Shown piece by piece: positions 1 to 64,000 of a stretch of 64,000 nucleotides of DNA. The notes under the pieces are model-generated. The model did no database searches. It was not told the origin of the DNA and worked only from the letters and a program-made list of their open reading frames with translations. The position numbers and the translations under genes were made by a program. Source of the DNA: Woeseiaceae bacterium (lineage in GTDB: Bacteria; Pseudomonadota; Gammaproteobacteria; Steroidobacterales; Woeseiaceae); contig JABDOQ010000051.1 in assembly GCA_013043165.1 (NCBI GenBank), forward strand, positions 62,001-126,000, written 5' to 3'. Numbering within the stretch: position 1 is the stretch's first letter; every line of letters begins with the position of its first letter.

Positions 1-1194
1 CGCGACGATCTGGAGTTCGATGACTACTGGCGGCCCGGCAGCGATGCCGAGGTTTACCACTTCATCGGCAAGGACATCATGTATTTCCATACCTTGTTCT
101 GGCCGGCCGTACTGCTGGGGTCAGGCTTCCGTACGCCAACGAGCGTCTTTGCTCACGGTTTCCTCACCGTCGACGGCCAGAAGATGTCAAAGTCCCGCGG
201 CACGTTCATCAAGGCACGGACTTATCTGGACAATCTCAACCCCAGCTTCCTGCGCTACTACTACGCGGCGAAACTCGGCCCGACGATTGAAGACATTGAC
301 CTCAACCTCGACGACTTCATTGCCCGCGTTAATTCTGACCTGGTCGGCAAACTCGTCAATATTGCCAGCCGCTGTGCGGGATTCATCAGCAAACGCTTCG
401 CTGGCCGGCTGGCCGACCGCTTGCCCGACACGGCGTTGTTCAATGAGTTCGCAGCCGCTTCCGAAACCATTGCAGCACACTATGAACAGCGTGAATATTC
501 GAAAGCGATGCGCCTGATTATGGCGCTTGCAGACCAGGCGAACCGCTATATTGACGAAAACAAGCCGTGGGTCATGATCAAGGACGAGCAACGCCTAAGC
601 GATGTGCAGCTCGTGTGCACACAGGGCCTGAACATGTTTCGCAGCCTTATGATCTATTTATCGCCCGTCATTCCTGCCGTTGCCGACGATGCTCGTGCGT
701 TTCTGAACGAAGACCGATGGCATTGGCGGGACGCGTCGTCACCATTGCTCGACGTAGCGCTGCCTAAATTCAAACCACTGCTGACCCGCGTGGAACCGGA
801 ACAGGTTCAGTGCATGGTCGAGCAATCCCGGGAGAGCACGCCAGTGCCTGAAGCCACGAACAACGACGATACGATTAGCATTGATGATTTCACGAAGGTC
901 GATCTGCGAATCGCCCGCATAGAGAAAGCCGAAGCTGTTGACGGAGCCGACAAGCTGCTGGCTCTGACGCTCGATGTCGGCGACTCAACCTGTCAGGTCT
1001 TCGCGGGCATCAAGGCGGCGTACGATGTGCAAAACCTCGTCGGCAAACACGTGGTTGTCGTCGCTAACCTGGCACCGCGGAAAATGCGGTTCGGCGTCTC
1101 CGAGGGCATGGTCCTTGCAGCAGGACCTGGCGGCGAGAATATCTTCCTGTTGTCGCCCGACGCCGGCGCAAAGCCGGGCATGCGCGTCAAGTGA
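1..1194 (+). CDS. metG: methionyl-tRNA synthetase, C-terminal part (5' end cut by window)
   Basis: Class I methionyl-tRNA synthetase, which charges tRNA-Met in the cytoplasm. The reading frame is already open at base 1, so the N-terminal Rossmann half lies outside the window. The visible part begins in the catalytic domain ([17 protein letters not shown]), carries the KMSKS signature at about 181-195, then the helical anticodon-binding domain, and ends with a fused C-terminal tRNA-binding OB domain ([30 protein letters not shown]), the long dimeric bacterial form. The stop at 1192-1194 is 16 bases before rnfA. metG next to an rnf operon is a common gammaproteobacterial arrangement. Confidence 0.97.
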
Positions 1195-1210
1195 GCCCGG
1201 TGATCGCCTG

Positions 1211-1792
1211 ATGACAGAACTGATCGTCATTCTTGTTGCTACCGTGCTGGTCAACAACTTTGTCCTGGTCCGGTTCCTGGGGCTATGCCCGTTCCTCGGC
1301 GTATCACGTAACCTCGAAGCGGCGATGGGCATGTCGCTCGCAACTGCATTTGTATTGACGCTGTCATCGGCAACCGCGTACCTGTTGCACCAGTACGTTC
1401 TGGTACCACTCGATCTCGGCTACCTGCGAACGATTGGTTTCATCCTTGTTATAGCGGCCAGCGTGCAGTTCACCGAGATCATGGTGCGCCGCATGAGTCC
1501 GCTTCTTGACCAGGTACTCGGCATTTATATCCCACTCATTGCAACGAATTGCGCGGTGCTGGGCGTCGCTTTGCTCAACGTGCAGGAGTCCAAGGGTTTT
1601 GTGCAGTCGGTGTTTTATGGTTTCGGTGCATCCATGGGCTTTGCCCTGGTGCTCGTGATGTTTGCCGCGATTCGAGAACGCCTGGAAGCCGCTGATGTCC
1701 CGGCACCGTTTCGCGGTGCGGCCATCGCATTGATGACGGCTGGCATGATGTCGCTCGCATTCATGGGTTTTTCGGGCATGGCCCGTCCCTGA
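1211..1792 (+). CDS. rnfA: Rnf1 ion-translocating complex subunit RnfA (RsxA)
   Basis: Integral membrane subunit of the Rnf complex, which couples ferredoxin:NAD oxidoreduction to Na+ or H+ transport; the E. coli homologue works as the SoxR-reducing Rsx complex. The product is 193 residues, the same as E. coli RsxA, with six hydrophobic segments and the conserved [18 protein letters not shown] and TNCAVLG motifs; the RnfA/RnfE cysteines are thought to hold an iron centre within the membrane. ATG at 1211 gives the family start. Its stop overlaps the rnfB start (ATGA-type overlap at 1790-1794), the first of a chain of translational couplings through this operon. Confidence 0.95.
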
Positions 1793-2301
1793 TGGCCCCT
1801 GTGTGGATCGCCGTTTTGACAATCACACTTATCGCGCTTGGCGCCGGCCTGGCTCTGAGTTATGCCTCGATGCGGCTGCCGGCCAACGCCGACGATCTTG
1901 TGGAACGAGTCAATGACCTGCTGCCGCAGACGCAGTGCGCACAGTGTGGATATCCCGGCTGCCGCCCTTATGCGAGCGCTGTCGTCGACGGCACTGCAGC
2001 GATCAACCTCTGTCCGCCGGGTGGCGAGATCACGGTCCGGCGCCTTGCTGATCTCCTGGGCAGGGAAGCCATGCCGCTCGCTGTACACGGGGATCCTGCA
2101 ATTGCCGTTATCGACGAATCCCTGTGTATTGGCTGCCTGCATTGCCGCAATGCCTGCCCTGTCGATGCGATCGTCGGAGCTCCGCATTTCATGCATACGG
2201 TTATCGAAAGTGAATGCACGGGTTGCGAACTCTGCGTGGCGCCCTGCCCCGTGGACTGCATCAGCATGAGACCCCGGGTTAGCACGAGGACGTCACGGTG
2301 A
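1792..2301 (+). CDS. rnfB: Rnf1 subunit RnfB, polyferredoxin electron carrier
   Basis: Electron-carrying subunit of Rnf, anchored by an N-terminal membrane helix (residues about 5-25). It has the four-Cys Fe-S motif of RnfB (CAQCGYPGC, then a Cys further on) and two 4Fe-4S ferredoxin motifs ([12 protein letters not shown] and [12 protein letters not shown]). At 169 residues it is slightly shorter than E. coli RsxB (192) and ends soon after the second ferredoxin motif. This is the short proteobacterial form, unlike the 286-residue RnfB at 61261-62121. Overlaps rnfA by one base and rnfC by four. Confidence 0.95.
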
Positions 2302-3815
2302 CCGCGCCCACATATGACCTGGGCAAGCTGCATGGCGGCTTGCGGCTGCCCGGGCACAAGACCGCATCCACGGCTGCGCCGATCCGGGATGTGCCGATTC
2401 CGTCTCAGCTGGTTCTGCCCATAACGCAGCACGTGGGTGACCCGGCCCAGCCCGTTGTCGGCACCGGAGATCGCGTCCTCAAAGGACAGGTTGTGGCGGA
2501 ACCTGACGGCACCCTGGGTGCGCCGGTTCATGCTTCATCGTCCGGCAAGGTCATCGCCATTGAACCCTGGCCCGTGTCGCGGCGCTACGGCGATAGTGCT
2601 CCCTGCATCATTATTGAATGTGACGGTGAAGATCGGGCCGCCGAAAACGACGGCCGATCGGCAGACTTCCTGTCGCTGCAACCGGCCGACCTGCTGCTGC
2701 GACTTCTGGACGGTGGCATTGTCGGACTTGGCGGTGCCGTTTTCCCGACAGCACAAAAACTGATGCAGGCAAGAACCTGCAAGATAGAGACCCTGATCCT
2801 GAACGGGGTCGAATGCGAACCTTATATCAGTTGTGACGACATGCTCATGCGTGAACGCGGCGCCGAGATACTTAGCGGTGCGCAGATTTTAATGCATGCC
2901 ATGCAGATCGAATCCTGTTATGTCGCCGTTGAAAGCGACAAAGTGGAAGCCTTGCACAGCCTCGGTGACGCCCTGGCCGAACTTGGCGATGACCGGTTGG
3001 TCCTCAAGCAGGTACCGACAATCTACCCGTCCGGTGGCGAAGATCAGCTCGTACAGCTGGTCACGAACCGTGAAGTTCCCAGCGGCGGACTACCCACCGA
3101 CGTCGGCTGCCTGGTACAAAACGTCGGTACCGCGGCGGCCGTCCACGACTGGATAATCAGGCACGAACCGCTTATCTCCCGCGTCACTACAGTCGCGGGC
3201 GACGGTATCGCCAACCCGATGAACGTAAGGGCGCGGATTGGTACGACGATTGGCGACGTTGTCGAATTCACGGGTGGCTACGCGGAACGCGCAGACCATC
3301 TGATTATCGGCGGGCCAATGACCGGCAAGTCGATGAGCACCGATCTCGTACCGCTGGTCAAAGCCACAAATTCGATCCTGGTTGTATTGAAGACCTCTTT
3401 CCAGGGTCGGGAACTGCCCTGTATCCGCTGCGGCGACTGCGCATCTGTTTGTCCGGTACAGCTGTTACCACAGCAGCTGTTCTGGCACGCCCGAGCAGAC
3501 AACGAAGCCAAGCTGCGAGAATTCGGGCTGATCGACTGCATCGAGTGCGGCTGCTGCGACCTGGTTTGTCCCAGCCACATACCGTTGACGGCCAATTTCC
3601 AGATAGCCAAGGGACGCATTCAGGAACTTGCCGATGAGAAAGCCCGCGCCGAACGGGCACGACGCCGTTTCGAAGCACGCAACGAACGCCTCGAGCAGGA
3701 AAAGCAGGACCGCGAGACTGAGCTTGCCCGACAAAAGGAAACCGCCAAACAAGCTGGGCCTGCAGCCATTGCTGAAATTTTAAAACGCAAACAGCAACAG
3801 CGCGAGGACGACTGA
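2298..3815 (+). CDS. rnfC: Rnf1 subunit RnfC, NADH/ferredoxin-binding peripheral subunit
   Basis: Peripheral subunit that carries the NADH-binding flavin fold of Rnf and passes electrons through two 4Fe-4S clusters ([12 protein letters not shown] and [16 protein letters not shown], in the last third). The glycine-rich NADH/FMN region ([12 protein letters not shown]) and [10 protein letters not shown] motif are present. The 505-residue product ends in a charged, probably coiled-coil tail (about residues 440-505, rich in E, R, K, Q), as in gammaproteobacterial RnfC. Translation starts at a GTG overlapping the rnfB stop by four bases. Confidence 0.95.
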
Positions 3816-3817
3816 AC

Positions 3818-4873
3818 GTGGAGTTCACTCGCCGCCCATCGCCGTACTGGTCCGCGCGGGTTGCTGTTCCAGCGTTAATGCTGCAGGTGCTCGCGGCACT
3901 GGTCCCGGCTGCAATCGCGCATATCTGGTTTTTCGGGCCGGGCTTCATTTTCAACCTGCTGGTCGCGTCGGTTTTCGCGGTAGGCGGCGAGTGGCTGATG
4001 ATGGTTTTGCGCAAGCGGCCGCCCGAAGTCGCGCTAGGCGATTACACCGCATTGGTTACCGCCGCCCTGCTTGCGTTTGCTGTGCCATCGCTGACGCCAT
4101 GGTGGGTGACGGCGACCGGCGCGCTGTTCGCAATCGTCGTCGCGAAACATCTTTACGGCGGCATTGGTTTCAACATCTTCAACCCCGCCATGGCCGGCTA
4201 CGTCGTAATACTTATCGCATTCCCGATGCACCTCAACCTCTGGATCGCGCCACGCATTGGCGATATCGACTATCAGTACCTGACCGTACTGCAGACGCTC
4301 AAATATACGCTGACGGGTTCGCTGCCAGATGCGCTCGGATTCGACGCTGTCAGTCGCGCGACACCGCTTGACGTCATGAAGTCCGGACTCAACGGCATGC
4401 GTACGGTGAGCGAAATTCGTGCAAACCCCATTATGGGCGACTTCGGCGGCCGTGGCTGGGAGTGGATCGGAAACTTCCTGGCCATCGGCGGCTTTTGGCT
4501 GTTGATCAAGAAAATAATTCGCTGGCACATTCCGGTTGGCGTTGGTGTCGGATTGCTGTTGCCGGCAACGATCATGTACCTCGTTGACCCGGGCAGCCAT
4601 CCCAGCCCGGGATTCCATCTCTTCAGTGGCGCAACGATCCTGTGTGCATTTTTCATTGCGACCGATCCGGTCTCTGCCGCAACAAGTCCGAAAGGCAGAC
4701 TCGTATACGGGTTCGGGATCGGCTTGCTCATTTTCTGTATTCGAACCTGGGGCAGCTACGCAGATGGCGTCGCCTTCGCCGTACTGGTCATGAACATGGC
4801 CGTGCCCGCCATCGACCTGGTGACGCGACCGCACATCGTCGGCCACCCCAGGAATCGCGGCAAATCGCCATGA
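3818..4873 (+). CDS. rnfD: Rnf1 subunit RnfD, covalent-FMN membrane subunit
   Basis: Multi-pass membrane subunit (about ten hydrophobic segments) of the Rnf complex. It carries the flavinylation site SRATPLDVMKS; the acceptor threonine is residue 182, close to Thr187 of the Vibrio cholerae protein, and FMN attachment needs an ApbE transferase that is not in this window. GTG start at 3818, two bases after the rnfC stop; the 351-residue length is normal. The stop overlaps the rnfG ATG. Confidence 0.95.
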   Translation: MEFTRRPSPYWSARVAVPALMLQVLAALVPAAIAHIWFFGPGFIFNLLVASVFAVGGEWLMMVLRKRPPEVALGDYTALVTAALLAFAVPSLTPWWVTATGALFAIVVAKHLYGGIGFNIFNPAMAGYVVILIAFPMHLNLWIAPRIGDIDYQYLTVLQTLKYTLTGSLPDALGFDAVSRATPLDVMKSGLNGMRTVSEIRANPIMGDFGGRGWEWIGNFLAIGGFWLLIKKIIRWHIPVGVGVGLLLPATIMYLVDPGSHPSPGFHLFSGATILCAFFIATDPVSAATSPKGRLVYGFGIGLLIFCIRTWGSYADGVAFAVLVMNMAVPAIDLVTRPHIVGHPRNRGKSP

Positions 4874-5517
4874 CCACGACAATGTTCAGAAGCGGTGTAA
4901 CGCTCGCAGTGATCGCAGCAGTCTGCACGGCGCTGGTAGCGCTGACGTACCGCCTGACCGCGGAGCGAATCGTTGCCAATGAACAAGCGTGGCTCGAGCG
5001 CAGCCTGCAACCGGCCCTGTCGGGGCTTTTCTACGACAGCGGCGTCACAGAGTCGAAGATCATTATTCCGCCACCGCACGAGCTGCCCGGCTCGGAGGCC
5101 GCGATTGTCTACCGTGTCTACGCAGAAGCTGCTCCGGTAGCGGCGCTGTTTGTTGTGAGCGCCCGCGACGGATACGCTGGCCCGATTCGTATCCTCATCG
5201 GTATCGACACGATGGGCGTGGTGACAGGAATACACGTACTGGAACACCGCGAAACGCCCGGCCTGGGAGATCGGGTCGAATCGACCAAGTCCGACTGGGT
5301 CAAACAGTTTGACGGTCGTTCGCTGCTTGACCCTGAGCCGACCGGCTGGGCCATCAAGGGCGACGGCGGACAGTTCGACCAGTTAACGGGCGCATCGGTT
5401 ACTCCCCGGGCCATTATCAAAGCGATAAAAGAGACATTGCTATACTTTGAGGCACACAGCGAAGAGATTTTCGCTACAGTGATTCCCGAGACTGACAAGG
5501 AAAAGACTGAGCAGTGA
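4870..5517 (+). CDS. rnfG: Rnf1 subunit RnfG, covalent-FMN periplasmic subunit
   Basis: Single N-terminal membrane helix (residues about 8-28) followed by a periplasmic FMN-binding domain. The flavinylation motif TGASVT ends in Thr178, matching the [ST]GA[ST]xT signature of RnfG/NqrC. The ATG at 4870 overlaps the rnfD stop by four bases and gives 215 residues with the membrane anchor at the very start; an open frame continues upstream but would put a hydrophilic, out-of-family extension before the anchor. HETPGLGDRVE is the conserved RnfG core sequence. Confidence 0.94.
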   Translation: MTTTMFRSGVTLAVIAAVCTALVALTYRLTAERIVANEQAWLERSLQPALSGLFYDSGVTESKIIIPPPHELPGSEAAIVYRVYAEAAPVAALFVVSARDGYAGPIRILIGIDTMGVVTGIHVLEHRETPGLGDRVESTKSDWVKQFDGRSLLDPEPTGWAIKGDGGQFDQLTGASVTPRAIIKAIKETLLYFEAHSEEIFATVIPETDKEKTEQ

Positions 5518-6194
5518 CATCGTCCGGCATTATTGACCGCTTCAAGACCGGCCTGTGGCACGACAACCCGGGTCTCGTTCAGCTTCTCGGCCTGTGTCCA
5601 CTGCTTGCCGTAACTTCGAGCTTCGTCAACGGACTGGGCCTCGGTATCGCCACGCTGGCGGTGCTGATTGCCTCGAATTGCCTCGTATCTGCAACGCGTC
5701 GCTGGATCCAGTCGGAGATTCGAATACCGATCTACGTCCTGATCATCGCAAGCCTCGTCACCTGCGTTGAATTGATCTTCAAAGCCTGGTTTCCGGCACT
5801 CGACCGATCGTTGGGAATCTTCATTCCTTTAATCGTGACCAATTGCGCCATCGTGGCACGCGCCGAAGTGTTCGCCTCGCGCAACCCGGTCGGGTCGAGC
5901 ATTGCTGACGGCCTGGTCATGGGCTCGGGCTTTGCGCTGCTGCTGATGGCCATCGGTGCGTTTCGCGAGCTCCTTGGACAAGGTTCCCTGTTTGCACGAA
6001 TGGATATGCTGATTGGCGGTGAGCCAATGCGCGGCCTGGTGTTTTCGGACGGCGGCTGGCTGCTCGCAATCCTCCCTCCCGGTGCGTTTTTCAGCCTGGC
6101 GCTCGCCATCGCGGTAAAAAATTCAATTGATCGCCGGCGGCGTGAAAAGCGGCAACAGGCAATGCCAGGGCATGGCCGACGGGCGACCCGATAA
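5514..6194 (+). CDS. rnfE: Rnf1 subunit RnfE (RsxE)
   Basis: Membrane subunit paralogous to RnfA; the pair forms the inverted-repeat core of the ion channel. Features are FKTGLWHDNPGLVQLLGLCPLLAVT near the start, TNCAIVARAEVFASRNP in the middle and about six transmembrane segments. GTG start overlaps the rnfG stop by four bases. The 226-residue product closes the rnfABCDGE operon, and nth follows ten bases later as in E. coli. Confidence 0.95.
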   Translation: MTSSGIIDRFKTGLWHDNPGLVQLLGLCPLLAVTSSFVNGLGLGIATLAVLIASNCLVSATRRWIQSEIRIPIYVLIIASLVTCVELIFKAWFPALDRSLGIFIPLIVTNCAIVARAEVFASRNPVGSSIADGLVMGSGFALLLMAIGAFRELLGQGSLFARMDMLIGGEPMRGLVFSDGGWLLAILPPGAFFSLALAIAVKNSIDRRRREKRQQAMPGHGRRATR

Positions 6195-6204
6195 AGGAAC
6201 CGCC

Positions 6205-6840
6205 GTGAACAGGGAAAAACGCACGGCCATCTTCAGGACTTTGCGGGAGCGCATGCCGGCCCCAACGACCGAGCTCGTGTACCAGGATCCGTTCGAACTG
6301 CTGGTTGCCGTGATCCTTTCTGCGCAAGCAACGGATGTCAGTGTCAACAAAGCGACGGCCCAATTGTATCCCGTTGCCCGTACGCCCGAATCGATCCTTG
6401 AGCTCGGGGTTGACGGGCTGAAGCGATATATTCGTACTATTGGCCTGTTCAACAACAAAGCAGAAAACATCATCAAGACCTGTCGAATTCTGATTGATGA
6501 GCACAACAGCAAGGTGCCACGCACGCGCATGGAGCTCGAAGCCCTGCCCGGCGTCGGGCGCAAGACCGCAAATGTGATTCTTAACACAGCGTTCGGTGAG
6601 CCGACAATTGCAGTCGACACCCACATCTTTCGGGTTGCCAACCGCACCGGTATTGCGAAAGGCAAGACGCCGCTGGAAGTAGAAAAGAGGCTGCTGCGTT
6701 TGACGCCCGAGGAATTCAAAAAAAATGCACACCACTGGCTTATTCTGCACGGGCGCTATGTGTGCAAAGCGAAAAAACCGCTGTGCGGCGAGTGCCCTGT
6801 TGTCGACTGGTGTGAGTACACGAAGAAGGATATCTCATGA
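6205..6840 (+). CDS. nth: endonuclease III
   Basis: DNA glycosylase/AP lyase that removes oxidised pyrimidines. The GTG at 6205 gives 211 residues, exactly the E. coli length, with VNREKRTAIFRTLRERMPAPTTEL aligning to the E. coli start; it follows the purine-rich AAAGGAAC. The helix-hairpin-helix LPGVGRKTAN includes the catalytic lysine, DTHIFRVANR the catalytic aspartate, and C-x6-C-x2-C-x5-C near the C terminus binds the 4Fe-4S cluster. nth directly after rnfE is conserved in many Gammaproteobacteria. The stop overlaps the next gene by four bases. Confidence 0.96.
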   Translation: MNREKRTAIFRTLRERMPAPTTELVYQDPFELLVAVILSAQATDVSVNKATAQLYPVARTPESILELGVDGLKRYIRTIGLFNNKAENIIKTCRILIDEHNSKVPRTRMELEALPGVGRKTANVILNTAFGEPTIAVDTHIFRVANRTGIAKGKTPLEVEKRLLRLTPEEFKKNAHHWLILHGRYVCKAKKPLCGECPVVDWCEYTKKDIS

Positions 6841-7262
6841 TCTTTGCGCAGGATCGCAAGCAGTTGCGCAGCATGTATGCCGAGGCCTGGCGCAAGCAAA
6901 GCGAACGGCTGCCGATGTCCCCGCTCGAATTACAAATAGCGGCCGTTATTGAGTTGCACCCCGAATACCATGCGGATGTCGCCAGCGACAACCTGGATCG
7001 CGAATACACGCCCGACGGCGGACAGACAAACCCGTTTCTTCATATGGGGCTGCACCTGGGCATCCGCGAACAGGTCTCTACCAACCGACCGCCCGGCATC
7101 GCGAAGATCCATGCGGTATTGTCGGCGCAACTCGGTGATGCCCATGCCGCTGAGCACCGGATGATCGACTGCCTCGCAGAGGCGCTCTGGGAAGCGCAGC
7201 AGCAGAATCGCGCCCCGGATGAGGAAAGTTACCTGGAACGCCTGCGCCGCCTCACACAATAG
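6837..7262 (+). CDS. DUF1841 family protein
   Basis: Small soluble protein (141 residues) of the DUF1841 family, whose role is unknown. Recognisable by MIFAQDRKQLRSMYAEAWRK at the start, the conserved histidine-rich middle (ELHPEYH, NPFLHMGLHLGIREQV) and the DRPPGI/HR-type C-terminal helix. Start ATG overlaps the nth stop, so it is translationally coupled to nth. The family often travels with nth or rnf genes in Gammaproteobacteria. Confidence 0.85.
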   Translation: MIFAQDRKQLRSMYAEAWRKQSERLPMSPLELQIAAVIELHPEYHADVASDNLDREYTPDGGQTNPFLHMGLHLGIREQVSTNRPPGIAKIHAVLSAQLGDAHAAEHRMIDCLAEALWEAQQQNRAPDEESYLERLRRLTQ

Positions 7263-7338
7263 CCGTTGCAACGATCGGCAACTGTAATAATTGGAGGACG
7301 TGGCAGGTCTGATGAACTAACGCCGGAACGGAATAACC

Positions 7339-8193
7339 ATGATTGACAGCCAGTCACAGTACCCAGTACACGGCGCGGGCCTCGGCCTGCGGCGGCCGAT
7401 AGTCGACGAACTCATGGCAAATCCGCCAGGGGACGTCGATTTCATGGAAGTGGCACCTGAGAACTGGATACACGTGGGCGGAGCGCTGGCTCGCAAATTG
7501 CGTTTCTTCACGGAGCGCTACCCGTTTCTGATTCACGGCCTGTCGCTGTCGATCGGTGCGCCATCGCCACTGAATGAACAGCTGGTCAGAGACGTCAAAG
7601 AATTCATGGCGGAGCACAATATCCGCTTGTACTCCGAGCACCTCAGTTTTTGTGGTGACGACGGCCAGCTGTACGACCTCATGCCAATTCCATTCACCGA
7701 AGAAGCCGTGTCGTATGTAGCGCAGCGCGTACGCCGCGTGCAGGACATTCTCGAGCAACGCATAGCACTCGAAAATGTCTCCTTCTATGCGCCGATAGAT
7801 ACATCGATGAGCGAAAGAGAGTTCCTGCTCGCTGTTCTCGAGGAATCTGACTGCGATCTGATGCTCGACATCAACAATATTGTTGTGAACAGCATCAATC
7901 ATTGTTACGACGCGAGCGACTTCCTGAACGCAATGCCGGCCGAGCGCATCCGCTACTTTCACCTTGCCGGACATCATGTCGAGGCCGAAGATCTGCGCAT
8001 CGATACGCACGGCTCCGCCGTCGACGATCAGGCTTGGCAGCTCCTTCAAGAGGCCTATTCCCTGTTCGGGCCGGTTCCCACACTGCTCGAGCGTGACTTC
8101 AACTTCCCGCCCATGGACGAATTAATGGATGAAGTTCGCCGCATCAGGCAGCTGCAACTTGCGACAGAAAAACGGCAGGCCGCCAATGCCTGA
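7339..8193 (+). CDS. DUF692 family multinuclear non-heme iron oxidative enzyme (BufB/MbnB-like)
   Basis: TIM-barrel enzyme of the MNIO (DUF692) family; studied members bind two or three irons and oxidatively modify cysteines of small ribosomally made peptides (methanobactin, bufferins). Candidate metal ligands are seen in order: EVAPENW, IHGLSLSIG, YSEHLSF, LENVSFY, LDINNI, HLAGHH, DTHGSAV and LERDFNFP. Length 284 is typical. It overlaps the DUF2063 gene by eight bases, and a DoxX gene follows, the usual bufB-bufC-DoxX order, but no DUF2282-type precursor gene is seen upstream (only 76 bases separate it from the DUF1841 gene) or downstream. Confidence 0.88.
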   Translation: MIDSQSQYPVHGAGLGLRRPIVDELMANPPGDVDFMEVAPENWIHVGGALARKLRFFTERYPFLIHGLSLSIGAPSPLNEQLVRDVKEFMAEHNIRLYSEHLSFCGDDGQLYDLMPIPFTEEAVSYVAQRVRRVQDILEQRIALENVSFYAPIDTSMSEREFLLAVLEESDCDLMLDINNIVVNSINHCYDASDFLNAMPAERIRYFHLAGHHVEAEDLRIDTHGSAVDDQAWQLLQEAYSLFGPVPTLLERDFNFPPMDELMDEVRRIRQLQLATEKRQAANA

Positions 8194-8959
8194 CAGCACC
8201 GATTTTCAGGCCATGCAATACGCATTCGCGGCGCACATTCGTGATCCACAGAACGTGGCGGCGCCGGAAGGCATCGAAGAACGTCGCATGGCAGTGTATC
8301 GCAAACTGTTTTTCAATAATCTTTACAACCTCCTCGGAACGATGTTCCCGGTGCTGCGGAAAATCCACTCCGATGACAAGTGGCGCAGCATGATTCGGCA
8401 GTTCATGCAGAAACACCGGGCCGAGACGCCCTATTTTCTGCAGCTGCCTGAGGAATTTTTGAGTTTTCTGAAAAACGAATTCGAGCGCGGTCCCGAAGAC
8501 CATGCTTTTCTGCTCGAGCTCGCGCACTACGAATATGCCGAACTCGCTTTGTCGATTTCAAGCGAAGAAAATAGTCCAGACGGCATCGATCCGGCTGGCA
8601 ATCTGCTCAGCGAGATTCCCGTCAAGTCGGTGCTGGCCTGGGCTTATGCTTACCAATATCCGGTGCACCGCATTTCCCCCGATTTCTTGCCGACAGAAAC
8701 TGCGGAACAGCCGCTATACCTGGCTTTGTACCGTGACGGAAACGAAAAGGTCCGTTTCCTGGAACTCAACGCCGTAACGGCCGGGCTTCTCGACGCGATC
8801 GAAAACAACCCGAGCCAGCACAGCGGCGGACGGATACTGCAGCAACTTGCGGAACGAATTCACTACCCCGATGTTGACGCATTAATCGGGCACGGTGCCG
8901 ATGCACTCAAGGAAATGCGACAACTTGGAATTCTGATCGGCACTCGAAGCGCCGGCTGA
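8186..8959 (+). CDS. DUF2063 family partner protein (BufC-like)
   Basis: DUF2063 proteins accompany DUF692 enzymes and are thought to bind the peptide substrate. The N-terminal FQAMQYAFAAHIRDP and RRMAVYRKLFFNNLYNLLGTMFPVLRKI segment is characteristic. The ATG at 8186 lies inside the end of the DUF692 gene (ATGCCTGA overlap), giving 257 residues; a longer frame beginning at 8129 would run mostly inside the upstream gene and lacks family similarity. Coupled translation with the DUF692 gene supports a two-protein complex. Confidence 0.85.
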   Translation: MPDSTDFQAMQYAFAAHIRDPQNVAAPEGIEERRMAVYRKLFFNNLYNLLGTMFPVLRKIHSDDKWRSMIRQFMQKHRAETPYFLQLPEEFLSFLKNEFERGPEDHAFLLELAHYEYAELALSISSEENSPDGIDPAGNLLSEIPVKSVLAWAYAYQYPVHRISPDFLPTETAEQPLYLALYRDGNEKVRFLELNAVTAGLLDAIENNPSQHSGGRILQQLAERIHYPDVDALIGHGADALKEMRQLGILIGTRSAG

Positions 8960-8971
8960 GGGAATGGGACA

Positions 8972-9469
8972 ATGCAAATACTTATTAAGCTGAAGAACCA
9001 GGCAATCGACATACTCGATTCGACGGGCGAGTGGTTCGCGCTGCTGCCGATACGGCTGCTCATGGCATACGAGTTTGGCCGGGCCGGAATGACGAAACTA
9101 AACGGCACTAACTGGTTTGCAAACGTGCAGGACAACTTCCCGTATCCGTTCAATGTGATACCGGTCGAGATCAGCTGGTTTCTCGCAACCTGGGCGGAAC
9201 TACTCGGCGCCGCGGGCCTCGTACTCGGATTGTTCACACGCTTCTGGGCACTGAGTCTTATCATCCTGACGATTGTTGCGATTTCCGGCGTGCACTGGCC
9301 GGACGATTGGAACAGCCTCGCCGAGCTATGGAAGGGATACTCGGTCTCAAACAAGGGTTTCGGCAACTTCCGCATCCCCCTGCTGTTCCTTGTCATGCTG
9401 ATACCGCTGCTATTCAGCGGCGCCGGCAAGCTGAGCCTGGATCACATGCTCGCGAAAAAGTTTTCCTGA
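8972..9469 (+). CDS. DoxX family membrane protein
   Basis: Four-helix membrane protein of the DoxX family (165 residues). Conserved features are the first-helix RLLMAYEFGRAGMTKL, WAELLGAAGLVLGLFTRFWAL in the middle and a C-terminal GAGKLSLDHML. Thirteen bases after the DUF2063 gene, so in the same operon. DoxX proteins are common third members of DUF692/DUF2063 operons; their biochemical role there is not established. Between its stop and the next gene lies a run of nine C (9480-9488) with no obvious function. Confidence 0.87.
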   Translation: MQILIKLKNQAIDILDSTGEWFALLPIRLLMAYEFGRAGMTKLNGTNWFANVQDNFPYPFNVIPVEISWFLATWAELLGAAGLVLGLFTRFWALSLIILTIVAISGVHWPDDWNSLAELWKGYSVSNKGFGNFRIPLLFLVMLIPLLFSGAGKLSLDHMLAKKFS

Positions 9470-9538
9470 CGCCTGATCGCCCCCCCCCGACAACGCTCGC
9501 GAGACGGGCGTTCGCAGGCTAGCTGCTAGTATTCGCTG

Positions 9539-10849
9539 ATGGAGACCGACCGAGCAAGCCGCCTGCGCCGGGACATCGGATTTTTCGGTGCATCGCTACT
9601 GGTCCTCAATGCGATGATTGGCGCCGGAATTTTCGCGCTGCCGGGCAAAGTCGCCGTCAATGCAGGCATGCTCAGCCCCTGGTTGTTCCTGGTTGTCGGC
9701 ATCCTGTTCCTGTCGGTCGTGCTGACGTTTGCGGAACTCGCGAGCTATTACGAAAAAACGGGTGGCCCGGTACTATACGCGAGCGAGGCATTCGGTCCCT
9801 TGGCCGGATTCAGCACCGGCTGGGTGATCTTTCTCGCCCGCATGACGGCCTTCGCTGCCAATGCCAATGTCATGGCAACCTATCTCGCGTCGTTGTCCGA
9901 TGTCTTCGCCGGCAACCTTGCGCGAGCGGCCATCATCAGTGCCGTAACGATCGGCCTCACCTGGGCCAATGTAATGGGTGTCCGCGACGGTGTGCGCACG
10001 ATGGGCATATTTACCGTACTCAAAGTGACGCCGCTGGTAATTATGGTATTGCTGGGCCTTCAGTACGTAACGGGCACTACCTTGCTGCCCAGCGCTCCGT
10101 TTGTCGTCGATCAACTCGGCAGCACTACGCTACTCTTGATCTACGCCTACGTCGGTTTCGAGACGATTGCCGTGACGGCCGGCGAAACGTCGCAGCCGCG
10201 CAGTACTTTGCCAAAAGCGCTTGTCGGCACGGTTATCGGCACCGGCCTGCTGTACTTCGTCATTGTGCTGGTGTTCGTATCGATCATTTCGCAGGACCAA
10301 TACGCAAGCGCCACACTCGTCGACGTCGGAAGAGCACTGGCCGGAACGACGGGCGCTCTCGCAATCACGCTGGCGGCGGTATTTTCGATCGGCGGCAACC
10401 TGGCTGGCTCGATGATTGCTGCGCCCCGCCTGATTTTTTCGCTGGCAGAGAACCGCCTTTTGCCGCAGTGGTTTGGTCATGTGCACAGCAAATACGCCAC
10501 ACCGGACCGCTGCATACTGCTCATGGGTGCCATGGCCCTTGTCCTCGCGCTTACGGGCTCGTTCGTAAAACTGGCGGTCGCCAGTTCCGTGGCGAGATTA
10601 TTAGGCTACCTGATCTGCATCGCGTCATTGCCCACAATACGCCGCAACGCGAGCGCCGAGGCGCGCAAGAAAGCCTACCGACTCAAAGGCGGGTATACGA
10701 TTCCCGTGATCGGCTTCGTCATCTGCATCTGGCTGCTCATGCAGTCGAAAACAGAGTCCTGGGTTGCCGTTTCAATTCTGATCGCGATTGGTGCCGTGCT
10801 TTACGGCATCGAAACCCGCACCGGCATACGCGGTGCCGACGAGGACTAG
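9539..10849 (+). CDS. APC family amino acid permease
   Basis: Secondary transporter of the amino acid-polyamine-organocation superfamily, with about 12 transmembrane segments in 436 residues. The first helix holds the unwound GAGIFALPG motif used for substrate binding in this superfamily, and YVGFETIAVTAGETSQPRSTLPKAL is a typical helix 6-7 region. The substrate cannot be told from sequence. The stop codon overlaps the convergent lpdA stop in the four bases CTAG at 10846-10849, so no terminator separates the two genes. Confidence 0.88.
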   Translation: METDRASRLRRDIGFFGASLLVLNAMIGAGIFALPGKVAVNAGMLSPWLFLVVGILFLSVVLTFAELASYYEKTGGPVLYASEAFGPLAGFSTGWVIFLARMTAFAANANVMATYLASLSDVFAGNLARAAIISAVTIGLTWANVMGVRDGVRTMGIFTVLKVTPLVIMVLLGLQYVTGTTLLPSAPFVVDQLGSTTLLLIYAYVGFETIAVTAGETSQPRSTLPKALVGTVIGTGLLYFVIVLVFVSIISQDQYASATLVDVGRALAGTTGALAITLAAVFSIGGNLAGSMIAAPRLIFSLAENRLLPQWFGHVHSKYATPDRCILLMGAMALVLALTGSFVKLAVASSVARLLGYLICIASLPTIRRNASAEARKKAYRLKGGYTIPVIGFVICIWLLMQSKTESWVAVSILIAIGAVLYGIETRTGIRGADED

Positions 10850-12579
10850 CGTCGCTTCGGGATGTAAAGGTCCGTTAGCGTACCTTCGAACGCTTCTGCC
10901 GCCATCGCCACTGTCTCCGACAGCGTGGGATGGGGATGAATCGTCAGACCGATATCCGCTGCATCGGCGCCCATTTCAATGGCCAGGCCAATCTCTGCGA
11001 TCAGGTCGCCTGCATTGGGGCCAACAACGGCGCCGCCCAGCACACGCTTCGTTTGCTTGTCGAAGAGCAACTTCGTGAAACCTTCCGAACGCCCCAACGC
11101 CAGTGCGCGGCCACTTGCGGCCCACGGAAACTGCGCTTTTTCATACTCGACTTCCTGCGCCTTTGCCTCCAGTTCAGTAAGGCCGACCCACGCGATTTCC
11201 GGGTCCGTGTATGCAACGGATGGAATCGTGCGGGCGTCAAAGTAACTCTTCTCGCCCGCCGCCACTTCGGCAGCAACTTTCGCTTCATGTGTTGCTTTGT
11301 GGGCCAGCATGGGTCCGCCTGCGAGGTCACCGATCGCGAAAATATGAGAAACGTTTGTTCGCATCTGCTTGTCGACGGCTATGATGCCGCGTGCATCGAC
11401 ATTGACGCCCGCTTTGTCCGCGTCGAGCAAACCGCCGTTCGCCTTGCGTCCAACCGCGACGAGCACTCGATCGTACACACCGACCGACGGCGCCTTTTCA
11501 CCTTCGAAACTGACTTCGATGCCTGGCACCGTGGCGCGCATGCCTGTCACCCGGGTTGAAACCATTATGGCTTCGTAGCGCTTCCTGACAATTTTGAGGA
11601 ATGGCCGCAAAAGATCCGGGTCCGTTCCCGGCATCAGTGAGTCAGTCAGCTCGACAACGCTAACATCGGTTCCGAGGGCACTGTAGACGCAGGCCATTTC
11701 CAGGCCGATGATGCCGCCGCCGACCACGAGCAGGCGTTTCGGTAGCGGCACGAGCTCGAGTGCGCCGGTGGAATCGACAATTCGCGGATCATCCGGCAGG
11801 TCCGGCAACATCAGCGGTTCCGATCCCGCCGCAATGATGCACTGTTCGAATTCGACGGTTTCGTCATTGTCGAGCTGCAGGCGATGGGCGGAAACAAAGC
11901 TGGCCATACCCTGGATGACCCGCACTTTACGCTGCTTCGCCATTGTCGACAGACCGGCCGTCAATTGCCCAATGACCTGGTTCTTCCAGTCGCGGAGTTT
12001 TTCGGCTTCGATTCTCGGCTTGCCAAAAGTAACGCCGTGTTCAGCCATGGCGGCCGCGTCGTCAATGACTTTCGCCGCATGCAAAAGGGCTTTCGAAGGA
12101 ATACAACCGACATTCAGGCAGACCCCGCCCAGCACGGGCGATCGTTCGATGAGAATGACATCCAGCCCCAGGTCCGCCGCGCGGAATGCCGCCGTGTAAC
12201 CGCCGGGCCCCGCGCCGATCACAACCAGCTGCGCGGCATGTGTTGCATCACCCTCGTGCGTACGTGTCGCAACAATTTCCGGCGCCGACATCTTGCGGGT
12301 CTCTTCGACGTTCTCGACGGGAACGTCAGTGCCACTGCCAGCGGCTTCTATAGTTACAACAGTGGAGCCTTTCGAGACCCTGTCGCCAACCTTGACGTCG
12401 ACCGAGACAATCGTGCCGGCCTGGCTGGCCGGGATGTCCATCGAGGCTTTATCCGTTTCCAGCGTGACGAGCGGGTCTTCGACCGATACTGCGTCGCCTG
12501 GCACGACCAGGATCTCTATGACCTCGACATCTTCGAAGTCACCCAGGTCAGGAACCGTCAACTGCACGGGACGGGACAC
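10846..12579 (-). CDS. lpdA: dihydrolipoamide dehydrogenase (E3) with N-terminal lipoyl domain
   Basis: E3 of the pyruvate dehydrogenase complex; FAD enzyme that reoxidises dihydrolipoamide with NAD+. Residues 1-80 are a fused lipoyl domain (LETDKASMDIP), then a linker and the flavoprotein with FAD motif VIGAGPGGYTAAFRAADLG, the redox-active disulfide GGVCLNVGCIPSK, the NAD-binding VVGGGIIGLEMA and the C-terminal HPHPTLSE with the catalytic histidine. GTG start shares one base with the aceF stop. An E3 with its own lipoyl domain is the form found in PDH operons of several Gamma- and Betaproteobacteria, distinct from the shared E. coli Lpd. Confidence 0.95.
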   Translation of the reverse strand: MSRPVQLTVPDLGDFEDVEVIEILVVPGDAVSVEDPLVTLETDKASMDIPASQAGTIVSVDVKVGDRVSKGSTVVTIEAAGSGTDVPVENVEETRKMSAPEIVATRTHEGDATHAAQLVVIGAGPGGYTAAFRAADLGLDVILIERSPVLGGVCLNVGCIPSKALLHAAKVIDDAAAMAEHGVTFGKPRIEAEKLRDWKNQVIGQLTAGLSTMAKQRKVRVIQGMASFVSAHRLQLDNDETVEFEQCIIAAGSEPLMLPDLPDDPRIVDSTGALELVPLPKRLLVVGGGIIGLEMACVYSALGTDVSVVELTDSLMPGTDPDLLRPFLKIVRKRYEAIMVSTRVTGMRATVPGIEVSFEGEKAPSVGVYDRVLVAVGRKANGGLLDADKAGVNVDARGIIAVDKQMRTNVSHIFAIGDLAGGPMLAHKATHEAKVAAEVAAGEKSYFDARTIPSVAYTDPEIAWVGLTELEAKAQEVEYEKAQFPWAASGRALALGRSEGFTKLLFDKQTKRVLGGAVVGPNAGDLIAEIGLAIEMGADAADIGLTIHPHPTLSETVAMAAEAFEGTLTDLYIPKRR

Positions 12580-14201
12580 TAGGGAATCGCCTGCAACAGT
12601 GACTCAACGTCGGCCAGCTTCTGGCCGAGAAACGTCGTAAAACGCACCGCCTGTGCGCCATCGATAACCCGATGGTCGTACGACAGCGACAGCGGCAGCA
12701 TCAAACGGGGTTCGAAGTCCGAGCCGTTCCAGACAGGTTGCATGGATGAGCGCGAAACGCCAAGAATGGCTACTTCAGGCGCGTTGACGATTGGCGTAAA
12801 CGCGGTTCCGCCGATCCCGCCCAGGCTTGAAATCGTAAACGTAGCACCCTGCAGCTGATCAGCCTTCAACCTGCCTTCGCGCGCAAGCGCCGAGAGCTCG
12901 CCGAGCTCCTTGGCAATTTCGTAAACGTCTTTCTTGTCGGCATCGCGAATGACGGGAACCATAAGTCCCTGCTCGGTGTCGGCAGCAAAACCCAAATGAC
13001 AGTATTTCTTGAAGACCAGGCTTGTGCCATCGTCCGAGAGTGATGCATTGACCTTGGGATATTCTTCGAGAGCCGCAACGCAGGCTTTCATCACAAACGC
13101 CAGCGGCGTCAAGCCGATGCCGCGTTCTTTGGCGGGTCCCTTCAGTTTCTGGCGCCTCGCTTCCAGGTCTGTGATGTCAGCCAGGTCGTGCTGCGTGACA
13201 TGCGGCACATTGATCCAGCTCGCCTGGAGTCGTGGACCCGAAATCTTCTGGATGCGCGTCAGCGGCTGGACGTCGATCTCGCCGAACTTGGCGAAGTCGA
13301 CGCTCGGTGTTTTAGGAAGACCGCCACCCGCAGGTGCCGCCGCCTGTCCGGTCAGGATGGCCTTGACGAACGCTTTGACGTCATCGTGCAGTACGCGGTT
13401 TTTTGCGCCGCTGCCTTTGACCTGGACAAGATTGACGCCGAGCTCCCGTGCCAGTTTTCTGACCGACGGGCTGGCGTGGGCCTTGGCGAATCCGCCCTCT
13501 TCAATTTTCGGTAGCGTGTTTGCCGCCGCGCTCGGCGCAGGTTTATCGGGTGCGGCCTTCGGTGCCGGCGCTTGCGGTGTTGCAGCCGGCTTCGCTGTTG
13601 CCGGCGCACCTTCAGGCTCCTGATCAGCGACGGCGTCGACGATCGCCAGTGATGCGCCTGCAGAAATTTTTTCGCCGACCTTGATCAGGACGGACTCGAC
13701 AGTCCCCGCAACAACGGCAGGCACGTCCATGGCAGCTTTATCCGTTTCGAGCGTGACCAGCGGATCGTCGACCGCGATCGTATCGCCGGGTGCAATATGA
13801 ACCTCGATGACCTCGACCTCATCGAAATCGCCCAGGTCCGGTACAACCAGCGTCTGTTTGCCGCCCGATTTCCGCCGCTCGCCGGCTGGCGCCGCCAATA
13901 TTGTCGTTTCGCCGGTTGGTTCTGCGGCCATCGCCGGCGTTATGACGACCGTGTCGCTGACCTGCACCGTCATCCTGCCGATGACGTCGCCGGTGGAGAC
14001 GGTGTCACCGATTGCGACCGTCATACTCTCAATTACGCCGCCCTCGGGCGCCGGAACATCGAATGAAGCCTTGTCGGTCTCGAGCGTAATGAGACCATCC
14101 TCGCGAGCGACACTGTCGCCGGGCGCGACCAGCACCTCGATGATCTCGACGTTTTCGAAATCGCCAAGATCCGGTACTACTATATCGATCGAATTCGCCA
14201 T
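12579..14201 (-). CDS. aceF: pyruvate dehydrogenase complex E2, dihydrolipoyl acetyltransferase
   Basis: Core acetyltransferase of the pyruvate dehydrogenase complex. Two N-terminal lipoyl domains carry the lipoylated lysines (LETDKASFDVP and LETDKAAMDVP), followed by an Ala/Pro-rich flexible linker, a peripheral subunit-binding domain (ASPSVRKLARELGVNL) and the catalytic domain ending in SYDHRVIDGAQAVRF, which holds the HxxxDG active site. 540 residues; E. coli AceF has three lipoyl domains, so this is a two-lipoyl variant with the third effectively on LpdA. Lies 19 bases after aceE and overlaps lpdA. Confidence 0.95.
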   Translation of the reverse strand: MANSIDIVVPDLGDFENVEIIEVLVAPGDSVAREDGLITLETDKASFDVPAPEGGVIESMTVAIGDTVSTGDVIGRMTVQVSDTVVITPAMAAEPTGETTILAAPAGERRKSGGKQTLVVPDLGDFDEVEVIEVHIAPGDTIAVDDPLVTLETDKAAMDVPAVVAGTVESVLIKVGEKISAGASLAIVDAVADQEPEGAPATAKPAATPQAPAPKAAPDKPAPSAAANTLPKIEEGGFAKAHASPSVRKLARELGVNLVQVKGSGAKNRVLHDDVKAFVKAILTGQAAAPAGGGLPKTPSVDFAKFGEIDVQPLTRIQKISGPRLQASWINVPHVTQHDLADITDLEARRQKLKGPAKERGIGLTPLAFVMKACVAALEEYPKVNASLSDDGTSLVFKKYCHLGFAADTEQGLMVPVIRDADKKDVYEIAKELGELSALAREGRLKADQLQGATFTISSLGGIGGTAFTPIVNAPEVAILGVSRSSMQPVWNGSDFEPRLMLPLSLSYDHRVIDGAQAVRFTTFLGQKLADVESLLQAIP

Positions 14202-14220
14202 ACTCGTATTCCCGGCTACT

Positions 14221-16887
14221 CTACAGCGTCACGGGATCGGGACGATCCGGATCGATGCCGTATTTCTCAATAGCCTGCACGACAGTTTTTTGATCGAGCA
14301 CACCGTCATCGGCGAGTGCTTTCAGCGCGGTGACCGCGATGGATCGGCTATCAACCTCAAAGTGTTCTCGAAGTGCTTTGCGGGCATCGCTGCGCCCGTA
14401 GCCATCAGTGCCGAGCGAGATATAACGACCCGGCATCCAGCGCTGCACCTGGTCGGCCACTATTTTCATATAGTCGGTTGCCGCGACGTATGGCCCCGGC
14501 CTTTCGGCGAGGCACTGCTCGAGGTAAGACTTGCGTGGCTTCTCGGCCGGATGCAGCTGATTCCAGCGCTCGACCGCGAGCGCGTCGCGGCGCAACTCGT
14601 TGAAGCTCGTAACAGACCAAACGTCTGTGGGTACGCCGAAGTCCTGCATCAACAGGTCAGCCGCTGCAATCACCTCTCGCAGGATCGTGCCGGAGCCCAT
14701 GAGCTGCGCACGAATCTTGCCCTGACCACCGACCTGCAGCAGGTACATGCCGCGCAGAATGCCATCTTCCACGCCGGCCGGCATTGGCGGATGCGCGTAG
14801 TTCTCGTTCATGCAGGTGATGTAATAGAAGATGTTCTCCTGCTCGTCCATCATGCGCCGCAACCCGTCCTGGATAATCACGGCGAGTTCGTACGCATAGG
14901 TCGGGTCGTAGGAACGGCAGTTCGGTACCGTCGACGATGCGACCAGGCTGTGACCGTCCTGGTGCTGCAGCCCCTCGCCCGCCAGCGTCGTGCGGCCGGC
15001 GGTACCGCCGATCAGGAAGCCGCGCGACTGCATGTCGCCGCCCGCCCAGACAAAGTCACCGATACGCTGGAAACCGAACATCGAGTAATAGATGTAAAAC
15101 GGCACCATCGGCACGTCGTGATTCGAGTACGACGTAGCCGCCGCAATCCACGAGCAAAAGGCGCCGCCCTCGTTGATGCCTTCCTCGAGAATCTGACCTT
15201 TCTTGTCCTCGCGGTAATACATCAGCTCGTCGGAGTCCTGCGGTTCGTACAGCTGACCTTGCGAGGCATAAATTCCGATCTGGCGGAACATACCTTCCAT
15301 GCCAAAAGTACGCGCCTCGTCTGGCACGATTGGCACGATATGCTTTCCGATCTTCTTGTCGCGCGTCAGCGCTGTAAGCATCCGCACGAAGGCCATCGTG
15401 GTCGACGCCTCGCGTTCGCCGGTGCCGTCGATCTGCGTCTTGAAAAGCTCCAGCGGCGGGGCGGGCAGCGATTTCGACACCGGACGACGGCGCGGTAGAA
15501 AGCCGCCGAGCGCCTGGCGCTGCTCCATCATGTATTCGAACTCCGCACTATCCGGATCGGGCTTGAAGTACGGAACCGTGTCACCGAGCTTCGAGTCCGG
15601 TATCGGTATGTTGAAACGATCGCGAAAGGCCTTGATTTCCTCGATGTCCATCTTCTTCTGCTGGTGAGCAATGTTGCGCCCCTCACCCGCCGTCCCCATC
15701 CCGTAACCCTTGATCGTCTTCGCGAGGATGATGGTCGGGCCGCCCTTGTGCGCTGATGCGGCTTCATACGCCGCGTAAACCTTGAGCGGATCATGGCCGC
15801 CGCGATTGAGTCGCCAGATCTCTTCGTCCGACATGTTCGCGACCATTTCGGCCGTCTCCGGGTACTTTGCGAAGAACGTGTCGCGAACGTACTTGCCGTT
15901 CATCGACTTGATTTTCTGGTATTCGCCGTCGACGGTCTCTTCCATGATCTGCCGCAGCTTGCCCGACTGGTCTTTGGCCAACAGTGGATCCCACCTCGAC
16001 CCCCAGACGACCTTGACCACGTTCCAGCCGGCACCGCCGAAGGCCGCCTCCAGCTCCTGGATGATCTTGCCGTTGCCGCGTACCGGGCCGTCGAGGCGCT
16101 GCAGGTTGCAGTTGACGACGAACACGAGGTTGTCAAGGCCTTCGCGCACCGGCATCGTGATTGCGCCCATCGATTCGGGCTCGTCCATTTCGCCGTCGCC
16201 GAGAAACGCCCAGACCTTGCGGTCACTGGGCTCAATAAGCCCGCGATGTTCCATGTAGCGCATGAAGCGCGCCTGGTATATTGCCATCATTGGACCGAGG
16301 CCCATGGACACTGTCGGGAACTGCCAGAAGTCCGGCATCAGCCACGGGTGTGGATACGATGACAAACCTCCACCACCGACCTCCTGACGGAAGCGATTCA
16401 GCTGATCCTCATTGAGACGTCCCTCGAGAAAAGCGCGCGCATAGATGCCCGGCGACGAGTGGCCCTGGATGAACACCATGTCCCCTTCCTGGCGATCGGT
16501 CGCGCCTCGCCAGAAGTGGTTGAAGCCGACCTCGTACAGGGTTGCCGACGATGCATAACTCGAAATGTGTCCGCCGTACTCCGTACTGATCTTGTTAGCA
16601 TTGATCACCATCGCCATCGCGTTCCAGCGTATATAGGCTTCGATACGGCGCTCGAGGGAGCGATCGCCAGGATACTCAGGCTGACGCGCCGTGGAGATCG
16701 TGTTGAGGTATGCCGTGTTCGGCGTGTACGGCAGGTAGGCGCCCGAACGCCGCGCAAAATCGATCATCTGGTTTAGCAGGAAGTGCGCCCGCTCCGGGCC
16801 GTGCTGCGCCAGGACCGAATCGATCGACTCCAGCCATTCGGTGGTCTCGATTGGATCTATGTCATCGAAAGGATTGAAACTGCTCAT
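14221..16887 (-). CDS. aceE: pyruvate dehydrogenase E1, homodimeric type
   Basis: ThDP-dependent E1 that decarboxylates pyruvate and acetylates E2 lipoyl groups. The chosen ATG at 16887 (GGTGGA seven bases upstream) gives 888 residues versus 887 in E. coli, and DIDPIETTEWLESIDSVL aligns with the E. coli N terminus; a GTG at 16899 would add four residues. GDGEMDEPES is the ThDP/Mg binding region and HSSPGIYARAFLEGRL a substrate-channel motif. First gene of aceE-aceF-lpdA, divergent from the aminopeptidase gene; no regulator gene such as pdhR is adjacent. Confidence 0.96.
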   Translation of the reverse strand: MSSFNPFDDIDPIETTEWLESIDSVLAQHGPERAHFLLNQMIDFARRSGAYLPYTPNTAYLNTISTARQPEYPGDRSLERRIEAYIRWNAMAMVINANKISTEYGGHISSYASSATLYEVGFNHFWRGATDRQEGDMVFIQGHSSPGIYARAFLEGRLNEDQLNRFRQEVGGGGLSSYPHPWLMPDFWQFPTVSMGLGPMMAIYQARFMRYMEHRGLIEPSDRKVWAFLGDGEMDEPESMGAITMPVREGLDNLVFVVNCNLQRLDGPVRGNGKIIQELEAAFGGAGWNVVKVVWGSRWDPLLAKDQSGKLRQIMEETVDGEYQKIKSMNGKYVRDTFFAKYPETAEMVANMSDEEIWRLNRGGHDPLKVYAAYEAASAHKGGPTIILAKTIKGYGMGTAGEGRNIAHQQKKMDIEEIKAFRDRFNIPIPDSKLGDTVPYFKPDPDSAEFEYMMEQRQALGGFLPRRRPVSKSLPAPPLELFKTQIDGTGEREASTTMAFVRMLTALTRDKKIGKHIVPIVPDEARTFGMEGMFRQIGIYASQGQLYEPQDSDELMYYREDKKGQILEEGINEGGAFCSWIAAATSYSNHDVPMVPFYIYYSMFGFQRIGDFVWAGGDMQSRGFLIGGTAGRTTLAGEGLQHQDGHSLVASSTVPNCRSYDPTYAYELAVIIQDGLRRMMDEQENIFYYITCMNENYAHPPMPAGVEDGILRGMYLLQVGGQGKIRAQLMGSGTILREVIAAADLLMQDFGVPTDVWSVTSFNELRRDALAVERWNQLHPAEKPRKSYLEQCLAERPGPYVAATDYMKIVADQVQRWMPGRYISLGTDGYGRSDARKALREHFEVDSRSIAVTALKALADDGVLDQKTVVQAIEKYGIDPDRPDPVTL

Positions 16888-17061
16888 AATTCTGTCCACC
16901 GGGCGTTGGCCAGGACACCTCCCGGCGTGTCACGTGAATTACAAGAAGCGTCCTGCTAGGATCACCGCTTCATTGCACCGGACCGTGCGATTCGCTAGTG
17001 CGGCCGCCATATTCGGGGTTTGTGCCGTAAGGGTCAAGCGCACGGCGGAGAATAAAACCGT

Positions 17062-18570
17062 ATGACAACTGTCGTCCCTGACATTCGTGATATTCGAATC
17101 TTTCAAAAGCCTGGCCGCATCTCGACGAAGGTCCTGGATCCAGTTGATCAGTTACTTTTGATACTACCCGCCAGGCCGACCGTAGCGGATTTTCGGAAAG
17201 TCCCCCAGAGCCGCAAACTACAGGCCGTTTATCGAAAACACATTGCTGGCTCGACACCGGCGTTCACGACAAATCTCGGCAACAAGAAGCAGACTCTGGT
17301 CGTCGGCGGCACGATCGGCGCTGATGCCAGCGCGTTCGAGCAGCTATGCCTTGGCCGCAAACTCGTTGCCGCAGCCAGCGGTCAAAAGGCCGGCAGTCTC
17401 GGCATTTGTGCCGTCGGTTTCGACCCCGATGCGCAGGCAGCGCTCATCAAAAACGTACTGGCGGCGGCGCTGGCTGCAGGTCTCAAGCTGCCCACTTTCA
17501 AGAGCAAGGCGGCACCTGCGAAGATCAGGAGCATCCGGCTGTTGGGTCTCGACGAACCGCTCGACACCAGTCGGACCGAGGCCGAGGCGAAGGGCAATAA
17601 CCTCGCCCGCTGGTTAACTTCGTTGCCACCCAACATGCTCGACGCCGTCCGCTACGCAGAGGTCGTTAAGAGCCTCGCAAAAGAGCGCGGCTGGCAGTAC
17701 AAACGCTTTGTCACCAAGGATCTGAAAGCACTCGGTGCCGGTGCTTTCCTGGCCGTTGCTCAGGGTAACGATGACGACAGCGCCGGCATCGTTCGGCTTC
17801 GCTATCGACCCGGCTCGAACAAGTCGAAAGCCGATTTGAGCCTGGTCGGCAAAGGCATCATATTCGACACAGGTGGCACCAATCTGAAGCCATTCGCGTC
17901 GATGCTCGACATGCATGGCGATATGCAGGGCAGCGCGGTCGCGCTCGGAACATTCCTTGCAATTTCCGAACTGAAACTGCCTATCGCGGTCGACTGCTGG
18001 CTGGCACTGACCGAAAACCGTACCGGCCCCAATGCCTACAAATCGCAGGATGTCGTCACGGCCGCAAACGGCAAAACCATCCAGATTATTCATACCGATG
18101 CTGAAGGACGTCTCGCACTCGCGGATGCGCTGGTGCTCGCCAGTCGCGAGCAACCCGGAATCATTTTCGACTATGCGACGCTCACCGGCACCTGTGTGAG
18201 TGCGATTACAAGCCGATATTCCGGTGTGTTCACGAATCGGGCCGAATGGCACCCTCGCCTGAAGCGAACCGGCCAGCGTTCTGGCGAACGCGTCTGGCCG
18301 TTCCCGATCGGCAAGGAATTTCTCGATGAGCTCAAGAGCGACACGGCGGATTTCATGCAGTGCTCGCCAAAAGGCGCCGGCGACCATATCCTCGCCGCCA
18401 GCTTTCTCGCCGAGTTCGTAGAGAAAGACGTTCCCTGGGTGCACATAGACCTGAGCGCCGGAGATCGCCCCGGTGGCCTTGGCCACATCGCATCGAAATT
18501 CACGGGCTTCGGCGTGCGCTACACGATGAGCATCATCCTGGACGAAAAACTTCTTGAGGCAAGCCTGTAA
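17062..18570 (+). CDS. M17 leucyl aminopeptidase family protein
   Basis: Cytosolic two-metal aminopeptidase of family M17. The metal and catalytic residues are visible in GIIFDTGGTNLKPFASM (lysine plus aspartate), DMHGDMQGSAVALGTF and HTDAEGRLALADAL, the latter a one-residue variant (H for N) of the family NTDAEGRL signature. 502 residues, with a divergent N-terminal domain. It is followed without a gap by rnt (TAA directly abutting GTG), so the two are probably cotranscribed. Substrate preference (PepA or PepB-like) cannot be assigned. Confidence 0.9.
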   Translation: MTTVVPDIRDIRIFQKPGRISTKVLDPVDQLLLILPARPTVADFRKVPQSRKLQAVYRKHIAGSTPAFTTNLGNKKQTLVVGGTIGADASAFEQLCLGRKLVAAASGQKAGSLGICAVGFDPDAQAALIKNVLAAALAAGLKLPTFKSKAAPAKIRSIRLLGLDEPLDTSRTEAEAKGNNLARWLTSLPPNMLDAVRYAEVVKSLAKERGWQYKRFVTKDLKALGAGAFLAVAQGNDDDSAGIVRLRYRPGSNKSKADLSLVGKGIIFDTGGTNLKPFASMLDMHGDMQGSAVALGTFLAISELKLPIAVDCWLALTENRTGPNAYKSQDVVTAANGKTIQIIHTDAEGRLALADALVLASREQPGIIFDYATLTGTCVSAITSRYSGVFTNRAEWHPRLKRTGQRSGERVWPFPIGKEFLDELKSDTADFMQCSPKGAGDHILAASFLAEFVEKDVPWVHIDLSAGDRPGGLGHIASKFTGFGVRYTMSIILDEKLLEASL

Positions 18571-19212
18571 GTGAGTGACGAGATCAGAGTGTCAGACCGC
18601 TTCCGCGGTTTCTTGCCCGTTGTCGTCGACGTGGAAACGGGGGGGTTCAACTCGAAGACCGACGCCCTGCTCGAAATCGCCGCCGTTTTGCTCGATCTCG
18701 ACTCCGACGGTCTGTTCAGGCGCGGCGAAACGATTCGCTACCACGTGAAACCGTTTGAAGGTGCCAATCTCGAAGCCGCGTCTCTCGCCGTCAACGGCAT
18801 TGATCCGTTCCACCCGCTGCGGCCCGCTATCGACGAACGCGACGCGCTGCAGCGTACATTTCGCGAGGTCCGCCGCGCCGTGCGCGAGAGCCGATGCAGC
18901 CGCGCCGTGTTGGTCGGCCATAACGCGCATTTCGACCTGGGATTTCTGAATCAAGCAGTCGAGCGCTCATCAATAAAACGCAATCCATTTCATCCGTTTA
19001 GCTGCTTCGACACCGTGACATTGTGTGGGATGGCGTTCGGCCAGACGGTTCTTGCCCGCGCGGCAATTGCTGCAGGACTGGGATGGGATGAGACACAGGC
19101 TCACTCTGCATCGTACGATGCAGAGGTCACGGCGGACCTGTTCTGCGAAATCGTCAATCGTTACCGCGATATTTACGAGGCGGCGCTCAGAAACGCGCCG
19201 CCGCAGCCATAG
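18571..19212 (+). CDS. rnt: ribonuclease T
   Basis: DEDDh 3'-5' exoribonuclease that trims the CCA end of tRNA and matures stable RNAs. The four acidic residues are in [36 protein letters not shown] and the C-terminal [14 protein letters not shown], whose histidine completes DEDDh. FCFDTVTL-like [19 protein letters not shown] is typical of RNase T. 213 residues; GTG start immediately after the aminopeptidase stop. In many Gammaproteobacteria rnt is next to grxD, as here. Confidence 0.94.
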
Positions 19213-19224
19213 GGTCAAAGGCCC

Positions 19225-19539
19225 CTAGGCGAGGCTTTCCTCAAGCAGTTTTTGCAGCTCGCCCGACTGGTACATGTCGATGACGATATCGCAGCCGCCA
19301 ATCAGCTCACCTTTAACGTATAGCTGTGGAAAGGTCGGCCAGTTTGAGTACTCCTTTAGCCCTTCGCGTATCTCCGGGTCTTCAAAAATATTCACATAGG
19401 AATACGGCTTGCCGATCGCGTTGAGCGCGGCGACTGTTTGGCCGGAAAACCCGCACTGCGGAAAATCGGGCGTGCCTTTCATGTAAAGCAGCACTTCGTT
19501 TGATCCGATCTGGTCTTTGATCCTGGTTTTTACATCCAC
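19225..19539 (-). CDS. grxD: monothiol glutaredoxin Grx4
   Basis: CGFS-type monothiol glutaredoxin, 104 residues, which binds a bridging 2Fe-2S cluster with glutathione and delivers it to apoproteins. The CGFS site is in KGTPDFPQCGFSGQTVAAL, and WPTFPQLYVKGELIGGCDI supplies the glutathione-binding TFPQ and GGCD motifs. Convergent with rnt, with 12 bases between the two stops. Iron-sulfur supply is relevant here because the window encodes many Fe-S proteins. Confidence 0.96.
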   Translation of the reverse strand: MDVKTRIKDQIGSNEVLLYMKGTPDFPQCGFSGQTVAALNAIGKPYSYVNIFEDPEIREGLKEYSNWPTFPQLYVKGELIGGCDIVIDMYQSGELQKLLEESLA

Positions 19540-19611
19540 GTCTGGTACCTGTTTGTGTAGCGACAGCCACTCATGATTGGGCCGCTGCCGAAGTTTTCAA
19601 CTATATGGCGG

Positions 19612-19962
19612 TCATTTATCGGCGCTGCGGTCCTCAACCACGATATGGTTGTTCACGGCTCTTACACCGCTGGTGTCTTTCGCAATCGACTCCGCCTGCT
19701 CACGAGCAACGTAGCTGCCGACCGTGCCCGACAAGGTCACAGTGCCCTCCCAGGTGCGAACGCCAATGTTAAACACGCTGACGACAGAATCCGCAACATA
19801 CTTGCCTTTGATCTTGGTCGTTATCGCTGAATCGGACGCAACGACGCCCGCGGGGCGCTCATCCTTGCCAAGCTGATATCCACCCACGGCCGCGCCGCCG
19901 ACCATCATGGCTGCGCAGCCACCCAGCATCAGCACCGACAACAGGACAATGATTACTCGCAT
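19612..19962 (-). CDS. BON-domain lipoprotein (OsmY/YraP-like)
   Basis: Small envelope lipoprotein. Starting at the ATG at 19962 gives a 116-residue protein with a lipoprotein signal peptide whose lipobox ends LGGC at Cys16, then a glycine-rich stretch and one BON domain (SAITTKIKGKYVADSVVSVFNI, VTLSGTV, AVNNHIVV). BON domains bind phospholipid surfaces; YraP-type relatives protect the outer membrane. A longer in-frame start exists at 20097 but would bury the signal peptide. Specific role unknown. Confidence 0.85.
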   Translation of the reverse strand: MRVIIVLLSVLMLGGCAAMMVGGAAVGGYQLGKDERPAGVVASDSAITTKIKGKYVADSVVSVFNIGVRTWEGTVTLSGTVGSYVAREQAESIAKDTSGVRAVNNHIVVEDRSADK

Positions 19963-19996
19963 CGCAACTCTCCACCTACCGGCCCGGATTGTACCG

Positions 19997-20248
19997 TCAA
20001 TCGGCGGCTGCGGTAGCCGACAACTGGTCAACAATGGCCCATTGCTCGTCCTTGTCCAGCAGCGCCCAGCGCGAGATCTGCTCGAGGCTTCGACCACAAC
20101 CGAGGCAAATCCTGTCCTCGTCCAGCGTGCAGATCAGGACGCAGGGTGACAGCGGTCTTTCGTCTCTGCCCCGGCACGCGCTATTACTTTCGTCATTAAT
20201 TACTAATTTATTCAATAGTTTATCTATGTTTTCTAAACTGTTTCTCAA
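19997..20248 (-). CDS. DUF1289 family protein
   Basis: Small Cys-rich protein (up to 83 residues). The core SPCVLICTLDEDRICLGCGRSLEQISRW is the DUF1289 signature with four cysteines spaced like a metal or Fe-S site, followed by LLDKDEQWAIVDQL. The N-terminal 30 residues are not typical of the family, so the true start may be downstream of 20248. Function unknown. Divergent from the PuuD-like gene across an AT-rich spacer. Confidence 0.8.
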   Translation of the reverse strand: MRNSLENIDKLLNKLVINDESNSACRGRDERPLSPCVLICTLDEDRICLGCGRSLEQISRWALLDKDEQWAIVDQLSATAAAD

Positions 20249-20302
20249 TGAGGATTCGCTGCCGGCCGATGCAAATAATTCTCTTTTCCGAACCGCACTC
20301 TC

Positions 20303-20308
20303 TATAAT
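20303..20308 (+). promoter_or_regulatory. candidate -10 element upstream of the PuuD-like gene
   Basis: A perfect TATAAT lies 81 bases before the start codon of the membrane protein gene at 20389, within an unusually AT-rich divergent spacer (20180-20310). No convincing -35 hexamer is found at 16-18 bases, so this is only a candidate. Confidence 0.3.
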
Positions 20309-20388
20309 ACCGACAGCGCGCGGGCGCAGTCATTCGCGCTACGCATCCAGAATAATCAAGTAATCAGGAACCCTCGGAGAATCAAACG

Positions 20389-21003
20389 ATGAATCCCTTG
20401 AAGAGCATTAGCGGCACGATAATCGGCGGCGTTGTCCTTGCAGTCATTATTGTACTCATTACCAGAGGCAATCACATGGTGGCAGGCGTGAGCGCACAGT
20501 CCTTGATCATATGGCTGCATGTCTTGTCCGGCATCACCTGGATCGGCCTGCTCTACTACTTCAACTTCGTTCAGGTTCCGGCACTCGGCGAGGCTGCGAG
20601 TGACGAAGGCGGCCCTGGCGGAGCCGGCATTGCCAAATACGTTGCCCCGCGCGCATTGGCCTGGTTTCGCTGGGGTGCACTCGCCACCTGGCTGACCGGC
20701 GCAGCGTTTCTTTTCTACAAAGGCCAGCTGCACAACGCGTTCATGCTCGGTCTGAATACCGATCCGGTGAACCAGTACGCCATGACAATAGGCGTGGGCG
20801 CATGGCTCGGCACCATAATGCTCTTCAACGTTTGGGTTCTGATCTGGCCCAATCAGAAGAAAGTACTGGGCATGGTCGAAGCCAGTTCAGACCAGGTTGC
20901 CAAAGCAAAAAATATTGCCTTCCTGGCGTCGCGCTCGAACACGCTGATGTCGATTCCCATGGTAATGAGCATGATAGGTGCCGGTCACGGTTGGCCCATG
21001 TAG
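20389..21003 (+). CDS. PuuD/Urate_ox_N-like membrane protein without cytochrome domain
   Basis: Membrane protein of 204 residues with about five hydrophobic segments. The motif WLHVLSGITWIGLLYYFNFVQ and PRALAWFRWGALATWLTG resemble the short, standalone proteins grouped with the N-terminal domain of PuuD, a membrane urate oxidase. Full PuuD is longer and ends with a cytochrome c domain; none is present here, so catalysis on urate is not assured. A Rho-independent terminator follows at 21027. Its presence 14 kb from a purine catabolic operon is suggestive but may be coincidence, as this short family is widespread. Confidence 0.6.
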   Translation: MNPLKSISGTIIGGVVLAVIIVLITRGNHMVAGVSAQSLIIWLHVLSGITWIGLLYYFNFVQVPALGEAASDEGGPGGAGIAKYVAPRALAWFRWGALATWLTGAAFLFYKGQLHNAFMLGLNTDPVNQYAMTIGVGAWLGTIMLFNVWVLIWPNQKKVLGMVEASSDQVAKAKNIAFLASRSNTLMSIPMVMSMIGAGHGWPM

Positions 21004-21026
21004 AACCGAGTGAGACCGCACGAGCC

Positions 21027-21060
21027 GAAGCCCGATATTATTGTCGGGCTTCTTTCGTTT
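21027..21060 (+). terminator. Rho-independent terminator after the PuuD-like gene
   Basis: Perfect nine-base arms GAAGCCCGA (21027-21035) and TCGGGCTTC (21044-21052) with an eight-base loop, followed by TTTCGTTTT. It separates the membrane protein gene from nadC and argues for the nadC start at 21071 rather than a TTG inside the hairpin. Confidence 0.85.
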
Positions 21061-21070
21061 TAAAAACCCC

Positions 21071-21934
21071 ATGCAATTCTCAGGTGACCTCAAGCATTCC
21101 ATCGGCGCAACCGTCGCGACAGCACTCGCGGAGGACGTCGGCCATGGCGACCTGACGGCGCTGCTGGTCGATGCCGAAGCTGTCGTCGGAGCGACGATCA
21201 TCGCCAGGGAGTCACTGGTCCTTGCCGGCCAGCCCTGGGTCGACGAGGTATTTGCGCAGCTCGACACGAACATCATCGTCGACTGGTATGTCGGTGACGG
21301 GCAGACGGCGGAAGCCGACGACGTTATCTGCAAGCTGGTCGGCCCGGCTCGTGCATTGTTGACAGGCGAACGTACGGCGCTAAATTTCCTGCAGACGCTG
21401 TCGTCAACCGCGACCACCACGGCCAGCTACGTCAATGCCATCGCTGGAACCGGCGCAAGAATCCTCGATACGCGCAAGACGCTGCCCGGCTTGCGCCTGG
21501 CACAAAAATACGCGGTCGCCTGCGGCGGCGGCATGAATCACCGTATCGGACTTTTCGACGCTATCCTGATCAAGGAAAACCATATCAGTAGCGCTGGCAG
21601 TATTGCCGCTGCCCTGCAGCGCGCCAGCGATCTTGATGCGGATGTACCGATCGAAGTCGAGGTCGAAAATCATGACGAACTGCTCGAAGCCCTGAACGCC
21701 GGTGCGACACGAATTCTCCTCGATAACTTCACATTGCAGGATCTCGAGCAAGCGGTTGCGCTAAACAGGGACTACGGCTACGTCGCCGCTGAACTCGAGG
21801 CATCCGGCAATATCACGCTCGAATCGATTCGCGCGATTGCAGAGACCGGCGTCGACTACATATCAACAGGTGCGCTGACCAAGAATGTCAAGGCGATCGA
21901 CTTTTCGATGTTGTTCAGCATCGACCCGGTGTGA
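21071..21934 (+). CDS. nadC: quinolinate phosphoribosyltransferase (nicotinate-nucleotide diphosphorylase)
   Basis: Converts quinolinate and PRPP to nicotinate mononucleotide in de novo NAD synthesis. Family motifs: EDVGHGDLT near the N terminus, LNFLQTLSSTATTT, DTRKTLPGLRLAQKYAVACGGGMNHR with PRPP/quinolinate-binding residues, LIKENHI, EVEVEN and GVDYISTGALTKNVKAIDFSM. 287 residues from ATG 21071, directly after the upstream terminator, so it must have its own promoter, which I cannot point to. A short 19-base gap leads to the next gene. Confidence 0.95.
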   Translation: MQFSGDLKHSIGATVATALAEDVGHGDLTALLVDAEAVVGATIIARESLVLAGQPWVDEVFAQLDTNIIVDWYVGDGQTAEADDVICKLVGPARALLTGERTALNFLQTLSSTATTTASYVNAIAGTGARILDTRKTLPGLRLAQKYAVACGGGMNHRIGLFDAILIKENHISSAGSIAAALQRASDLDADVPIEVEVENHDELLEALNAGATRILLDNFTLQDLEQAVALNRDYGYVAAELEASGNITLESIRAIAETGVDYISTGALTKNVKAIDFSMLFSIDPV

Positions 21935-21953
21935 TGCTGGAGTGGGATACCCA

Positions 21954-22940
21954 ATGAAAAAGTTTTTGCTGGCGGGGCCGTGCTTCGGCGTCCTGGCAGG
22001 CTGCATGAGCGCGGCAGACCTGTCGGCCAGCGACTCTGCGTCCTACGCGAGTGCCGCGGATCTCCAGAGCTTCTGTAGCCGCCTGCCACGTTCTGCTTAC
22101 GCCGATTATCAGAAGCACGAGGCCAGCGGTGACTGGTTCGAGGTGTATGAAATCGAACCTGGCATCTGGGCCATCTATGAGCCGTTTCAGTGGCAGGAGG
22201 TTATTTCATATCTGATCGTCGGCTCGGAATCTGCCGTGCTCTTCGATACGGGCAACGGAATCGGGAATATCAGGTCCATTGTCGATCAGCTCACCGATCG
22301 ACCGGTTCGCGTGCTCAACTCTCATAGTCACTTCGACCATATCGGCGGCAACTACCAGTTTGATGAAGTACTTTCCGTTGCGACAGAGTTCTCCGTGAGC
22401 CGTTCCAGGGGCATTAAGAGCGACGAGTTGTTGCTGGAAGTATCGCCAGAGGCTCTTTGCAAGAACCTGCCCGTGGGCGTGACGGAGGAAAACCACGAGA
22501 CAAGGCCTTTTTCAATCAGCGGGACAATTGCGGACGGCGATGTGCTTGATATTGGCGGGCGCAATCTCGAAGTCCTGCAGGTACCCGGGCATACCGATGA
22601 CGCAATTGCACTGCTCGACAGGGACGCCGGTTTCCTGTGGTCAGGCGATAGCTTCTACGAAGGTCCGATCTGGCTGTTCTTTCCCGAGACCGACCTGGTG
22701 GCCTATCAAAAATCGGTCGCGAGACTGGCATCGCTGGTGCCAGGGCTGAAAGCGGTTTTTCCTGCTCACAATACACCCAGGGCAGACCCTGCCCTGCTTA
22801 CCCAACTGCGCGAAAATCTCGACCGCGTGCTGGCCGGAAATGTCGTGCCTGTTCCTGTCTCCGACGGCAACGTCGAATTCCGGTTCGAAGGGTTCAGTCT
22901 GCTAATGAGAGAAAACTATTACCGCCTCGATGCGGACTAG
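21954..22940 (+). CDS. MBL-fold metallo-hydrolase lipoprotein
   Basis: Exported metallo-beta-lactamase-fold hydrolase. The ATG at 21954 (GGAGTGGGA upstream) gives 328 residues beginning with a lipoprotein signal (lipobox LAGC, Cys17). The zinc motif HSHFDHIGG is complete, with later ligands in VPGHTDDAIALLDRDAGFLWSGD and FPAHNTP. The fold also covers lactamases, glyoxalases and thioesterases; nothing in the sequence fixes the substrate, so beta-lactamase activity should not be assumed. Convergent with the GGDEF/EAL gene. Confidence 0.85.
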   Translation: MKKFLLAGPCFGVLAGCMSAADLSASDSASYASAADLQSFCSRLPRSAYADYQKHEASGDWFEVYEIEPGIWAIYEPFQWQEVISYLIVGSESAVLFDTGNGIGNIRSIVDQLTDRPVRVLNSHSHFDHIGGNYQFDEVLSVATEFSVSRSRGIKSDELLLEVSPEALCKNLPVGVTEENHETRPFSISGTIADGDVLDIGGRNLEVLQVPGHTDDAIALLDRDAGFLWSGDSFYEGPIWLFFPETDLVAYQKSVARLASLVPGLKAVFPAHNTPRADPALLTQLRENLDRVLAGNVVPVPVSDGNVEFRFEGFSLLMRENYYRLDAD

Positions 22941-22963
22941 GCAAGGACGGAAAGCTCTCGGCC

Positions 22964-25621
22964 CTATGCGACGGCCCGCGTGACCCGCTTCGGCTCAGAA
23001 ACGCCGTAGCCCTGTGCATAGTCGACGCCCATGCCGCGCAGCATCGTGATGATCTCTTCGTTCTCGGCGAATTCGGCGATGGTCCGTTTTCCGGTCAGGT
23101 GACCGATCTCGTTGATTGAACGCACCATTTCGCGGTCGATCGGATCATGCAGAATCTCTTTGACGAAGCTACCGTCGATCTTGAGAAAATCGACGGGGAA
23201 GTGCTTGAGATAGCCAAATGAAGACAGGCCGGTTCCAAAATCGTCGAGGGCGAACTTGCAGCCCAGCTCCTTCAGCGCATTGATAAAGCGATTCGCCTGC
23301 GAATAGCTGGCTATTGCGGCGGTCTCCGTAATTTCGAAACAAATCTTCGTCGCGTCGAGTCCGCTCATCTGAAACTGATCGACAACGAATGGCAAAAACT
23401 TCTCGTCGCCCAGGCTCTGTCCCGACAGGTTGATCGAGCACAGCGACAGCCGTTCGCGCTCATCGGCTTCGGAAACCAGCCATCGGAATGCGCTGCGAAT
23501 GACCCAACGATCAATATTGGGCGTGATGCCGTAGCGCTCGGCCGCTTCAATAAACAAGCCGGGCGAGATGATGCCGCCGTTCTCGTCGCGCATGCGCAGG
23601 AGAAGTTCATAATGCGCCCCGTCTTCCTCTGCCTGCAGCGGCTGAATCGTCTGGCGAAACAGTTCAAAGCGGTTTTCTTCGAGCGCATTGTTGATACGGG
23701 CTGCCCACTGCATCTCGCGACGTCGACGCATCAGATCGATATCGTTTTCCTGGAAGCTGTGTATGCGATTGCGGCCCGCTTCCTTCGCCGCCGCACAGGC
23801 ACTGTCCGCGGCCGTCAGTAATGCGGCAACGTCTTCGTTATCGGCAGTTATAGGCACCACGCCGACGCTGACGCCGAGCCGGAAGTTACGCTCCTCCCAA
23901 ACGAACTTGTACTCGCCGATTGCCATGCGCAGCGTTTCGGCTGTATTCATGGCCTCCTCGAGGCTGCAGCTCTCGAGCAAAACACCAAACTCATCGCCGC
24001 CGAGCCGTGCCAGTGTGTCGCGCCAGCGAATCTTCGACTTCAGCAGCGCGCCCAGCTGGCCGAGCAATGCGTCGCCTGCACTGTGTCCACAGGAGTCGTT
24101 GACGATTTTGAACTGATCGAGATCGAGGTACAGAAGCGCATACGATGTCTCGCGAGCCCTTGCACTCTTCAAGGCACGCTCGACGCGATTCTCGAATTCG
24201 CGCCGGTTAACGAGACCCGTCAGGATGTCATGACTGGCATGATAGCTGAGGCGGCGATTGAGATCGCGCGACTCACTGACGTCGTGAAACACGAGGACGC
24301 CACCGGTGACGCTGCCGCTGCCGTCACGAATAGGTGACGCCGTGCTTTCGATGTAGAGCTCATTGCCATCTCGGCGGATCAGCAAGGTCGGACGAACGGA
24401 CTTGATCGCACGATCACGTCGAATAGACACCGCCAACGGGTTTTCGAGCGGCTCACAGGTCTCCTCGTGAAATCCACGAAATATCTCGTCGATCTGGCGA
24501 CCGCTCGCATCGTCGACCTTCCAGCCGGTCAGTTCTTCAGCCACCGGGTTTACGTATTCAACGACGTTGTTTGCATCCGTTGTGATGACCCCGTCACCAA
24601 TCGAACGCAATGTAATTTGCGCACTTTCTTTTTCGCGGAACAGCGCATCTTCGTAGAGCTTGCGTTCGGTAATATCTACTTCGACGCCGAGCAGGCGAAG
24701 GAGGCGACCATTCTTGTCGAGAAGTGACTTGGCGCGACTCTTCATCCAGCGCCATTCGCCGTTCTGATGTTTCATACGATGCACAGACTCGAAAAACGGC
24801 GTCTTGCCTTCCAGATGTTCACGCATTCGCATCTGGACTCGCGCTATGTCATCGGGATGTACGAGGTGATACCAGTCGAGCTTCACGTCCTCATCATCCA
24901 CGTCGTAACCGAGCATTGTTTTCCATCGGTGCGACAGCTTGATGTGCTTGGACTCACCGTCGAAATCCCAGATGCCGTCGTTCGCCGTCAATGCGACAAG
25001 CGAATTGCGCTCGTGGAGTTCATCCAGCACCGCTTTGTCGCCGACTCGCTCCAGGCCGACAGCCAGCGATGAGCCGAAGAGTTTCATCAACAGGTGCAGG
25101 TTCGCGTCCCAACCATCAACTGGACGTTCGTTGACAATACCGAGAAACCCGGCGAGCTCATCGTGTACTGAAAAGCCGATGATCAGGGCAGCCCCGATGT
25201 GGAGTTCGTTCAGCCGTTCGAGCTCAGCTTTGGCGGCCCCTGGCCCACCCAGGGTATCGGCGACTTCAACGACTCTCAGGTGTCCCAGGCGCTGGCGCAA
25301 CCACGGCCAGTCGTCGAGGTTTTCGCCGCTCAGCACAACCGGGCGACACTGCGCGAAGCCGTCGCATGAAGCCATTACGGCGTCGATCTTGAAACCGTCA
25401 TGGCTGATGAGTGCGACGAACGCCGCGTCCGCGCCTGTGGCCTCGGGAAGCTCATCGATGTTGGCCTGCAGCTGCTCGAGGTAGCTGGCGGGATCGAAAT
25501 TTTGCATGCCGACAGCGATCTTGGTCTGCAGTGCATCCACAGCACCGCGGGTACGCTCGCCGGCCCGCGGTTTGCGGTGCCGGATTCCTGTTGCTGGCGT
25601 CGTGTTGGACGGATTCGTCAT
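22964..25621 (-). CDS. GAF-PAS-GGDEF-EAL cyclic-di-GMP signalling protein
   Basis: Cytoplasmic (no membrane segment seen) sensor with a GAF-like N terminus (about residues 40-190), two PAS domains (WKTMLGYDVDDEDVKLDWYHLVHPDD; then IGDGVITTDANNVVEYVNPVAEELTGW with PAC), a GGDEF domain with intact RLGGDEFGVLL site and an EAL domain. The EAL signature reads ELLLR rather than EALLR, but DDFGTGLSSFGYLKHFPVDFLKIDG is intact, so both synthesis and hydrolysis of c-di-GMP remain possible. ATG 25621 was chosen; a TTG at 25660 would add 13 residues. No clear ribosome site for either. Confidence 0.9.
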   Translation of the reverse strand: MTNPSNTTPATGIRHRKPRAGERTRGAVDALQTKIAVGMQNFDPASYLEQLQANIDELPEATGADAAFVALISHDGFKIDAVMASCDGFAQCRPVVLSGENLDDWPWLRQRLGHLRVVEVADTLGGPGAAKAELERLNELHIGAALIIGFSVHDELAGFLGIVNERPVDGWDANLHLLMKLFGSSLAVGLERVGDKAVLDELHERNSLVALTANDGIWDFDGESKHIKLSHRWKTMLGYDVDDEDVKLDWYHLVHPDDIARVQMRMREHLEGKTPFFESVHRMKHQNGEWRWMKSRAKSLLDKNGRLLRLLGVEVDITERKLYEDALFREKESAQITLRSIGDGVITTDANNVVEYVNPVAEELTGWKVDDASGRQIDEIFRGFHEETCEPLENPLAVSIRRDRAIKSVRPTLLIRRDGNELYIESTASPIRDGSGSVTGGVLVFHDVSESRDLNRRLSYHASHDILTGLVNRREFENRVERALKSARARETSYALLYLDLDQFKIVNDSCGHSAGDALLGQLGALLKSKIRWRDTLARLGGDEFGVLLESCSLEEAMNTAETLRMAIGEYKFVWEERNFRLGVSVGVVPITADNEDVAALLTAADSACAAAKEAGRNRIHSFQENDIDLMRRRREMQWAARINNALEENRFELFRQTIQPLQAEEDGAHYELLLRMRDENGGIISPGLFIEAAERYGITPNIDRWVIRSAFRWLVSEADERERLSLCSINLSGQSLGDEKFLPFVVDQFQMSGLDATKICFEITETAAIASYSQANRFINALKELGCKFALDDFGTGLSSFGYLKHFPVDFLKIDGSFVKEILHDPIDREMVRSINEIGHLTGKRTIAEFAENEEIITMLRGMGVDYAQGYGVSEPKRVTRAVA

Positions 25622-25799
25622 TACGGGAGAACATTTTGACACGATGCTGGAGGAATACAAGATAAGTCGCTGTATTTTTGCGCTTTCTTTGCCTCAGACG
25701 GTGTTTTACATAAGCCTGGAGGTGCTCTTACGGTCAACCGATACCTGTCAGCGCCGTTATAGCTCTGAACACCGAAGCAAGGGCTAAAAGGAGACCTTC

Positions 25800-27740
25800 A
25801 TGAAACTCGTATATCAAGACCTGGCGGAACGCACAGGCACAAGGACGTTAGCCGGCTGGATGACGATGCTGTTGGCCGCCATTATTCTGGCGGCGTGCGG
25901 CGGCGGCGCAACAACGACCAGCCAGGATCCGGTCGCAGAAGCCGCTTGTGATCCCGACAACCCCGATACGTTCGAGCAATGCGGCACCGTTATGGTCGCC
26001 CTCACGGACGCCGACGGTGACTTCGTCACCTACACCGTTGACGTGCTTTCGCTGAAACTCGAGACAGCCAACGGCCGTATCGTCGAGACCATGCCGCGCA
26101 AGACGCGTATTAACTTCACCGACTATGTGGATCTGACCGAACTCGTAACCGTTGCGACGATTCCGCCAGCGGTCTACGTATCCGGCACCATTAGTCTCGA
26201 CTACAGCAACGCTGAAATCTTCGTCGAAGACAGCAGCGTCATGGACGATCCGATGCAAGGGTCGAAGGCAGCCGTCGTCACGGATATTGATGGCAATATC
26301 CTGACGCAAACTGAACTCAAGATCCGCCTCTCCGACCGCGATCAGCTGATCGTGACGCGGGGTCGCCCTGCTCTTCTACAGCTCGATTTTGACCTGGACG
26401 CGTCGCATACCGTTGACATCGCTGCAACACCGGCCGAGGCCGTGACGGAACAGTTCATTCTGGCAGAAGTTTTGCCGGTCGATGAAAAGAAAATTCGTGT
26501 GCGAGGCCCGCTCGTCGATGTCAGCATCGACGAAATGACCTACACGGTTGCGCTGCGTCCCTTCCATGACCGCAGCGGCGATTTTGGCAGGGTCAAAGTC
26601 AATGTCATCGACGAAACCGAATTCGAAGTTGACGAAGTCATGTACGTCGGCATTGACGGCCTGCGCGCGCTCGACATTGCCGGGCCGGGAACACCGACCG
26701 TCGCAAAAGGAACGTTGAACGTTGCCGAGCGCGAGTTTACGGCAGACATCGTGCTTGCCGGCTCGAGCGTACCCGGTATCGACAGAGACGCCGTGGTCGG
26801 TAACGTCATCAAGCGGAATGGCAACTTCCTGACCATTCGCGGCGCCACAATTGTTCCATCGGACCGCCCCACGCACTTCCACAACGATGTTGTCGTTGAA
26901 GTCGGACCTGAAACGAAGGTGTTCAAGGACGGTCATCGTATGTCCGACCTGAGTATCGACGCGATCTCGATCGGTCAGCGAGTCACGATCCGCGGTAATC
27001 AACCGACGCCGACAACCGATGCACTGGCGCCGCAAATTCTGTTTGACGCGACCCAGGGCTCCGTGCGTATGCACGTAACGCGCCTGTCCGGCATCGTGAA
27101 CGAGGTGATGACCGGGCAGACCGACATTACGTTGCACTCGATCGACCGTCGTCGCGTACAGATCTTCGACTTTACCGGCACCGGCAAGTCCGATGGCGAA
27201 GATGCGGATCCCGATAACTACGAGATTGCGACCGGCAACCTGACGCTGGCCGACTTTTCGACCGGCAAACCGATTGTTGCGCGCGGTTTCCCGACAGCGT
27301 TTGGCTGGGCACCGCCGGATTTCACGGGTCGTACCGTCATCGACTACACGGACGTTCGAAGTGCCCTTGGCGTTGGCTGGGGAGTCGACGGCACGGCAGA
27401 ACCATTCCGCAACATCGGTCCCGAAGGCCTGGTTCTCTTTAACAATAACCCGGACATCGATCAACGCCATTACATCAAGCAGGGTCCTGTCCTGATTGAT
27501 CTAACGCAACTCGATTCGGACACGACGATCCTGCCACGCGAGACCGGGCGCCTGGCCTTCTATATCAAGTCAGCTGACAGCGTACGCATGTATTCGCATT
27601 TCGATGACTTTGCGAACGATCTGAGTGCGAGCCTCGTCGGCGGCGACAGGGCCCGCTCAATGCATGCTCGCGGCAAGTACGACGTAGATAGCAACGTATT
27701 CACGGCGTACAAGATTGGCGTCTATTTACTGGAGCCATAA
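25800..27740 (+). CDS. DUF4382/DUF5666-like surface lipoprotein
   Basis: Predicted lipoprotein of 646 residues with no recognised enzymatic site. A strong AAAGGAG lies six bases before ATG 25800; the signal peptide is long, with lipobox LAAC at Cys33 and a following GGG linker. The segment after it (VMVALTDADGDFVTYTVDVLSLKLETANG) resembles DUF4382, and later parts contain several beta-rich segments of the DUF5666 type (VRGPLVDVS, ATIVPSDR, RVTIRGNQPTP). Related Gammaproteobacteria encode similar cell-surface proteins of unknown role. A terminator follows at 27797. Confidence 0.7.
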   Translation: MKLVYQDLAERTGTRTLAGWMTMLLAAIILAACGGGATTTSQDPVAEAACDPDNPDTFEQCGTVMVALTDADGDFVTYTVDVLSLKLETANGRIVETMPRKTRINFTDYVDLTELVTVATIPPAVYVSGTISLDYSNAEIFVEDSSVMDDPMQGSKAAVVTDIDGNILTQTELKIRLSDRDQLIVTRGRPALLQLDFDLDASHTVDIAATPAEAVTEQFILAEVLPVDEKKIRVRGPLVDVSIDEMTYTVALRPFHDRSGDFGRVKVNVIDETEFEVDEVMYVGIDGLRALDIAGPGTPTVAKGTLNVAEREFTADIVLAGSSVPGIDRDAVVGNVIKRNGNFLTIRGATIVPSDRPTHFHNDVVVEVGPETKVFKDGHRMSDLSIDAISIGQRVTIRGNQPTPTTDALAPQILFDATQGSVRMHVTRLSGIVNEVMTGQTDITLHSIDRRRVQIFDFTGTGKSDGEDADPDNYEIATGNLTLADFSTGKPIVARGFPTAFGWAPPDFTGRTVIDYTDVRSALGVGWGVDGTAEPFRNIGPEGLVLFNNNPDIDQRHYIKQGPVLIDLTQLDSDTTILPRETGRLAFYIKSADSVRMYSHFDDFANDLSASLVGGDRARSMHARGKYDVDSNVFTAYKIGVYLLEP

Positions 27741-27796
27741 TAAACCCCGATAGACGATAGGGCCTTATCCACCCCGCAAGCCTTGTCAACTGGCTC

Positions 27797-27831
27797 TGCC
27801 CCGCTACCGAAAGGTCGCGGGGCATTTTTTT
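27797..27831 (+). terminator. Rho-independent terminator after the DUF4382-like gene
   Basis: Perfect eight-base arms TGCCCCGC (27797-27804) and GCGGGGCA (27817-27824) with a 12-base loop, followed by seven T. It lies 56 bases beyond the stop of the lipoprotein gene and just before the convergent protease gene. Confidence 0.9.
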
Positions 27832-27852
27832 GCCGCCCGAAACCGGGATCGG

Positions 27853-28671
27853 TCAGGGCGCCGGCCAGGCCAGCGGGGTTATCTGCCCATCGGTTCGCCA
27901 ACCGTCTCTTGCAGCAATATTCTGCAGCTGCTCGACCCGATCACCGGGCCGGGGATGCGTCGACAGGTAGCTGGCAATCGCAGACGAGTCTTCATCCGAG
28001 GCACCCCAACGTTCGAAAAGCCGGGCGGCCTGATTCACATGGCCGTATTCGGAATGCACGATAGCCAGGCCAAATGCATCGGCCCTGGTCTCCTGTTCAC
28101 GACTAAACCCGCGCAATGCAATGTCCGTGGCACTGATGCCAATGCCTGCCACATCATTGCCCGTGATTACCGCGAAAAACAACGACAGCACAAGGCCGCG
28201 CCCCAGCGCGCGCAGGTGATCACGATTCCTGAAGTGGCCGAGTTCATGCCCGAGCACAAATGCGAGCTCGTTTTCGGATTCAACCTGGTCGAGCAATCCC
28301 ATTGTCACGATGATGAGACCGCCGGGCAACGCCATCGCGTTAGCCACGTCCGAGTCGTCAATCTCGACCCGAAACTCGTAGGGCGTCTCGGCCCAGTGCG
28401 CGGCGAGACGATCGACCAGCAGCTGCGTCTGCTCGCGACGATCGTCCGAAGACGATACCGTCGCGAGATCCGCCGGGATCCAGCCTGAGAACAACTCGGC
28501 CTCGGCTTCCGTGGACACGAAGTACAAAGCGACCTCTATGATGAATATCAGTGCCAACGCGACAATCGTAAAAATTGCCGTAAGGCCGACAATTAGCGTT
28601 CCGGCCTCCACCAGCGGATGCTCATCACTGACGTTGATGCCTTCCCGCGGTTTCTTCGCAATGAATTTCAC
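27853..28671 (-). CDS. M48 family membrane-associated zinc protease
   Basis: Metalloprotease with the zinc motif HELGHFRNRDHLRALG and the downstream ligand in SREQETRADAFGLAIV. One hydrophobic segment (VEAGTLIVGLTAIFTIVALALIFIIEVALYF without a clear cleavage site; only part quoted) anchors it near the N terminus. The GTG at 28671 with AAGGAC upstream was chosen because it lies eight bases after the stop of the preceding gene; a longer open frame reaches 28809 but overlaps that gene. 272 residues. Last of a three-gene unit with two YbjQ-type proteins; likely envelope quality control, substrate unknown. Confidence 0.82.
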   Translation of the reverse strand: MKFIAKKPREGINVSDEHPLVEAGTLIVGLTAIFTIVALALIFIIEVALYFVSTEAEAELFSGWIPADLATVSSSDDRREQTQLLVDRLAAHWAETPYEFRVEIDDSDVANAMALPGGLIIVTMGLLDQVESENELAFVLGHELGHFRNRDHLRALGRGLVLSLFFAVITGNDVAGIGISATDIALRGFSREQETRADAFGLAIVHSEYGHVNQAARLFERWGASDEDSSAIASYLSTHPRPGDRVEQLQNIAARDGWRTDGQITPLAWPAP

Positions 28672-28678
28672 TTTGTCC

Positions 28679-29173
28679 TTATCCGAAGCGACTTGCCATC
28701 TTGACAGCGGTTCCGAATGCCAGCATCTCGACGCCCGCCGTTCCCTTGCCATCGCGCGTGGCATTCGCAAGACGGGAAGTTTCCAGGCGAACGTTGAAAA
28801 TAGCGTCATAGCCCTGCTCGCGCGCAGACTCTGTCATACGAAGCAATGCTTCGCGCCTGGCCCGCTCAAGCAGTGGTTCGTACGTTTTGATGCGGCCGCC
28901 GATCAGGCCGCGCAAACCTGCGATGACTCGCTTGAAATAATCCAGCGAAATGACGATGCTGCCCGTGACCATAGCGGAAGACGACACCCGCCAGTCGTCG
29001 GGCATGGTATCGAATGACACTACGGGGAAATCGTGCAGGTCACGCTCGCGCTTTTGAATACTCCTGAAATGCCGTCTCTCGATAATGCTGCCGATCAAGT
29101 AGGCTCCCACAAGCAAAAGCAGCGGCCATACGAAGTTGGCGAACATGCTCAATTTCTCGAATAGATCGTCCAT
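28679..29173 (-). CDS. YbjQ-like (UPF0145) domain protein with membrane anchor
   Basis: 164 residues from ATG 29173, one base after the stop of the upstream paralogue. An N-terminal membrane helix (FANFVWPLLLLVGAYLIGS region) and a stalk precede a YbjQ/heavy-metal-binding-like domain (SSSAMVTGSIVISLDYFKRVIAGLRGLIGGR, EQGYDAIFNVRLET, FGTAVKMAS). It is a divergent, membrane-bound relative of the next gene. Function unknown; the family forms pentameric rings. Confidence 0.75.
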   Translation of the reverse strand: MDDLFEKLSMFANFVWPLLLLVGAYLIGSIIERRHFRSIQKRERDLHDFPVVSFDTMPDDWRVSSSAMVTGSIVISLDYFKRVIAGLRGLIGGRIKTYEPLLERARREALLRMTESAREQGYDAIFNVRLETSRLANATRDGKGTAGVEMLAFGTAVKMASRFG

Positions 29174-29174
29174 C

Positions 29175-29510
29175 TCATACAACTCGAACCGCTGTGCCGT
29201 AAGCAAACAGCTCCGCAGCGCCCTGTGAAATCGAACTCGTTGCAAAGCGGACATTCACAACCGCATTGGCGCCCATCGACTGCGCCTGCTCTATCATTCT
29301 TTCCGTCGCTTCCTTGCGAGAGTCCTGCAACAGCTCCGTGTATCCCTTCAACTCACCGCCGACAATATTCTTCAGGCCCGCCATGATGTCGCGGCCAACG
29401 TGTTTGGCGCGTACGGTGTTTCCTGTGCAGACGCCGTAAAATTCGACAATTTTTCGGCCTGGAATACTTTCGGTGTTGCTGATTGCCATCGAGCCGCTGC
29501 TGATTTTCAT
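29175..29510 (-). CDS. YbjQ family (UPF0145) protein
   Basis: Small soluble protein of the YbjQ family (111 residues), recognisable from GRKIVEFYGVCTGNTVRAKHVGRDIMAGLKNIVGGELKGY, MGANAVVNVRF and YGTAVRV. ATG 29510 follows AGGAG with five bases of spacing; an in-frame GTG six bases earlier lies inside this spacing region. First gene of a unit with a second YbjQ-like protein and an M48 protease. Biological role not known. Confidence 0.85.
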   Translation of the reverse strand: MKISSGSMAISNTESIPGRKIVEFYGVCTGNTVRAKHVGRDIMAGLKNIVGGELKGYTELLQDSRKEATERMIEQAQSMGANAVVNVRFATSSISQGAAELFAYGTAVRVV

Positions 29511-29627
29511 GGACACTCCTGGATCGGGAAACTGGGAATTTGCTGCGCGTAGTCTAGCACCGCCAGACTTCCCCGTCGGTTTGCATTAGGATGCAAAACC
29601 GATACGCAAACAACATGGGCAGCGGCT

Positions 29628-30383
29628 TTGGAATTTGGCTCAATCAGCGCAGAACTGGTCGTCGTCGCTTTAGCTGCAGTAGCGCTCGGCGCTCTGATCA
29701 AGGGAGTGACCGGCCTGGGATTACCGCTTGTCGCGGTTCCGACAATTGCAACATTCGCGTCGGTAGAGGAAGCAGTTGTACTCGTGATTATCCCGACCTT
29801 CGGATCGAATCTCTGGCTGGTGGGTACGCATCGACAATTTGCAGGCTTGTTATCGGGGCACGTGCCGTTCCTGGCGGCCGGATTGGCGGGCAGCATCATC
29901 GGCACGTTTCTGTTGACCGCTATCGATGACCGCTGGCTCAAGCTGGCACTGGCCGTGTGGCTGGCTGTCTACCTGGCGCAATTCGTGGTCGGCAATGTCC
30001 TGCGATCGCTGTTCCAGGCAAAAGGAGCAGCGGCAGCGGCCGTCGGCTTCACGGCCGGAACGATTCACGGCGCGACCGGCATCTCGTCGCACATCGTTGC
30101 ACCCTACTTTCATGGCCGCAGCCTGGCGCCGGATGCCTACGCTTTCCTGGTCGCCTGCGCTTTCCTGACATTTTCAGCTGCGCAGCTGGTAACGGCAGCC
30201 AGTACTCAGCTGTTTACCGCAGATCGACTGCTGATCGGCTTGGTGGCGCTGCTTCCGACGCTCGTATTCACGCAGGCTGGCATTCGACTCGCCCGGATTG
30301 TCTCTGACTCTGCCTTCCAGAAGATCCTGATCGCGGTCTTCGTGCTGATGGAGATCAAACTGATCACGGACGTCTTCTCCTAG
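29628..30383 (+). CDS. TauE/SafE family membrane transporter
   Basis: Eight-helix membrane protein of the TauE/SafE (DUF81) family, members of which export sulfite, sulfonates or other small anions. Signature: GALIKGVTGLGLPLVAVP in the first repeat and FTAGTIHGATGISSHIVAPYF in the second. The start used is a TTG at 29628, as no in-frame ATG or GTG is nearby and the first helix begins soon after. 251 residues. No neighbouring gene indicates the substrate. Confidence 0.82.
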   Translation: MEFGSISAELVVVALAAVALGALIKGVTGLGLPLVAVPTIATFASVEEAVVLVIIPTFGSNLWLVGTHRQFAGLLSGHVPFLAAGLAGSIIGTFLLTAIDDRWLKLALAVWLAVYLAQFVVGNVLRSLFQAKGAAAAAVGFTAGTIHGATGISSHIVAPYFHGRSLAPDAYAFLVACAFLTFSAAQLVTAASTQLFTADRLLIGLVALLPTLVFTQAGIRLARIVSDSAFQKILIAVFVLMEIKLITDVFS

Positions 30384-30390
30384 TGCCCCG

Positions 30391-30576
30391 GCCGGGCAAT
30401 TCCCGCCATCGCCCGGCACCCGGGTTGTCACGAAGGTGGCCACGCGCTGGGGTGCGGCAGCGTCATTTTTGGGGCCAAAGGCCAAAATCCACTGAAAAAG
30501 CGTGAATCTGCTGTCTTTTGCCTGCTTGTGACGCCAGTATGCGACCCGGATCCATGATATTTCTCCCCAAAATCCA
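30391..30576. other. non-coding spacer before the cold-shock gene
   Basis: Between the TauE stop (30383) and the cspA-type promoter there is no credible gene. GCCGGGC (30391-30397) and GCCCGGC (30411-30417) can form a hairpin with a 13-base loop but there is no T-tract after it, so it is at most a weak terminator. I see nothing else in this stretch. Confidence 0.4.
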
Positions 30577-30604
30577 TTGACTTGCGCCGCGCCGGGGATA
30601 TACT
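30577..30604 (+). promoter_or_regulatory. sigma-70-type promoter of the cold-shock gene
   Basis: TTGACT (30577-30582), 16 bases, TATACT (30599-30604). Each hexamer differs from consensus at one or two positions. A start site near 30611 would leave a leader of about 147 bases before the cold-shock start codon, close to the long leaders known for cspA-family mRNAs. Confidence 0.6.
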
Positions 30605-30610
30605 GCGGCC

Positions 30611-30757
30611 AGCTAGATTGATCGGCTGATATTTGTGTATTCCATTTCGAAGTTCCTTAGTAGTACCTCGTCCTGTTTTTCATAAGTACCAACATCACTT
30701 CTTGCGACCCGGCCTTATACGAGGCCAACATTACTTTTGTTTAGATAGGAATTGATT
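30611..30757 (+). promoter_or_regulatory. predicted long 5' leader of the cold-shock mRNA
   Basis: About 147 bases, AT-rich compared with the surroundings, without an open reading frame. In cspA-type genes the leader folds differently at low temperature and controls mRNA stability and translation. I did not find the E. coli cold-box sequence, so the mechanism is inferred from length and position only. Confidence 0.45.
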
Positions 30758-30964
30758 ATGTCTACTACCACCGGAACCGTAAAATGGTTTAATGAAGCCA
30801 AAGGCTTTGGCTTCATCGAGCAGGAATCAGGACCTGATGTATTTGCTCATTTCAGCAATATCCAGGGCGATGGATTCAAGACGCTGGCTGAAGGCCAGAA
30901 GGTCGAGTTCACAGTAACGCAGGGCCAGAAAGGTCCGCAGGCTGAGAATATCGTACCGCTCTAA
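30758..30964 (+). CDS. cold-shock domain protein (CspA family)
   Basis: Single cold-shock domain of 68 residues, an RNA/ssDNA-binding chaperone. RNP1 is KGFGFI and RNP2 is DVFAHFS, both intact. ATG 30758 with AGGA upstream is the family start. Monocistronic: own promoter at 30577 and own terminator at 30981. Confidence 0.95.
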
Positions 30965-30980
30965 GCTCGAAACGGTTTAG

Positions 30981-31018
30981 AAAAAAAGGGCGAGACCTTC
31001 CGGGTCTCGCCTTTTTTT
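30981..31018. terminator. bidirectional Rho-independent terminator after the cold-shock gene
   Basis: Nine-base arms GGCGAGACC (30989-30997) and GGTCTCGCC (31003-31011) with a five-base loop, flanked by seven A on the left and seven T on the right, so it could terminate from both sides. Confidence 0.92.
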
Positions 31019-31087
31019 GTGCCGGATCAAGGGCCTGGCCGGCCTGCTCGAATTGCGCGGGCCCGACTCGCTGGCTACAGTCACCGG

Positions 31088-32458
31088 ATGAAGACGGTAA
31101 TCGAACCTTTCCGCATCAAGATGGTTGAGCCCATCAAGCTCACTGACCGAGCGGAGCGGGAATCGCTGATTCGGGAGGCACATTACAACCCGTTCCTGCT
31201 GCGCGCGGAGGACGTCATCATTGACCTGCTGACCGACTCCGGCACGAGCGCGATGTCGTCGGAGGCCTGGGGCGCCATGATGCAGGGCGACGAGTCCTAC
31301 GCGGGTGCCCGCAGCTGGTATCGGTTTCGCGACACGGTCAAGGACATTTTCGGCTTTGAGCAGGTCATTCCCACGCACCAGGGACGCGCCGCCGAGCACA
31401 TCCTGTTCAGCGTGATGGTTAAACCCGGCTCCGTTGTGCCCAACAACACTCACTTCGACACGACCCGGGCCAATATCGAATTCGTTGGCGGCGAGCCGCT
31501 TGATCTGGTCTGTGTTGAAGCCGACGACCTCGACTCCGATTTTCCGTTCAAGGGCAATATGGACATCACGGCGCTTGAGAGACTGATTGCCGAAAACGGT
31601 CCGGAAAAAATTCCCGTCATCATGGTGACCGTCACCAACAACTCGGGCGGCGGCCAGCCGGTTTCAATGGCCAACATACGCGACATTAGCCGCGTCGCCA
31701 GGGCGGCCGGTATTCCTTTCTACATAGATGCCTGTCGCTTCGCCGAGAATTCGCACTTCATCAGGCAGCGCGAGCCAGGTTACGAGAACACGCCAACCAT
31801 CGATATTGCCCGCGAGATGTTCAGCTACGCTGACGGATGCACAATGTCGGCGAAGAAAGATGCGTTCGGCAATATTGGCGGTTTTCTCTGTACTAACGAC
31901 GCGGAGCTTGCGCACCAGGAGCGCAACATACTGATCCTCACTGAAGGCTTTCCAACTTACGGCGGGCTGGCGGGACGTGACCTCGAGGCGATCGCCGTTG
32001 GCCTGCGAGAAATTCTGGACGAGCACTACCTCGACTACCGCCTGCATTCGAATGCCTATGTCGTTGACCACTTGCGTGCAGCCGGCATCCCGGTGATGGC
32101 GCCGGCCGGCGGGCATGCCGTGTACCTCGACGCGCGGCGCTTCCTGCCACATATAGAGCCACTGCAGTATCCGGGGCAGTCGCTGGCCGTGGCGCTTTAT
32201 GTCGAAGCCGGCATTCGTGCCGTCGAGATCGGAACCGTGATGTTCGGTGCCGACCCGCACACGGGCGAAGAACACCCTGCCCGGCTCGACCTGCTGCGCC
32301 TCGCAGTTCCGCGTCGCGTCTATACACAAAGTCACATGGACTACGTGCTCGAAGCCATCGGACTGGTTTGGGAAAATCGAGCCAGCATCCGCGGCATGAA
32401 GATCGTACAAGCGCCGAAATACCTGCGACATTTTACGGCCCACTTTGACTGGGTCTGA
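31088..32458 (+). CDS. tnaA: tryptophanase-like PLP beta-eliminating lyase (TPL scaffold)
   Basis: Fold-type I PLP lyase of the tryptophanase/tyrosine phenol-lyase family; splits tryptophan to indole, pyruvate and ammonia, or tyrosine to phenol. The 456-residue product lines up with Citrobacter freundii tyrosine phenol-lyase over its length from memory, with the PLP lysine at 257 (MSAKKD) and FSYADGCTMS, GGLAGRD typical of it. Yet the two residues that read the ring are those of tryptophanase: Asp124 (THFDTTR; Thr in TPL) and Ile381 (AVEIG; Arg in TPL). I therefore call tryptophanase. ATG at 31088; no TnaC leader or tnaB permease is adjacent. Confidence 0.8.
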   Translation: MKTVIEPFRIKMVEPIKLTDRAERESLIREAHYNPFLLRAEDVIIDLLTDSGTSAMSSEAWGAMMQGDESYAGARSWYRFRDTVKDIFGFEQVIPTHQGRAAEHILFSVMVKPGSVVPNNTHFDTTRANIEFVGGEPLDLVCVEADDLDSDFPFKGNMDITALERLIAENGPEKIPVIMVTVTNNSGGGQPVSMANIRDISRVARAAGIPFYIDACRFAENSHFIRQREPGYENTPTIDIAREMFSYADGCTMSAKKDAFGNIGGFLCTNDAELAHQERNILILTEGFPTYGGLAGRDLEAIAVGLREILDEHYLDYRLHSNAYVVDHLRAAGIPVMAPAGGHAVYLDARRFLPHIEPLQYPGQSLAVALYVEAGIRAVEIGTVMFGADPHTGEEHPARLDLLRLAVPRRVYTQSHMDYVLEAIGLVWENRASIRGMKIVQAPKYLRHFTAHFDWV

Positions 32459-32475
32459 AGTATTCTGGCGCTCTT

Positions 32476-34299
32476 ATGCCTGAAGAGCCGCAACAACCAG
32501 TTGGCCTGCTGTCCCGAAGTCTGGGCGTGTTCGGCTACAGCAGCCGTGCACTGGAACTTGTCTGGACGACAAGTCGGCCGCTAACGATAACATTGGCGCT
32601 GTTGACGCTGGTGGCTGGTGTTCTGCCGGCTGCCATTGCTTATATCGGTCAGCTCATTGTCGACGGTGTCGTCGAGGCCTCGCGCGCGCCCGACCCTGAC
32701 ACACGTGGAGTTTTGTATCTCGTTTCTCTGGAGGCACTCGTTGTCATCGCTGTCGCAGCGGCACAGCGCGGTATTTCGGCAAGTCAGTCTCTGCTGCGCG
32801 CCCTGCTTGGCCAGCGCGTCAATGTCATGATTCTCGAAAAGGCGATGACGCTGGAGCTCACGCATTTTGAAGACTCCGAATTCTACGACAAGCTGACACA
32901 GGCGCGGCGCGAAGCCTCCAGTCGACCGCTGAGTCTCGTTACCCGTACGTTTGGACTGGTGCAGAACGCCATCTCGCTCACCAGCTATGCCGTGCTGCTG
33001 TTCGCCTTTTCGCCGTGGGCGGTCGTTATTCTCGTCGGCGCCGGCCTGCCTTCGTTCTTCGCAGAGGCAAAATTTTCCGGCGATGCATTTCGCCTGTTCC
33101 GCTGGCGCTCGCCCGATACACGTATGCAGATGTATCTCGAAACCGTCATCGCTCGCGAAGACGGCGTCAAAGAAGTCAAATTGTTCCAGCTGGGTCCTCG
33201 GCTACTGCAGCGCTATCGCGACATATTCAAGAAACTCTTCATTGAAGATCGCCGACTAACTCTGCGGCGCGATACCTGGGGATTCGTGCTGGGTTTACTT
33301 TCTACAGCCGCACTTTACGCCGCCTATGCATGGATCGTAATTACGACGATTAGCGGTGCTATTACGCTGGGTGCGATGACAATGTATCTGGTACTTTTTC
33401 GACAGGGACAGTCGGCAGTCGCCGCAATTCTCACCGCGATCAGTGGCATGTACGAAGACAATTTATACCTCTCAAACCTGTACGAATACCTCGAGCAACC
33501 CGTACCGGCGCGACGCGGTGAGTCGGTACGTGGCCCGCGACCCGAACGCGGGCTCGAGTTCCAGAACGTGTCTTTCCGGTACCCGGGGGCACATAAAAAG
33601 GCACTGAGCAATATCAGCCTGCAGATTCGTCCCGGCGAGAGCCTCGCCCTGGTCGGCGAAAACGGTTCTGGCAAGACGACGCTCATAAAATTGCTCACCC
33701 GCCTTTACGATCCTACCGAGGGCCAAATTCTGCTGGACGGACTCGACCTGCAGGAATGGGACGTCGAGGCTCTGCGGCAGCGAATCGGCGTCATATTCCA
33801 GGACTTCGGCCGCTATCAATTCAGTGTTGGCGAGAATATCGGGGCAGGCGACGTTCGCCATATCGAGGACTCAGAGCGCTGGCAAAAGGCGGCAACGACC
33901 GGTATGGCGGCGCCGTTCATTAACGACATGCCGGAAGGTTATGAGACGCAGCTCGGGCGTTGGTTCAAGGGCGGCCGTGAGCTATCGGGCGGGCAGTGGC
34001 AGAAAATCGCACTGTCGCGCGCTTTCATGCGCAGCGATGCCGACATCCTGGTGCTCGACGAGCCGACGGCTGCAATGGACGCATCTTCCGAAGCCGCCGT
34101 ATTCGATCACTTTCGCGAAGCGAGCGGTAACAAGATGACGATACTCATTTCGCATCGATTTTCCACGGTGCGAGCGGCCGCACAAATCATCGTCATTCAC
34201 GAAGGCGAGATTCTCGAACGCGGCAATCACGAGAGCCTGCTTGCGGATGACGGACAATATGCACATCTTTTCAATCTTCAGGCGCGCGGCTACCAGTAA
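32476..34299 (+). CDS. ABC transporter, fused permease and ATPase (exporter type)
   Basis: Half-size ABC exporter of 607 residues. About five to six membrane helices occupy residues 35-310, then the nucleotide-binding domain: Walker A GENGSGKTT near residue 395, Q-loop FQDFGRYQFS, signature LSGGQWQKIALSRAF, Walker B ILVLDEPTAAMD and the H-loop ISHRFSTV. It starts 17 bases after the tryptophanase gene, so may be cotranscribed. The Q-loop region (VIFQDFGRYQFSVGENI) resembles peptide or lantibiotic exporters, but the substrate is unknown. Confidence 0.9.
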   Translation: MPEEPQQPVGLLSRSLGVFGYSSRALELVWTTSRPLTITLALLTLVAGVLPAAIAYIGQLIVDGVVEASRAPDPDTRGVLYLVSLEALVVIAVAAAQRGISASQSLLRALLGQRVNVMILEKAMTLELTHFEDSEFYDKLTQARREASSRPLSLVTRTFGLVQNAISLTSYAVLLFAFSPWAVVILVGAGLPSFFAEAKFSGDAFRLFRWRSPDTRMQMYLETVIAREDGVKEVKLFQLGPRLLQRYRDIFKKLFIEDRRLTLRRDTWGFVLGLLSTAALYAAYAWIVITTISGAITLGAMTMYLVLFRQGQSAVAAILTAISGMYEDNLYLSNLYEYLEQPVPARRGESVRGPRPERGLEFQNVSFRYPGAHKKALSNISLQIRPGESLALVGENGSGKTTLIKLLTRLYDPTEGQILLDGLDLQEWDVEALRQRIGVIFQDFGRYQFSVGENIGAGDVRHIEDSERWQKAATTGMAAPFINDMPEGYETQLGRWFKGGRELSGGQWQKIALSRAFMRSDADILVLDEPTAAMDASSEAAVFDHFREASGNKMTILISHRFSTVRAAAQIIVIHEGEILERGNHESLLADDGQYAHLFNLQARGYQ

Positions 34300-34371
34300 C
34301 TGCGGCAGCGCCGGCCGACTGCAAAATCGATTACTATCGAACTCTGACATAAGCGATAACTGCGGGCACCT

Positions 34372-34989
34372 GTGTTTCAAGACGGACAAATAGCCGCGCC
34401 GGCCCTCTTGGCGCTGACGGTCGGGATCAGCCTCCTCGGCTTGTTTCGACTGCCCCAGGTCATCAACAAATGCCTGTTTCGGCCATATTTCTTCCTGCGT
34501 CAAAAACAATACGACACGATGATTCTGAGCGGATTCGTGCACGCGGATCTCGGGCACCTGCTGTTCAACATGGTCACGTTCTATTTTTTCGCTTTTCCGC
34601 TCGAACGTTTCATGGGAACAATACCGTTCCTGATTCTGTATTTCGCCGGGCTCATCTTCAGCCACGCATGCACTTACTTCAAGCAGCGGAATAATCCTGA
34701 GTATGCCTCGCTGGGTGCATCGGGTGCGATCTCCGCCGTATTGTTCGCGTTTATCGTGTATTTCCCAACAACGACACTGATGATTATCCCGATTCCGATA
34801 CCCATACCGGCAATAGTATTCGCGATCGGATATGTGGCTTATTCGTATTGGGCGTCACTGCAGTCGCGCGGGCGCATCAACCACGATGCTCACCTGTGTG
34901 GCGCGCTGAGCGGACTGGTTTTTGTCGCAGTAAGCGACCCACAGGCATTCGCAGAGCTACTCAAAACATTGGGGACATTCTTAATTTAA
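34372..34989 (+). CDS. rhomboid family intramembrane serine protease
   Basis: Six-helix membrane protease. The L1 region FVHADLGHLLFNMVTFYFF carries the conserved HxxxHLxxN-like pattern, the nucleophile is Ser117 in LGASGAISAV, and His174 in INHDAHLCGALSGLVF completes the Ser-His dyad. 205 residues from a GTG start. The last five residues (GTFLI) and the stop codon are encoded by the first bases of the palindromic repeat at 34971-35020, so the repeat sits inside the 3' end of this gene. Confidence 0.88.
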   Translation: MFQDGQIAAPALLALTVGISLLGLFRLPQVINKCLFRPYFFLRQKQYDTMILSGFVHADLGHLLFNMVTFYFFAFPLERFMGTIPFLILYFAGLIFSHACTYFKQRNNPEYASLGASGAISAVLFAFIVYFPTTTLMIIPIPIPIPAIVFAIGYVAYSYWASLQSRGRINHDAHLCGALSGLVFVAVSDPQAFAELLKTLGTFLI

Positions 34990-35020
34990 TGTACTAATGC
35001 ATTAAATTAAGAATGTCCCC
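34971..35020. repeat. 50-bp palindromic repeat, copy 1 (left flank of purine operon)
   Basis: Perfect 21-base inverted arms (34971-34991 and 35000-35020, beginning GGGGACATTCTTAATTTAAT) with an eight-base centre. It is much more AT-rich than the surroundings. A second copy, identical at 44 of 50 positions and in the same orientation, lies at 49449-49498. The element encodes the C terminus and stop of the rhomboid gene. It looks like a REP/MITE-type mobile palindrome; from memory, similar GGGGACATTC palindromes occur near IS200-like (RAYT) transposase genes in Proteobacteria, but no transposase is here. Confidence 0.9.
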
Positions 35021-35119
35021 ATTAGTCTGCGGCAATTGCGTATATCCACGATTTAGTCATTAGCGGTTCAATTGAGAGTCAGCAATCGGTTGATTTGGCG
35101 CAACGGGAGGCAGGCAATC

Positions 35120-38100
35120 ATGTCCGAGTTGTTTCGGCCAATATCAATCGAACAACTCGCTTCCTGGTTATTCGCCGAACTCGAAAGCCGCAACACCATC
35201 TTTGGTATTCCTCGCCAGCACTTCTTCGTGCCACGGACAGATGCCGCGTATCGCACAAGCGCCTTTGGACACGCTTTGGATACGCCGTTTGGTCCTGCCG
35301 CCGGGCCTCACTCGCAAATGGCTCAAAACATAATTTCAGCCTGGCTATGTGGTGCACGGTACGTTGAACTAAAGACGGTACAAACGCTCGACGTACTGGA
35401 TGTAAGCAAACCGTGCATCGACATGGAGGACGAGGGCTATAACGTCGAGTGGTCGCAGGAACTAAAAGTCTACCAGTCCTTTGATGAGTACCTCAGGGCC
35501 TGGGTTCTGATTCATGCGTTGCACCACAAGCTTGGTTTTCCGGGATCGTCACCGGCGCTCGTTTTCAACCTTAGTGTTGGTTACAACCTCGAAGGACTGC
35601 TGAAACCGAACATGCAATGGTTCCTGGATCAAATGCACGACTGTTCCGACTACAAGCAGTCGATCATCGACCAGGTTGCGGCATGGTACCCGCCGGTTCG
35701 GGAACTCGATATACCGGACTGCATCTCCGATAACGTCACTCTCTCGACCATGCACGGCTGCCCTCCCGATGAAATCGAGAGCATTAGCACCTACCTTCTG
35801 CGAGAGCGTCACTTGCATACCCTCGTCAAGTGCAACCCGACACTGCTGGGCCCCGAGCGTGTGCGGACACTCCTGAACAAGGACCTGAACTTCACCGACG
35901 TGATCGTCCCGGACATCGCTTTCGAACACGACCTGAAATACTCGGCTGCCGTGCCGATGCTGGGCAGACTTCGAAAAACAGCCAGCGAGTGCGGCCTCGA
36001 ATTCGGGGTGAAGCTCTCGAATACGCTGGAAGTCGAGAACGTCCGTCCGGTGTTCGATTCGACGGAAGATATGAGTTATCTCTCCGGGCGCCCGCTGCAT
36101 GCGATCACGGTGAATCTCGCCAGCAGGCTCGCACAAGAATTTGATGGCGGACTGCCGATGTCGTTTTCCGCAGGCGCGAGTTGCTTCAACGCGCCCGACT
36201 TGCTGGCCGCCGGCATGCAGACCATCACGGTCTGTTCCGATTTGCTGAAGACCGGAGGCTACCTGCGTCTGCTCGATTACATCGACCGTGTCGATGCGTC
36301 ATTTCGCAAGGCAGGCGCCGCTGGTATCGAGGAATTCGTGCTCAAGTCCGCGAATGCGAACAACTCGTCCGCTGACATTAAAGTGGCGGCACTGTTGAAT
36401 CTGCGGCTATACGCGGATGTGGTTCGCAGCAATCCCGATTATGCGAAAAACGGCTTCGACACCTCGCACACAAAAACGTCGAGAGCCCTTGGCATGTTCG
36501 ACTGTATCAAGGCGCCCTGCGTGGACGAGTGCCCGCTGGATCAGAAGGTACCGCGCTACATGAACGCCGTGCGACAGGGCGACATCCCGGGGGCGCGTCG
36601 CATTATTCAGGGCGACAATCCGCTGCCCTGTATCTTGGGGCGGGTTTGCGACCATCTGTGTGAACAGGCCTGCATTCGCACGCACCTCGACGAACCGCTG
36701 GCGATTCGCGATATCAAGCGCTTCGTTATGGATCAGCCATCACATTCGGGCGTTGGCCGCACTCCGAAACCGGCCGGCAAGAAGGTCGCCATCATTGGGG
36801 CCGGTCCCGGGGGCATGTCAGCCGCGATTGAACTGGCCCGGAACGGACTGCAGGTCGAAATTTTCGAGCAGCGAGCCTATCCCGGCGGCATGGTCGGTGG
36901 TGCGGTACCCGAGTATCGCCTCCCCCAGTCCGTGTTCGACAAAGATTTCGGCACGCTGGAAAAACTCGCCGTCAAGATCCATTACAAGCAGCGTGTTGGC
37001 CAGGACATACAGCTGTCGCAATTGCGCCGTGATGGCTTTGACCACGTCGTCATTATGGTCGGGGCACAGCTGAGTAAAACGCTGCCTCTCGAAGGCGAAG
37101 ACTGTGCTGGTGTCGTCGACGCGCTGCAGTTCCTGCGTCAGTCCCGTGAAAATCGGGCGCTCGATATTGGCAGGCGGGTCGGCGTCGTCGGCGCCGGCGA
37201 CACGGCGATGGACTGTGCGCGCGTTGCCTGGCGTCAGAACCACAGCGATGTCACTTTGATTTATCGACGCACGGTTGACCAGATGCCCGCCGACCGCGAG
37301 GAAGTAGAGCAGCTAATTGCAGAAGGCATCGAGGTGCTCGAGCTGTCGAAGCCGCAGAGCCTTGAGGTCGAAGACGGGAAGCTGAAAGCGTTGCGGTGTC
37401 GACGCATGATGTACGCTGGTGATCGCGATGCCTCGGGTCGCAAGATTCCTCACGAGATTCCCGATTCGGAATTCAAGGTGCCGCTGGATACCCTGATTCT
37501 CGCAATCAGCCAGCATGCAGTGCTCGATTTCTTCGACCAGGAGCCAATCGAAATAAACGATCGCGGCTACATCAAGGTCGACCCTGTGACGTTTGAAACC
37601 TCGGTACCCGGCGTTTATGCCGGCGGTGACGTTGCCAATGCCGGGCCTTCTTCTATCGTGAAAGCGGCCGCGGCGGGCATAGCGATTGCCGACGCCATTT
37701 TGGGCCGCCATGCCTCCGCGCCCTGTGTGGTGGATCCTGTGCCTGTTGACACGGCGGCGCTGCTGCGTCGCAGGAGTCAAAAACAGCGACGGGTATCGGC
37801 GCCGCAAACGGAGCTCGATGATCGCGACAATTTCGACGAGGTCGTACTAACCTACTCCGGCCATCAAGCCGAAACAGAAGCTGCCCGCTGCCTGGACTGC
37901 GACAGGTATTGCAGCATCTGCGTTGGCGTCTGTCCGAACCTTGCGCTGCTGACCTATGAGACCGGATCCTTCGACGTCCGCTTGCCCGAGCTGCGGTTCG
38001 AAAAGGACGAATTCCATGTTGCGGCCGGCAAATCGTACCGGGTGATGCAGCCGTTCCAGGTCGCTGTGCTGACCGACTTCTGCAACGAGTGTGGCAACTG

Positions 38101-38503
38101 CACGACGTTTTGCCCCACGTCGGGGCGGCCGTACCGCGACAAGCCTCGCCTGTACCTTGATCGAGCCGATTTCGAGGCACAATCAGACAATGCCTTCATG
38201 GTATTCAGGGAAAAGAACGCATGGTCGCTCGATGCGCGTTTGCACGGTGCCAGGCACCGCATCGAACTCAATGGAAAACTCGACTACACCGGCCCCTCAT
38301 TCAGCGCACGGATCGATCCACTCACGTTTGAAGTCGAGCGCGCTGAAATGACGCGCCGCGACGATACTTATTCGCTGGAGCCGTGTGCAGCGATGTTCGT
38401 GCTGCTCAACGGCATCCAGCGATCTCTGCCCTTCCTGCCAGCGGCTTTGCCGGCTGATTCGGCCGCGGCAGGACGAATTGCTCATCCGGGTTACGAGCAA
38501 TGA
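35120..38503 (+). CDS. ygfK: YgfK-type FAD/Fe-S oxidoreductase (putative urate/selenate reductase subunit)
   Basis: Large iron-sulfur flavoprotein homologous to E. coli YgfK, once called a selenate reductase subunit and now tied to anaerobic urate degradation. ATG 35120 after GGGAGG. Order of parts: dihydroorotate dehydrogenase-like barrel (about 1-440; GPAAGPHSQMAQNI, STMHGCPPDEIE), a Cys-rich GltD-like entry (APCVDECPLDQKVPRYMNA, CDHLCEQACIR), FAD/NAD Rossmann domains (IGAGPGGMSAAIELA, GVVGAGDTAMDCARVA), and C-terminal 4Fe-4S motifs (CLDCDRYCSICVGVCP, CNECGNCTTFCP). 1127 residues against about 1032 in E. coli. First gene of the operon; electrons probably come from ferredoxin or NADPH. Confidence 0.9.
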   Translation: MSELFRPISIEQLASWLFAELESRNTIFGIPRQHFFVPRTDAAYRTSAFGHALDTPFGPAAGPHSQMAQNIISAWLCGARYVELKTVQTLDVLDVSKPCIDMEDEGYNVEWSQELKVYQSFDEYLRAWVLIHALHHKLGFPGSSPALVFNLSVGYNLEGLLKPNMQWFLDQMHDCSDYKQSIIDQVAAWYPPVRELDIPDCISDNVTLSTMHGCPPDEIESISTYLLRERHLHTLVKCNPTLLGPERVRTLLNKDLNFTDVIVPDIAFEHDLKYSAAVPMLGRLRKTASECGLEFGVKLSNTLEVENVRPVFDSTEDMSYLSGRPLHAITVNLASRLAQEFDGGLPMSFSAGASCFNAPDLLAAGMQTITVCSDLLKTGGYLRLLDYIDRVDASFRKAGAAGIEEFVLKSANANNSSADIKVAALLNLRLYADVVRSNPDYAKNGFDTSHTKTSRALGMFDCIKAPCVDECPLDQKVPRYMNAVRQGDIPGARRIIQGDNPLPCILGRVCDHLCEQACIRTHLDEPLAIRDIKRFVMDQPSHSGVGRTPKPAGKKVAIIGAGPGGMSAAIELARNGLQVEIFEQRAYPGGMVGGAVPEYRLPQSVFDKDFGTLEKLAVKIHYKQRVGQDIQLSQLRRDGFDHVVIMVGAQLSKTLPLEGEDCAGVVDALQFLRQSRENRALDIGRRVGVVGAGDTAMDCARVAWRQNHSDVTLIYRRTVDQMPADREEVEQLIAEGIEVLELSKPQSLEVEDGKLKALRCRRMMYAGDRDASGRKIPHEIPDSEFKVPLDTLILAISQHAVLDFFDQEPIEINDRGYIKVDPVTFETSVPGVYAGGDVANAGPSSIVKAAAAGIAIADAILGRHASAPCVVDPVPVDTAALLRRRSQKQRRVSAPQTELDDRDNFDEVVLTYSGHQAETEAARCLDCDRYCSICVGVCPNLALLTYETGSFDVRLPELRFEKDEFHVAAGKSYRVMQPFQVAVLTDFCNECGNCTTFCPTSGRPYRDKPRLYLDRADFEAQSDNAFMVFREKNAWSLDARLHGARHRIELNGKLDYTGPSFSARIDPLTFEVERAEMTRRDDTYSLEPCAAMFVLLNGIQRSLPFLPAALPADSAAAGRIAHPGYEQ

Positions 38504-38504
38504 C

Positions 38505-39827
38505 ATGAGTTCGCTGCTGATAACCAACGGCCACATTGTCACGCTCGATGCCGACAATCGGTTTATCGAGAATGGCAGCATCTACATTGATGGGCATGAC
38601 ATCATCGATGTGGGCAACTTCGCCCCTGACACCTATTCTGTGGACCGCACGATCGACGCCCGTGGCAGCCTGGTCATGCCAGGGCTGATCAACGCTCACC
38701 ATCACCTTTATTCGACCTTCGCACGCGGTTTCACGCCTCCCGGCCCGCAGGCCACGACGTTCGAAGACAATCTCAAGAGCCTGTGGTGGAAACTGGACGC
38801 CGCGCTGGATTCCGATGACGTCTACTACTCGGCATTGCTGGCGATAATGCACGCGGCTCGGGCCGGCTGCACAACGATCATTGATCATCACGCCTCGCCT
38901 TCGTGTTGCGATGGCAGCCTCGATGAAGTCGAACGGGCTTTCAGAGATGTAGGCCTGAGCGGCTGCCTTTGCTACGAGGTTTCAGACCGCAATGAGGTGG
39001 GCCAGGGCATCGAGGAAAATGAACGCTACATCCGGAAATGCCGCGCTTCGGACGACGGCCAGATGGCGGCGTCGTTCGGCCTGCACGCACTGATGACGCT
39101 CGGCACCCGGACGCTCGATCGTTGCGCTGATATCGGCAATTCCCTGGATGCCGGATTTCACGTACACGCGGCCGAGGACGAGATCGACGTTACGGTAACC
39201 ATGGAACGCTACGGGCGGCGCATCATGGACCGTTTTCTCGACTTTGCCATACCGGGTCCCAAGACAATCTTCGTGCATGGCATCCACTTTGGGCCCCGGG
39301 AGCTGGACCTGCTTCGTTCCACCGATTCGATGCTCGTGAACGCCCCCGAGTCCAATATGAACAATGGGCTCAGCGTCGCGCCTGTTCTGGACATGCTCAA
39401 GCACGGCGTAACCGTCGGCGTCGGCACTGACGGGATGTCGTCGCATGTGATTTCCCAGGCCCGCGCCATGTATCTTCATCAACGCACGTATCATCGGGAT
39501 CCGACCGTGGCCTTTACAGAGGCTTGTGAGATTCTTCTCAACAACAACCGCCAGATTTGCAATCGCCTGTTTCGTGAACCCAGAGGCATGATCGAAACAG
39601 GGCAACTGGCCGACATCATCATTCCAGACTACGTGCCGTTTACGCCGTTGAACGCCGAAACCTTCTATGGGCACCTGCTGTTTGGCCTGAGTTTTGCGCG
39701 CGTTCGCACAACCATCGCGCGAGGCCGCGTCATTGTCGACGACGGCCGCCTGATGCACCTCGACGAGGATGAAATCCGCGCACGCTGCGCCGAACAAGCA
39801 CATCGAATCTGGGCGAGAATACATTGA
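38505..39827 (+). CDS. ssnA: SsnA-type amidohydrolase
   Basis: Metal-dependent hydrolase of the cytosine deaminase/chlorohydrolase superfamily, equivalent to E. coli SsnA, which is proposed to open a purine ring after reduction of urate. Metal ligands: INAHHHLYS, HVHAAED, FVHGIHF and GVGTDGMSS. The stretch FEDNLKSLWWKLDAALDSDDVYYSALLAIMHAARAGCTTIIDHHASP (only part needed) closely matches SsnA. ATG 38505 follows the ygfK stop by one base; 440 residues, as in E. coli (442). Confidence 0.9.
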   Translation: MSSLLITNGHIVTLDADNRFIENGSIYIDGHDIIDVGNFAPDTYSVDRTIDARGSLVMPGLINAHHHLYSTFARGFTPPGPQATTFEDNLKSLWWKLDAALDSDDVYYSALLAIMHAARAGCTTIIDHHASPSCCDGSLDEVERAFRDVGLSGCLCYEVSDRNEVGQGIEENERYIRKCRASDDGQMAASFGLHALMTLGTRTLDRCADIGNSLDAGFHVHAAEDEIDVTVTMERYGRRIMDRFLDFAIPGPKTIFVHGIHFGPRELDLLRSTDSMLVNAPESNMNNGLSVAPVLDMLKHGVTVGVGTDGMSSHVISQARAMYLHQRTYHRDPTVAFTEACEILLNNNRQICNRLFREPRGMIETGQLADIIIPDYVPFTPLNAETFYGHLLFGLSFARVRTTIARGRVIVDDGRLMHLDEDEIRARCAEQAHRIWARIH

Positions 39828-39852
39828 TAAACTATTGGAATAGTTGATTTTT

Positions 39853-40734
39853 ATGGGAGGCTGGAAAAACTACCATGTGCCGGGGACGGTCGAGGAAGCG
39901 ATCGCCGTTTTGCGCAATTACGACGGCCGTGCCCGCGTTATCGGCGGCGGCACCGACCTCCTTGTGGAAACCCGACGGGGCTTGCGGCGTCCTTATGAAG
40001 CGATGGTCGACGCATCGCGTATCGCGGGCCTCAACACCATCACCCGGACCGAGGACAGCATCGTAATCGGCTGCGGCGTTACTCACACCGAGATCGTCAA
40101 CGACGTACGCATCATTCGGCACGGTCAATGCCTCGCCGAAAGCTGTAGCGTCATCGGTGGTCCGCAGGTCCGCAATGTTGGCACGCTCGCTGGTAACGTC
40201 GCCCACGCACTGCCCGCTGGCGACGGTACGATCGGCCTGTTGGCACTCGGTGGGGATGTCGAAATCGCCGGTACCTCGGGTCGACGCTGGATACCGGCCA
40301 AGGACACGTTCATCGGTCCGGGCAAAAGCGTGATTGATCGCCATCGGGAAGTACTGACAAGGCTGCGATTCGAAGCAACGCGCAGCGGCGAAGGTTCTGC
40401 ATTTCATCGCGTCATGCGGCCGCAGGGTCTTTGTCTGCCTATTATCTCCATGGCGGCACGGCTGACAGTGGAGCGTGGCACCATCACCGCCGCGAGTATC
40501 AGTATGGGGCCCGTAGGCCCGGTGCCCTGGTTCGCGGAACCCGCCGCCCAGGCGCTCATCGGAGGACCCGCGAATGAGGAGCAGTTCGAAAAAGCGGTAG
40601 CCATCACCCTCGCTAACGTTACCCTTCGGACCAGCAAGTACCGGGCTACCGAGGAATATCGGTCGGCGATGATCCAGAGCTATCTGCCGCTCATCCTGGC
40701 AAGAGCCGCCGCGCGCGCAGGAGCCAAAGCATGA
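39853..40734 (+). CDS. xanthine dehydrogenase family FAD-binding subunit
   Basis: Flavin subunit of a molybdenum hydroxylase. FAD-binding motifs RVIGGGTDLLVE and GGPQVRNVGTLAGNVAHALPAGD are clear, followed by the CO-dehydrogenase flavoprotein C-terminal domain. 293 residues from ATG 39853 (a TTG nine bases earlier is possible; ribosome site weak). It overlaps the catalytic subunit gene by four bases, so the pair forms one enzyme: electrons from purine oxidation pass Mo to 2Fe-2S to FAD and then to NAD or another acceptor, or in reverse. Confidence 0.9.
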   Translation: MGGWKNYHVPGTVEEAIAVLRNYDGRARVIGGGTDLLVETRRGLRRPYEAMVDASRIAGLNTITRTEDSIVIGCGVTHTEIVNDVRIIRHGQCLAESCSVIGGPQVRNVGTLAGNVAHALPAGDGTIGLLALGGDVEIAGTSGRRWIPAKDTFIGPGKSVIDRHREVLTRLRFEATRSGEGSAFHRVMRPQGLCLPIISMAARLTVERGTITAASISMGPVGPVPWFAEPAAQALIGGPANEEQFEKAVAITLANVTLRTSKYRATEEYRSAMIQSYLPLILARAAARAGAKA

Positions 40735-43517
40735 GCCGGCTGCAGATGACAGTGAACGACACCCCCGTCGACATCGAAGTACCGCAGTCGCGCTATTTGT
40801 CCGAGGTGCTGCGAGAGGACCTGCGACTGACCGGAACGAAAATCGGTTGTGCCGAGGCCGAGTGCGGCATCTGCACGGTGCTCGTGAACGGCACTGCGGT
40901 TGTCAGCTGCGTTTTCCCGGCGTTTAAAGCGCAGGGTGCCAGCGTGGAAACGATTGAAGGCCTCCCCCGGGACGGCAAGCTGCATGCACTGCAACAGGCT
41001 TTTCTGCAACATGGCGCGGTTCAGTGTGGTTTTTGCACACCCGGATTAATCATGACGGCCAAAGGGCTGCTGGATCGAAAGGACGCCGCCGGTGAAATCG
41101 TAACCGAAGGCGACGTCCGCACGGCGCTTAAAGACACGTATTGCCGTTGCACGGGCTATCAGAGCGTGATCAACGCCATCCTGCAGGCATCGGGCCAGGA
41201 CGTGTCGCCGTATCTCCCGGAAACCCGGTCAGCAGGGCTGGCTGTCGGCAAGGCACAGCCCAACCCGAATGCGCTGGATAAGATTATGGGCAGCGCCCGC
41301 TTCAGCGATGACTACCGTTTCCCGGGCATGCTCTACGCGCGTACAAAACGCGCCGGAGTGCCGCACGCACGTATCCGCAGCATCGATACCTCCGCGGCGC
41401 GCGATCTTGATGGCGTGCACGCCGTTTTGACGCATGAGGACGTACCGGGCCGCAATGCGCACGGCGTGGTGAGCGTTGACTGGCCGGTCCTTTGCGCGCG
41501 TAAAGTCCGCTACGTCGGCGATGCGGTGGCAATCGTGGCGGCCGAATCGCAGGAAATCGCAGCCGCGGCGCTTGATTTGATCCATGTCGATTATGAAGAA
41601 CTGCCGGCCGTGACCGATGTCATCCTGGCTACCGCGCCCGACGCACCGCTGGTGCACGAAAAGCGGCCCGACGGCAACCTGCTGAAGCACATCAAGGTAA
41701 AGAAAGGCGATATCGATTCCGGCTTTGCAGATGCGGATGTTGTTGTCGATCAGACCTACCGCACACCGACGACGGAACACCTTTTTCTCGAGCCCGAGTG
41801 CTCGATTGCTGTTCCCGCCGGCTTCGATCCAGCAAGCTTCGGCGGTCACTGTGATGCTCTCGCTGTGCGCGGTGAGACTGCGAGACACGGCAAGACGACG
41901 ATTTACGTCGGCAGCCAGATACCGTACATCGACCGCGACCAGGCCGCGGCGACGCTGGGAGTGGAGAGCGATGCGGTGCGGGTTGTCGCGACGCTCATGG
42001 GCGGTGGCTTCGGCGGCAAGGAAGATATTGCCGGTCAGATCCATGCGGCTCTGCTCGCGGAGGCCACGCAACGGCCGGTGAAAATGTTGTACTCGCGACA
42101 GGAAAGCATGCTGGTGCATCCGAAGCGTCACTCAACGATCATTCGTATTCGTACCGGTGCAACAGACGACGGCAAGTTGACCGCCGTGCAGGCAACGCTC
42201 TACGGCGACGGTGGCGCTTATGCCAGTCTCAGCGAAAAGGTGCTCACGCGTGCAACCACCCATGCGACCGGCCCGTACAACGTACCCAACGTAAAGGTTG
42301 ACTGTTTCGCCGTCTATACCAACAACGTTCCCTGTGGCGCGTTTCGGGGATTCGGCGTTACGCAGAGCTGTTTCGCGGTCGAGAGCAACATGGACATGCT
42401 CGCCGAGAAGCTGGGACTCGATCCAATAGAATTTCGCCGCATCAACGCACTCGATGTCGGCTCGGAGACATCGACCGGACAGGTATTGCGAGAAAGTGTC
42501 GGCCTGAAAGAATGCATCGACAAGGTCGAACGCGATGTGCGCGGTGAAGACTTTCGCTGGAGCTGGAATGAGGGCCATCGCCGGTTCGCGTGGGGCATGG
42601 CGGTGGGCTACAAGAATACCGGGCTGGGCGGTGGCGCACCCGACAAGGCGACGGCCGAAGTCGAGGCATGGGAAGATCCCGGCAAGGGCCTCATGGCCGA
42701 GGTACGAATCTCGTCAGCAGAAATGGGCCAGGGCTTGCCGGCCGTACTCGTCGCTTGTGTCGCGGAAGAACTGGGCATTCCCACCGAGCATGTCAGCGTG
42801 TTGCTTGGCGACACCGACTATTGCCCGGATGGCGGCCCGACGACGGCCAGCCGGCAAACCTACCTCAGCGGCAACGCGGCACGGCTGGCCGCCAAAGATG
42901 TGTCGCAGCAGCTGGCGACAGCAAATACTGCCGCGAGAATCAAAGCCAGGCATGAATACTGGGCACCCAAAACCATGCCGCTCGGTAAGGGCGGCGACAT
43001 GCACGTTGCATTCGGTTTTTGTGCGCAGGCCGTATTGTGCGAAATCGATATGCGGACCGGCGAAGTCAGCGTCCGCAAGGTCGTTGCCGCGCACGATGTT
43101 GGTCGTGCCATCAACCCGTTGACGCTGGAAGGGCAGATTGAGGGCGGCATCGTCATGTGCATCGGCTATACATTGACCGAACACTACATCCAGGAAGAGG
43201 GCAAGCCCTGGACGAATGTCATGGCGCGTTACAAGACGCCGAGCATCACGCACGCGCCCCGGATTGTCTCCCACATTGTGGAGCACAGCACCACCGACGG
43301 GCCATACGGTGCGAAAGGCGTCGGCGAATTACCCAGCATTCCGACCAGTGCGGCGATTACAAACGCAATTTGCCGCGCCACTGGCGTACGTGTTCGCAGT
43401 CTGCCCGTCGACCAGGATACGCTGCTGCGAGCCATTCGCAGCGGCGCAAGCGAAGTTGAGCTCGCATGGGGCGACCGTGCGCCTATTCCCACAATACTCC
43501 TGGGAGGGCAACAGTGA
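40731..43517 (+). CDS. xanthine dehydrogenase family protein, fused 2Fe-2S and molybdopterin subunit
   Basis: Catalytic subunit of a molybdenum hydroxylase with the small subunit fused at the N terminus. Residues 1-160 hold two 2Fe-2S sites (GCAEAECGICTVLVNGTAVVSC and CGFCTPG with CRCTG). The rest is the molybdopterin domain: GGGFGGKED, AFRGFGVTQ, SSAEMGQGLPAVLV and the catalytic glutamate in GAKGVGELPSIP. 928 residues, comparable to E. coli XdhD (956). It can hydroxylate purines to urate; in the anaerobic pathway an XdhD-type enzyme has also been proposed to act reductively. No in-frame UGA is needed, so no selenocysteine is encoded. Confidence 0.9.
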   Translation: MSRLQMTVNDTPVDIEVPQSRYLSEVLREDLRLTGTKIGCAEAECGICTVLVNGTAVVSCVFPAFKAQGASVETIEGLPRDGKLHALQQAFLQHGAVQCGFCTPGLIMTAKGLLDRKDAAGEIVTEGDVRTALKDTYCRCTGYQSVINAILQASGQDVSPYLPETRSAGLAVGKAQPNPNALDKIMGSARFSDDYRFPGMLYARTKRAGVPHARIRSIDTSAARDLDGVHAVLTHEDVPGRNAHGVVSVDWPVLCARKVRYVGDAVAIVAAESQEIAAAALDLIHVDYEELPAVTDVILATAPDAPLVHEKRPDGNLLKHIKVKKGDIDSGFADADVVVDQTYRTPTTEHLFLEPECSIAVPAGFDPASFGGHCDALAVRGETARHGKTTIYVGSQIPYIDRDQAAATLGVESDAVRVVATLMGGGFGGKEDIAGQIHAALLAEATQRPVKMLYSRQESMLVHPKRHSTIIRIRTGATDDGKLTAVQATLYGDGGAYASLSEKVLTRATTHATGPYNVPNVKVDCFAVYTNNVPCGAFRGFGVTQSCFAVESNMDMLAEKLGLDPIEFRRINALDVGSETSTGQVLRESVGLKECIDKVERDVRGEDFRWSWNEGHRRFAWGMAVGYKNTGLGGGAPDKATAEVEAWEDPGKGLMAEVRISSAEMGQGLPAVLVACVAEELGIPTEHVSVLLGDTDYCPDGGPTTASRQTYLSGNAARLAAKDVSQQLATANTAARIKARHEYWAPKTMPLGKGGDMHVAFGFCAQAVLCEIDMRTGEVSVRKVVAAHDVGRAINPLTLEGQIEGGIVMCIGYTLTEHYIQEEGKPWTNVMARYKTPSITHAPRIVSHIVEHSTTDGPYGAKGVGELPSIPTSAAITNAICRATGVRVRSLPVDQDTLLRAIRSGASEVELAWGDRAPIPTILLGGQQ

Positions 43518-44986
43518 ACCTGATACCTGAATTGCGCGAAGACGTGCGGCGGAAGAGCATGGCGCGCGCCCGTGCGCAGAAGATTGTCCTGCCCACGTTC
43601 GCCCAGCAAAAAGACCCGACGCTGGTTCCGGACGCGATAAAAACCCGCTTGAAAAGCGTTGGCCTTTGGGACCTGGACCCGGCGAACCTGTTTCGTATCA
43701 CCTGGAAAAACGAGCCCGTCGAACATGGCGGAGGCTTCGGAGAAGGAAACTGGATCGAATTTCCGCCGGCGTTGACGGGCATCGACGCGACGATCGTCGG
43801 TATTGTCGGCAACTGGTTTCCGACAGGCGCTCACAAAGTCGGTGCTGCTTACGGTTGCCTTGTGCCGCGCCTCGTAACAGGCGCCTTCGACCCCGATACG
43901 CAGAAGGCCGTATGGCCATCGACCGGCAACTATTGTCGGGGCGGTGCTTACGATTGTGCCTTGCTCTCCTGCCCGGCTGTCGCGATTTTGCCCGAGGGCA
44001 TGAGTCGCGAACGCTTCGAGTGGCTCAGGGAAATAGGCACCGATGAAATCATCGCAACGCCCGGCAGCGAGTCAAACGTCAAGGAAATCTACGACAAATG
44101 CTGGCAACTGCGTAAGGAGCGCGGCGACGGCATCGTTGTGTTCAACCAGTTCGAGGAATTCGGCAACGCGATCTGGCACTACCAGATGACGGGGTCGATC
44201 ATCGAAGAAATTTTCCAGAACCACTATGCGGAAGGACGCCGCCTCTCCGCCTATGTCAGCGCGACGGGCTCGGCCGGAACGATTGCCGCAGGCGACTACC
44301 TGCGCACGCAGCACCCCGGCATCCGTGTCGTCGCTACCGAAGCCCTGCAGTGCCCTACGCTGCTGCAGTTCGGATTCGGCGAGCACCGTATCGAAGGCAT
44401 TGGCGACAAGCACGTTCCCTGGATTCATAACGTGCGCAACACAAATCTCGTGGCCGCTGTCGATGATGAACAGACCATGCAGCTCATGCGTCTGTTCAGC
44501 GAAGACGAGGGCCACGCCTGCCTGCGCCGAGAGGGCGTCGATGATGACATGCTGCAAAACTTGAGCGATATCGGTATTTCCGGCATCTGCAATCTCGTCG
44601 CCAGTATCAAGACCGCGCGTTACTACGACATGGGCGCTCGCGACGTGATCTTCACACCGATCACCGACGCGATGAATTTATATGCATCACGCATGCAGGA
44701 AATGAGAGAAAAATACGGAGCTTACGACGCCCATCTCGCTGATCAGCACTACGGGCGTTACCTGCAGGGGACAACGGCCGACAACGTGCGGGAACTGACC
44801 TACGCCGACCAGAAAGCGCTGCATAACTTCAAGTACTTCACCTGGGTAGAACAACAGGGGCGCACATCGGATGAGTTGCGGCAGCTTTGGGATGAGGATT
44901 TTTGGCGCGAAATATTCTCTCAGGACGTCGTGGACGAGTGGGACCGCCTGATCGATGCATTCAACAATGACGGAGACGCTCGATGA
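43514..44986 (+). CDS. fold-type II PLP enzyme of unassigned function in the purine operon
   Basis: 490-residue PLP enzyme with TrpB- and cysteine-synthase-like features. The PLP lysine is probably Lys108 in FPTGAHKVGAAYG (compare TGAHKINNA of TrpB); WPSTGNYCRGGAYDCALLSCPAVAILPEGMSRERFEWLREIG matches the SSGNTG/PETMS region of cysteine synthases, and SATGSAGTIAAGDYL is the phosphate-binding glycine loop. GTG 43514 follows GGGAGG and overlaps the previous stop by four bases. It is not YgeX by sequence but sits between xdh and ygeY, so it may act on a diaminopropionate-type intermediate. The exact reaction is unknown. Confidence 0.8.
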   Translation: MNLIPELREDVRRKSMARARAQKIVLPTFAQQKDPTLVPDAIKTRLKSVGLWDLDPANLFRITWKNEPVEHGGGFGEGNWIEFPPALTGIDATIVGIVGNWFPTGAHKVGAAYGCLVPRLVTGAFDPDTQKAVWPSTGNYCRGGAYDCALLSCPAVAILPEGMSRERFEWLREIGTDEIIATPGSESNVKEIYDKCWQLRKERGDGIVVFNQFEEFGNAIWHYQMTGSIIEEIFQNHYAEGRRLSAYVSATGSAGTIAAGDYLRTQHPGIRVVATEALQCPTLLQFGFGEHRIEGIGDKHVPWIHNVRNTNLVAAVDDEQTMQLMRLFSEDEGHACLRREGVDDDMLQNLSDIGISGICNLVASIKTARYYDMGARDVIFTPITDAMNLYASRMQEMREKYGAYDAHLADQHYGRYLQGTTADNVRELTYADQKALHNFKYFTWVEQQGRTSDELRQLWDEDFWREIFSQDVVDEWDRLIDAFNNDGDAR

Positions 44987-46176
44987 GCAGCAGCTATTAC
45001 GCGGACGCACTGGAAATCAAGCCCGACCTCGTGAAATTTATGCAGGATATTATCCGCATTCCGTCGCTGAGTTCAGACGAAGGCGCCGTCGTCGAACGAA
45101 TTCGCGATGAAATGTTGAAGATCGGTTACGACGAAGTCACGGTCGATCCCATGGGCAACATTCTTGGCCGCATTGGAAGCGGGCCCCGTATCATCGCTTT
45201 CGACGGCCACTGTGACATCGTCGACGTGGGCGATCCGAAGCTCTGGGATCGTGATCCATATTCCGCTGAAATCGAGGACGGCAAACTCTACGGGCGCGGT
45301 GCGAGCGATATGAAGGGCGGCGTCGCTTCGAGTGTCTATGCGGGTGCATTGTTGAAAAAGCGTGGTATTCCCGACAACGTAACCTTTTATGCAACTGCAA
45401 CGATCCAGGAAGAAGACTGCGACGGTCTTTGCTGGCAGTACATCGTCAAGGAAGGTGGCCTGCGGCCGGACCTCGTCGTCATCACCGAACCAACCAGTCT
45501 GCGCATCTACCGCGGTCATCGTGGCCGCATGGAAATAGAAATTCACACGTCGGGGGTTTCATGCCATGGATCGGCACCCGAACGTGGCGACAACGCGATT
45601 TACAAGATGGCCGATATCATCGCCGACATCGAGAAACTCAATGATCGTTTGCCACCGCGGGATCCGCTGGGCAAAGGCACGGTTACGATCAGTGAGATTC
45701 GGTCCAGTTCGCCGAGTCTGTGCGCGGTTGCTGATGGCTGCACTATACATCTCGATCGCAGGCTGACGATCGACGAGACCGAAGACACGTCGGTCGCGGA
45801 AATCCGGGCCCTCCCGTCGGTGCAGGCAGCAAACGCAACCGTGACTGTTCTCGACTACGCGGTACCCAGTTACACCGGCCTCACCTACCCGACTCGCAAG
45901 TATTATCCAACGTGGGAAACGAAGGAAGACGAGCCACCCGTATTGGCGGCAGTCGCTGCGTACAAGCGCGCTTTCGAAAAGGAGCCTGAGGTCGGGCACT
46001 GGACGTTCAGTACCAACGGTGTCGCCACGGCCGGCATGCACCATATTCCAACGATCGGATTCGGCCCGGGCCACGAACGTTTCGCGCATGCGCCCAATGA
46101 AGAAACCGAAGTCGAACACCTTGTCTGCGCGACGGCCTTCTACACTGCCCTGGTCGAAGAGTTCGCCAGCGAATAA
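44983..46176 (+). CDS. ygeY: YgeY-type M20 family hydrolase
   Basis: Two-zinc M20 peptidase/deacylase related to E. coli YgeY, an enzyme proposed to hydrolyse a ureido intermediate of anaerobic urate breakdown. Zinc ligands and catalytic residues are in AFDGHCDIVDVGD, GRGASDMKGGVASSVY, ATIQEEDCDGL and the C-terminal IGFGPGHERFAHAPNEETEVEHL. 397 residues, full length. Its ATG overlaps the previous stop by four bases (ATGA), indicating coupled translation. Confidence 0.9.
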   Translation: MSSSYYADALEIKPDLVKFMQDIIRIPSLSSDEGAVVERIRDEMLKIGYDEVTVDPMGNILGRIGSGPRIIAFDGHCDIVDVGDPKLWDRDPYSAEIEDGKLYGRGASDMKGGVASSVYAGALLKKRGIPDNVTFYATATIQEEDCDGLCWQYIVKEGGLRPDLVVITEPTSLRIYRGHRGRMEIEIHTSGVSCHGSAPERGDNAIYKMADIIADIEKLNDRLPPRDPLGKGTVTISEIRSSSPSLCAVADGCTIHLDRRLTIDETEDTSVAEIRALPSVQAANATVTVLDYAVPSYTGLTYPTRKYYPTWETKEDEPPVLAAVAAYKRAFEKEPEVGHWTFSTNGVATAGMHHIPTIGFGPGHERFAHAPNEETEVEHLVCATAFYTALVEEFASE

Positions 46177-46195
46177 ATCCAGGAGATTCATCAAA

Positions 46196-47197
46196 GTGAC
46201 TCGCACAGCAAAACCGATTCCTGATCATATGAAAGGCCGTGACTGGCTAATGACGCAGGACTGGTCGGACGAAGAAATCGAACTCGCGCTCGATACGGCC
46301 GACCAGTTGAAAGATGAGTTCAAGAGCGGCGTGCCGACCTTGCACCTCGCGCAAAAGACAGCGTTCCTGATATTCTTTGACAAGTCTACGCGCACACGTA
46401 ACTCATTCGAAGCGGGCATGACACAGCTCGGCGGGCACGCGCATTTCATCGACTCGGAAACATCGCAGATCGCCCACGGCGAGAGCCCCAAGGACATGGG
46501 CACGATACTCTCCGGGTATGGGCACGGCATCATGATTCGTCACGACCTGGTTCCCGGTGAGGGCCAGTCCTACATGCGAAATGTCGCGGAATGGGCAACT
46601 GTTCCGGTCATCAATATGCAGTGCGACGTCGACCACCCGTGTCAGACCCTGGCCGACCTGATGACGATTCGTGAGGAATTCGGCAAAGATCTCAGGGACC
46701 TTAAAATCGCGGTGTCCTGGGCCTACGCGCCCAGCTATGTCAAGCCAATGTCGGTACCGCAGGGATTGATCATGCTCATGACGCGCTTCGGCATGAACGT
46801 GACGCTCGCTCATCCACCGGAGTACCAGCTTATGGATGAGCCGATGAGTTTGGCACGCGACAATGCGGCCCGTTCCGGCGGGTCCTTCAGCGTAGTGGAT
46901 AACATGGAAGATGCCTTCGCCGACGCTGACATCGTCTATCCGAAGAGCTGGGGTGTGGAATCGCTGTTTAGCAAGCCCGATCATGCGATGAAAGTCGCGC
47001 AGCAATACCGAAACTGGATGTGCGACGAGGCGATGATGGCGCGCGCGAAGGAACAGGCGATTTATATGCACTGCCTGCCGGCCGACCGCGGCTTTGAAGT
47101 AAGCGACGCGGTTATCGACGGCCCGCGGTCACGCGTTTACCCGGAGGCCGAGAACCGCTTGCATACTGCGAAAGCCCTGATGGCGCTAACGATGTAA
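46196..47197 (+). CDS. ygeW: knotted carbamoyltransferase, YgeW-type
   Basis: Transcarbamoylase with all active-site motifs: carbamoyl phosphate loop DKSTRTRNSFEAGM, DVDHPCQTLADL and MHCLPADRGFEV. WAYAPSYVKPMSVPQGL is the region that forms the knot and is shared with YgeW and N-acetylornithine carbamoyltransferase. GTG 46196 lies ten bases after AGGAG. At 333 residues it is shorter than E. coli YgeW (396) and ends like an ornithine carbamoyltransferase (VYPEAENRLHTAKALMAL). In the pathway it would run backwards, phosphorolysing a ureido compound to carbamoyl phosphate for the adjacent kinase. Confidence 0.85.
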   Translation: MTRTAKPIPDHMKGRDWLMTQDWSDEEIELALDTADQLKDEFKSGVPTLHLAQKTAFLIFFDKSTRTRNSFEAGMTQLGGHAHFIDSETSQIAHGESPKDMGTILSGYGHGIMIRHDLVPGEGQSYMRNVAEWATVPVINMQCDVDHPCQTLADLMTIREEFGKDLRDLKIAVSWAYAPSYVKPMSVPQGLIMLMTRFGMNVTLAHPPEYQLMDEPMSLARDNAARSGGSFSVVDNMEDAFADADIVYPKSWGVESLFSKPDHAMKVAQQYRNWMCDEAMMARAKEQAIYMHCLPADRGFEVSDAVIDGPRSRVYPEAENRLHTAKALMALTM

Positions 47198-47212
47198 GGC
47201 GGAGTTAATCAG

Positions 47213-48184
47213 ATGACAACGCCTGAAGCAGGCAAAAACAGCAACGCCCCCCTGGTCGTCATAGCTATTGGCGGTAATTCGCTGATTAAAGACCGCGAAC
47301 ACATGGATGTGCTGGATCAATATCGTGCCGCCGGCGAGACAAGTCATCACATCGTACCTGTCGTCAAGCAGGGTTACCGTGTATTGGTGACGCACGGTAA
47401 CGGCCCGCAGGTCGGTTTTATTTTGCTGCGCTCCGAGTTGGCCAGAAATGTTATCCACCAGGTGCCGCTGGCCAACTGCGTTGCGGATACCCAAGGCTCG
47501 ATCGGCCTGCAGATAGCCCAAAGTCTGCAGAACGAGTTCATCCGCCAGGGTGTGGATCAGCCTGTGGTCGCAATAGTCACCCAGTCGGTGGTCGACGAAC
47601 AGGATCCGAGTTTCAGCAAGCCGAGCAAGCCGATCGGTCCGTTCATGTCGGAAGCAGAAGCTCGGAAACACGAGAAAGAGGACGGTTGGGCAATAGGCGA
47701 AGATGCCGGTCGCGGATGGCGTCGACTGGCTGCATCGCCGGCGCCACTCGAGATTATCGAGTTGCCGGCGATTCGCACGCTGCTCGACAGCGGCGAGCTC
47801 GTTATTGCAGCCGGCGGTGGTGGTGTTCCAGTCGTCTACAAACCAGACGGCACGTTACGACCCCGCCCGGCGGTGATCGACAAGGATGCTGCATCCTGCC
47901 TGCTCGCCTGTGAGCTGGACGCATCGGTGTTTATCATTTCCACCGACGTCGACAAGGTGGCGCTGAATTTCGGAACACCGCAACAAGTCGACATCGACCA
48001 CATGGACGTGGCCGAGTGCCGCCGATACCTCGAGGAAGGGCATTTTGCGCCGGGCAGCATGCGACCGAAGATCGAGAGCGCGCTCAGGTTTCTGGAGCAA
48101 GGTGGCAGGCAAGTGATCATTACTCAGCCCCATCACCTCGAAGGGGCTTTGCAAGGAATCAGTGGGACACACATCGTTCCCTGA
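47213..48184 (+). CDS. yqeA: carbamate kinase (YqeA/ArcC-type)
   Basis: Makes ATP from carbamoyl phosphate and ADP, the energy-yielding end of ureide breakdown. Motifs: VVIAIGGNSLIKD at the N terminus, VLVTHGNGPQVGFILLRSE, VIAAGGGGVPVVYKPDG, VIDKDAASCLLA and GSMRPKIESALRFLEQGGRQVIIT. 323 residues; ATG 47213 preceded by GGCGGAG. 15 bases after the carbamoyltransferase gene, so the two enzymes are expected to work in sequence. Confidence 0.92.
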   Translation: MTTPEAGKNSNAPLVVIAIGGNSLIKDREHMDVLDQYRAAGETSHHIVPVVKQGYRVLVTHGNGPQVGFILLRSELARNVIHQVPLANCVADTQGSIGLQIAQSLQNEFIRQGVDQPVVAIVTQSVVDEQDPSFSKPSKPIGPFMSEAEARKHEKEDGWAIGEDAGRGWRRLAASPAPLEIIELPAIRTLLDSGELVIAAGGGGVPVVYKPDGTLRPRPAVIDKDAASCLLACELDASVFIISTDVDKVALNFGTPQQVDIDHMDVAECRRYLEEGHFAPGSMRPKIESALRFLEQGGRQVIITQPHHLEGALQGISGTHIVP

Positions 48185-48196
48185 AGGAGCAAGACG

Positions 48197-49450
48197 ATGA
48201 ACGGATATCGCTGCTTTTCGTGCGCCGCAACGCAGGATGCGGATTTCGCAGGGTGCCTGTGCCCGTCGTGTGGCGGCAATCTCGATATCACGTACGACTA
48301 TGAAGCGGTGGCCGAGCATATCGAGCAGCTGGGCGCCGACAGAGCCCGGTCGCTGTTTTCCTATGCGCCGTTTCTTCCTGTGAAAACTCCGCGCTCCCGC
48401 TTCCCGTTGCGAATCGGAGCAACACCGCTGTATGCAGCACGGCGACTGGGACAATTGCTGGGCCTGCGCAATCTTTACCTGAAGGACGATACTGTCAACC
48501 CCAGCGCGTCCAGCAAGGACCGCGCCAGCGTCATAGCGGTTCATCGAGCCATGGATATCGGCGCGGACATCGTGTCTGTCGCCAGTACCGGCAACGCAGG
48601 ATCTTCACTTGCCTGTGTCGCGGCCGCCGTCGGCATGCGGGCCATCGTGTTCGTTCCGGAAACTGCACCTGTTGCGAAACTCACACAGGCACTGTCATTC
48701 GGCGCCACGGTACTGGCCGTTCGCGGTAACTATGACGACGCCTTCGACCTGTGCCGTACGGCTTCCGACGAATTCGGCTGGTTCAATCGCAGCACGGGCT
48801 ACAACCCGTTCACTCGGGAAGGCAAAAAAATCTGTGCATTTGAAATATGGGAGTCGCTGGACGGACGAGTCCCGGACCGAATCGTAGTGCCGACTGGTGA
48901 CGGCAATTTGCTGAGCGGCATGTGGAAGGGCTGGTGCGACCTGCAAGGGGTCGGTCTGATCAATCGCATGCCGAAAATCGACTGCGTCCAGTCCGAGTCC
49001 AGCGCAGCGATCAGCAACACGGTAAACAGAATTCGCGACAGCGGAGCTTCCAAAACAGACTGGACGACAGTTGCGGTAGACGTGGTCAATGCCAGCACGA
49101 TCGCCGATTCCATCGCGGTCGACCGGCCGCGAGATGGTCTGGCGGCGGTTAGAGCCATAGTCGAGTCTGGCGGCGATACCATAACGGTTTCGGATGAGCA
49201 GATTCTCGCTGCCATTCCCGAAATGGCACGCCTTTCCGGCATCTTTCCCGAACCCGCCGCAGCGGCACCCTGGGCAGCCGTTAAGCAGATGCGGCGGGAC
49301 GACAGGATCGAAACGGACGAACTCGTCGTCTGCCTGGTATCGGGAAGCGGCCTCAAGGATATTGGTAGCGCGCAGAAAGCAGCCGGCGAAGCGCTGTTGA
49401 TCGATCCCGCCATCGAAGCCGTCAGAAACGCCCTCGCCTCGTCACTATAG
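48197..49450 (+). CDS. threonine synthase-like PLP enzyme with N-terminal zinc ribbon
   Basis: Fold-type II PLP enzyme, 417 residues. The start CFSCAATQDADFAGCLCPSCGG is a CxxC...CxxC zinc ribbon as in ThrC-related proteins; the PLP lysine is in NPSASSKDRAS, with ASTGNAGSSLACVAAAVGM the substrate loop and VPTGDGNLLSGMWKG the phosphate loop. AAGGAG precedes ATG 48197. Last gene of the operon; its stop (49448-49450) is the first bases of the second palindrome. A plausible replacement for YgeX (diaminopropionate ammonia-lyase), but no residue proves it; a standard threonine synthase is unlikely given the context. Confidence 0.8.
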   Translation: MNGYRCFSCAATQDADFAGCLCPSCGGNLDITYDYEAVAEHIEQLGADRARSLFSYAPFLPVKTPRSRFPLRIGATPLYAARRLGQLLGLRNLYLKDDTVNPSASSKDRASVIAVHRAMDIGADIVSVASTGNAGSSLACVAAAVGMRAIVFVPETAPVAKLTQALSFGATVLAVRGNYDDAFDLCRTASDEFGWFNRSTGYNPFTREGKKICAFEIWESLDGRVPDRIVVPTGDGNLLSGMWKGWCDLQGVGLINRMPKIDCVQSESSAAISNTVNRIRDSGASKTDWTTVAVDVVNASTIADSIAVDRPRDGLAAVRAIVESGGDTITVSDEQILAAIPEMARLSGIFPEPAAAAPWAAVKQMRRDDRIETDELVVCLVSGSGLKDIGSAQKAAGEALLIDPAIEAVRNALASSL

Positions 49451-49498
49451 GGACATTCTTAATTTAATGTATTAATACGTTAAATTGAGAATGTCCCT
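49449..49498. repeat. 50-bp palindromic repeat, copy 2 (right flank of purine operon)
   Basis: Copy of the element at 34971-35020, same orientation, 44 of 50 positions identical. Arms begin AGGGACATTCTTAATTTAAT; the centre GTATTAATAC is itself palindromic. The two arm mismatches (T opposite G) would still pair as G-U in plus-strand RNA. The stop codon of the upstream PLP gene and, on the other strand, the last residues (RDILNLTY) and stop of the DapA-like gene lie in it. Confidence 0.9.
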
Positions 49499-50401
49499 AC
49501 TCGCGTCGTCGAGGCGGCCGGCCAGTTCGCGCCCCTTCTCGTCGGACAAGGCCATCAGCGGCGCACGCACATTGGCCCAGCGTGGATCGCCAGTGGCCAA
49601 TGCGAGCAAGTACTTCTGCGCCGGAATCGGCGCATACTCCTGTACTAACTTTCGAAAGCGTTTGACGGTCTCGTGCAATTTCTGCGCGGAACTCACGTCG
49701 CCCTGATCGTACAGGTCGACCACCCTGGCGATAGCGCCCGCATTAATGTTGGCGGTCGCCGTGATGCAGCCGGGCGCACCAAGCCCCAGTGCATCAACTA
49801 GTCGTAATTCTGAACCGGGATAGACCGTCAAGCCGTCAATCTCAAGCAGCGCCCGCGTGTTTTCCCAGTCATTGGAACTGTCCTTGATACCGACTATCTG
49901 TTCCGGGAAATCGCGTCGCAAATGCGCAGCAAGGGCCGGCGGCACGCCAACGATCGCTATCGGTGGAATGTGGTAGAGGAGGATTTTTGCGTCCGAACCG
50001 ATTGTCGCGATCAGCAGCCTGAAATATTCGTATAAGCCGTCCTCGGTGACGCCCTTGTAATAGAACGGCGGCAACGTCAGGACCGCCGCGCAGGCCATGT
50101 CGAGACAGGCGCGTGACAAGCGAGCCGTATCGGCGACATTCGACAGCCCGGTGCCCGGGATCATCCTGGCCGGATCTATGCCGCCGTCAATGAGTGCCCG
50201 TATCGCGGCTATGCGCTCATCGATACCAACCGACAGCGCTTCGCCCGTGGTGCCGAATGGCGCAATGCCGGCGCAGCCCTGCTCGAACAGCCATTTTGCG
50301 TGCGCGACATAAAGGTCCGTTGCCACCGAATGATCCTGGTTGAACGGCGTCAGGATCGGCGCGATAACCCCCCGAAGTGTCATGCTGCGATTGTCACTCA
50401 A
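49472..50401 (-). CDS. DapA/N-acetylneuraminate lyase family aldolase
   Basis: Class I aldolase-fold protein of the dihydrodipicolinate synthase family, 309 residues. Conserved: FGTTGEALSV substrate loop, LYHIPPIAIVG with the catalytic tyrosine, and the Schiff-base lysine in QIVGIKDSSNDW. The family includes DapA, NanA and 2-keto-3-deoxy sugar aldolases; substrate undetermined. Start uncertain: a TTG at 50401 has GAGG five bases upstream, and ATG 50383 is the alternative. The C terminus runs into the palindrome, replacing the original ending. Convergent with the purine operon; no clear link to it. Confidence 0.82.
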   Translation of the reverse strand: MSDNRSMTLRGVIAPILTPFNQDHSVATDLYVAHAKWLFEQGCAGIAPFGTTGEALSVGIDERIAAIRALIDGGIDPARMIPGTGLSNVADTARLSRACLDMACAAVLTLPPFYYKGVTEDGLYEYFRLLIATIGSDAKILLYHIPPIAIVGVPPALAAHLRRDFPEQIVGIKDSSNDWENTRALLEIDGLTVYPGSELRLVDALGLGAPGCITATANINAGAIARVVDLYDQGDVSSAQKLHETVKRFRKLVQEYAPIPAQKYLLALATGDPRWANVRAPLMALSDEKGRELAGRLDDASRDILNLTY

Positions 50402-50515
50402 ATCCGCCTCAATTGTCAGTGCCGTTCGAGCCTGCCGGTGGAAGATACGTAGTTTGGTTTGGCCACCGCAGTCGTACAGTTAGTGGATGCCTCACCTGAG
50501 ATGGAGGATGGGATC

Positions 50516-50842
50516 ATGAATGAGTCGTTGTTTCAGATCCTGGCTGGCCTGCTGATGCTCGCAGCCGCTGTCGCTCTCATTGTCGCGTATCGAAAATACC
50601 TGGCCGCCGGCTCCGAACGGCGCATGAACAGCATGCTCGAGGCCGTCGGCCTCGATTCCCGGGTTCTCTCGAGCGCCGATACTGAAACCATAGTCAACGA
50701 AATTCGGCAGCGCTGCCAGAGTTGCTCAGCCGAGGACGCCTGCGAGCATTGGCTGGCCGGCAGGAAAGGCGGCGATAACAGCTTTTGTCCCAATGCCGGG
50801 GTTTTTGACGAACTGAAGAAAACCCGCAGCGCCCGGACCTGA
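50516..50842 (+). CDS. DUF6455-like small membrane protein
   Basis: 108 residues with one N-terminal membrane helix (FQILAGLLMLAAAVALIVAY) and a cytoplasmic tail. The pattern IRQRCQSCSAEDACEHWLAG, followed by a later FCPNAGVF, resembles the DUF6455 group of Cys-containing small proteins. ATG 50516 follows GGAGG. Function unknown. Convergent with the FNR gene across a 54-base gap. Confidence 0.65.
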   Translation: MNESLFQILAGLLMLAAAVALIVAYRKYLAAGSERRMNSMLEAVGLDSRVLSSADTETIVNEIRQRCQSCSAEDACEHWLAGRKGGDNSFCPNAGVFDELKKTRSART

Positions 50843-50896
50843 TCTGTAGCAGTGATTACACGGGCAGGCTAAATAATGCGCCCGTAGAATCAGCTT

Positions 50897-51757
50897 TCAA
50901 TACAGGAGCTCGACCCACCGACCTGCGTCGATGAGTTCCTTCTTCTTTTTCAACCATGTTTCCCTGGATCCGAGCATGTTGGCGAACACTTTGTCGAGTG
51001 CATCGCGGATCGGGACGAGTCCGGCCACATATACGTAAGTATGTTCGTCGTCGAGCATGTTCAGGATTTCTTCACTGCGACCTTCGATTGCGTAGTCCCA
51101 CGCGATCGGGTCCGCCCAGTTCGGGCGCGGGCTCAACGCCTGGATTGCTTCAAACGTCTCCTCGTCATAGTAACGTGCGAAGTCATCGCGTTCGTCGTTC
51201 ATATAAAGCAGCTCGAGGCCAGACTGCGCGCCATACAGCAAGAAGACCTTGCCTTGCCAGCCTCCGACCTCCTGATAGATGTGTTTGACGAAAGCGCGAA
51301 AGGGTGCAATGCCGGTACCGAGACCGATAAGCAGCAGGTTGGCGCTCTTGTCCTTCGGCACCGTGAAAGGCAGGCCGAACGGACCGGTTATGGACAACTT
51401 GTCGCCCGGCTTGCGGTCACACAGGTAGTTGGAGTTGACGCCCGCGTACTTTTCGCCGCTGTAGTCGTCGATGTAGTCGCAGCGCCGCACAACCAAAGTT
51501 ATCTCGGGTTTGCCCTTGGCCTTTGCAGCCGGCGTATCGGCGACGGTGTACAGCCTGTGTTGCACGGAGCCGCCGAATTCTTTCGGGCCTTCGACCAGTA
51601 CACCGACGCTCTGTCCGATTTCGAAGTCGAACTCACGCCGGTCCACTTCGAGCACCAGTTCCCGGACTTCAGCATCTGCGCTTTCGTCCGTGATACGTTC
51701 TGTACTTAACACCGTCGCGGAAAAACGGGGTTCTTTTGGATAATCTTCAAGACGCAT
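50897..51757 (-). CDS. plant-type ferredoxin-NADP+ reductase
   Basis: FAD enzyme exchanging electrons between ferredoxin/flavodoxin and NADP(H). Signatures of the plastid/plant type are all present: HRLYTVAD (FAD RxYS-like), GVNSNYLCD, GLGTGIAPFRAFV (NADP pyrophosphate), YVAGLVPIRDAL, and a C-terminal aromatic residue (VELLY) that stacks on the flavin. ATG 51757 follows AGGAG eight bases upstream and gives 286 residues; it overlaps the small upstream gene by 11 bases. Last gene of the Rnf2 operon, so it likely feeds or drains the same ferredoxin pool with NADPH. Confidence 0.88.
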   Translation of the reverse strand: MRLEDYPKEPRFSATVLSTERITDESADAEVRELVLEVDRREFDFEIGQSVGVLVEGPKEFGGSVQHRLYTVADTPAAKAKGKPEITLVVRRCDYIDDYSGEKYAGVNSNYLCDRKPGDKLSITGPFGLPFTVPKDKSANLLLIGLGTGIAPFRAFVKHIYQEVGGWQGKVFLLYGAQSGLELLYMNDERDDFARYYDEETFEAIQALSPRPNWADPIAWDYAIEGRSEEILNMLDDEHTYVYVAGLVPIRDALDKVFANMLGSRETWLKKKKELIDAGRWVELLY

Positions 51758-51980
51758 GAGGAGCACTCCTTTTTGCCCTTTTCCCGTCAGGAACGGGTCC
51801 AGTAACAGAATCGAATTTGTCGGGACCGCAGCCGTTAAAGCAAGTTGATGCGTCGCAAGCACTACCTGAGCGGCTCGCCTTTATCCGCTCTTTCAATGCT
51901 TCGTCAAACGCGATGATTCGCAGCGCAATCATCGCCGCGATCGCAACTGTCGCAATGATAACGCCAATAATGAAGTTCAT
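51747..51980 (-). CDS. small Cys-rich membrane protein in Rnf2 operon (NqrM-like?)
   Basis: 77 residues: one membrane helix (residues about 3-24) followed by a cytoplasmic tail with CDASTCFNGCG. Its position, overlapping the rnfA stop by four bases, and layout (one helix plus clustered cysteines) recall NqrM, which inserts iron into the NqrD/NqrE pair of Na+-NQR, homologues of RnfE/RnfA. The Cys spacing differs, so I treat the link as a hypothesis. No sequence family recognised with confidence. Confidence 0.7.
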   Translation of the reverse strand: MNFIIGVIIATVAIAAMIALRIIAFDEALKERIKASRSGSACDASTCFNGCGPDKFDSVTGPVPDGKRAKRSAPHAS

Positions 51981-52558
51981 CTGCCCAAGCCTGCAAATCC
52001 CATGAAGCCCATGGATAAAATTCCGGCCACGACCAACGCGGCCGCGGTTCCCTTGAAAAGTTCCGGGACATCCGCGAGGTCGAGTTTCTCGCGTATACCG
52101 GCCATCAGAATGAGCGCCAGCGCGAAGCCGGCACCGGCGCCCAACGCGTAAACGATCGCCTGCGTGAATCCATAGCCCTTGTTGGTCTGAAACAACGCGA
52201 GGCCGAGAATTGCACAGTTAGTCGTAATGAGTGGCAGGAAGATACCCAACGCACGAAACGTAGGCGGACTCAGTTTGCGCATCAGCATCTCGACGAGTTG
52301 AACCGTCGACGAAATCACCAGGATGTAGGAAATGATGCGGAGGTACGGCGCGTTGATTGCCTCGAGTATCAGGTTGATACCAAACGCGCAGACCGAGGCG
52401 ACGAGCATGACGAAAGCGACCGCACCGCTCATACGAACCGCCGTTTCGAGTTTGGCCGACACGCCGAAGAACGGGCAAATACCGAGGAAGTAGGCGAGCA
52501 CGAAGTTGTTGATCAGCGCCGCGTTCAGGAAGATCGACCAGTAGCCCTCTTCATTCAT
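51977..52558 (-). CDS. rnfA: Rnf2 subunit RnfA
   Basis: Second copy of the membrane subunit RnfA, 193 residues with six helices and the NNFVLAYFLGICPFFGVS and TNCAILGLALF motifs. It differs strongly from the copy at 1211-1792, so it is not a recent duplicate. Its ATG overlaps the rnfE stop by four bases. With RnfE it forms the ion-channel core and probably binds an intramembrane iron centre. Confidence 0.94.
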   Translation of the reverse strand: MNEEGYWSIFLNAALINNFVLAYFLGICPFFGVSAKLETAVRMSGAVAFVMLVASVCAFGINLILEAINAPYLRIISYILVISSTVQLVEMLMRKLSPPTFRALGIFLPLITTNCAILGLALFQTNKGYGFTQAIVYALGAGAGFALALILMAGIREKLDLADVPELFKGTAAALVVAGILSMGFMGFAGLGR

Positions 52559-53208
52559 GAAGCCACCTCCCTGCTCCGCTCATTTGCCTGTTTCTCGGCA
52601 CCCCCCTCGCGCTGGCGAATCCAGTTGACCACCAGCAGCCACATCGCCATGGCGAAGAAGCCGCCGCTCGGCAGCACCATGACGGTCCAGGTCTGGAATC
52701 CGTCGGGGAACATGTCCACGCCAAACAGCGTGCCGCTGCCCAGGATCTCCCGCACTACACCAATGAAGAACAGCGCGAATGTGAAGCCCACGCCCATGCC
52801 CAGTCCGTCCAGTAACGCGCGTCCCGGGTTGTTCTTGGACGCGAAGGCCTCGGCGCGGCCGAGGATCAGGCAGTTCACGACGATCAGCGCGATGAAGGCG
52901 CCCAGTGCGCGGTGCAGCTCGATGCTGATCGCCATGATTGCGTAATCGACGCACGTCACGAACGTTGCGATGATGCAGATGTAGCTGACGATGCGCGCCT
53001 CACGGGGTATGAAGCTACGCAGCAGCGATACAGACAGCCCGGCCATCAGCAGCACGAACGTTGTTGCAAGGCCCATGGCCAACGCATTGATTGCGGTGTT
53101 GGACACAGCCAGCGCCGGGCACATGCCGAGCACCTGGATGAAAACCGGATTATCTCGCCACAGTCCCTTGATGAACTCGTCTGTCGGGCTGACCTGCTTC
53201 AGCGCCAC
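52555..53208 (-). CDS. rnfE: Rnf2 subunit RnfE
   Basis: Membrane subunit paired with RnfA; 217 residues, about six helices, motifs EFIKGLWRDNPVFIQVLGMCPALAVSNTAINALAMG (start region) and VNCLILGRAEAFASKNNPGRALLDGLGMG. The C-terminal tail is charged and slightly variable. Three bases separate it from the rnfG stop. Confidence 0.94.
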   Translation of the reverse strand: MALKQVSPTDEFIKGLWRDNPVFIQVLGMCPALAVSNTAINALAMGLATTFVLLMAGLSVSLLRSFIPREARIVSYICIIATFVTCVDYAIMAISIELHRALGAFIALIVVNCLILGRAEAFASKNNPGRALLDGLGMGVGFTFALFFIGVVREILGSGTLFGVDMFPDGFQTWTVMVLPSGGFFAMAMWLLVVNWIRQREGGAEKQANERSREVAS

Positions 53209-53211
53209 GTT

Positions 53212-53901
53212 CTACTCCTGTGTTGGCTGCGGTGGTTGGATCGCACGGCCGTCGCGCTCGAGCACGGGCAACCAGGCACTCGAGCCCTGATTCAGGATCG
53301 CGCCTATGGCGTCAGACGTGATCGTGGCCCCGGTGATGCCGTCGAGTTGCCACGGCTCGGTTTTCTCGCCTTGCTTCACCGTCACGATCGCATTCGCCAG
53401 CGCTGTACCGTCCTCGTTGAGCCGCGCATCGAGTCCCTCGAAATTGGCCAGAAAGTGCGGCTCGATTTCGACCTTGTCACCCAGGCCGGGTGTCTCCTTG
53501 CTTTCCAGCACCTTGAAACCGACGATGACCTTGCGCCCGAACGAATACGCGTACAGGACGCGAATGTTGTCCGCGTAGCCCATGCCCTGCGCGGTGATAA
53601 CAGCGCCGATGAGATCGCCGTTTTCGTCGTAGCCCAGGAACACCGGCAGGTCGGCCGGCTCAGTGGCCGCGACAAGCGAGCCATCGGCATTCAGCGTAAC
53701 CTCCACTGTCGACCTCGAGGCCGGCAGAACTTCGGCGACCGCGTTGCTGAGAAACCGTGCCTTGTTGTCGGCAATGCGCTCGGCCGTGGCCTCGTACACC
53801 GTTACGATCAGCAGGGCGCAGAACGCGCCGATGCCGACGATCGCGCGATACATCGACCAGGCCGAGGTCCGTTTCTGCTGAATCGGCGCCGGCGCGTTCA
53901 C
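53212..53901 (-). CDS. rnfG: Rnf2 subunit RnfG, covalent-FMN subunit
   Basis: One N-terminal membrane helix (about residues 15-40) and an extracytoplasmic FMN domain. The flavinylation motif TGATIT ends in Thr195, and KETPGLGDKVE is the family core. 229 residues; ATG overlaps the rnfD stop. As for Rnf1, an ApbE flavin transferase would be required and is not in the window. Confidence 0.94.
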   Translation of the reverse strand: MNAPAPIQQKRTSAWSMYRAIVGIGAFCALLIVTVYEATAERIADNKARFLSNAVAEVLPASRSTVEVTLNADGSLVAATEPADLPVFLGYDENGDLIGAVITAQGMGYADNIRVLYAYSFGRKVIVGFKVLESKETPGLGDKVEIEPHFLANFEGLDARLNEDGTALANAIVTVKQGEKTEPWQLDGITGATITSDAIGAILNQGSSAWLPVLERDGRAIQPPQPTQE

Positions 53902-54917
53902 CTCGACCCCCTGCCGGTACCGAACACCCTCGGCTGGATCAGTCTGTCAATGTGTGGCGACACCGCGTTTGCCAGCAGGATCGCGTACATCACGCCCTCG
54001 GGCATGCCGCCCCAGAAACGGATCACGACCACCAGCAGGCCGATCAGCATGCCGTACAGCCAGCAGCCCGCATTGGTGATCGGCGAGGCCACCATGTCGG
54101 TCGCCATGAACACCGCGCCCAGCATCAGGCCGCCGGAGAACAGCATGAACACGGGTCCGGGATAGGTCACCGGGTCGTAGAGCTGGAAGGCCCAGGTCAT
54201 CGCCGCCACGGTCAGGAAGATCGACGCCGGGATGCGCCAGTTCATCATTTTGCGCGCGACCAGGTAGATACCGCCCAGCAGGATCAGCACACCGCAGGTT
54301 TCACCGACCGAACCCGACGTCAGGCCGGCCATCAGTTCGCGGCCAGCGGCGAACTGTCCCTCGAATTTCATCAGCGCCAGCGGCGTCGCCGTAGTCACGG
54401 CGTCATAGGTCGGTTCCCAGAACGGCATCGCCAGCACCGAAGTGGGAATGTGTTCGAAGCGGCCCTCTGCGAAGGGCATCTGCCAGTGGGTCATGGGCTG
54501 GGGAAAGGCAGCCTGCAGGAAGGCCCGTCCAACCAGCGCCGCGTTGAAGGCGTTCATGCCCAGCCCGCCGAACAGGAACTTGGCGACCGCCACGCCAAAC
54601 ACGCCACCCACGAACACCATCCACAGCGGCAGGTCCGGCGGCAGGATCAGGCCATAGAGCAGACCGGTGATGGCCACGGACCAGTCGCCGATGGTTGACG
54701 GCTTGCCGGTCCAGCGGCACAGCCAGTGTTCCGTGAGCACGCAGCTGACCGTCGCAACCATTATCACGAGGGCGGCACCTGAGCCGAACGCGTAGATCGC
54801 GAACGCCGTGACGGGAAGCAGCGCCAGGAACACGTTCAGCATGATGACGTCAGTGCTGGTGCCGTCTGTCACATGCGGCGACGAGCCGATCTCGAGGTAT
54901 TTGCTCAGCCTGGCCAT
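53898..54917 (-). CDS. rnfD: Rnf2 subunit RnfD, covalent-FMN membrane subunit
   Basis: Multi-pass membrane flavoprotein, 339 residues from ATG 54917, which overlaps the rnfC stop by four bases. The start LEIGSSPHVTDGTST is typical of the clostridial-type RnfD; the flavinylation site is Thr178 in VTTATPLALM. GFGGLGMNAFNAALVGRAF-like GGLGMNAFNAALVGRAFL is conserved. A longer frame to 55022 runs back into rnfC and is rejected. Confidence 0.94.
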   Translation of the reverse strand: MARLSKYLEIGSSPHVTDGTSTDVIMLNVFLALLPVTAFAIYAFGSGAALVIMVATVSCVLTEHWLCRWTGKPSTIGDWSVAITGLLYGLILPPDLPLWMVFVGGVFGVAVAKFLFGGLGMNAFNAALVGRAFLQAAFPQPMTHWQMPFAEGRFEHIPTSVLAMPFWEPTYDAVTTATPLALMKFEGQFAAGRELMAGLTSGSVGETCGVLILLGGIYLVARKMMNWRIPASIFLTVAAMTWAFQLYDPVTYPGPVFMLFSGGLMLGAVFMATDMVASPITNAGCWLYGMLIGLLVVVIRFWGGMPEGVMYAILLANAVSPHIDRLIQPRVFGTGRGSR

Positions 54918-56257
54918 CAGGCGGCGCTCAGCTTGCGGACCATCTTCTTGGCCATGCGGAAATACTGGACAAGCGGGATGTGCGATGGGCACACGTACGC
55001 GCAAGCGCCGCACTCGAAGCAATCCATCAGGTGCCAGGACTCGGCCATCTGCTCGTATTCCTCGTTTTTAGCCAGGATGCCGAGCTGCGACGGGTTCAGG
55101 AAAACCGGGCAGGCCTCGACGCAGCGCGCGCAGTGGATGCACGGGTAGACTTTCTTATGGCCGGTAGATCCGCCGGTCTCGGCGGTCGTGAAGGCCGTTA
55201 TGCCCGAGGTCCCCTTGGTGATCGGGATGTCGAGGTTGGACACGGTTGGGCCCATCATTGGCCCGCCCATGAAAACCCGCGAGATGTCGTCGACGGGAGC
55301 GCACTGCTCAATCGCGAAGCGCACCGGCGTGCCGATCGGAATGCGGTAGTTGCCCTTCTTTTGCACGCCGGGGCCGCCGATGGTGATTACGCGCTCCTGG
55401 ATGCCGCGGCCGCGCGGCAGCAGGCGCCCGATTTCCGCGGTGGTCGCGACATTGCAGCAGATCACATTGATGTCGGCCGGCAGTCCACCAGACGGCACCT
55501 CGCGGCCAAGCAAGGCGCTGAAGATCATTTTTTCGGCGCCCTGCGGGTACTTTACCGGCGACACCCGTACCGTGACCGGCAGATCGTCGGGGCACATCGA
55601 CCTGAATCGTTCAGCCGCGTCCTCCTTGTTCGCCTCGACGGCGATGATGGCCTCGGCGGTACCGGTGGCCCGCAGCAGGTATCGGATGCCCGTGAACACG
55701 TCCTCGGTTTGCTCCAGCATCACGCGATAATCGGTGGTCAGGTACGGCTCGCACTCCACGCCGTTGATGAACAGCGTCTCCAGGTGCTTGCCTTCCGGCG
55801 GTTTCAGCTTGACGTGAGTGGGAAAGGCCGCGCCGCCGAGGCCGACGATGCCAGCGTTCTGGATCGCCGCGATGATTTCGTCGGGCGTGGCGTCCAGGCC
55901 GCAGGGCTCGCCGTCATCTATCTCCTGAGTCGATGCCGGATAGGGCTCGATAAAGATGCTCTCTACCTTGGTGCCGGTGATGCTGGGTGCGAGCGTGATG
56001 CGCCGTACGATGCCGGATGCCGGCGCATGCATGGCCACCGACATGAAGCCGTCCGGCTCGGCGATAGTCTGCCCGCGGATGACTTCCTGACCCTCGCGCA
56101 CAACCGGCTTCGCCGGCTTTCCCAGATGCTGGCTGAGCGGCACGATCAGCACCGGCGCGAACGGGAACTGGCGGATCGCGAGATCCGCCGTGTCGTCCTT
56201 CATCTCGGGCGGGTGCACGCCGTGCCTGAAAGTGTTTTTTCGCAACAGTTCCAGCAT
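54917..56257 (-). CDS. rnfC: Rnf2 subunit RnfC
   Basis: Peripheral NADH/FMN and Fe-S subunit, 446 residues, lacking the long coiled-coil tail seen in the Rnf1 RnfC and close to clostridial RnfC in length. [26 protein letters not shown] and two ferredoxin motifs ([32 protein letters not shown]) are clear. The N-terminal FRHGVHPPEMK is the typical RnfC start. Follows the nifJ-type gene by 26 bases. Confidence 0.94.
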   Translation of the reverse strand: MLELLRKNTFRHGVHPPEMKDDTADLAIRQFPFAPVLIVPLSQHLGKPAKPVVREGQEVIRGQTIAEPDGFMSVAMHAPASGIVRRITLAPSITGTKVESIFIEPYPASTQEIDDGEPCGLDATPDEIIAAIQNAGIVGLGGAAFPTHVKLKPPEGKHLETLFINGVECEPYLTTDYRVMLEQTEDVFTGIRYLLRATGTAEAIIAVEANKEDAAERFRSMCPDDLPVTVRVSPVKYPQGAEKMIFSALLGREVPSGGLPADINVICCNVATTAEIGRLLPRGRGIQERVITIGGPGVQKKGNYRIPIGTPVRFAIEQCAPVDDISRVFMGGPMMGPTVSNLDIPITKGTSGITAFTTAETGGSTGHKKVYPCIHCARCVEACPVFLNPSQLGILAKNEEYEQMAESWHLMDCFECGACAYVCPSHIPLVQYFRMAKKMVRKLSAA

Positions 56258-56283
56258 GTTAAGAAGCCGTCATCCTCTGCCCG

Positions 56284-59200
56284 TTAATTGAATTTCTCGC
56301 CTCGCTTGATCCACTTGTCGATATCCTTCTCGCTGCGGTCGCGCGGCAGGCCGGGATGAATGACTTCCGCCGTGCATTTTTCGGCGGACTTGACCAGGTC
56401 GCGATACGGGCCTCCGTTGGGATTCTTGATGACCGCTTTCTTGTCGTCGTTGTAGGCGAAAATCTGCGGGTTGATATCGATGCATTCGTCGCACGCGGTG
56501 CATTCCTCGGTGTCGATCCACGGGGCCATGTAGTCGCCCTCGACGGCTGGCGCCGGCGCAGCGGTCTCCACGGCCGCCAGTTGCGGTTTCTGCCCCGCAG
56601 CCGGCGTCGACGAAACGGCTTCGAGCATCGCGTCCATGTCCAGCGCCTGGCTGCCGCTGACCAGCCCCATCAGGCCCGAGGCGAGCTTCTGCACCACCTC
56701 CTGGCGCACGCGGGACTCGATCTGCACCTCATCGACTTCGGCCGCCGCGTCCTCGGCGCCGCCGAGATCACGCAGCATGATCCAGAACGCGCGCCGCTCC
56801 TCGGCCGATTCGATCATCGGCTGCGCGACGAGCAGGCGGCTGAGCTTCTGCTTGGCATCCAGCGCCCAGACGAAGGGCACCTTGCCCTCGCGATCGTCCT
56901 CGTCGAGAGCAAGATATTCGCCGACCTGCACCATGTCCTCGTTCCACGAGTCGCGCGGGATCTTACGGAAGTGCTTGCGGAAGCGTGACTCGGTGACCGC
57001 GAAATCGACGAACGTGGTCGGCAATTCCATGGTCTGCTCCCGGCCGCGGTCATCAACATAGTCAACTTTCGCTACCGGCCAATCGAGGGTCGGGTTCGGG
57101 TTGCCGTCGAGGTCGAGGCATTCGCCGACCGTGAGGCCGCCGTCGGGGTTGTAGCGGAACAGCGGGTAGGCGCGCGATTCGACCGCCAGCTTGGCCTGGT
57201 GATGCGACATATCGTCGCCGATGCCGTGTTCCGGCTGGCACGACGAGTACAGGTTGAACAGCGCCGGCCTCCTGGACATCAGGCCCTCTACGAAACCTTC
57301 GATCATGTGGTTGGCATGCGCGATCGTCGACTGCAGGAAGTATGTCGTGCGATGTGCGATCGCGATCAGGCCCATCTCCTTGCGGACCTCTTCCTTGCCC
57401 TTGATAGCGTTGCCAAACTGCGCCATGTCAGAAATCTGGCCGAAGAAGCCCGAAGTGCAGGCCTGACCGCCCGTGTTGGAATACACCTGCGTGTCGACCA
57501 CGAGCACCTTGATCGGCTTGCCCGACATGAGCGCGCGTGACAGGTTCTGGAAGCCGATGTCATACATCGCGCCGTCACCGCCAACCGCGACCACGGGCGG
57601 ACACAGGTGGTATTCCTCGTCGGTGAAATCCTGCCAGTTGAAATAGCGATAACGCTCTTCCTGCTCGTCGGCGTTGTACTCGCCCTCGAGCAACGCCTCG
57701 GCCATGCGCACGGCCTTGAAGCCGTCGGCCATCTTCGCCATGTGGCCCTCGAACACGCCCATCGCCATGGATGCGGGGTCCTGGAACAGGTGGTTGGCCC
57801 AGGGGAACGGGTACGGGTTGAACGGGAAGGTGCTGCCCCAGACCGACGTGCAGCCCGTGGCGTTCAGGAAGCCCATGGTCGAACGACCGCTGCCGGTCGT
57901 GCCCTTCTCGTAGCGCCAGCGCAGGTCCTGCAGCCTGGCGACCAGGTCGGTGACGGCTTTGAGCCATTCGCGATCGATGGGCTCGGCCTCGTGTGTGCGT
58001 TCGACGCTCTCGGCGATCCGCGCCAGCGTCAGCTCGCCGCTGTCGCCGTCGAGCACGGCCTTCATTTCCGCGGCGTCGCCGACGTCGATCTCGCCAACCA
58101 GCTTGAGCTTGATGTGCTGTTTGAGCTTCGCGATCAGGTCGTCGAGCTTGGCCACGTGGGCTTTAACGCGCGGCTGCATCAGCGACTCGACCGTGGCGAC
58201 GAACAGGTGGACGACAGTTTTCTCGGAGCAACCCAGGCAGGAGCCATCGCCGCTCGCGAATGGCAGGTAGGCGTCCTTGTTCAGCAGGATCGTCTCGAGC
58301 GCGCCGATGCCTTCCTCCAGGTCGTCCACGCGGATGTACTTCTCCGGCGTGTTCGGCAGGTCCAGCCAGAAATCCCAGTTCTTGCGCAGGTCCGCGACCG
58401 ATTCGCGTGTCTGCGTGACGGGCCGCAAAGCGTCGTCGCTGCAGACCTCGATACATTCCATGCAACCCTTGCAGGTATAAGGATCGATCGTGATGCTGAA
58501 CAAGCCGCCGCTACCGGCTGCTTTCTTCTCCGGCGTCGTGAAATAGGGACGTGTCAGCGAGAATTGGAAGCTGCCGAGTTCCTCACGAAAATCGGCAAAT
58601 TCGTCGGTGAGCTGCTGGCGCTCGTCAGACTCTTTGGGCGCCGCTTCGATCGTGGCCTGGATCGCCTCTTCGAGGAGATCGGATACCGACTCGGTTTCGG
58701 CCGCGTCGACCAGGCTCTTGCGCAACGTCGATTCCATCTTGCGCACGGCGCGCGGCAGCTGTTCGGTCGATTTGCCGTTCTTCTTCAGGCGCTTGACGAC
58801 CGTGTCGAGCACCTGTCCAACTTCGTTGACCAGTCCCGGGATCGCCGTGTCGGGGCAGACGGTGTAACAGTCGCCGCAGGCGGTGCAGTTCTCGGGGATG
58901 AACTCCGGATGCTCGAAGCGGATGCCGGTCATGTCGCGGAAGTGCGAAGACACGGCGGGCATCAGGCTCATGCTCATGAACGGATCGGCGGGTACCTGCT
59001 CGCCCTGTCCGGAGGCGTACATGCTGCCGGTCTGGGCCCAGAAGCGGTGAATATCGGACGACGGCGAGTCCGATGCCGGCAGGCGCTTGACCATCACCGG
59101 CACGGGCAGAGTGCTGCCGCCGGCTTTCGCGTCGGCGCGTTCCTCGAGGTGCTTGTCCGTGACTTCGGTAATCTCCTCGAAGCCCCGGCGCACGACGCGC

Positions 59201-61245
59201 ATGTTGTCCTCGACCACGCGCACGCCCTTCGAGCCGAACTTGTGTTGCAGCTGGTCGCGGATCGCATCCAGCAGCTTTTCCTGGCTCAAGCCGTGCTTTT
59301 CGAGCAGCGGCGAGGTCGCAAAGAATGCGCCCTGGAACGCGATGCCCTGCATGCGCAGCTGCAGTTCGGGATCCGTCGCCTCGTCGCGCGCAATCTTGAA
59401 GGCGTCAAGGAAGAAAATGCGAACGTCGTTCTCGACGATCTGCTTGCGGTAGCGCATCGGGATCAAGTGCCAGAATTCCTCGGCCGAGGCGGCGTCGCTC
59501 TGCATCACCAGCACGCCGCCCTTTTTCAGGCCGGCGAGCGCGTTGGTGTGCCCGAAGACGTTCGGGTCGGGCGACAGCACGACGTCGACGTAAAAGTATT
59601 CGCAGTTGATGCGGATCGGCTCGGGCGCCGCCGAGAGGTAGTAAGAGGTTGGCTGGCCCTTCTTCTCCGAGCCGTATTTCGGGTTCGCCTTGATGTGGTA
59701 GCCGAGCAGCTCGTAGAGCGTCATCGCAAGGTTCTTGCCCGTCGTGATCGCACCCCATCCGCCGACCGAGTGCATGCGCACCGTGATCGAATCCTTCGGC
59801 ATCAGGTTGGGGTTCTCGCTGCCGCGCAGCGCAAGGTCCTCGACCGCCGGGTAGGCGTCCAGCACCTGCTGGTTGTAGACCTCCTGCATCGGCGTCATCA
59901 TCGATTTGCGCACGAAATCGATCGACAAGTAGAACATGCGCTTGTGCTTGCCGTCCGGCAGCATGTTCTCGATCGCGGCAACCACGCCCTCGGGCTGCAG
60001 GTCGCGGCTGCCCATGCCGAAAGAACCGGAATACAGTTCCGGCATGTCCTTCAGGCTCTTGTAAGTGTCGAGCTCGGGGTAGGCCCGGCCATTGCGGCTG
60101 CGGCCGTTCTCGAGAGACTTGCTCAAGGTCGCGCGGATTTCGCGCATCAGCGGCAGGTCGGACGCCAGCGGCTGGTCCGTGCGCTCGAGCACGGCAACGC
60201 CCTTGCGGCCTTTCAGCACCTGGCTCAGCAGGTCGCCCGGGAAGGGCCGGAACATCACGACGTCGACGACGCCGACCTTCACGCCGCGCTCCTCGCGCAT
60301 CCAGTCGGCGACCGCTTCTGCCGTCGGATTGACGCTCCCCTGGCCGACGATCAGATAATCGGCGTCGTCGGTGCGGTAGGTCATGACCCGGCTGTAACGC
60401 CGCCCGGTCAGTTCGTAGAACGCGTCGAAGGCTTCGTCTGTGATGGCTTGCACGTGGTCGAAGAAATACGGTCGCTGCGCGGCGACACTCTGCATGTAGG
60501 AATCCTGGTTCTGCACCGGGCCCGCCAACACCGGGTCGTCAACGGTCCACAGCTCAGGGATGCGGCGGCGTTTTTCGCCGTAGATGATCTTCTGCGCCGG
60601 GGTCGGCGTGTCAATGATGTCGTCGGGTCGGCCAAGGTACTCGGCGATCAGTTCGCGCTCCGGGATCATCAGCGATTCGATCAGGTGAGTCGTCAGGAAA
60701 CCATCCTGGCCGACGATGCCGGGCGTCAGCGCCAGCTCGGCGATGCGGTGCGACATGATGTTGAGGTCGGCCACGGCCTGCGCGTTCTTGGCCATCACCT
60801 GGAAAAAGCCGGTGTCGTCGACACAGTGGTAGTCATCGTGGCCGGCGTGCACGTTCAGGGACGCCTTGGTCATCGCCCGGCAACCGATGTTAAGCACGTA
60901 GGTCAGGCGCTTGCCGACGGCGGCGTACAGCGACTCGTGCATATAGGCGATGCCCTGCCCGGACGAAAAATTGGTCGCCCGCAGCCCCGTCATCGACATG
61001 CCCGCGGTCACGGCCGCAGCCGCGTGCTCGCCTTCGGGCTCGACGAAGATCAACGGGCGGCCGGAAATATTGATGTGCCCGGCAGCCGCCGCCTCCGCCC
61101 AATACTCACCCATCTGCGTGGAAGGCGTGATCGGGTAGGCGCCGGCGCCATCGGTGGACTCCCGCTCGCACATGATCGCGGCAGTGTTGCCGTCCATCGC
61201 GGCGCGAATACCGGGGTATTTAGGTGTCGATTGTTTCTGTTTCAT
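56284..61245 (-). CDS. nifJ: pyruvate:ferredoxin oxidoreductase, long form with extra C-terminal ferredoxin domain
   Basis: Single-chain 2-oxoacid:ferredoxin oxidoreductase that oxidises pyruvate and CoA to acetyl-CoA and CO2, reducing ferredoxin. The N-terminal domain has YPITPSTQMGEYW and EPEGEHAAAAV; 4Fe-4S sites begin at Cys787 (CTACGDCYTVCP) and Cys925 (CKGCMECIEVC); the proximal cluster/ThDP domain has SCLGC at 1003, GDGAMYDIG with Asp1224 and DTQVYSNTGGQA. At 1653 residues it exceeds standard NifJ (about 1170-1200): there is a long helical insertion between the two ferredoxin motifs and a C-terminal ferredoxin (CTACDECIDI from Cys1582). Lies between rnfB and rnfC of Rnf2. Confidence 0.9.
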   Translation of the reverse strand: MKQKQSTPKYPGIRAAMDGNTAAIMCERESTDGAGAYPITPSTQMGEYWAEAAAAGHINISGRPLIFVEPEGEHAAAAVTAGMSMTGLRATNFSSGQGIAYMHESLYAAVGKRLTYVLNIGCRAMTKASLNVHAGHDDYHCVDDTGFFQVMAKNAQAVADLNIMSHRIAELALTPGIVGQDGFLTTHLIESLMIPERELIAEYLGRPDDIIDTPTPAQKIIYGEKRRRIPELWTVDDPVLAGPVQNQDSYMQSVAAQRPYFFDHVQAITDEAFDAFYELTGRRYSRVMTYRTDDADYLIVGQGSVNPTAEAVADWMREERGVKVGVVDVVMFRPFPGDLLSQVLKGRKGVAVLERTDQPLASDLPLMREIRATLSKSLENGRSRNGRAYPELDTYKSLKDMPELYSGSFGMGSRDLQPEGVVAAIENMLPDGKHKRMFYLSIDFVRKSMMTPMQEVYNQQVLDAYPAVEDLALRGSENPNLMPKDSITVRMHSVGGWGAITTGKNLAMTLYELLGYHIKANPKYGSEKKGQPTSYYLSAAPEPIRINCEYFYVDVVLSPDPNVFGHTNALAGLKKGGVLVMQSDAASAEEFWHLIPMRYRKQIVENDVRIFFLDAFKIARDEATDPELQLRMQGIAFQGAFFATSPLLEKHGLSQEKLLDAIRDQLQHKFGSKGVRVVEDNMRVVRRGFEEITEVTDKHLEERADAKAGGSTLPVPVMVKRLPASDSPSSDIHRFWAQTGSMYASGQGEQVPADPFMSMSLMPAVSSHFRDMTGIRFEHPEFIPENCTACGDCYTVCPDTAIPGLVNEVGQVLDTVVKRLKKNGKSTEQLPRAVRKMESTLRKSLVDAAETESVSDLLEEAIQATIEAAPKESDERQQLTDEFADFREELGSFQFSLTRPYFTTPEKKAAGSGGLFSITIDPYTCKGCMECIEVCSDDALRPVTQTRESVADLRKNWDFWLDLPNTPEKYIRVDDLEEGIGALETILLNKDAYLPFASGDGSCLGCSEKTVVHLFVATVESLMQPRVKAHVAKLDDLIAKLKQHIKLKLVGEIDVGDAAEMKAVLDGDSGELTLARIAESVERTHEAEPIDREWLKAVTDLVARLQDLRWRYEKGTTGSGRSTMGFLNATGCTSVWGSTFPFNPYPFPWANHLFQDPASMAMGVFEGHMAKMADGFKAVRMAEALLEGEYNADEQEERYRYFNWQDFTDEEYHLCPPVVAVGGDGAMYDIGFQNLSRALMSGKPIKVLVVDTQVYSNTGGQACTSGFFGQISDMAQFGNAIKGKEEVRKEMGLIAIAHRTTYFLQSTIAHANHMIEGFVEGLMSRRPALFNLYSSCQPEHGIGDDMSHHQAKLAVESRAYPLFRYNPDGGLTVGECLDLDGNPNPTLDWPVAKVDYVDDRGREQTMELPTTFVDFAVTESRFRKHFRKIPRDSWNEDMVQVGEYLALDEDDREGKVPFVWALDAKQKLSRLLVAQPMIESAEERRAFWIMLRDLGGAEDAAAEVDEVQIESRVRQEVVQKLASGLMGLVSGSQALDMDAMLEAVSSTPAAGQKPQLAAVETAAPAPAVEGDYMAPWIDTEECTACDECIDINPQIFAYNDDKKAVIKNPNGGPYRDLVKSAEKCTAEVIHPGLPRDRSEKDIDKWIKRGEKFN

Positions 61246-61260
61246 GCGGGGTCCCTAGGC

Positions 61261-62121
61261 TTAAGTCGCAGTTGCCTGTCGCGCACTCTGGCGAATGACT
61301 TTCTTCGCCGCGCGGCCCGTGACAGGTCCTTTGATCGGGTCATACCAGACGATCGCGCCCGTCGGGCAACGATCGATCGCTTGTCTTGCGTCGTGTTTGC
61401 GGCTGTAGTCGACGACCGGCAGGTTATCAACCATTGCGATCAGGCCATCCGGCGCATCGGCGGCGCATCGGCCGCAAGCGTCACAGCCCACGTCGCAGTC
61501 ATCGAGTACGGCGTCGCCCTGCTCGAGGTTTTTGCAGGCGACCCACAGGCGATGACTGACGGGATGCAACGAGAACAGGTCCTTGGGGCAGGCGTCGACG
61601 CAGTCGCCGCAGGCCGTGCACCGGTCTTCAATGACGACAGGTATGCCGTATTCATTCATTACGATTGCGTCCGGGTCGCAGACCAGCTCGCAGTCGCCGA
61701 GACCCAGACAACCCCAGAAACAGGCTTTGCCGCCGCCGGCGACGAGCGTGGCCCCGCGGCACGAGTTAATGCCCTCGTAGTGGGCGCGATTGCGCGCAAC
61801 GTTGATGCCGCCCGCGCAGGCGAGTCGCGCGACGACCTTTTCTTCTGCGCCGGCGTCCACGCCGAGAAACCCGGCCAGCAATTCGCGTTCTTCCTCGCTC
61901 ATTACCGTGCATTTGCCGGGCAGAGCCGAACCCTCAACAATGGCCTGGGCAAGGCCAAGGCAACCCGGGAAGCCACATGCGCCGCAGTTCGTGCCGGGCA
62001 GCATCTGATTGGCAGCCTCAATCCGCGGATCCTCGTCGACATGCAGTTTTCTGTGAGCCACGACCAACAGGGAGGCAAACACAAAGCTCAGCGCCGTCAG
62101 CGTGAGTACGCCTGTCAACAT
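61261..62121 (-). CDS. rnfB: Rnf2 subunit RnfB, long polyferredoxin form
   Basis: First gene of the Rnf2 operon; ATG 62121 follows GGAGG seven bases upstream. An N-terminal membrane helix precedes the RnfB Fe-S domain (MLPGTNCGACGFPGCLGLAQA) and a long series of cysteine motifs (CFWGCLGLGDC, CTACGDCVDACP, CDVGCDACGRC, CPTGAI). 286 residues, like clostridial RnfB and far longer than the 169-residue Rnf1 protein. Moved from its usual last position (CDGEAB) to the front, next to nifJ, where reduced ferredoxin would be produced. Confidence 0.92.
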   Translation of the reverse strand: MLTGVLTLTALSFVFASLLVVAHRKLHVDEDPRIEAANQMLPGTNCGACGFPGCLGLAQAIVEGSALPGKCTVMSEEERELLAGFLGVDAGAEEKVVARLACAGGINVARNRAHYEGINSCRGATLVAGGGKACFWGCLGLGDCELVCDPDAIVMNEYGIPVVIEDRCTACGDCVDACPKDLFSLHPVSHRLWVACKNLEQGDAVLDDCDVGCDACGRCAADAPDGLIAMVDNLPVVDYSRKHDARQAIDRCPTGAIVWYDPIKGPVTGRAAKKVIRQSARQATAT

Positions 62122-62281
62122 GTGAGAACCTCCGACCCGTCATTCTGCTGAATTGTATAGTCGGCGTAGTCTGCTCGCATTGTGGAAATCGCGTACAGAG
62201 TTGCGCCGCATAGCATTGTAAACGGGTCCGGACCGAGTGTGTCGCCTATGCGCGGCTGGATCGCGGCAAAGCTGGTGCCTG

Positions 62282-62485
62282 CTACTCCACGAGTTCCAGG
62301 CCATCCGACTCGATCACACCGTCCGGTGACAGGACGAAATGGTCCAGCTCGAAACCGATGTAGAAGCTTCCCGTCTCATCCGGGTTCTCTGTGACCTGGA
62401 TCTCCTCAGGCCTGACGGTGCGCCGGGTGTAATTACTCAATAGCTTGGCGATGCTGGATTTCTCTGCCGCATATACGATGTCCAT
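62282..62485 (-). CDS. small hypothetical protein
   Basis: 67-residue protein of no recognised family. A good ribosome site (AGGAG, six bases from ATG 62485) supports it as real. Mixed charge, no membrane segment or cysteines; probably a small alpha/beta protein (SIAKLLSNYTRRTVRPEEIQV, then GSFYIGFELDHFVLSPDG). It stands alone between the Rnf2 promoter region and the divergent TPR gene; 160 bases upstream of rnfB on the same strand are otherwise empty. Confidence 0.6.
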   Translation of the reverse strand: MDIVYAAEKSSIAKLLSNYTRRTVRPEEIQVTENPDETGSFYIGFELDHFVLSPDGVIESDGLELVE

Positions 62486-62610
62486 GACAAGCTCCTAAAG
62501 CACATTCCTTTGTATTCGCTTGCAGAGTAGTGCCCCGCCACTTAACAGCAGATGAAATTTGTGTGAACGGCCCCTGAACCCGAGAATGCCCAGGAAGATG
62601 GATGAAACCT

Positions 62611-62639
62611 TTGGCATCCATGGAGCATCCAATTATCCT
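62611..62639 (+). promoter_or_regulatory. candidate sigma-70 promoter of the TolB/TPR gene
   Basis: TTGGCA (62611-62616), 17 bases, TATCCT (62634-62639), 36 bases before the start codon at 62676. Spacing is ideal and hexamers are moderately good; no experimental support. Confidence 0.35.
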
Positions 62640-62675
62640 GTAACCTCAACTTCACGCCAGCTTTTGAGCCTTTGC

Positions 62676-64000
62676 ATGTCCCTGTTTGCTGAACTGCGCC
62701 GTCGCGGTGTTTTTCGCGTAGCCGCCGCCTATCTTGTCGTCGGCTGGCTGCTGACGGAGGTATTGACGACCATTTTGCCGACTCTCGGCGCACCTGACTG
62801 GGTTGCGCGGGCGGTGATCCTGATTTTCGCGTTTGGATTCATTCCAGCCATCATTTTTTCCTGGTTTTATGAAGTGACGCCGGACGGCATCAAGCGCGAC
62901 CATGAGGTTGATCACGACGACCGGGCGAGCGCAAAAACCGGCAAGAAACTGGAACAGGTTGCCATCGTGGCAGCCGTGCTGCTGATCATTCTGGTCGGCC
63001 TGTTTAGCGCACGTTTTGTTTCAGACGATACGGCCCCCGTTGAAGTCGCCGTCAGCAATGCATCCGTCGCGGTTTTGCCCTTTATCAATATGTCCAATGA
63101 CACGGACAACGAGTATTTTTCCGATGGCCTGACCGAGACCCTGCTGCACATGCTGTCGCAGATTCCGGACCTGAAAGTGGCAGCCAGGACGTCCAGCTTC
63201 GCTTTCAAGGGCAAGCGCGTCGATATCTCTGAGATCGCTCGTGCCCTGGGAGTCGCGCATGTTCTGGAGGGCAGCGTGCAGCGTGTCGACGACCGCGTCC
63301 GAATTACGGCTCAGCTGATTCGGGCCAGCGATGGCTATCATGTCTGGTCCGACAACTACGATCGCGAGTTAAACGACATTTTCGGCATACAGGACGAAAT
63401 CGCCGAAAAGGTCGGTTTTGCCTTGTCGGTTACGTTGCTGGGCGAAGGCGGTAACACCGGGGTAGCCGGTGTGCAAACCACTAACCCGGACGCATACGAC
63501 CTTTATCTGCAGGCACGCAGAGAACGCGTTACCTACTCTTACGGCGGGCTGCAGGCGGCCGAGGACCTACTCAAGGGTGCGCTCGTTATTGATCCGGGCT
63601 TTGTCGAGGCGAAAACAGAACTCGCGACCAGCTACATTCACCAACTCGAAACCGGCCTGATGGAACAGGACGACGCTTTCCGGAAAATTACTGCGATTAC
63701 CGACCAGGTTCTGGTCGTGGAGCCGGACAACGCCATCGCCCGGGCTGCCTCTCTGTTCGCCAGGACCGGGACGCGCGCAATTCACGGTGACATCGACGCG
63801 ACCGCGGACCTGGTGCCGCAGTTGGAGGCGATCGTCGCCGAGGCGCCTGACGAGTTGCAGGTGCGCATCCTTCTGGTGCGTGCGTACCAGGCCCAGCAGC
63901 AGGGCGAAAAGTCTATCCAGGTGCTGACGGATGCGCTGCAGCGAGATCCGTTCAATCCGGCCATTTATTACGAGCTCGGCACCGCCAACGTGCGGCTCGA
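62676..64000 (+). CDS. TolB-like/TPR membrane protein (3' end cut by window)
   Basis: Frame open from ATG 62676 to the window end without a stop (441 codons visible). N terminus SLFAELRRRGVFRVAAAYLVVGWLLTEVLTTI with two membrane helices is the common start of proteins annotated as adenylate cyclase-like or winged-helix/TPR; a third helix (residues about 90-110) follows. Then comes a FlgO/TolB-like segment (SVAVLPFINMSNDTDNEYFSDGL, LKVAARTSSFAFKGK, VLEGSVQRVDDRVRITAQLI, WSDNYDRELNDIF) and tetratricopeptide repeats (DPGFVEAKTELATSY, VLTDALQRDPFNPAIYYELG). No cyclase domain is visible. Function unknown; likely envelope-located scaffold. Confidence 0.85.
   Translation, partial: MSLFAELRRRGVFRVAAAYLVVGWLLTEVLTTILPTLGAPDWVARAVILIFAFGFIPAIIFSWFYEVTPDGIKRDHEVDHDDRASAKTGKKLEQVAIVAAVLLIILVGLFSARFVSDDTAPVEVAVSNASVAVLPFINMSNDTDNEYFSDGLTETLLHMLSQIPDLKVAARTSSFAFKGKRVDISEIARALGVAHVLEGSVQRVDDRVRITAQLIRASDGYHVWSDNYDRELNDIFGIQDEIAEKVGFALSVTLLGEGGNTGVAGVQTTNPDAYDLYLQARRERVTYSYGGLQAAEDLLKGALVIDPGFVEAKTELATSYIHQLETGLMEQDDAFRKITAITDQVLVVEPDNAIARAASLFARTGTRAIHGDIDATADLVPQLEAIVAEAPDELQVRILLVRAYQAQQQGEKSIQVLTDALQRDPFNPAIYYELGTANVRL

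Follow-up and report, generated by a model that had tools for sequence, protein, structure and literature searches.

A reductive-urate-type operon in a Woeseiaceae-type gammaproteobacterium that appears to end in two PLP enzymes other than YgeX

Urate reduction has so far been treated mainly as a gut trait. The pathway was solved in 2025, with an outline of its broad distribution, and Li et al. (PMC12507026) demonstrate the reactions of the E. coli and C. difficile homologues and list SsnA in several phyla. Percudani (PMC12990295) weighs two origins for urate reduction, an adaptation to the gut and an older invention, and favours the first. We analysed a 64,000-nucleotide window of DNA in which a sequence-only reading had proposed an operon for oxygen-independent purine and urate catabolism outside the enteric setting. 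The host is a marine-sediment-type bacterium, a Woeseiaceae-type gammaproteobacterium. The non-enteric setting is not new in outline because Li et al. already list SsnA in several phyla, and with the pathway solved and its distribution sketched the main idea is largely known. The new part appears to be the ending: two PLP enzymes, here PALP1 and PALP2, stand at the place where YgeX is expected.

The operon comprises nine co-directional genes on the plus strand (35120-49450). Spacings in gene order are 1, 16, -4, -4, -4, 19, 15 and 12 bases, taking GTG 43514 as the PALP1 start and GTG 46196 as the carbamoyltransferase start, in agreement with the earlier description of 4-base overlaps or gaps under 30 bases. 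A 48-bp palindrome (34972-35019) lies 100 bp ahead of the ygfK start, and a second copy, with arms differing by 2 bases, abuts the PALP2 stop codon (49450-49497). A sigma-70 promoter scan was at chance (6 found, 5.9 expected), and a sigma-54 scan allowing at most one mismatch gave 12 matches against 10.3 expected, none of them upstream of ygfK. All nine genes recur in the same order in 6 of 10 operon regions from relatives (contig ends truncate the remaining four), and the operon with this gene order was found in some members of one genus; with its order conserved in relatives, the grouping is more than chance. One Woeseiaceae record carries a PALP1 92% identical to that of the operon.

At the front of the operon, YgfK (35120-38503, 1127 aa), a flavin/Fe-S reductase, passes the curated model TIGR03315 (879 bits against a cut-off of 835.3, residues 3-1051) and is 37% identical to E. 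coli YgfK. The SsnA amidohydrolase (38505-39827), 32% identical to its E. coli counterpart, passes both of its curated models (NF005540, 494.9 against 444; TIGR03314, 464.9 against 455.5). Older NCBIfam names ('selenate reductase subunit YgfK', 'selenium metabolism protein SsnA', 'selenium-dependent XDH') would have the operon serve selenium metabolism through a selenate reductase or selenium hydrolase, and Haft and Self (PMC2276186) tie such genes to SelD. SelD, YqeB and YqeC are, however, absent from the nine operon genes, and the homologues act on urate intermediates in vitro (PMC12507026), which makes a selenium role extremely improbable.

Two genes encode a xanthine dehydrogenase (XDH)-type pair. 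The FAD-binding subunit (39844-40734; PF00941, PF03450) finds its best NCBIfam match in XdhB, under the XdhB cut-offs (157 against 310 and 153 against 287 bits). It is 30% identical to E. coli XdhB and has no match to E. coli YgfM at E<=1e-3, and appears nearer to XdhB than to YgfM. The fused 2Fe-2S/molybdopterin subunit (40731-43517), which overlaps it by 4 bases, has the domain order of XdhD, scores below the TIGR03311 cut-off (786 against 830 bits) and seems about as near to E. coli XdhA (30%, 276 bits) as to XdhD (27%, 283 bits). Two of its motifs, which we take to be the XDH substrate residues, resemble those of ordinary XDHs. In an alignment check it lacks the insertion bearing E606, the residue that Li et al. 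(PMC12507026) proposed for yanthine formation, and XdhD-type selectivity gained no support from this check. Both YgfK and the FAD subunit hold NAD(P)H/FAD-type domains, of a sort that the same source reads as NADH-linked. A previously suggested connection with Rnf and fermentation is therefore unsupported. The two Rnf sets said to lie beside the operon do exist, the first at 974-6194 (RnfB candidate 1792-2301) and the second, which includes a PFOR-like gene, at 51977-62121, 2.5 kb downstream; for the first, about 29 kb upstream, 'beside' is loose.

The middle and later genes include YgeY (44983-46176), an M20 hydrolase well over its curated model (NF009555, 560.4 against 321 bits) and 55% identical to E. 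coli YgeY. The compact carbamoyltransferase (46196-47197) has the YgeW model NF005538 as its best match, at 264.5 bits under a cut-off of 453; it is 39% identical to E. coli YgeW, has the WxYxPSY and DHPxQ motifs in common with it, and falls in the YgeW clade with support of 86/95, which is not strong. Its closest solved structure in a structure search was 3q98, named a transcarbamylase and presumably E. coli YgeW itself. The YqeA-like carbamate kinase (47213-48184), 43% identical to E. coli YqeA, exceeds NF009007 (379.6 against 266) but falls short of TIGR00746 (340.7 against 358). Of the family labels first given to these genes, those of YgfK, SsnA, YgeY and the kinase (by NF009007) hold over curated cut-offs, while the XDH pair and the YgeW-type transferase are divergent and miss theirs. 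The link that the sequence-only reading drew to reductive urate metabolism, which needs no uricase, has good support: YgfK, SsnA and YgeY all pass in a single operon that also codes for an XDH-type pair, a YgeW-like transferase and carbamate kinase.

'Complete', as the operon had been called, fails: it contains no HyuA, and a genome-wide search for YgeX gave no match at E<=1e-20. Nor could the gene set be confirmed as that of the E. coli cluster, since HyuA is missing from the operon and neither PLP gene is YgeX, a point that the sequence-only reading missed. The only D-hydantoinase match over cut-off in the genome (TIGR02033, 600 bits) is at C72, in what we read as a pyrimidine-type cluster next to PydX-like and NCS1 genes. 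The uricase search that had been proposed as a check returned no PF01014 match in the genome (this uricase type, E<=0.001); PF06181 (Urate_ox_N) does match a short protein, at 20389-21003. Purine permease, yqeB/yqeC and mocA genes are absent from the operon. A genome search for NCS2 permeases (PF00860) found none, and this speaks against E. coli-style purine uptake.

The absence of HyuA from the operon and of an NCS2 permease from the genome, together with the XdhB-like FAD subunit and a molybdenum subunit that is under TIGR03311, equally near XdhA and XdhD, XDH-like in its motifs and without the E606 region, would fit a reductive N-heterocycle pathway whose substrate is not urate. The pair would then be an ordinary xanthine/hypoxanthine dehydrogenase or act on another heterocycle, with YgfK and SsnA taking a related ring. 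The curated cut-offs passed by YgfK and SsnA speak against this, as does what we read as a separate XDH of canonical look elsewhere in the genome, at C72. Given that enzyme, and three Bacteroidota loci (L051, L070 and L095) that hold both XDH types, the fused operon enzyme need not oxidise xanthine. Moreover, the C. sporogenes XdhAC, which we assume to be of the same fused type, is likewise unlike E. coli XdhD and yet starts the pathway (PMC12990295). We regard a non-urate substrate as rather unlikely.

The operon probably codes for reductive urate breakdown driven by NAD(P)H, with the last step carried out by PALP1 and PALP2 together instead of YgeX. We hold this reading with moderate confidence, slightly lowered by the resemblance of the XDH-type pair to XdhB and XdhA. 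In the scheme we infer for its reactions, substrates and directions, and for how PALP1 and PALP2 share the work, the XDH-type pair would reduce urate to 2,8-dioxopurine (yanthine), YgfK would reductively dearomatise yanthine and SsnA would open the pyrimidine ring, the second ring being opened by a hydantoinase/dihydropyrimidinase encoded outside the operon. The YgeW-like enzyme and carbamate kinase would then remove one ureido group as carbamoyl phosphate, yielding ATP, and YgeY would cleave the other to leave 2,3-diaminopropionate. PALP1 and PALP2 would jointly perform the final step, that of YgeX in E. coli, giving pyruvate and ammonia.

PALP1 (43514-44986) is a distinct fold-type-II PLP family with its own clade and an O-acetylserine sulfhydrylase (OASS) fold, and is not YgeX. 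It scores 11.4 bits on the DAL (YgeX) model NF006058, which has a cut-off of 276, lies outside the YgeX clade in the tree and, like PALP2, has Thr-Gly-Asn where YgeX has Asp-Gly-Asn. It also misses the CysK/OASS model TIGR01139 (92 bits, cut-off 351), the fold being shared, and sits on a long stem with about 85 C-terminal residues past the aligned core. Fold and tree nevertheless group PALP1 with OASS, cyanoalanine synthase and CBS-type enzymes, and O-ureido-L-serine synthase (3x44, 3x43) is among the matches. PALP1 might accordingly act on beta-substituted alanines rather than as a diaminopropionate lyase, eliminating urea from albizziin and so bypassing YgeY, or taking diaminopropionate as the donor for a beta-replacement in a biosynthesis such as that of cysteine. 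At locus L078 a YgeX gene immediately follows PALP1 in the place of PALP2; that PALP1 is kept there suggests that it does a separate step. However, YgeY is above cut-off in 37 of 48 PALP1 genomes, so an albizziin bypass is not general, and no sulfur gene is among the operon's nine. We take this alternative seriously but consider it unlikely, and favour PALP1 as one partner in the terminal step.

PALP2 (48197-49450) is threonine-synthase-like by sequence, not YgeX. It lies narrowly above TIGR00260 (thrC; 175.2 against 167.1), misses NF006050 (262.5 against 303) and scores 44.8 bits against the cut-off of 276 on NF006058; it is apart from YgeX in the tree, and its predicted model (pLDDT 91.0) has a ThrC fold. 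PALP2 could thus be the cell's own threonine synthase, placed at the operon end by happenstance, all the more as the genome holds no second PALP2 match at E<=1e-40, a threshold at which an E. coli-type ThrC need not appear, given that G273 shows none. Weighing against happenstance, PALP2 is present in 40 of 80 PALP1 loci, 10 of the 20 PALP2 regions examined show a carbamate kinase gene, several genomes have an extra, lower-scoring ThrC-like gene (about 200-340 bits) and NF006050 is missed. A housekeeping role is improbable, and we retain PALP2 as part of the pathway.

PALP1 and PALP2 co-occur with SsnA and YgeY across genomes, an observation as direct as the operon's gene content, gene order and, where cut-offs are passed, family membership. 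Among 60 related genomes, our own included, 15 have PALP1, 16 have SsnA (at least 310 bits) and 14 have both (Fisher 1e-10, ignoring relatedness); the three mismatches (G028, G029 and G035) are at or near contig ends. The 48 PALP1 genomes above were those with no SsnA in view beside PALP1. SsnA nonetheless reaches at least 290 bits in 42 of them (31 above cut-off), which weakens the idea that lone PALP1 genes belong to an unrelated pathway; it is missing at 290 bits in the other 6, including G070, a single chromosome record. PALP2 is present in 41 of the 48 (nine of these 41 contributed rows to the PALP2 model). YgeX is above cut-off in only 7, five of which also hold PALP2. One genome can therefore carry both PALP2 and YgeX, and a tendency to exclusion was not significant (YgeX in 5/41 against 2/7, p 0.27).

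Flanks of up to 10 kb contain at least three other urate-pathway genes at 19 of 80 PALP1 loci, spread over eight phylum-level groups, and several Anaerolineae loci have the order carbamoyltransferase-carbamate kinase-PALP2-PALP1. Within Pseudomonadota, to which alone this base rate applies, SsnA is rare (2 of 398 genomes at E<=1e-90, our own included), as is PALP1 (2 of 398, again with our own). In G273, the other Pseudomonadota genome with SsnA, PALP1 and PALP2 are both absent at the thresholds used; G291 has a partial PALP1 match and no SsnA at E<=1e-90. In neighbour clustering, Elusimicrobia PALP1 genes had non-metabolic neighbours (CpXC, poly-A polymerase), and many short 'conserved' ORFs ran antisense to real genes. 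Many of the genomes with the PALP1 form bear titles that point to environmental sampling, such as sediment or groundwater; one comes from goat rumen.

The altered ending is thus found also in genomes of many other phyla. Tentatively, and with rather less confidence than we place in the operon's pathway, we propose that PALP1 is an unrecognised family belonging to a many-phylum, largely environmental form of reductive urate breakdown, in which PALP1 and PALP2 split YgeX's job on D-/L-diaminopropionate or run a different terminal sequence; one might be D-specific or racemising and the other an L-specific lyase. If so, the YgeX ending of gut bacteria is one of two endings, not the general one. 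Li et al. (PMC12507026) use the superfamily Pfam PF00291 to score 'YgeX'. Since that model cannot separate YgeX, PALP1 and PALP2, genome surveys of urate degradation may assign the last step wrongly. A literature search of titles and abstract openings found no mention of PALP1 or PALP2 in urate clusters, and word searches of two Woeseiales papers found no mention of purine, urate or xanthine. PALP1 provides a specific marker; it is also an uncharacterised enzyme for which the candidate substrates are few. A many-phylum environmental form that has terminal enzymes of its own is relevant to the choice between gut adaptation and older origin, and makes that question testable.

Compared with the E. 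coli ygeWXY-hyuA-yqeA/ygfK-ssnA-ygfM-xdhD genes (PMC12507026), the operon has YgfK, SsnA and YgeY in common over cut-offs, as well as an FAD and fused FeS/Mo XDH-type pair, a YgeW-like transferase and carbamate kinase. It differs in being a single nine-gene unit in a new order, without HyuA or YgeX and with two other PLP enzymes, a compact YgeW relative, an XdhB-like FAD subunit and no E606 region. The C. difficile/C. sporogenes variant (XdhD or XdhAC, UacX, UacY), known by the papers' descriptions, likewise has an XDH-type first enzyme, SsnA and YgeY, whereas the operon has an FAD subunit, YgfK for UacX and the YgeW-like enzyme with carbamate kinase for UacY. Chloroflexota SsnA loci, listed by Li et al., resemble it in that SsnA occurs in PALP1 genomes; in the Anaerolineae loci described above, genes for BMP-type transporters lie in between, and SsnA frequently sits on a different contig. 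Against O-acetylserine sulfhydrylase and cystathionine beta-synthase, PALP1 is set apart by its TIGR01139 score, its C-terminal extension and its long stem. Both YgeX and the PALP1/PALP2 pair place fold-type-II PLP enzymes at the pathway end, and they differ in clade and model scores.

Nine tightly packed plus-strand genes lie between positions 35120 and 49450: ygfK (35120–38503), ssnA (38505–39827), an XDH-type FAD subunit (39844–40734), a fused 2Fe-2S/molybdopterin subunit (40731–43517), PALP1 (43514–44986, its GTG start inside the overlap with the preceding stop), ygeY (44983–46176), a carbamoyltransferase (46196–47197; GTG 46196 is the best start, with AGGAG upstream), carbamate kinase (47213–48184) and PALP2 (48197–49450). 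The operon proposed by the sequence-only reading is borne out, its nine genes being real, co-directional and packed, but its description as complete is wrong: HyuA, which belongs to the E. coli pathway, is not among the nine genes, and YgeX is missing from both the operon and its own genome. YgfK, SsnA and YgeY pass their NCBIfam cut-offs; the Mo subunit (786 bits versus 830), the FAD subunit (157 versus 310) and the carbamoyltransferase (264 versus 453) fall below theirs. The urate-breakdown reading is likely and mostly known beforehand; the part worth following is the variant of the terminal enzyme.

In 2025 Li et al. reconstituted the conversion of urate to yanthine by XdhD–YgfM with NADH, followed by YgfK and SsnA, HyuA, YgeW, YgeY and YgeX to yield pyruvate (PMC12507026). 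Percudani reviews this and the parallel work of Liu et al., posing the question of a gut adaptation and leaning toward yes (PMC12990295). The gene set had been noted earlier by Barba et al. in 2013 (PMC4016543) and by Haft and Self in 2008 (PMC2276186). SsnA was already on record from Pseudomonadota, Bacillota, Chloroflexota, Actinomycetota, Spirochaetota and Elusimicrobiota (Li et al., PMC12507026), so finding it in other phyla is no novelty. The Fig. 3 legend of Li et al. scores YgeX by PF00291 (PMC12507026), a superfamily Pfam that PALP1 and PALP2 match alike, so a substitution may have been overlooked. In the literature searched, mostly open-access papers, nothing indicated that replacement of YgeX by PALP1 or PALP2 had been described.

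PALP1 and PALP2, both fold-type-II PLP enzymes, stand in the position of E. coli YgeX, the diaminopropionate ammonia-lyase. PALP1 is nearest to OASS/CBS-type enzymes in sequence and fold. Its score of 92 bits falls short of the 351-bit cut-off, and in the tree a long stem sets it apart as a separate clade, at a point where the program warns of long branches meeting. PALP2 is threonine-synthase-like and passes TIGR00260 narrowly. The presumed PLP lysine (K95 in PALP1, K107 in PALP2) and a Ser-Thr-Gly-Asn stretch are invariant in the alignments of both (45 and 24 rows).

Scanning genome contigs with the PALP1 alignment matched at least 587 relatives, the best 80 of which were kept; their record titles point to no fewer than 12 phyla. 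Among these best 80 loci, the flanks hold at least two of YgfK, SsnA, Xdh, YgeY and YgeW/carbamoyltransferase in 31 and at least three in 19; PALP2 is present in 40, within 400 bp in 17, and YgeX in one. By title, the 19 loci fall into eight phylum-level groups (Pseudomonadota, Gemmatimonadota, Bacteroidota, Verrucomicrobiota, Acidobacteriota, Thermodesulfobacteriota, Chloroflexota and Ignavibacteria), and six are the window's own kin. For 49 of the 59 loci without SsnA in view, we searched the 48 genomes concerned. SsnA lies elsewhere at E ≤ 1e-60 in 43, at 290 bits or more in 42 and over the cut-off in 31. PALP2 reaches at least 390 bits in 41, with scores from 399 upward and the next one down at 339; nine of these 41 supplied rows to its model. 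YgeY exceeds its cut-off in 37 and YgeX in 7. Of the seven genomes that lack PALP2, two have YgeX: G086 and G093 (the latter match with one internal stop). In the G093 locus (L078) YgeX lies directly 3′ of PALP1. This pattern is consistent with PALP2 taking the place of YgeX and PALP1 carrying out an additional step, but the statistic is not significant. Carbamate kinase is in view in 10 of 20 PALP2 regions examined, one of which (L185) also holds PALP1. In G070, PALP2 lies near carbamoyltransferase, carbamate kinase and yqeB-like genes, YgeY is over its cut-off, and no SsnA was found at 290 bits.

We favour a route in which NAD(P)H would drive urate reduction, carbamoyl phosphate would yield one ATP, and PALP1 and PALP2 would together convert diaminopropionate to pyruvate. 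The retention of YgeY argues that diaminopropionate would still be made. Both D- and L-diaminopropionate are YgeX substrates (Li et al., PMC12507026); a split of this dual activity, either into one enzyme per stereoisomer or into a racemase and a lyase, would most simply explain why there are two PLP genes. Substitution of HyuA by the PLP genes is ruled out by HyuA/dihydropyrimidinase in 11 of the best 80 of at least 587 PALP1 matches. The only genome match above the D-hydantoinase cut-off, a dihydropyrimidinase-like gene (600 bits; 38% identical to E. coli HyuA) adjoining genes read as PydX-like and NCS1 permease, could serve the pathway in trans.

The window lies in a 3.19-Mb draft genome. 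The nearest relatives of its PALP1 (L023–L028, 92–79% identity) come from MAGs whose titles name Woeseiaceae, Gammaproteobacteria, Chromatiales and Lysobacterales. Among 60 related genomes, own counted, PALP1 occurs in 15, all of one genus, SsnA at 310 bits or more in 16 (next scores, at most 242 bits, are background of other amidohydrolases), and both in 14; in the three discordant genomes, G028, G029 and G035, the gene lies so close to a contig end that its partner would fall off. Six of ten operon regions from relatives retain all nine genes in order, and contig ends cut the other four. Across 398 Pseudomonadota genomes, own included, SsnA (E ≤ 1e-90) and PALP1 (E ≤ 1e-60) each occur in two, the second being G273 for SsnA and a different genome, G291 (partial match), for PALP1. 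The operon is rare and patchy within its phylum, which fits horizontal gain, with Kiritimatiellae/Verrucomicrobia a possible donor direction. The closest PALP1 relatives beyond the kin (L029, L030 and L031, 68–73%) are titled Kiritimatiellae and Verrucomicrobia. Besides its operon copy, genome G014 carries a 45% PALP1 paralogue (L022, G014:C76) next to a putative transketolase-like gene.

The Rnf clusters are real neighbours, but nothing in this analysis ties them to the operon: its reductases carry their own NAD(P)H/flavin domains. The second set (50897–62121) is an unusual Rnf plus 2-oxoacid:ferredoxin oxidoreductase cluster; a 1653-aa PFOR-like protein is encoded between its RnfC and RnfB genes, and it also includes a ferredoxin-NADP-reductase-like gene. 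Near-identical 48-bp palindromes with GGGACATTCTTAATTTAATG arms bracket the operon, one (34972–35019) ending 100 bp 5′ of ygfK and the other (49450–49497) touching the PALP2 stop. The half-site, at up to three mismatches, has no other occurrence in the window; sampling 197 kb of the window's genome gave one further copy (L218:11108–11155), a similar palindrome precedes ygfK in a 92% relative (G009, L204:11364–11411), and regions of nine other relatives have none. The palindromes may be REP-like or transposition-related. A DHDPS/KDG-aldolase-like gene (49472–50401) converges with the operon and also adjoins PALP2 in a 74% relative (G033, L202). A tryptophanase/tyrosine phenol-lyase family enzyme (31019–32458; PRK13238, 698 bits) lies 2.7 kb 5′ of the operon. 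Farther off, a 204-aa protein (20389–21003) matches PF06181 Urate_ox_N (66.5 bits, cut-off 26.9) and has no NCBIfam match at E ≤ 0.1; it looks too short to be the cytochrome-linked urate oxidase of that name. RiPP maturation genes HvfB (MNIO) and HvfC (7339–8959), both over cut-off, follow a DUF1841 gene and precede a DoxX gene.

Compared with the E. coli enzymes, the Mo subunit is about equally near XdhA (276 bits) and XdhD (283 bits) and lacks the XdhD insertion with E606, and the FAD subunit matches XdhB rather than YgfM. A second XDH-like enzyme lies on contig C72 of the same genome, and Bacteroidota loci L051, L070 and L095 each combine a fused enzyme of 850–900 aa with one of canonical appearance, about 755 aa long, a pairing that suggests the two types divide the work. 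Where PALP1 and PALP2 have the Thr-Gly-Asn of their invariant stretch, E. coli YgeX has Asp-Gly-Asn, the Asp of which presumably acts on the D-substrate.
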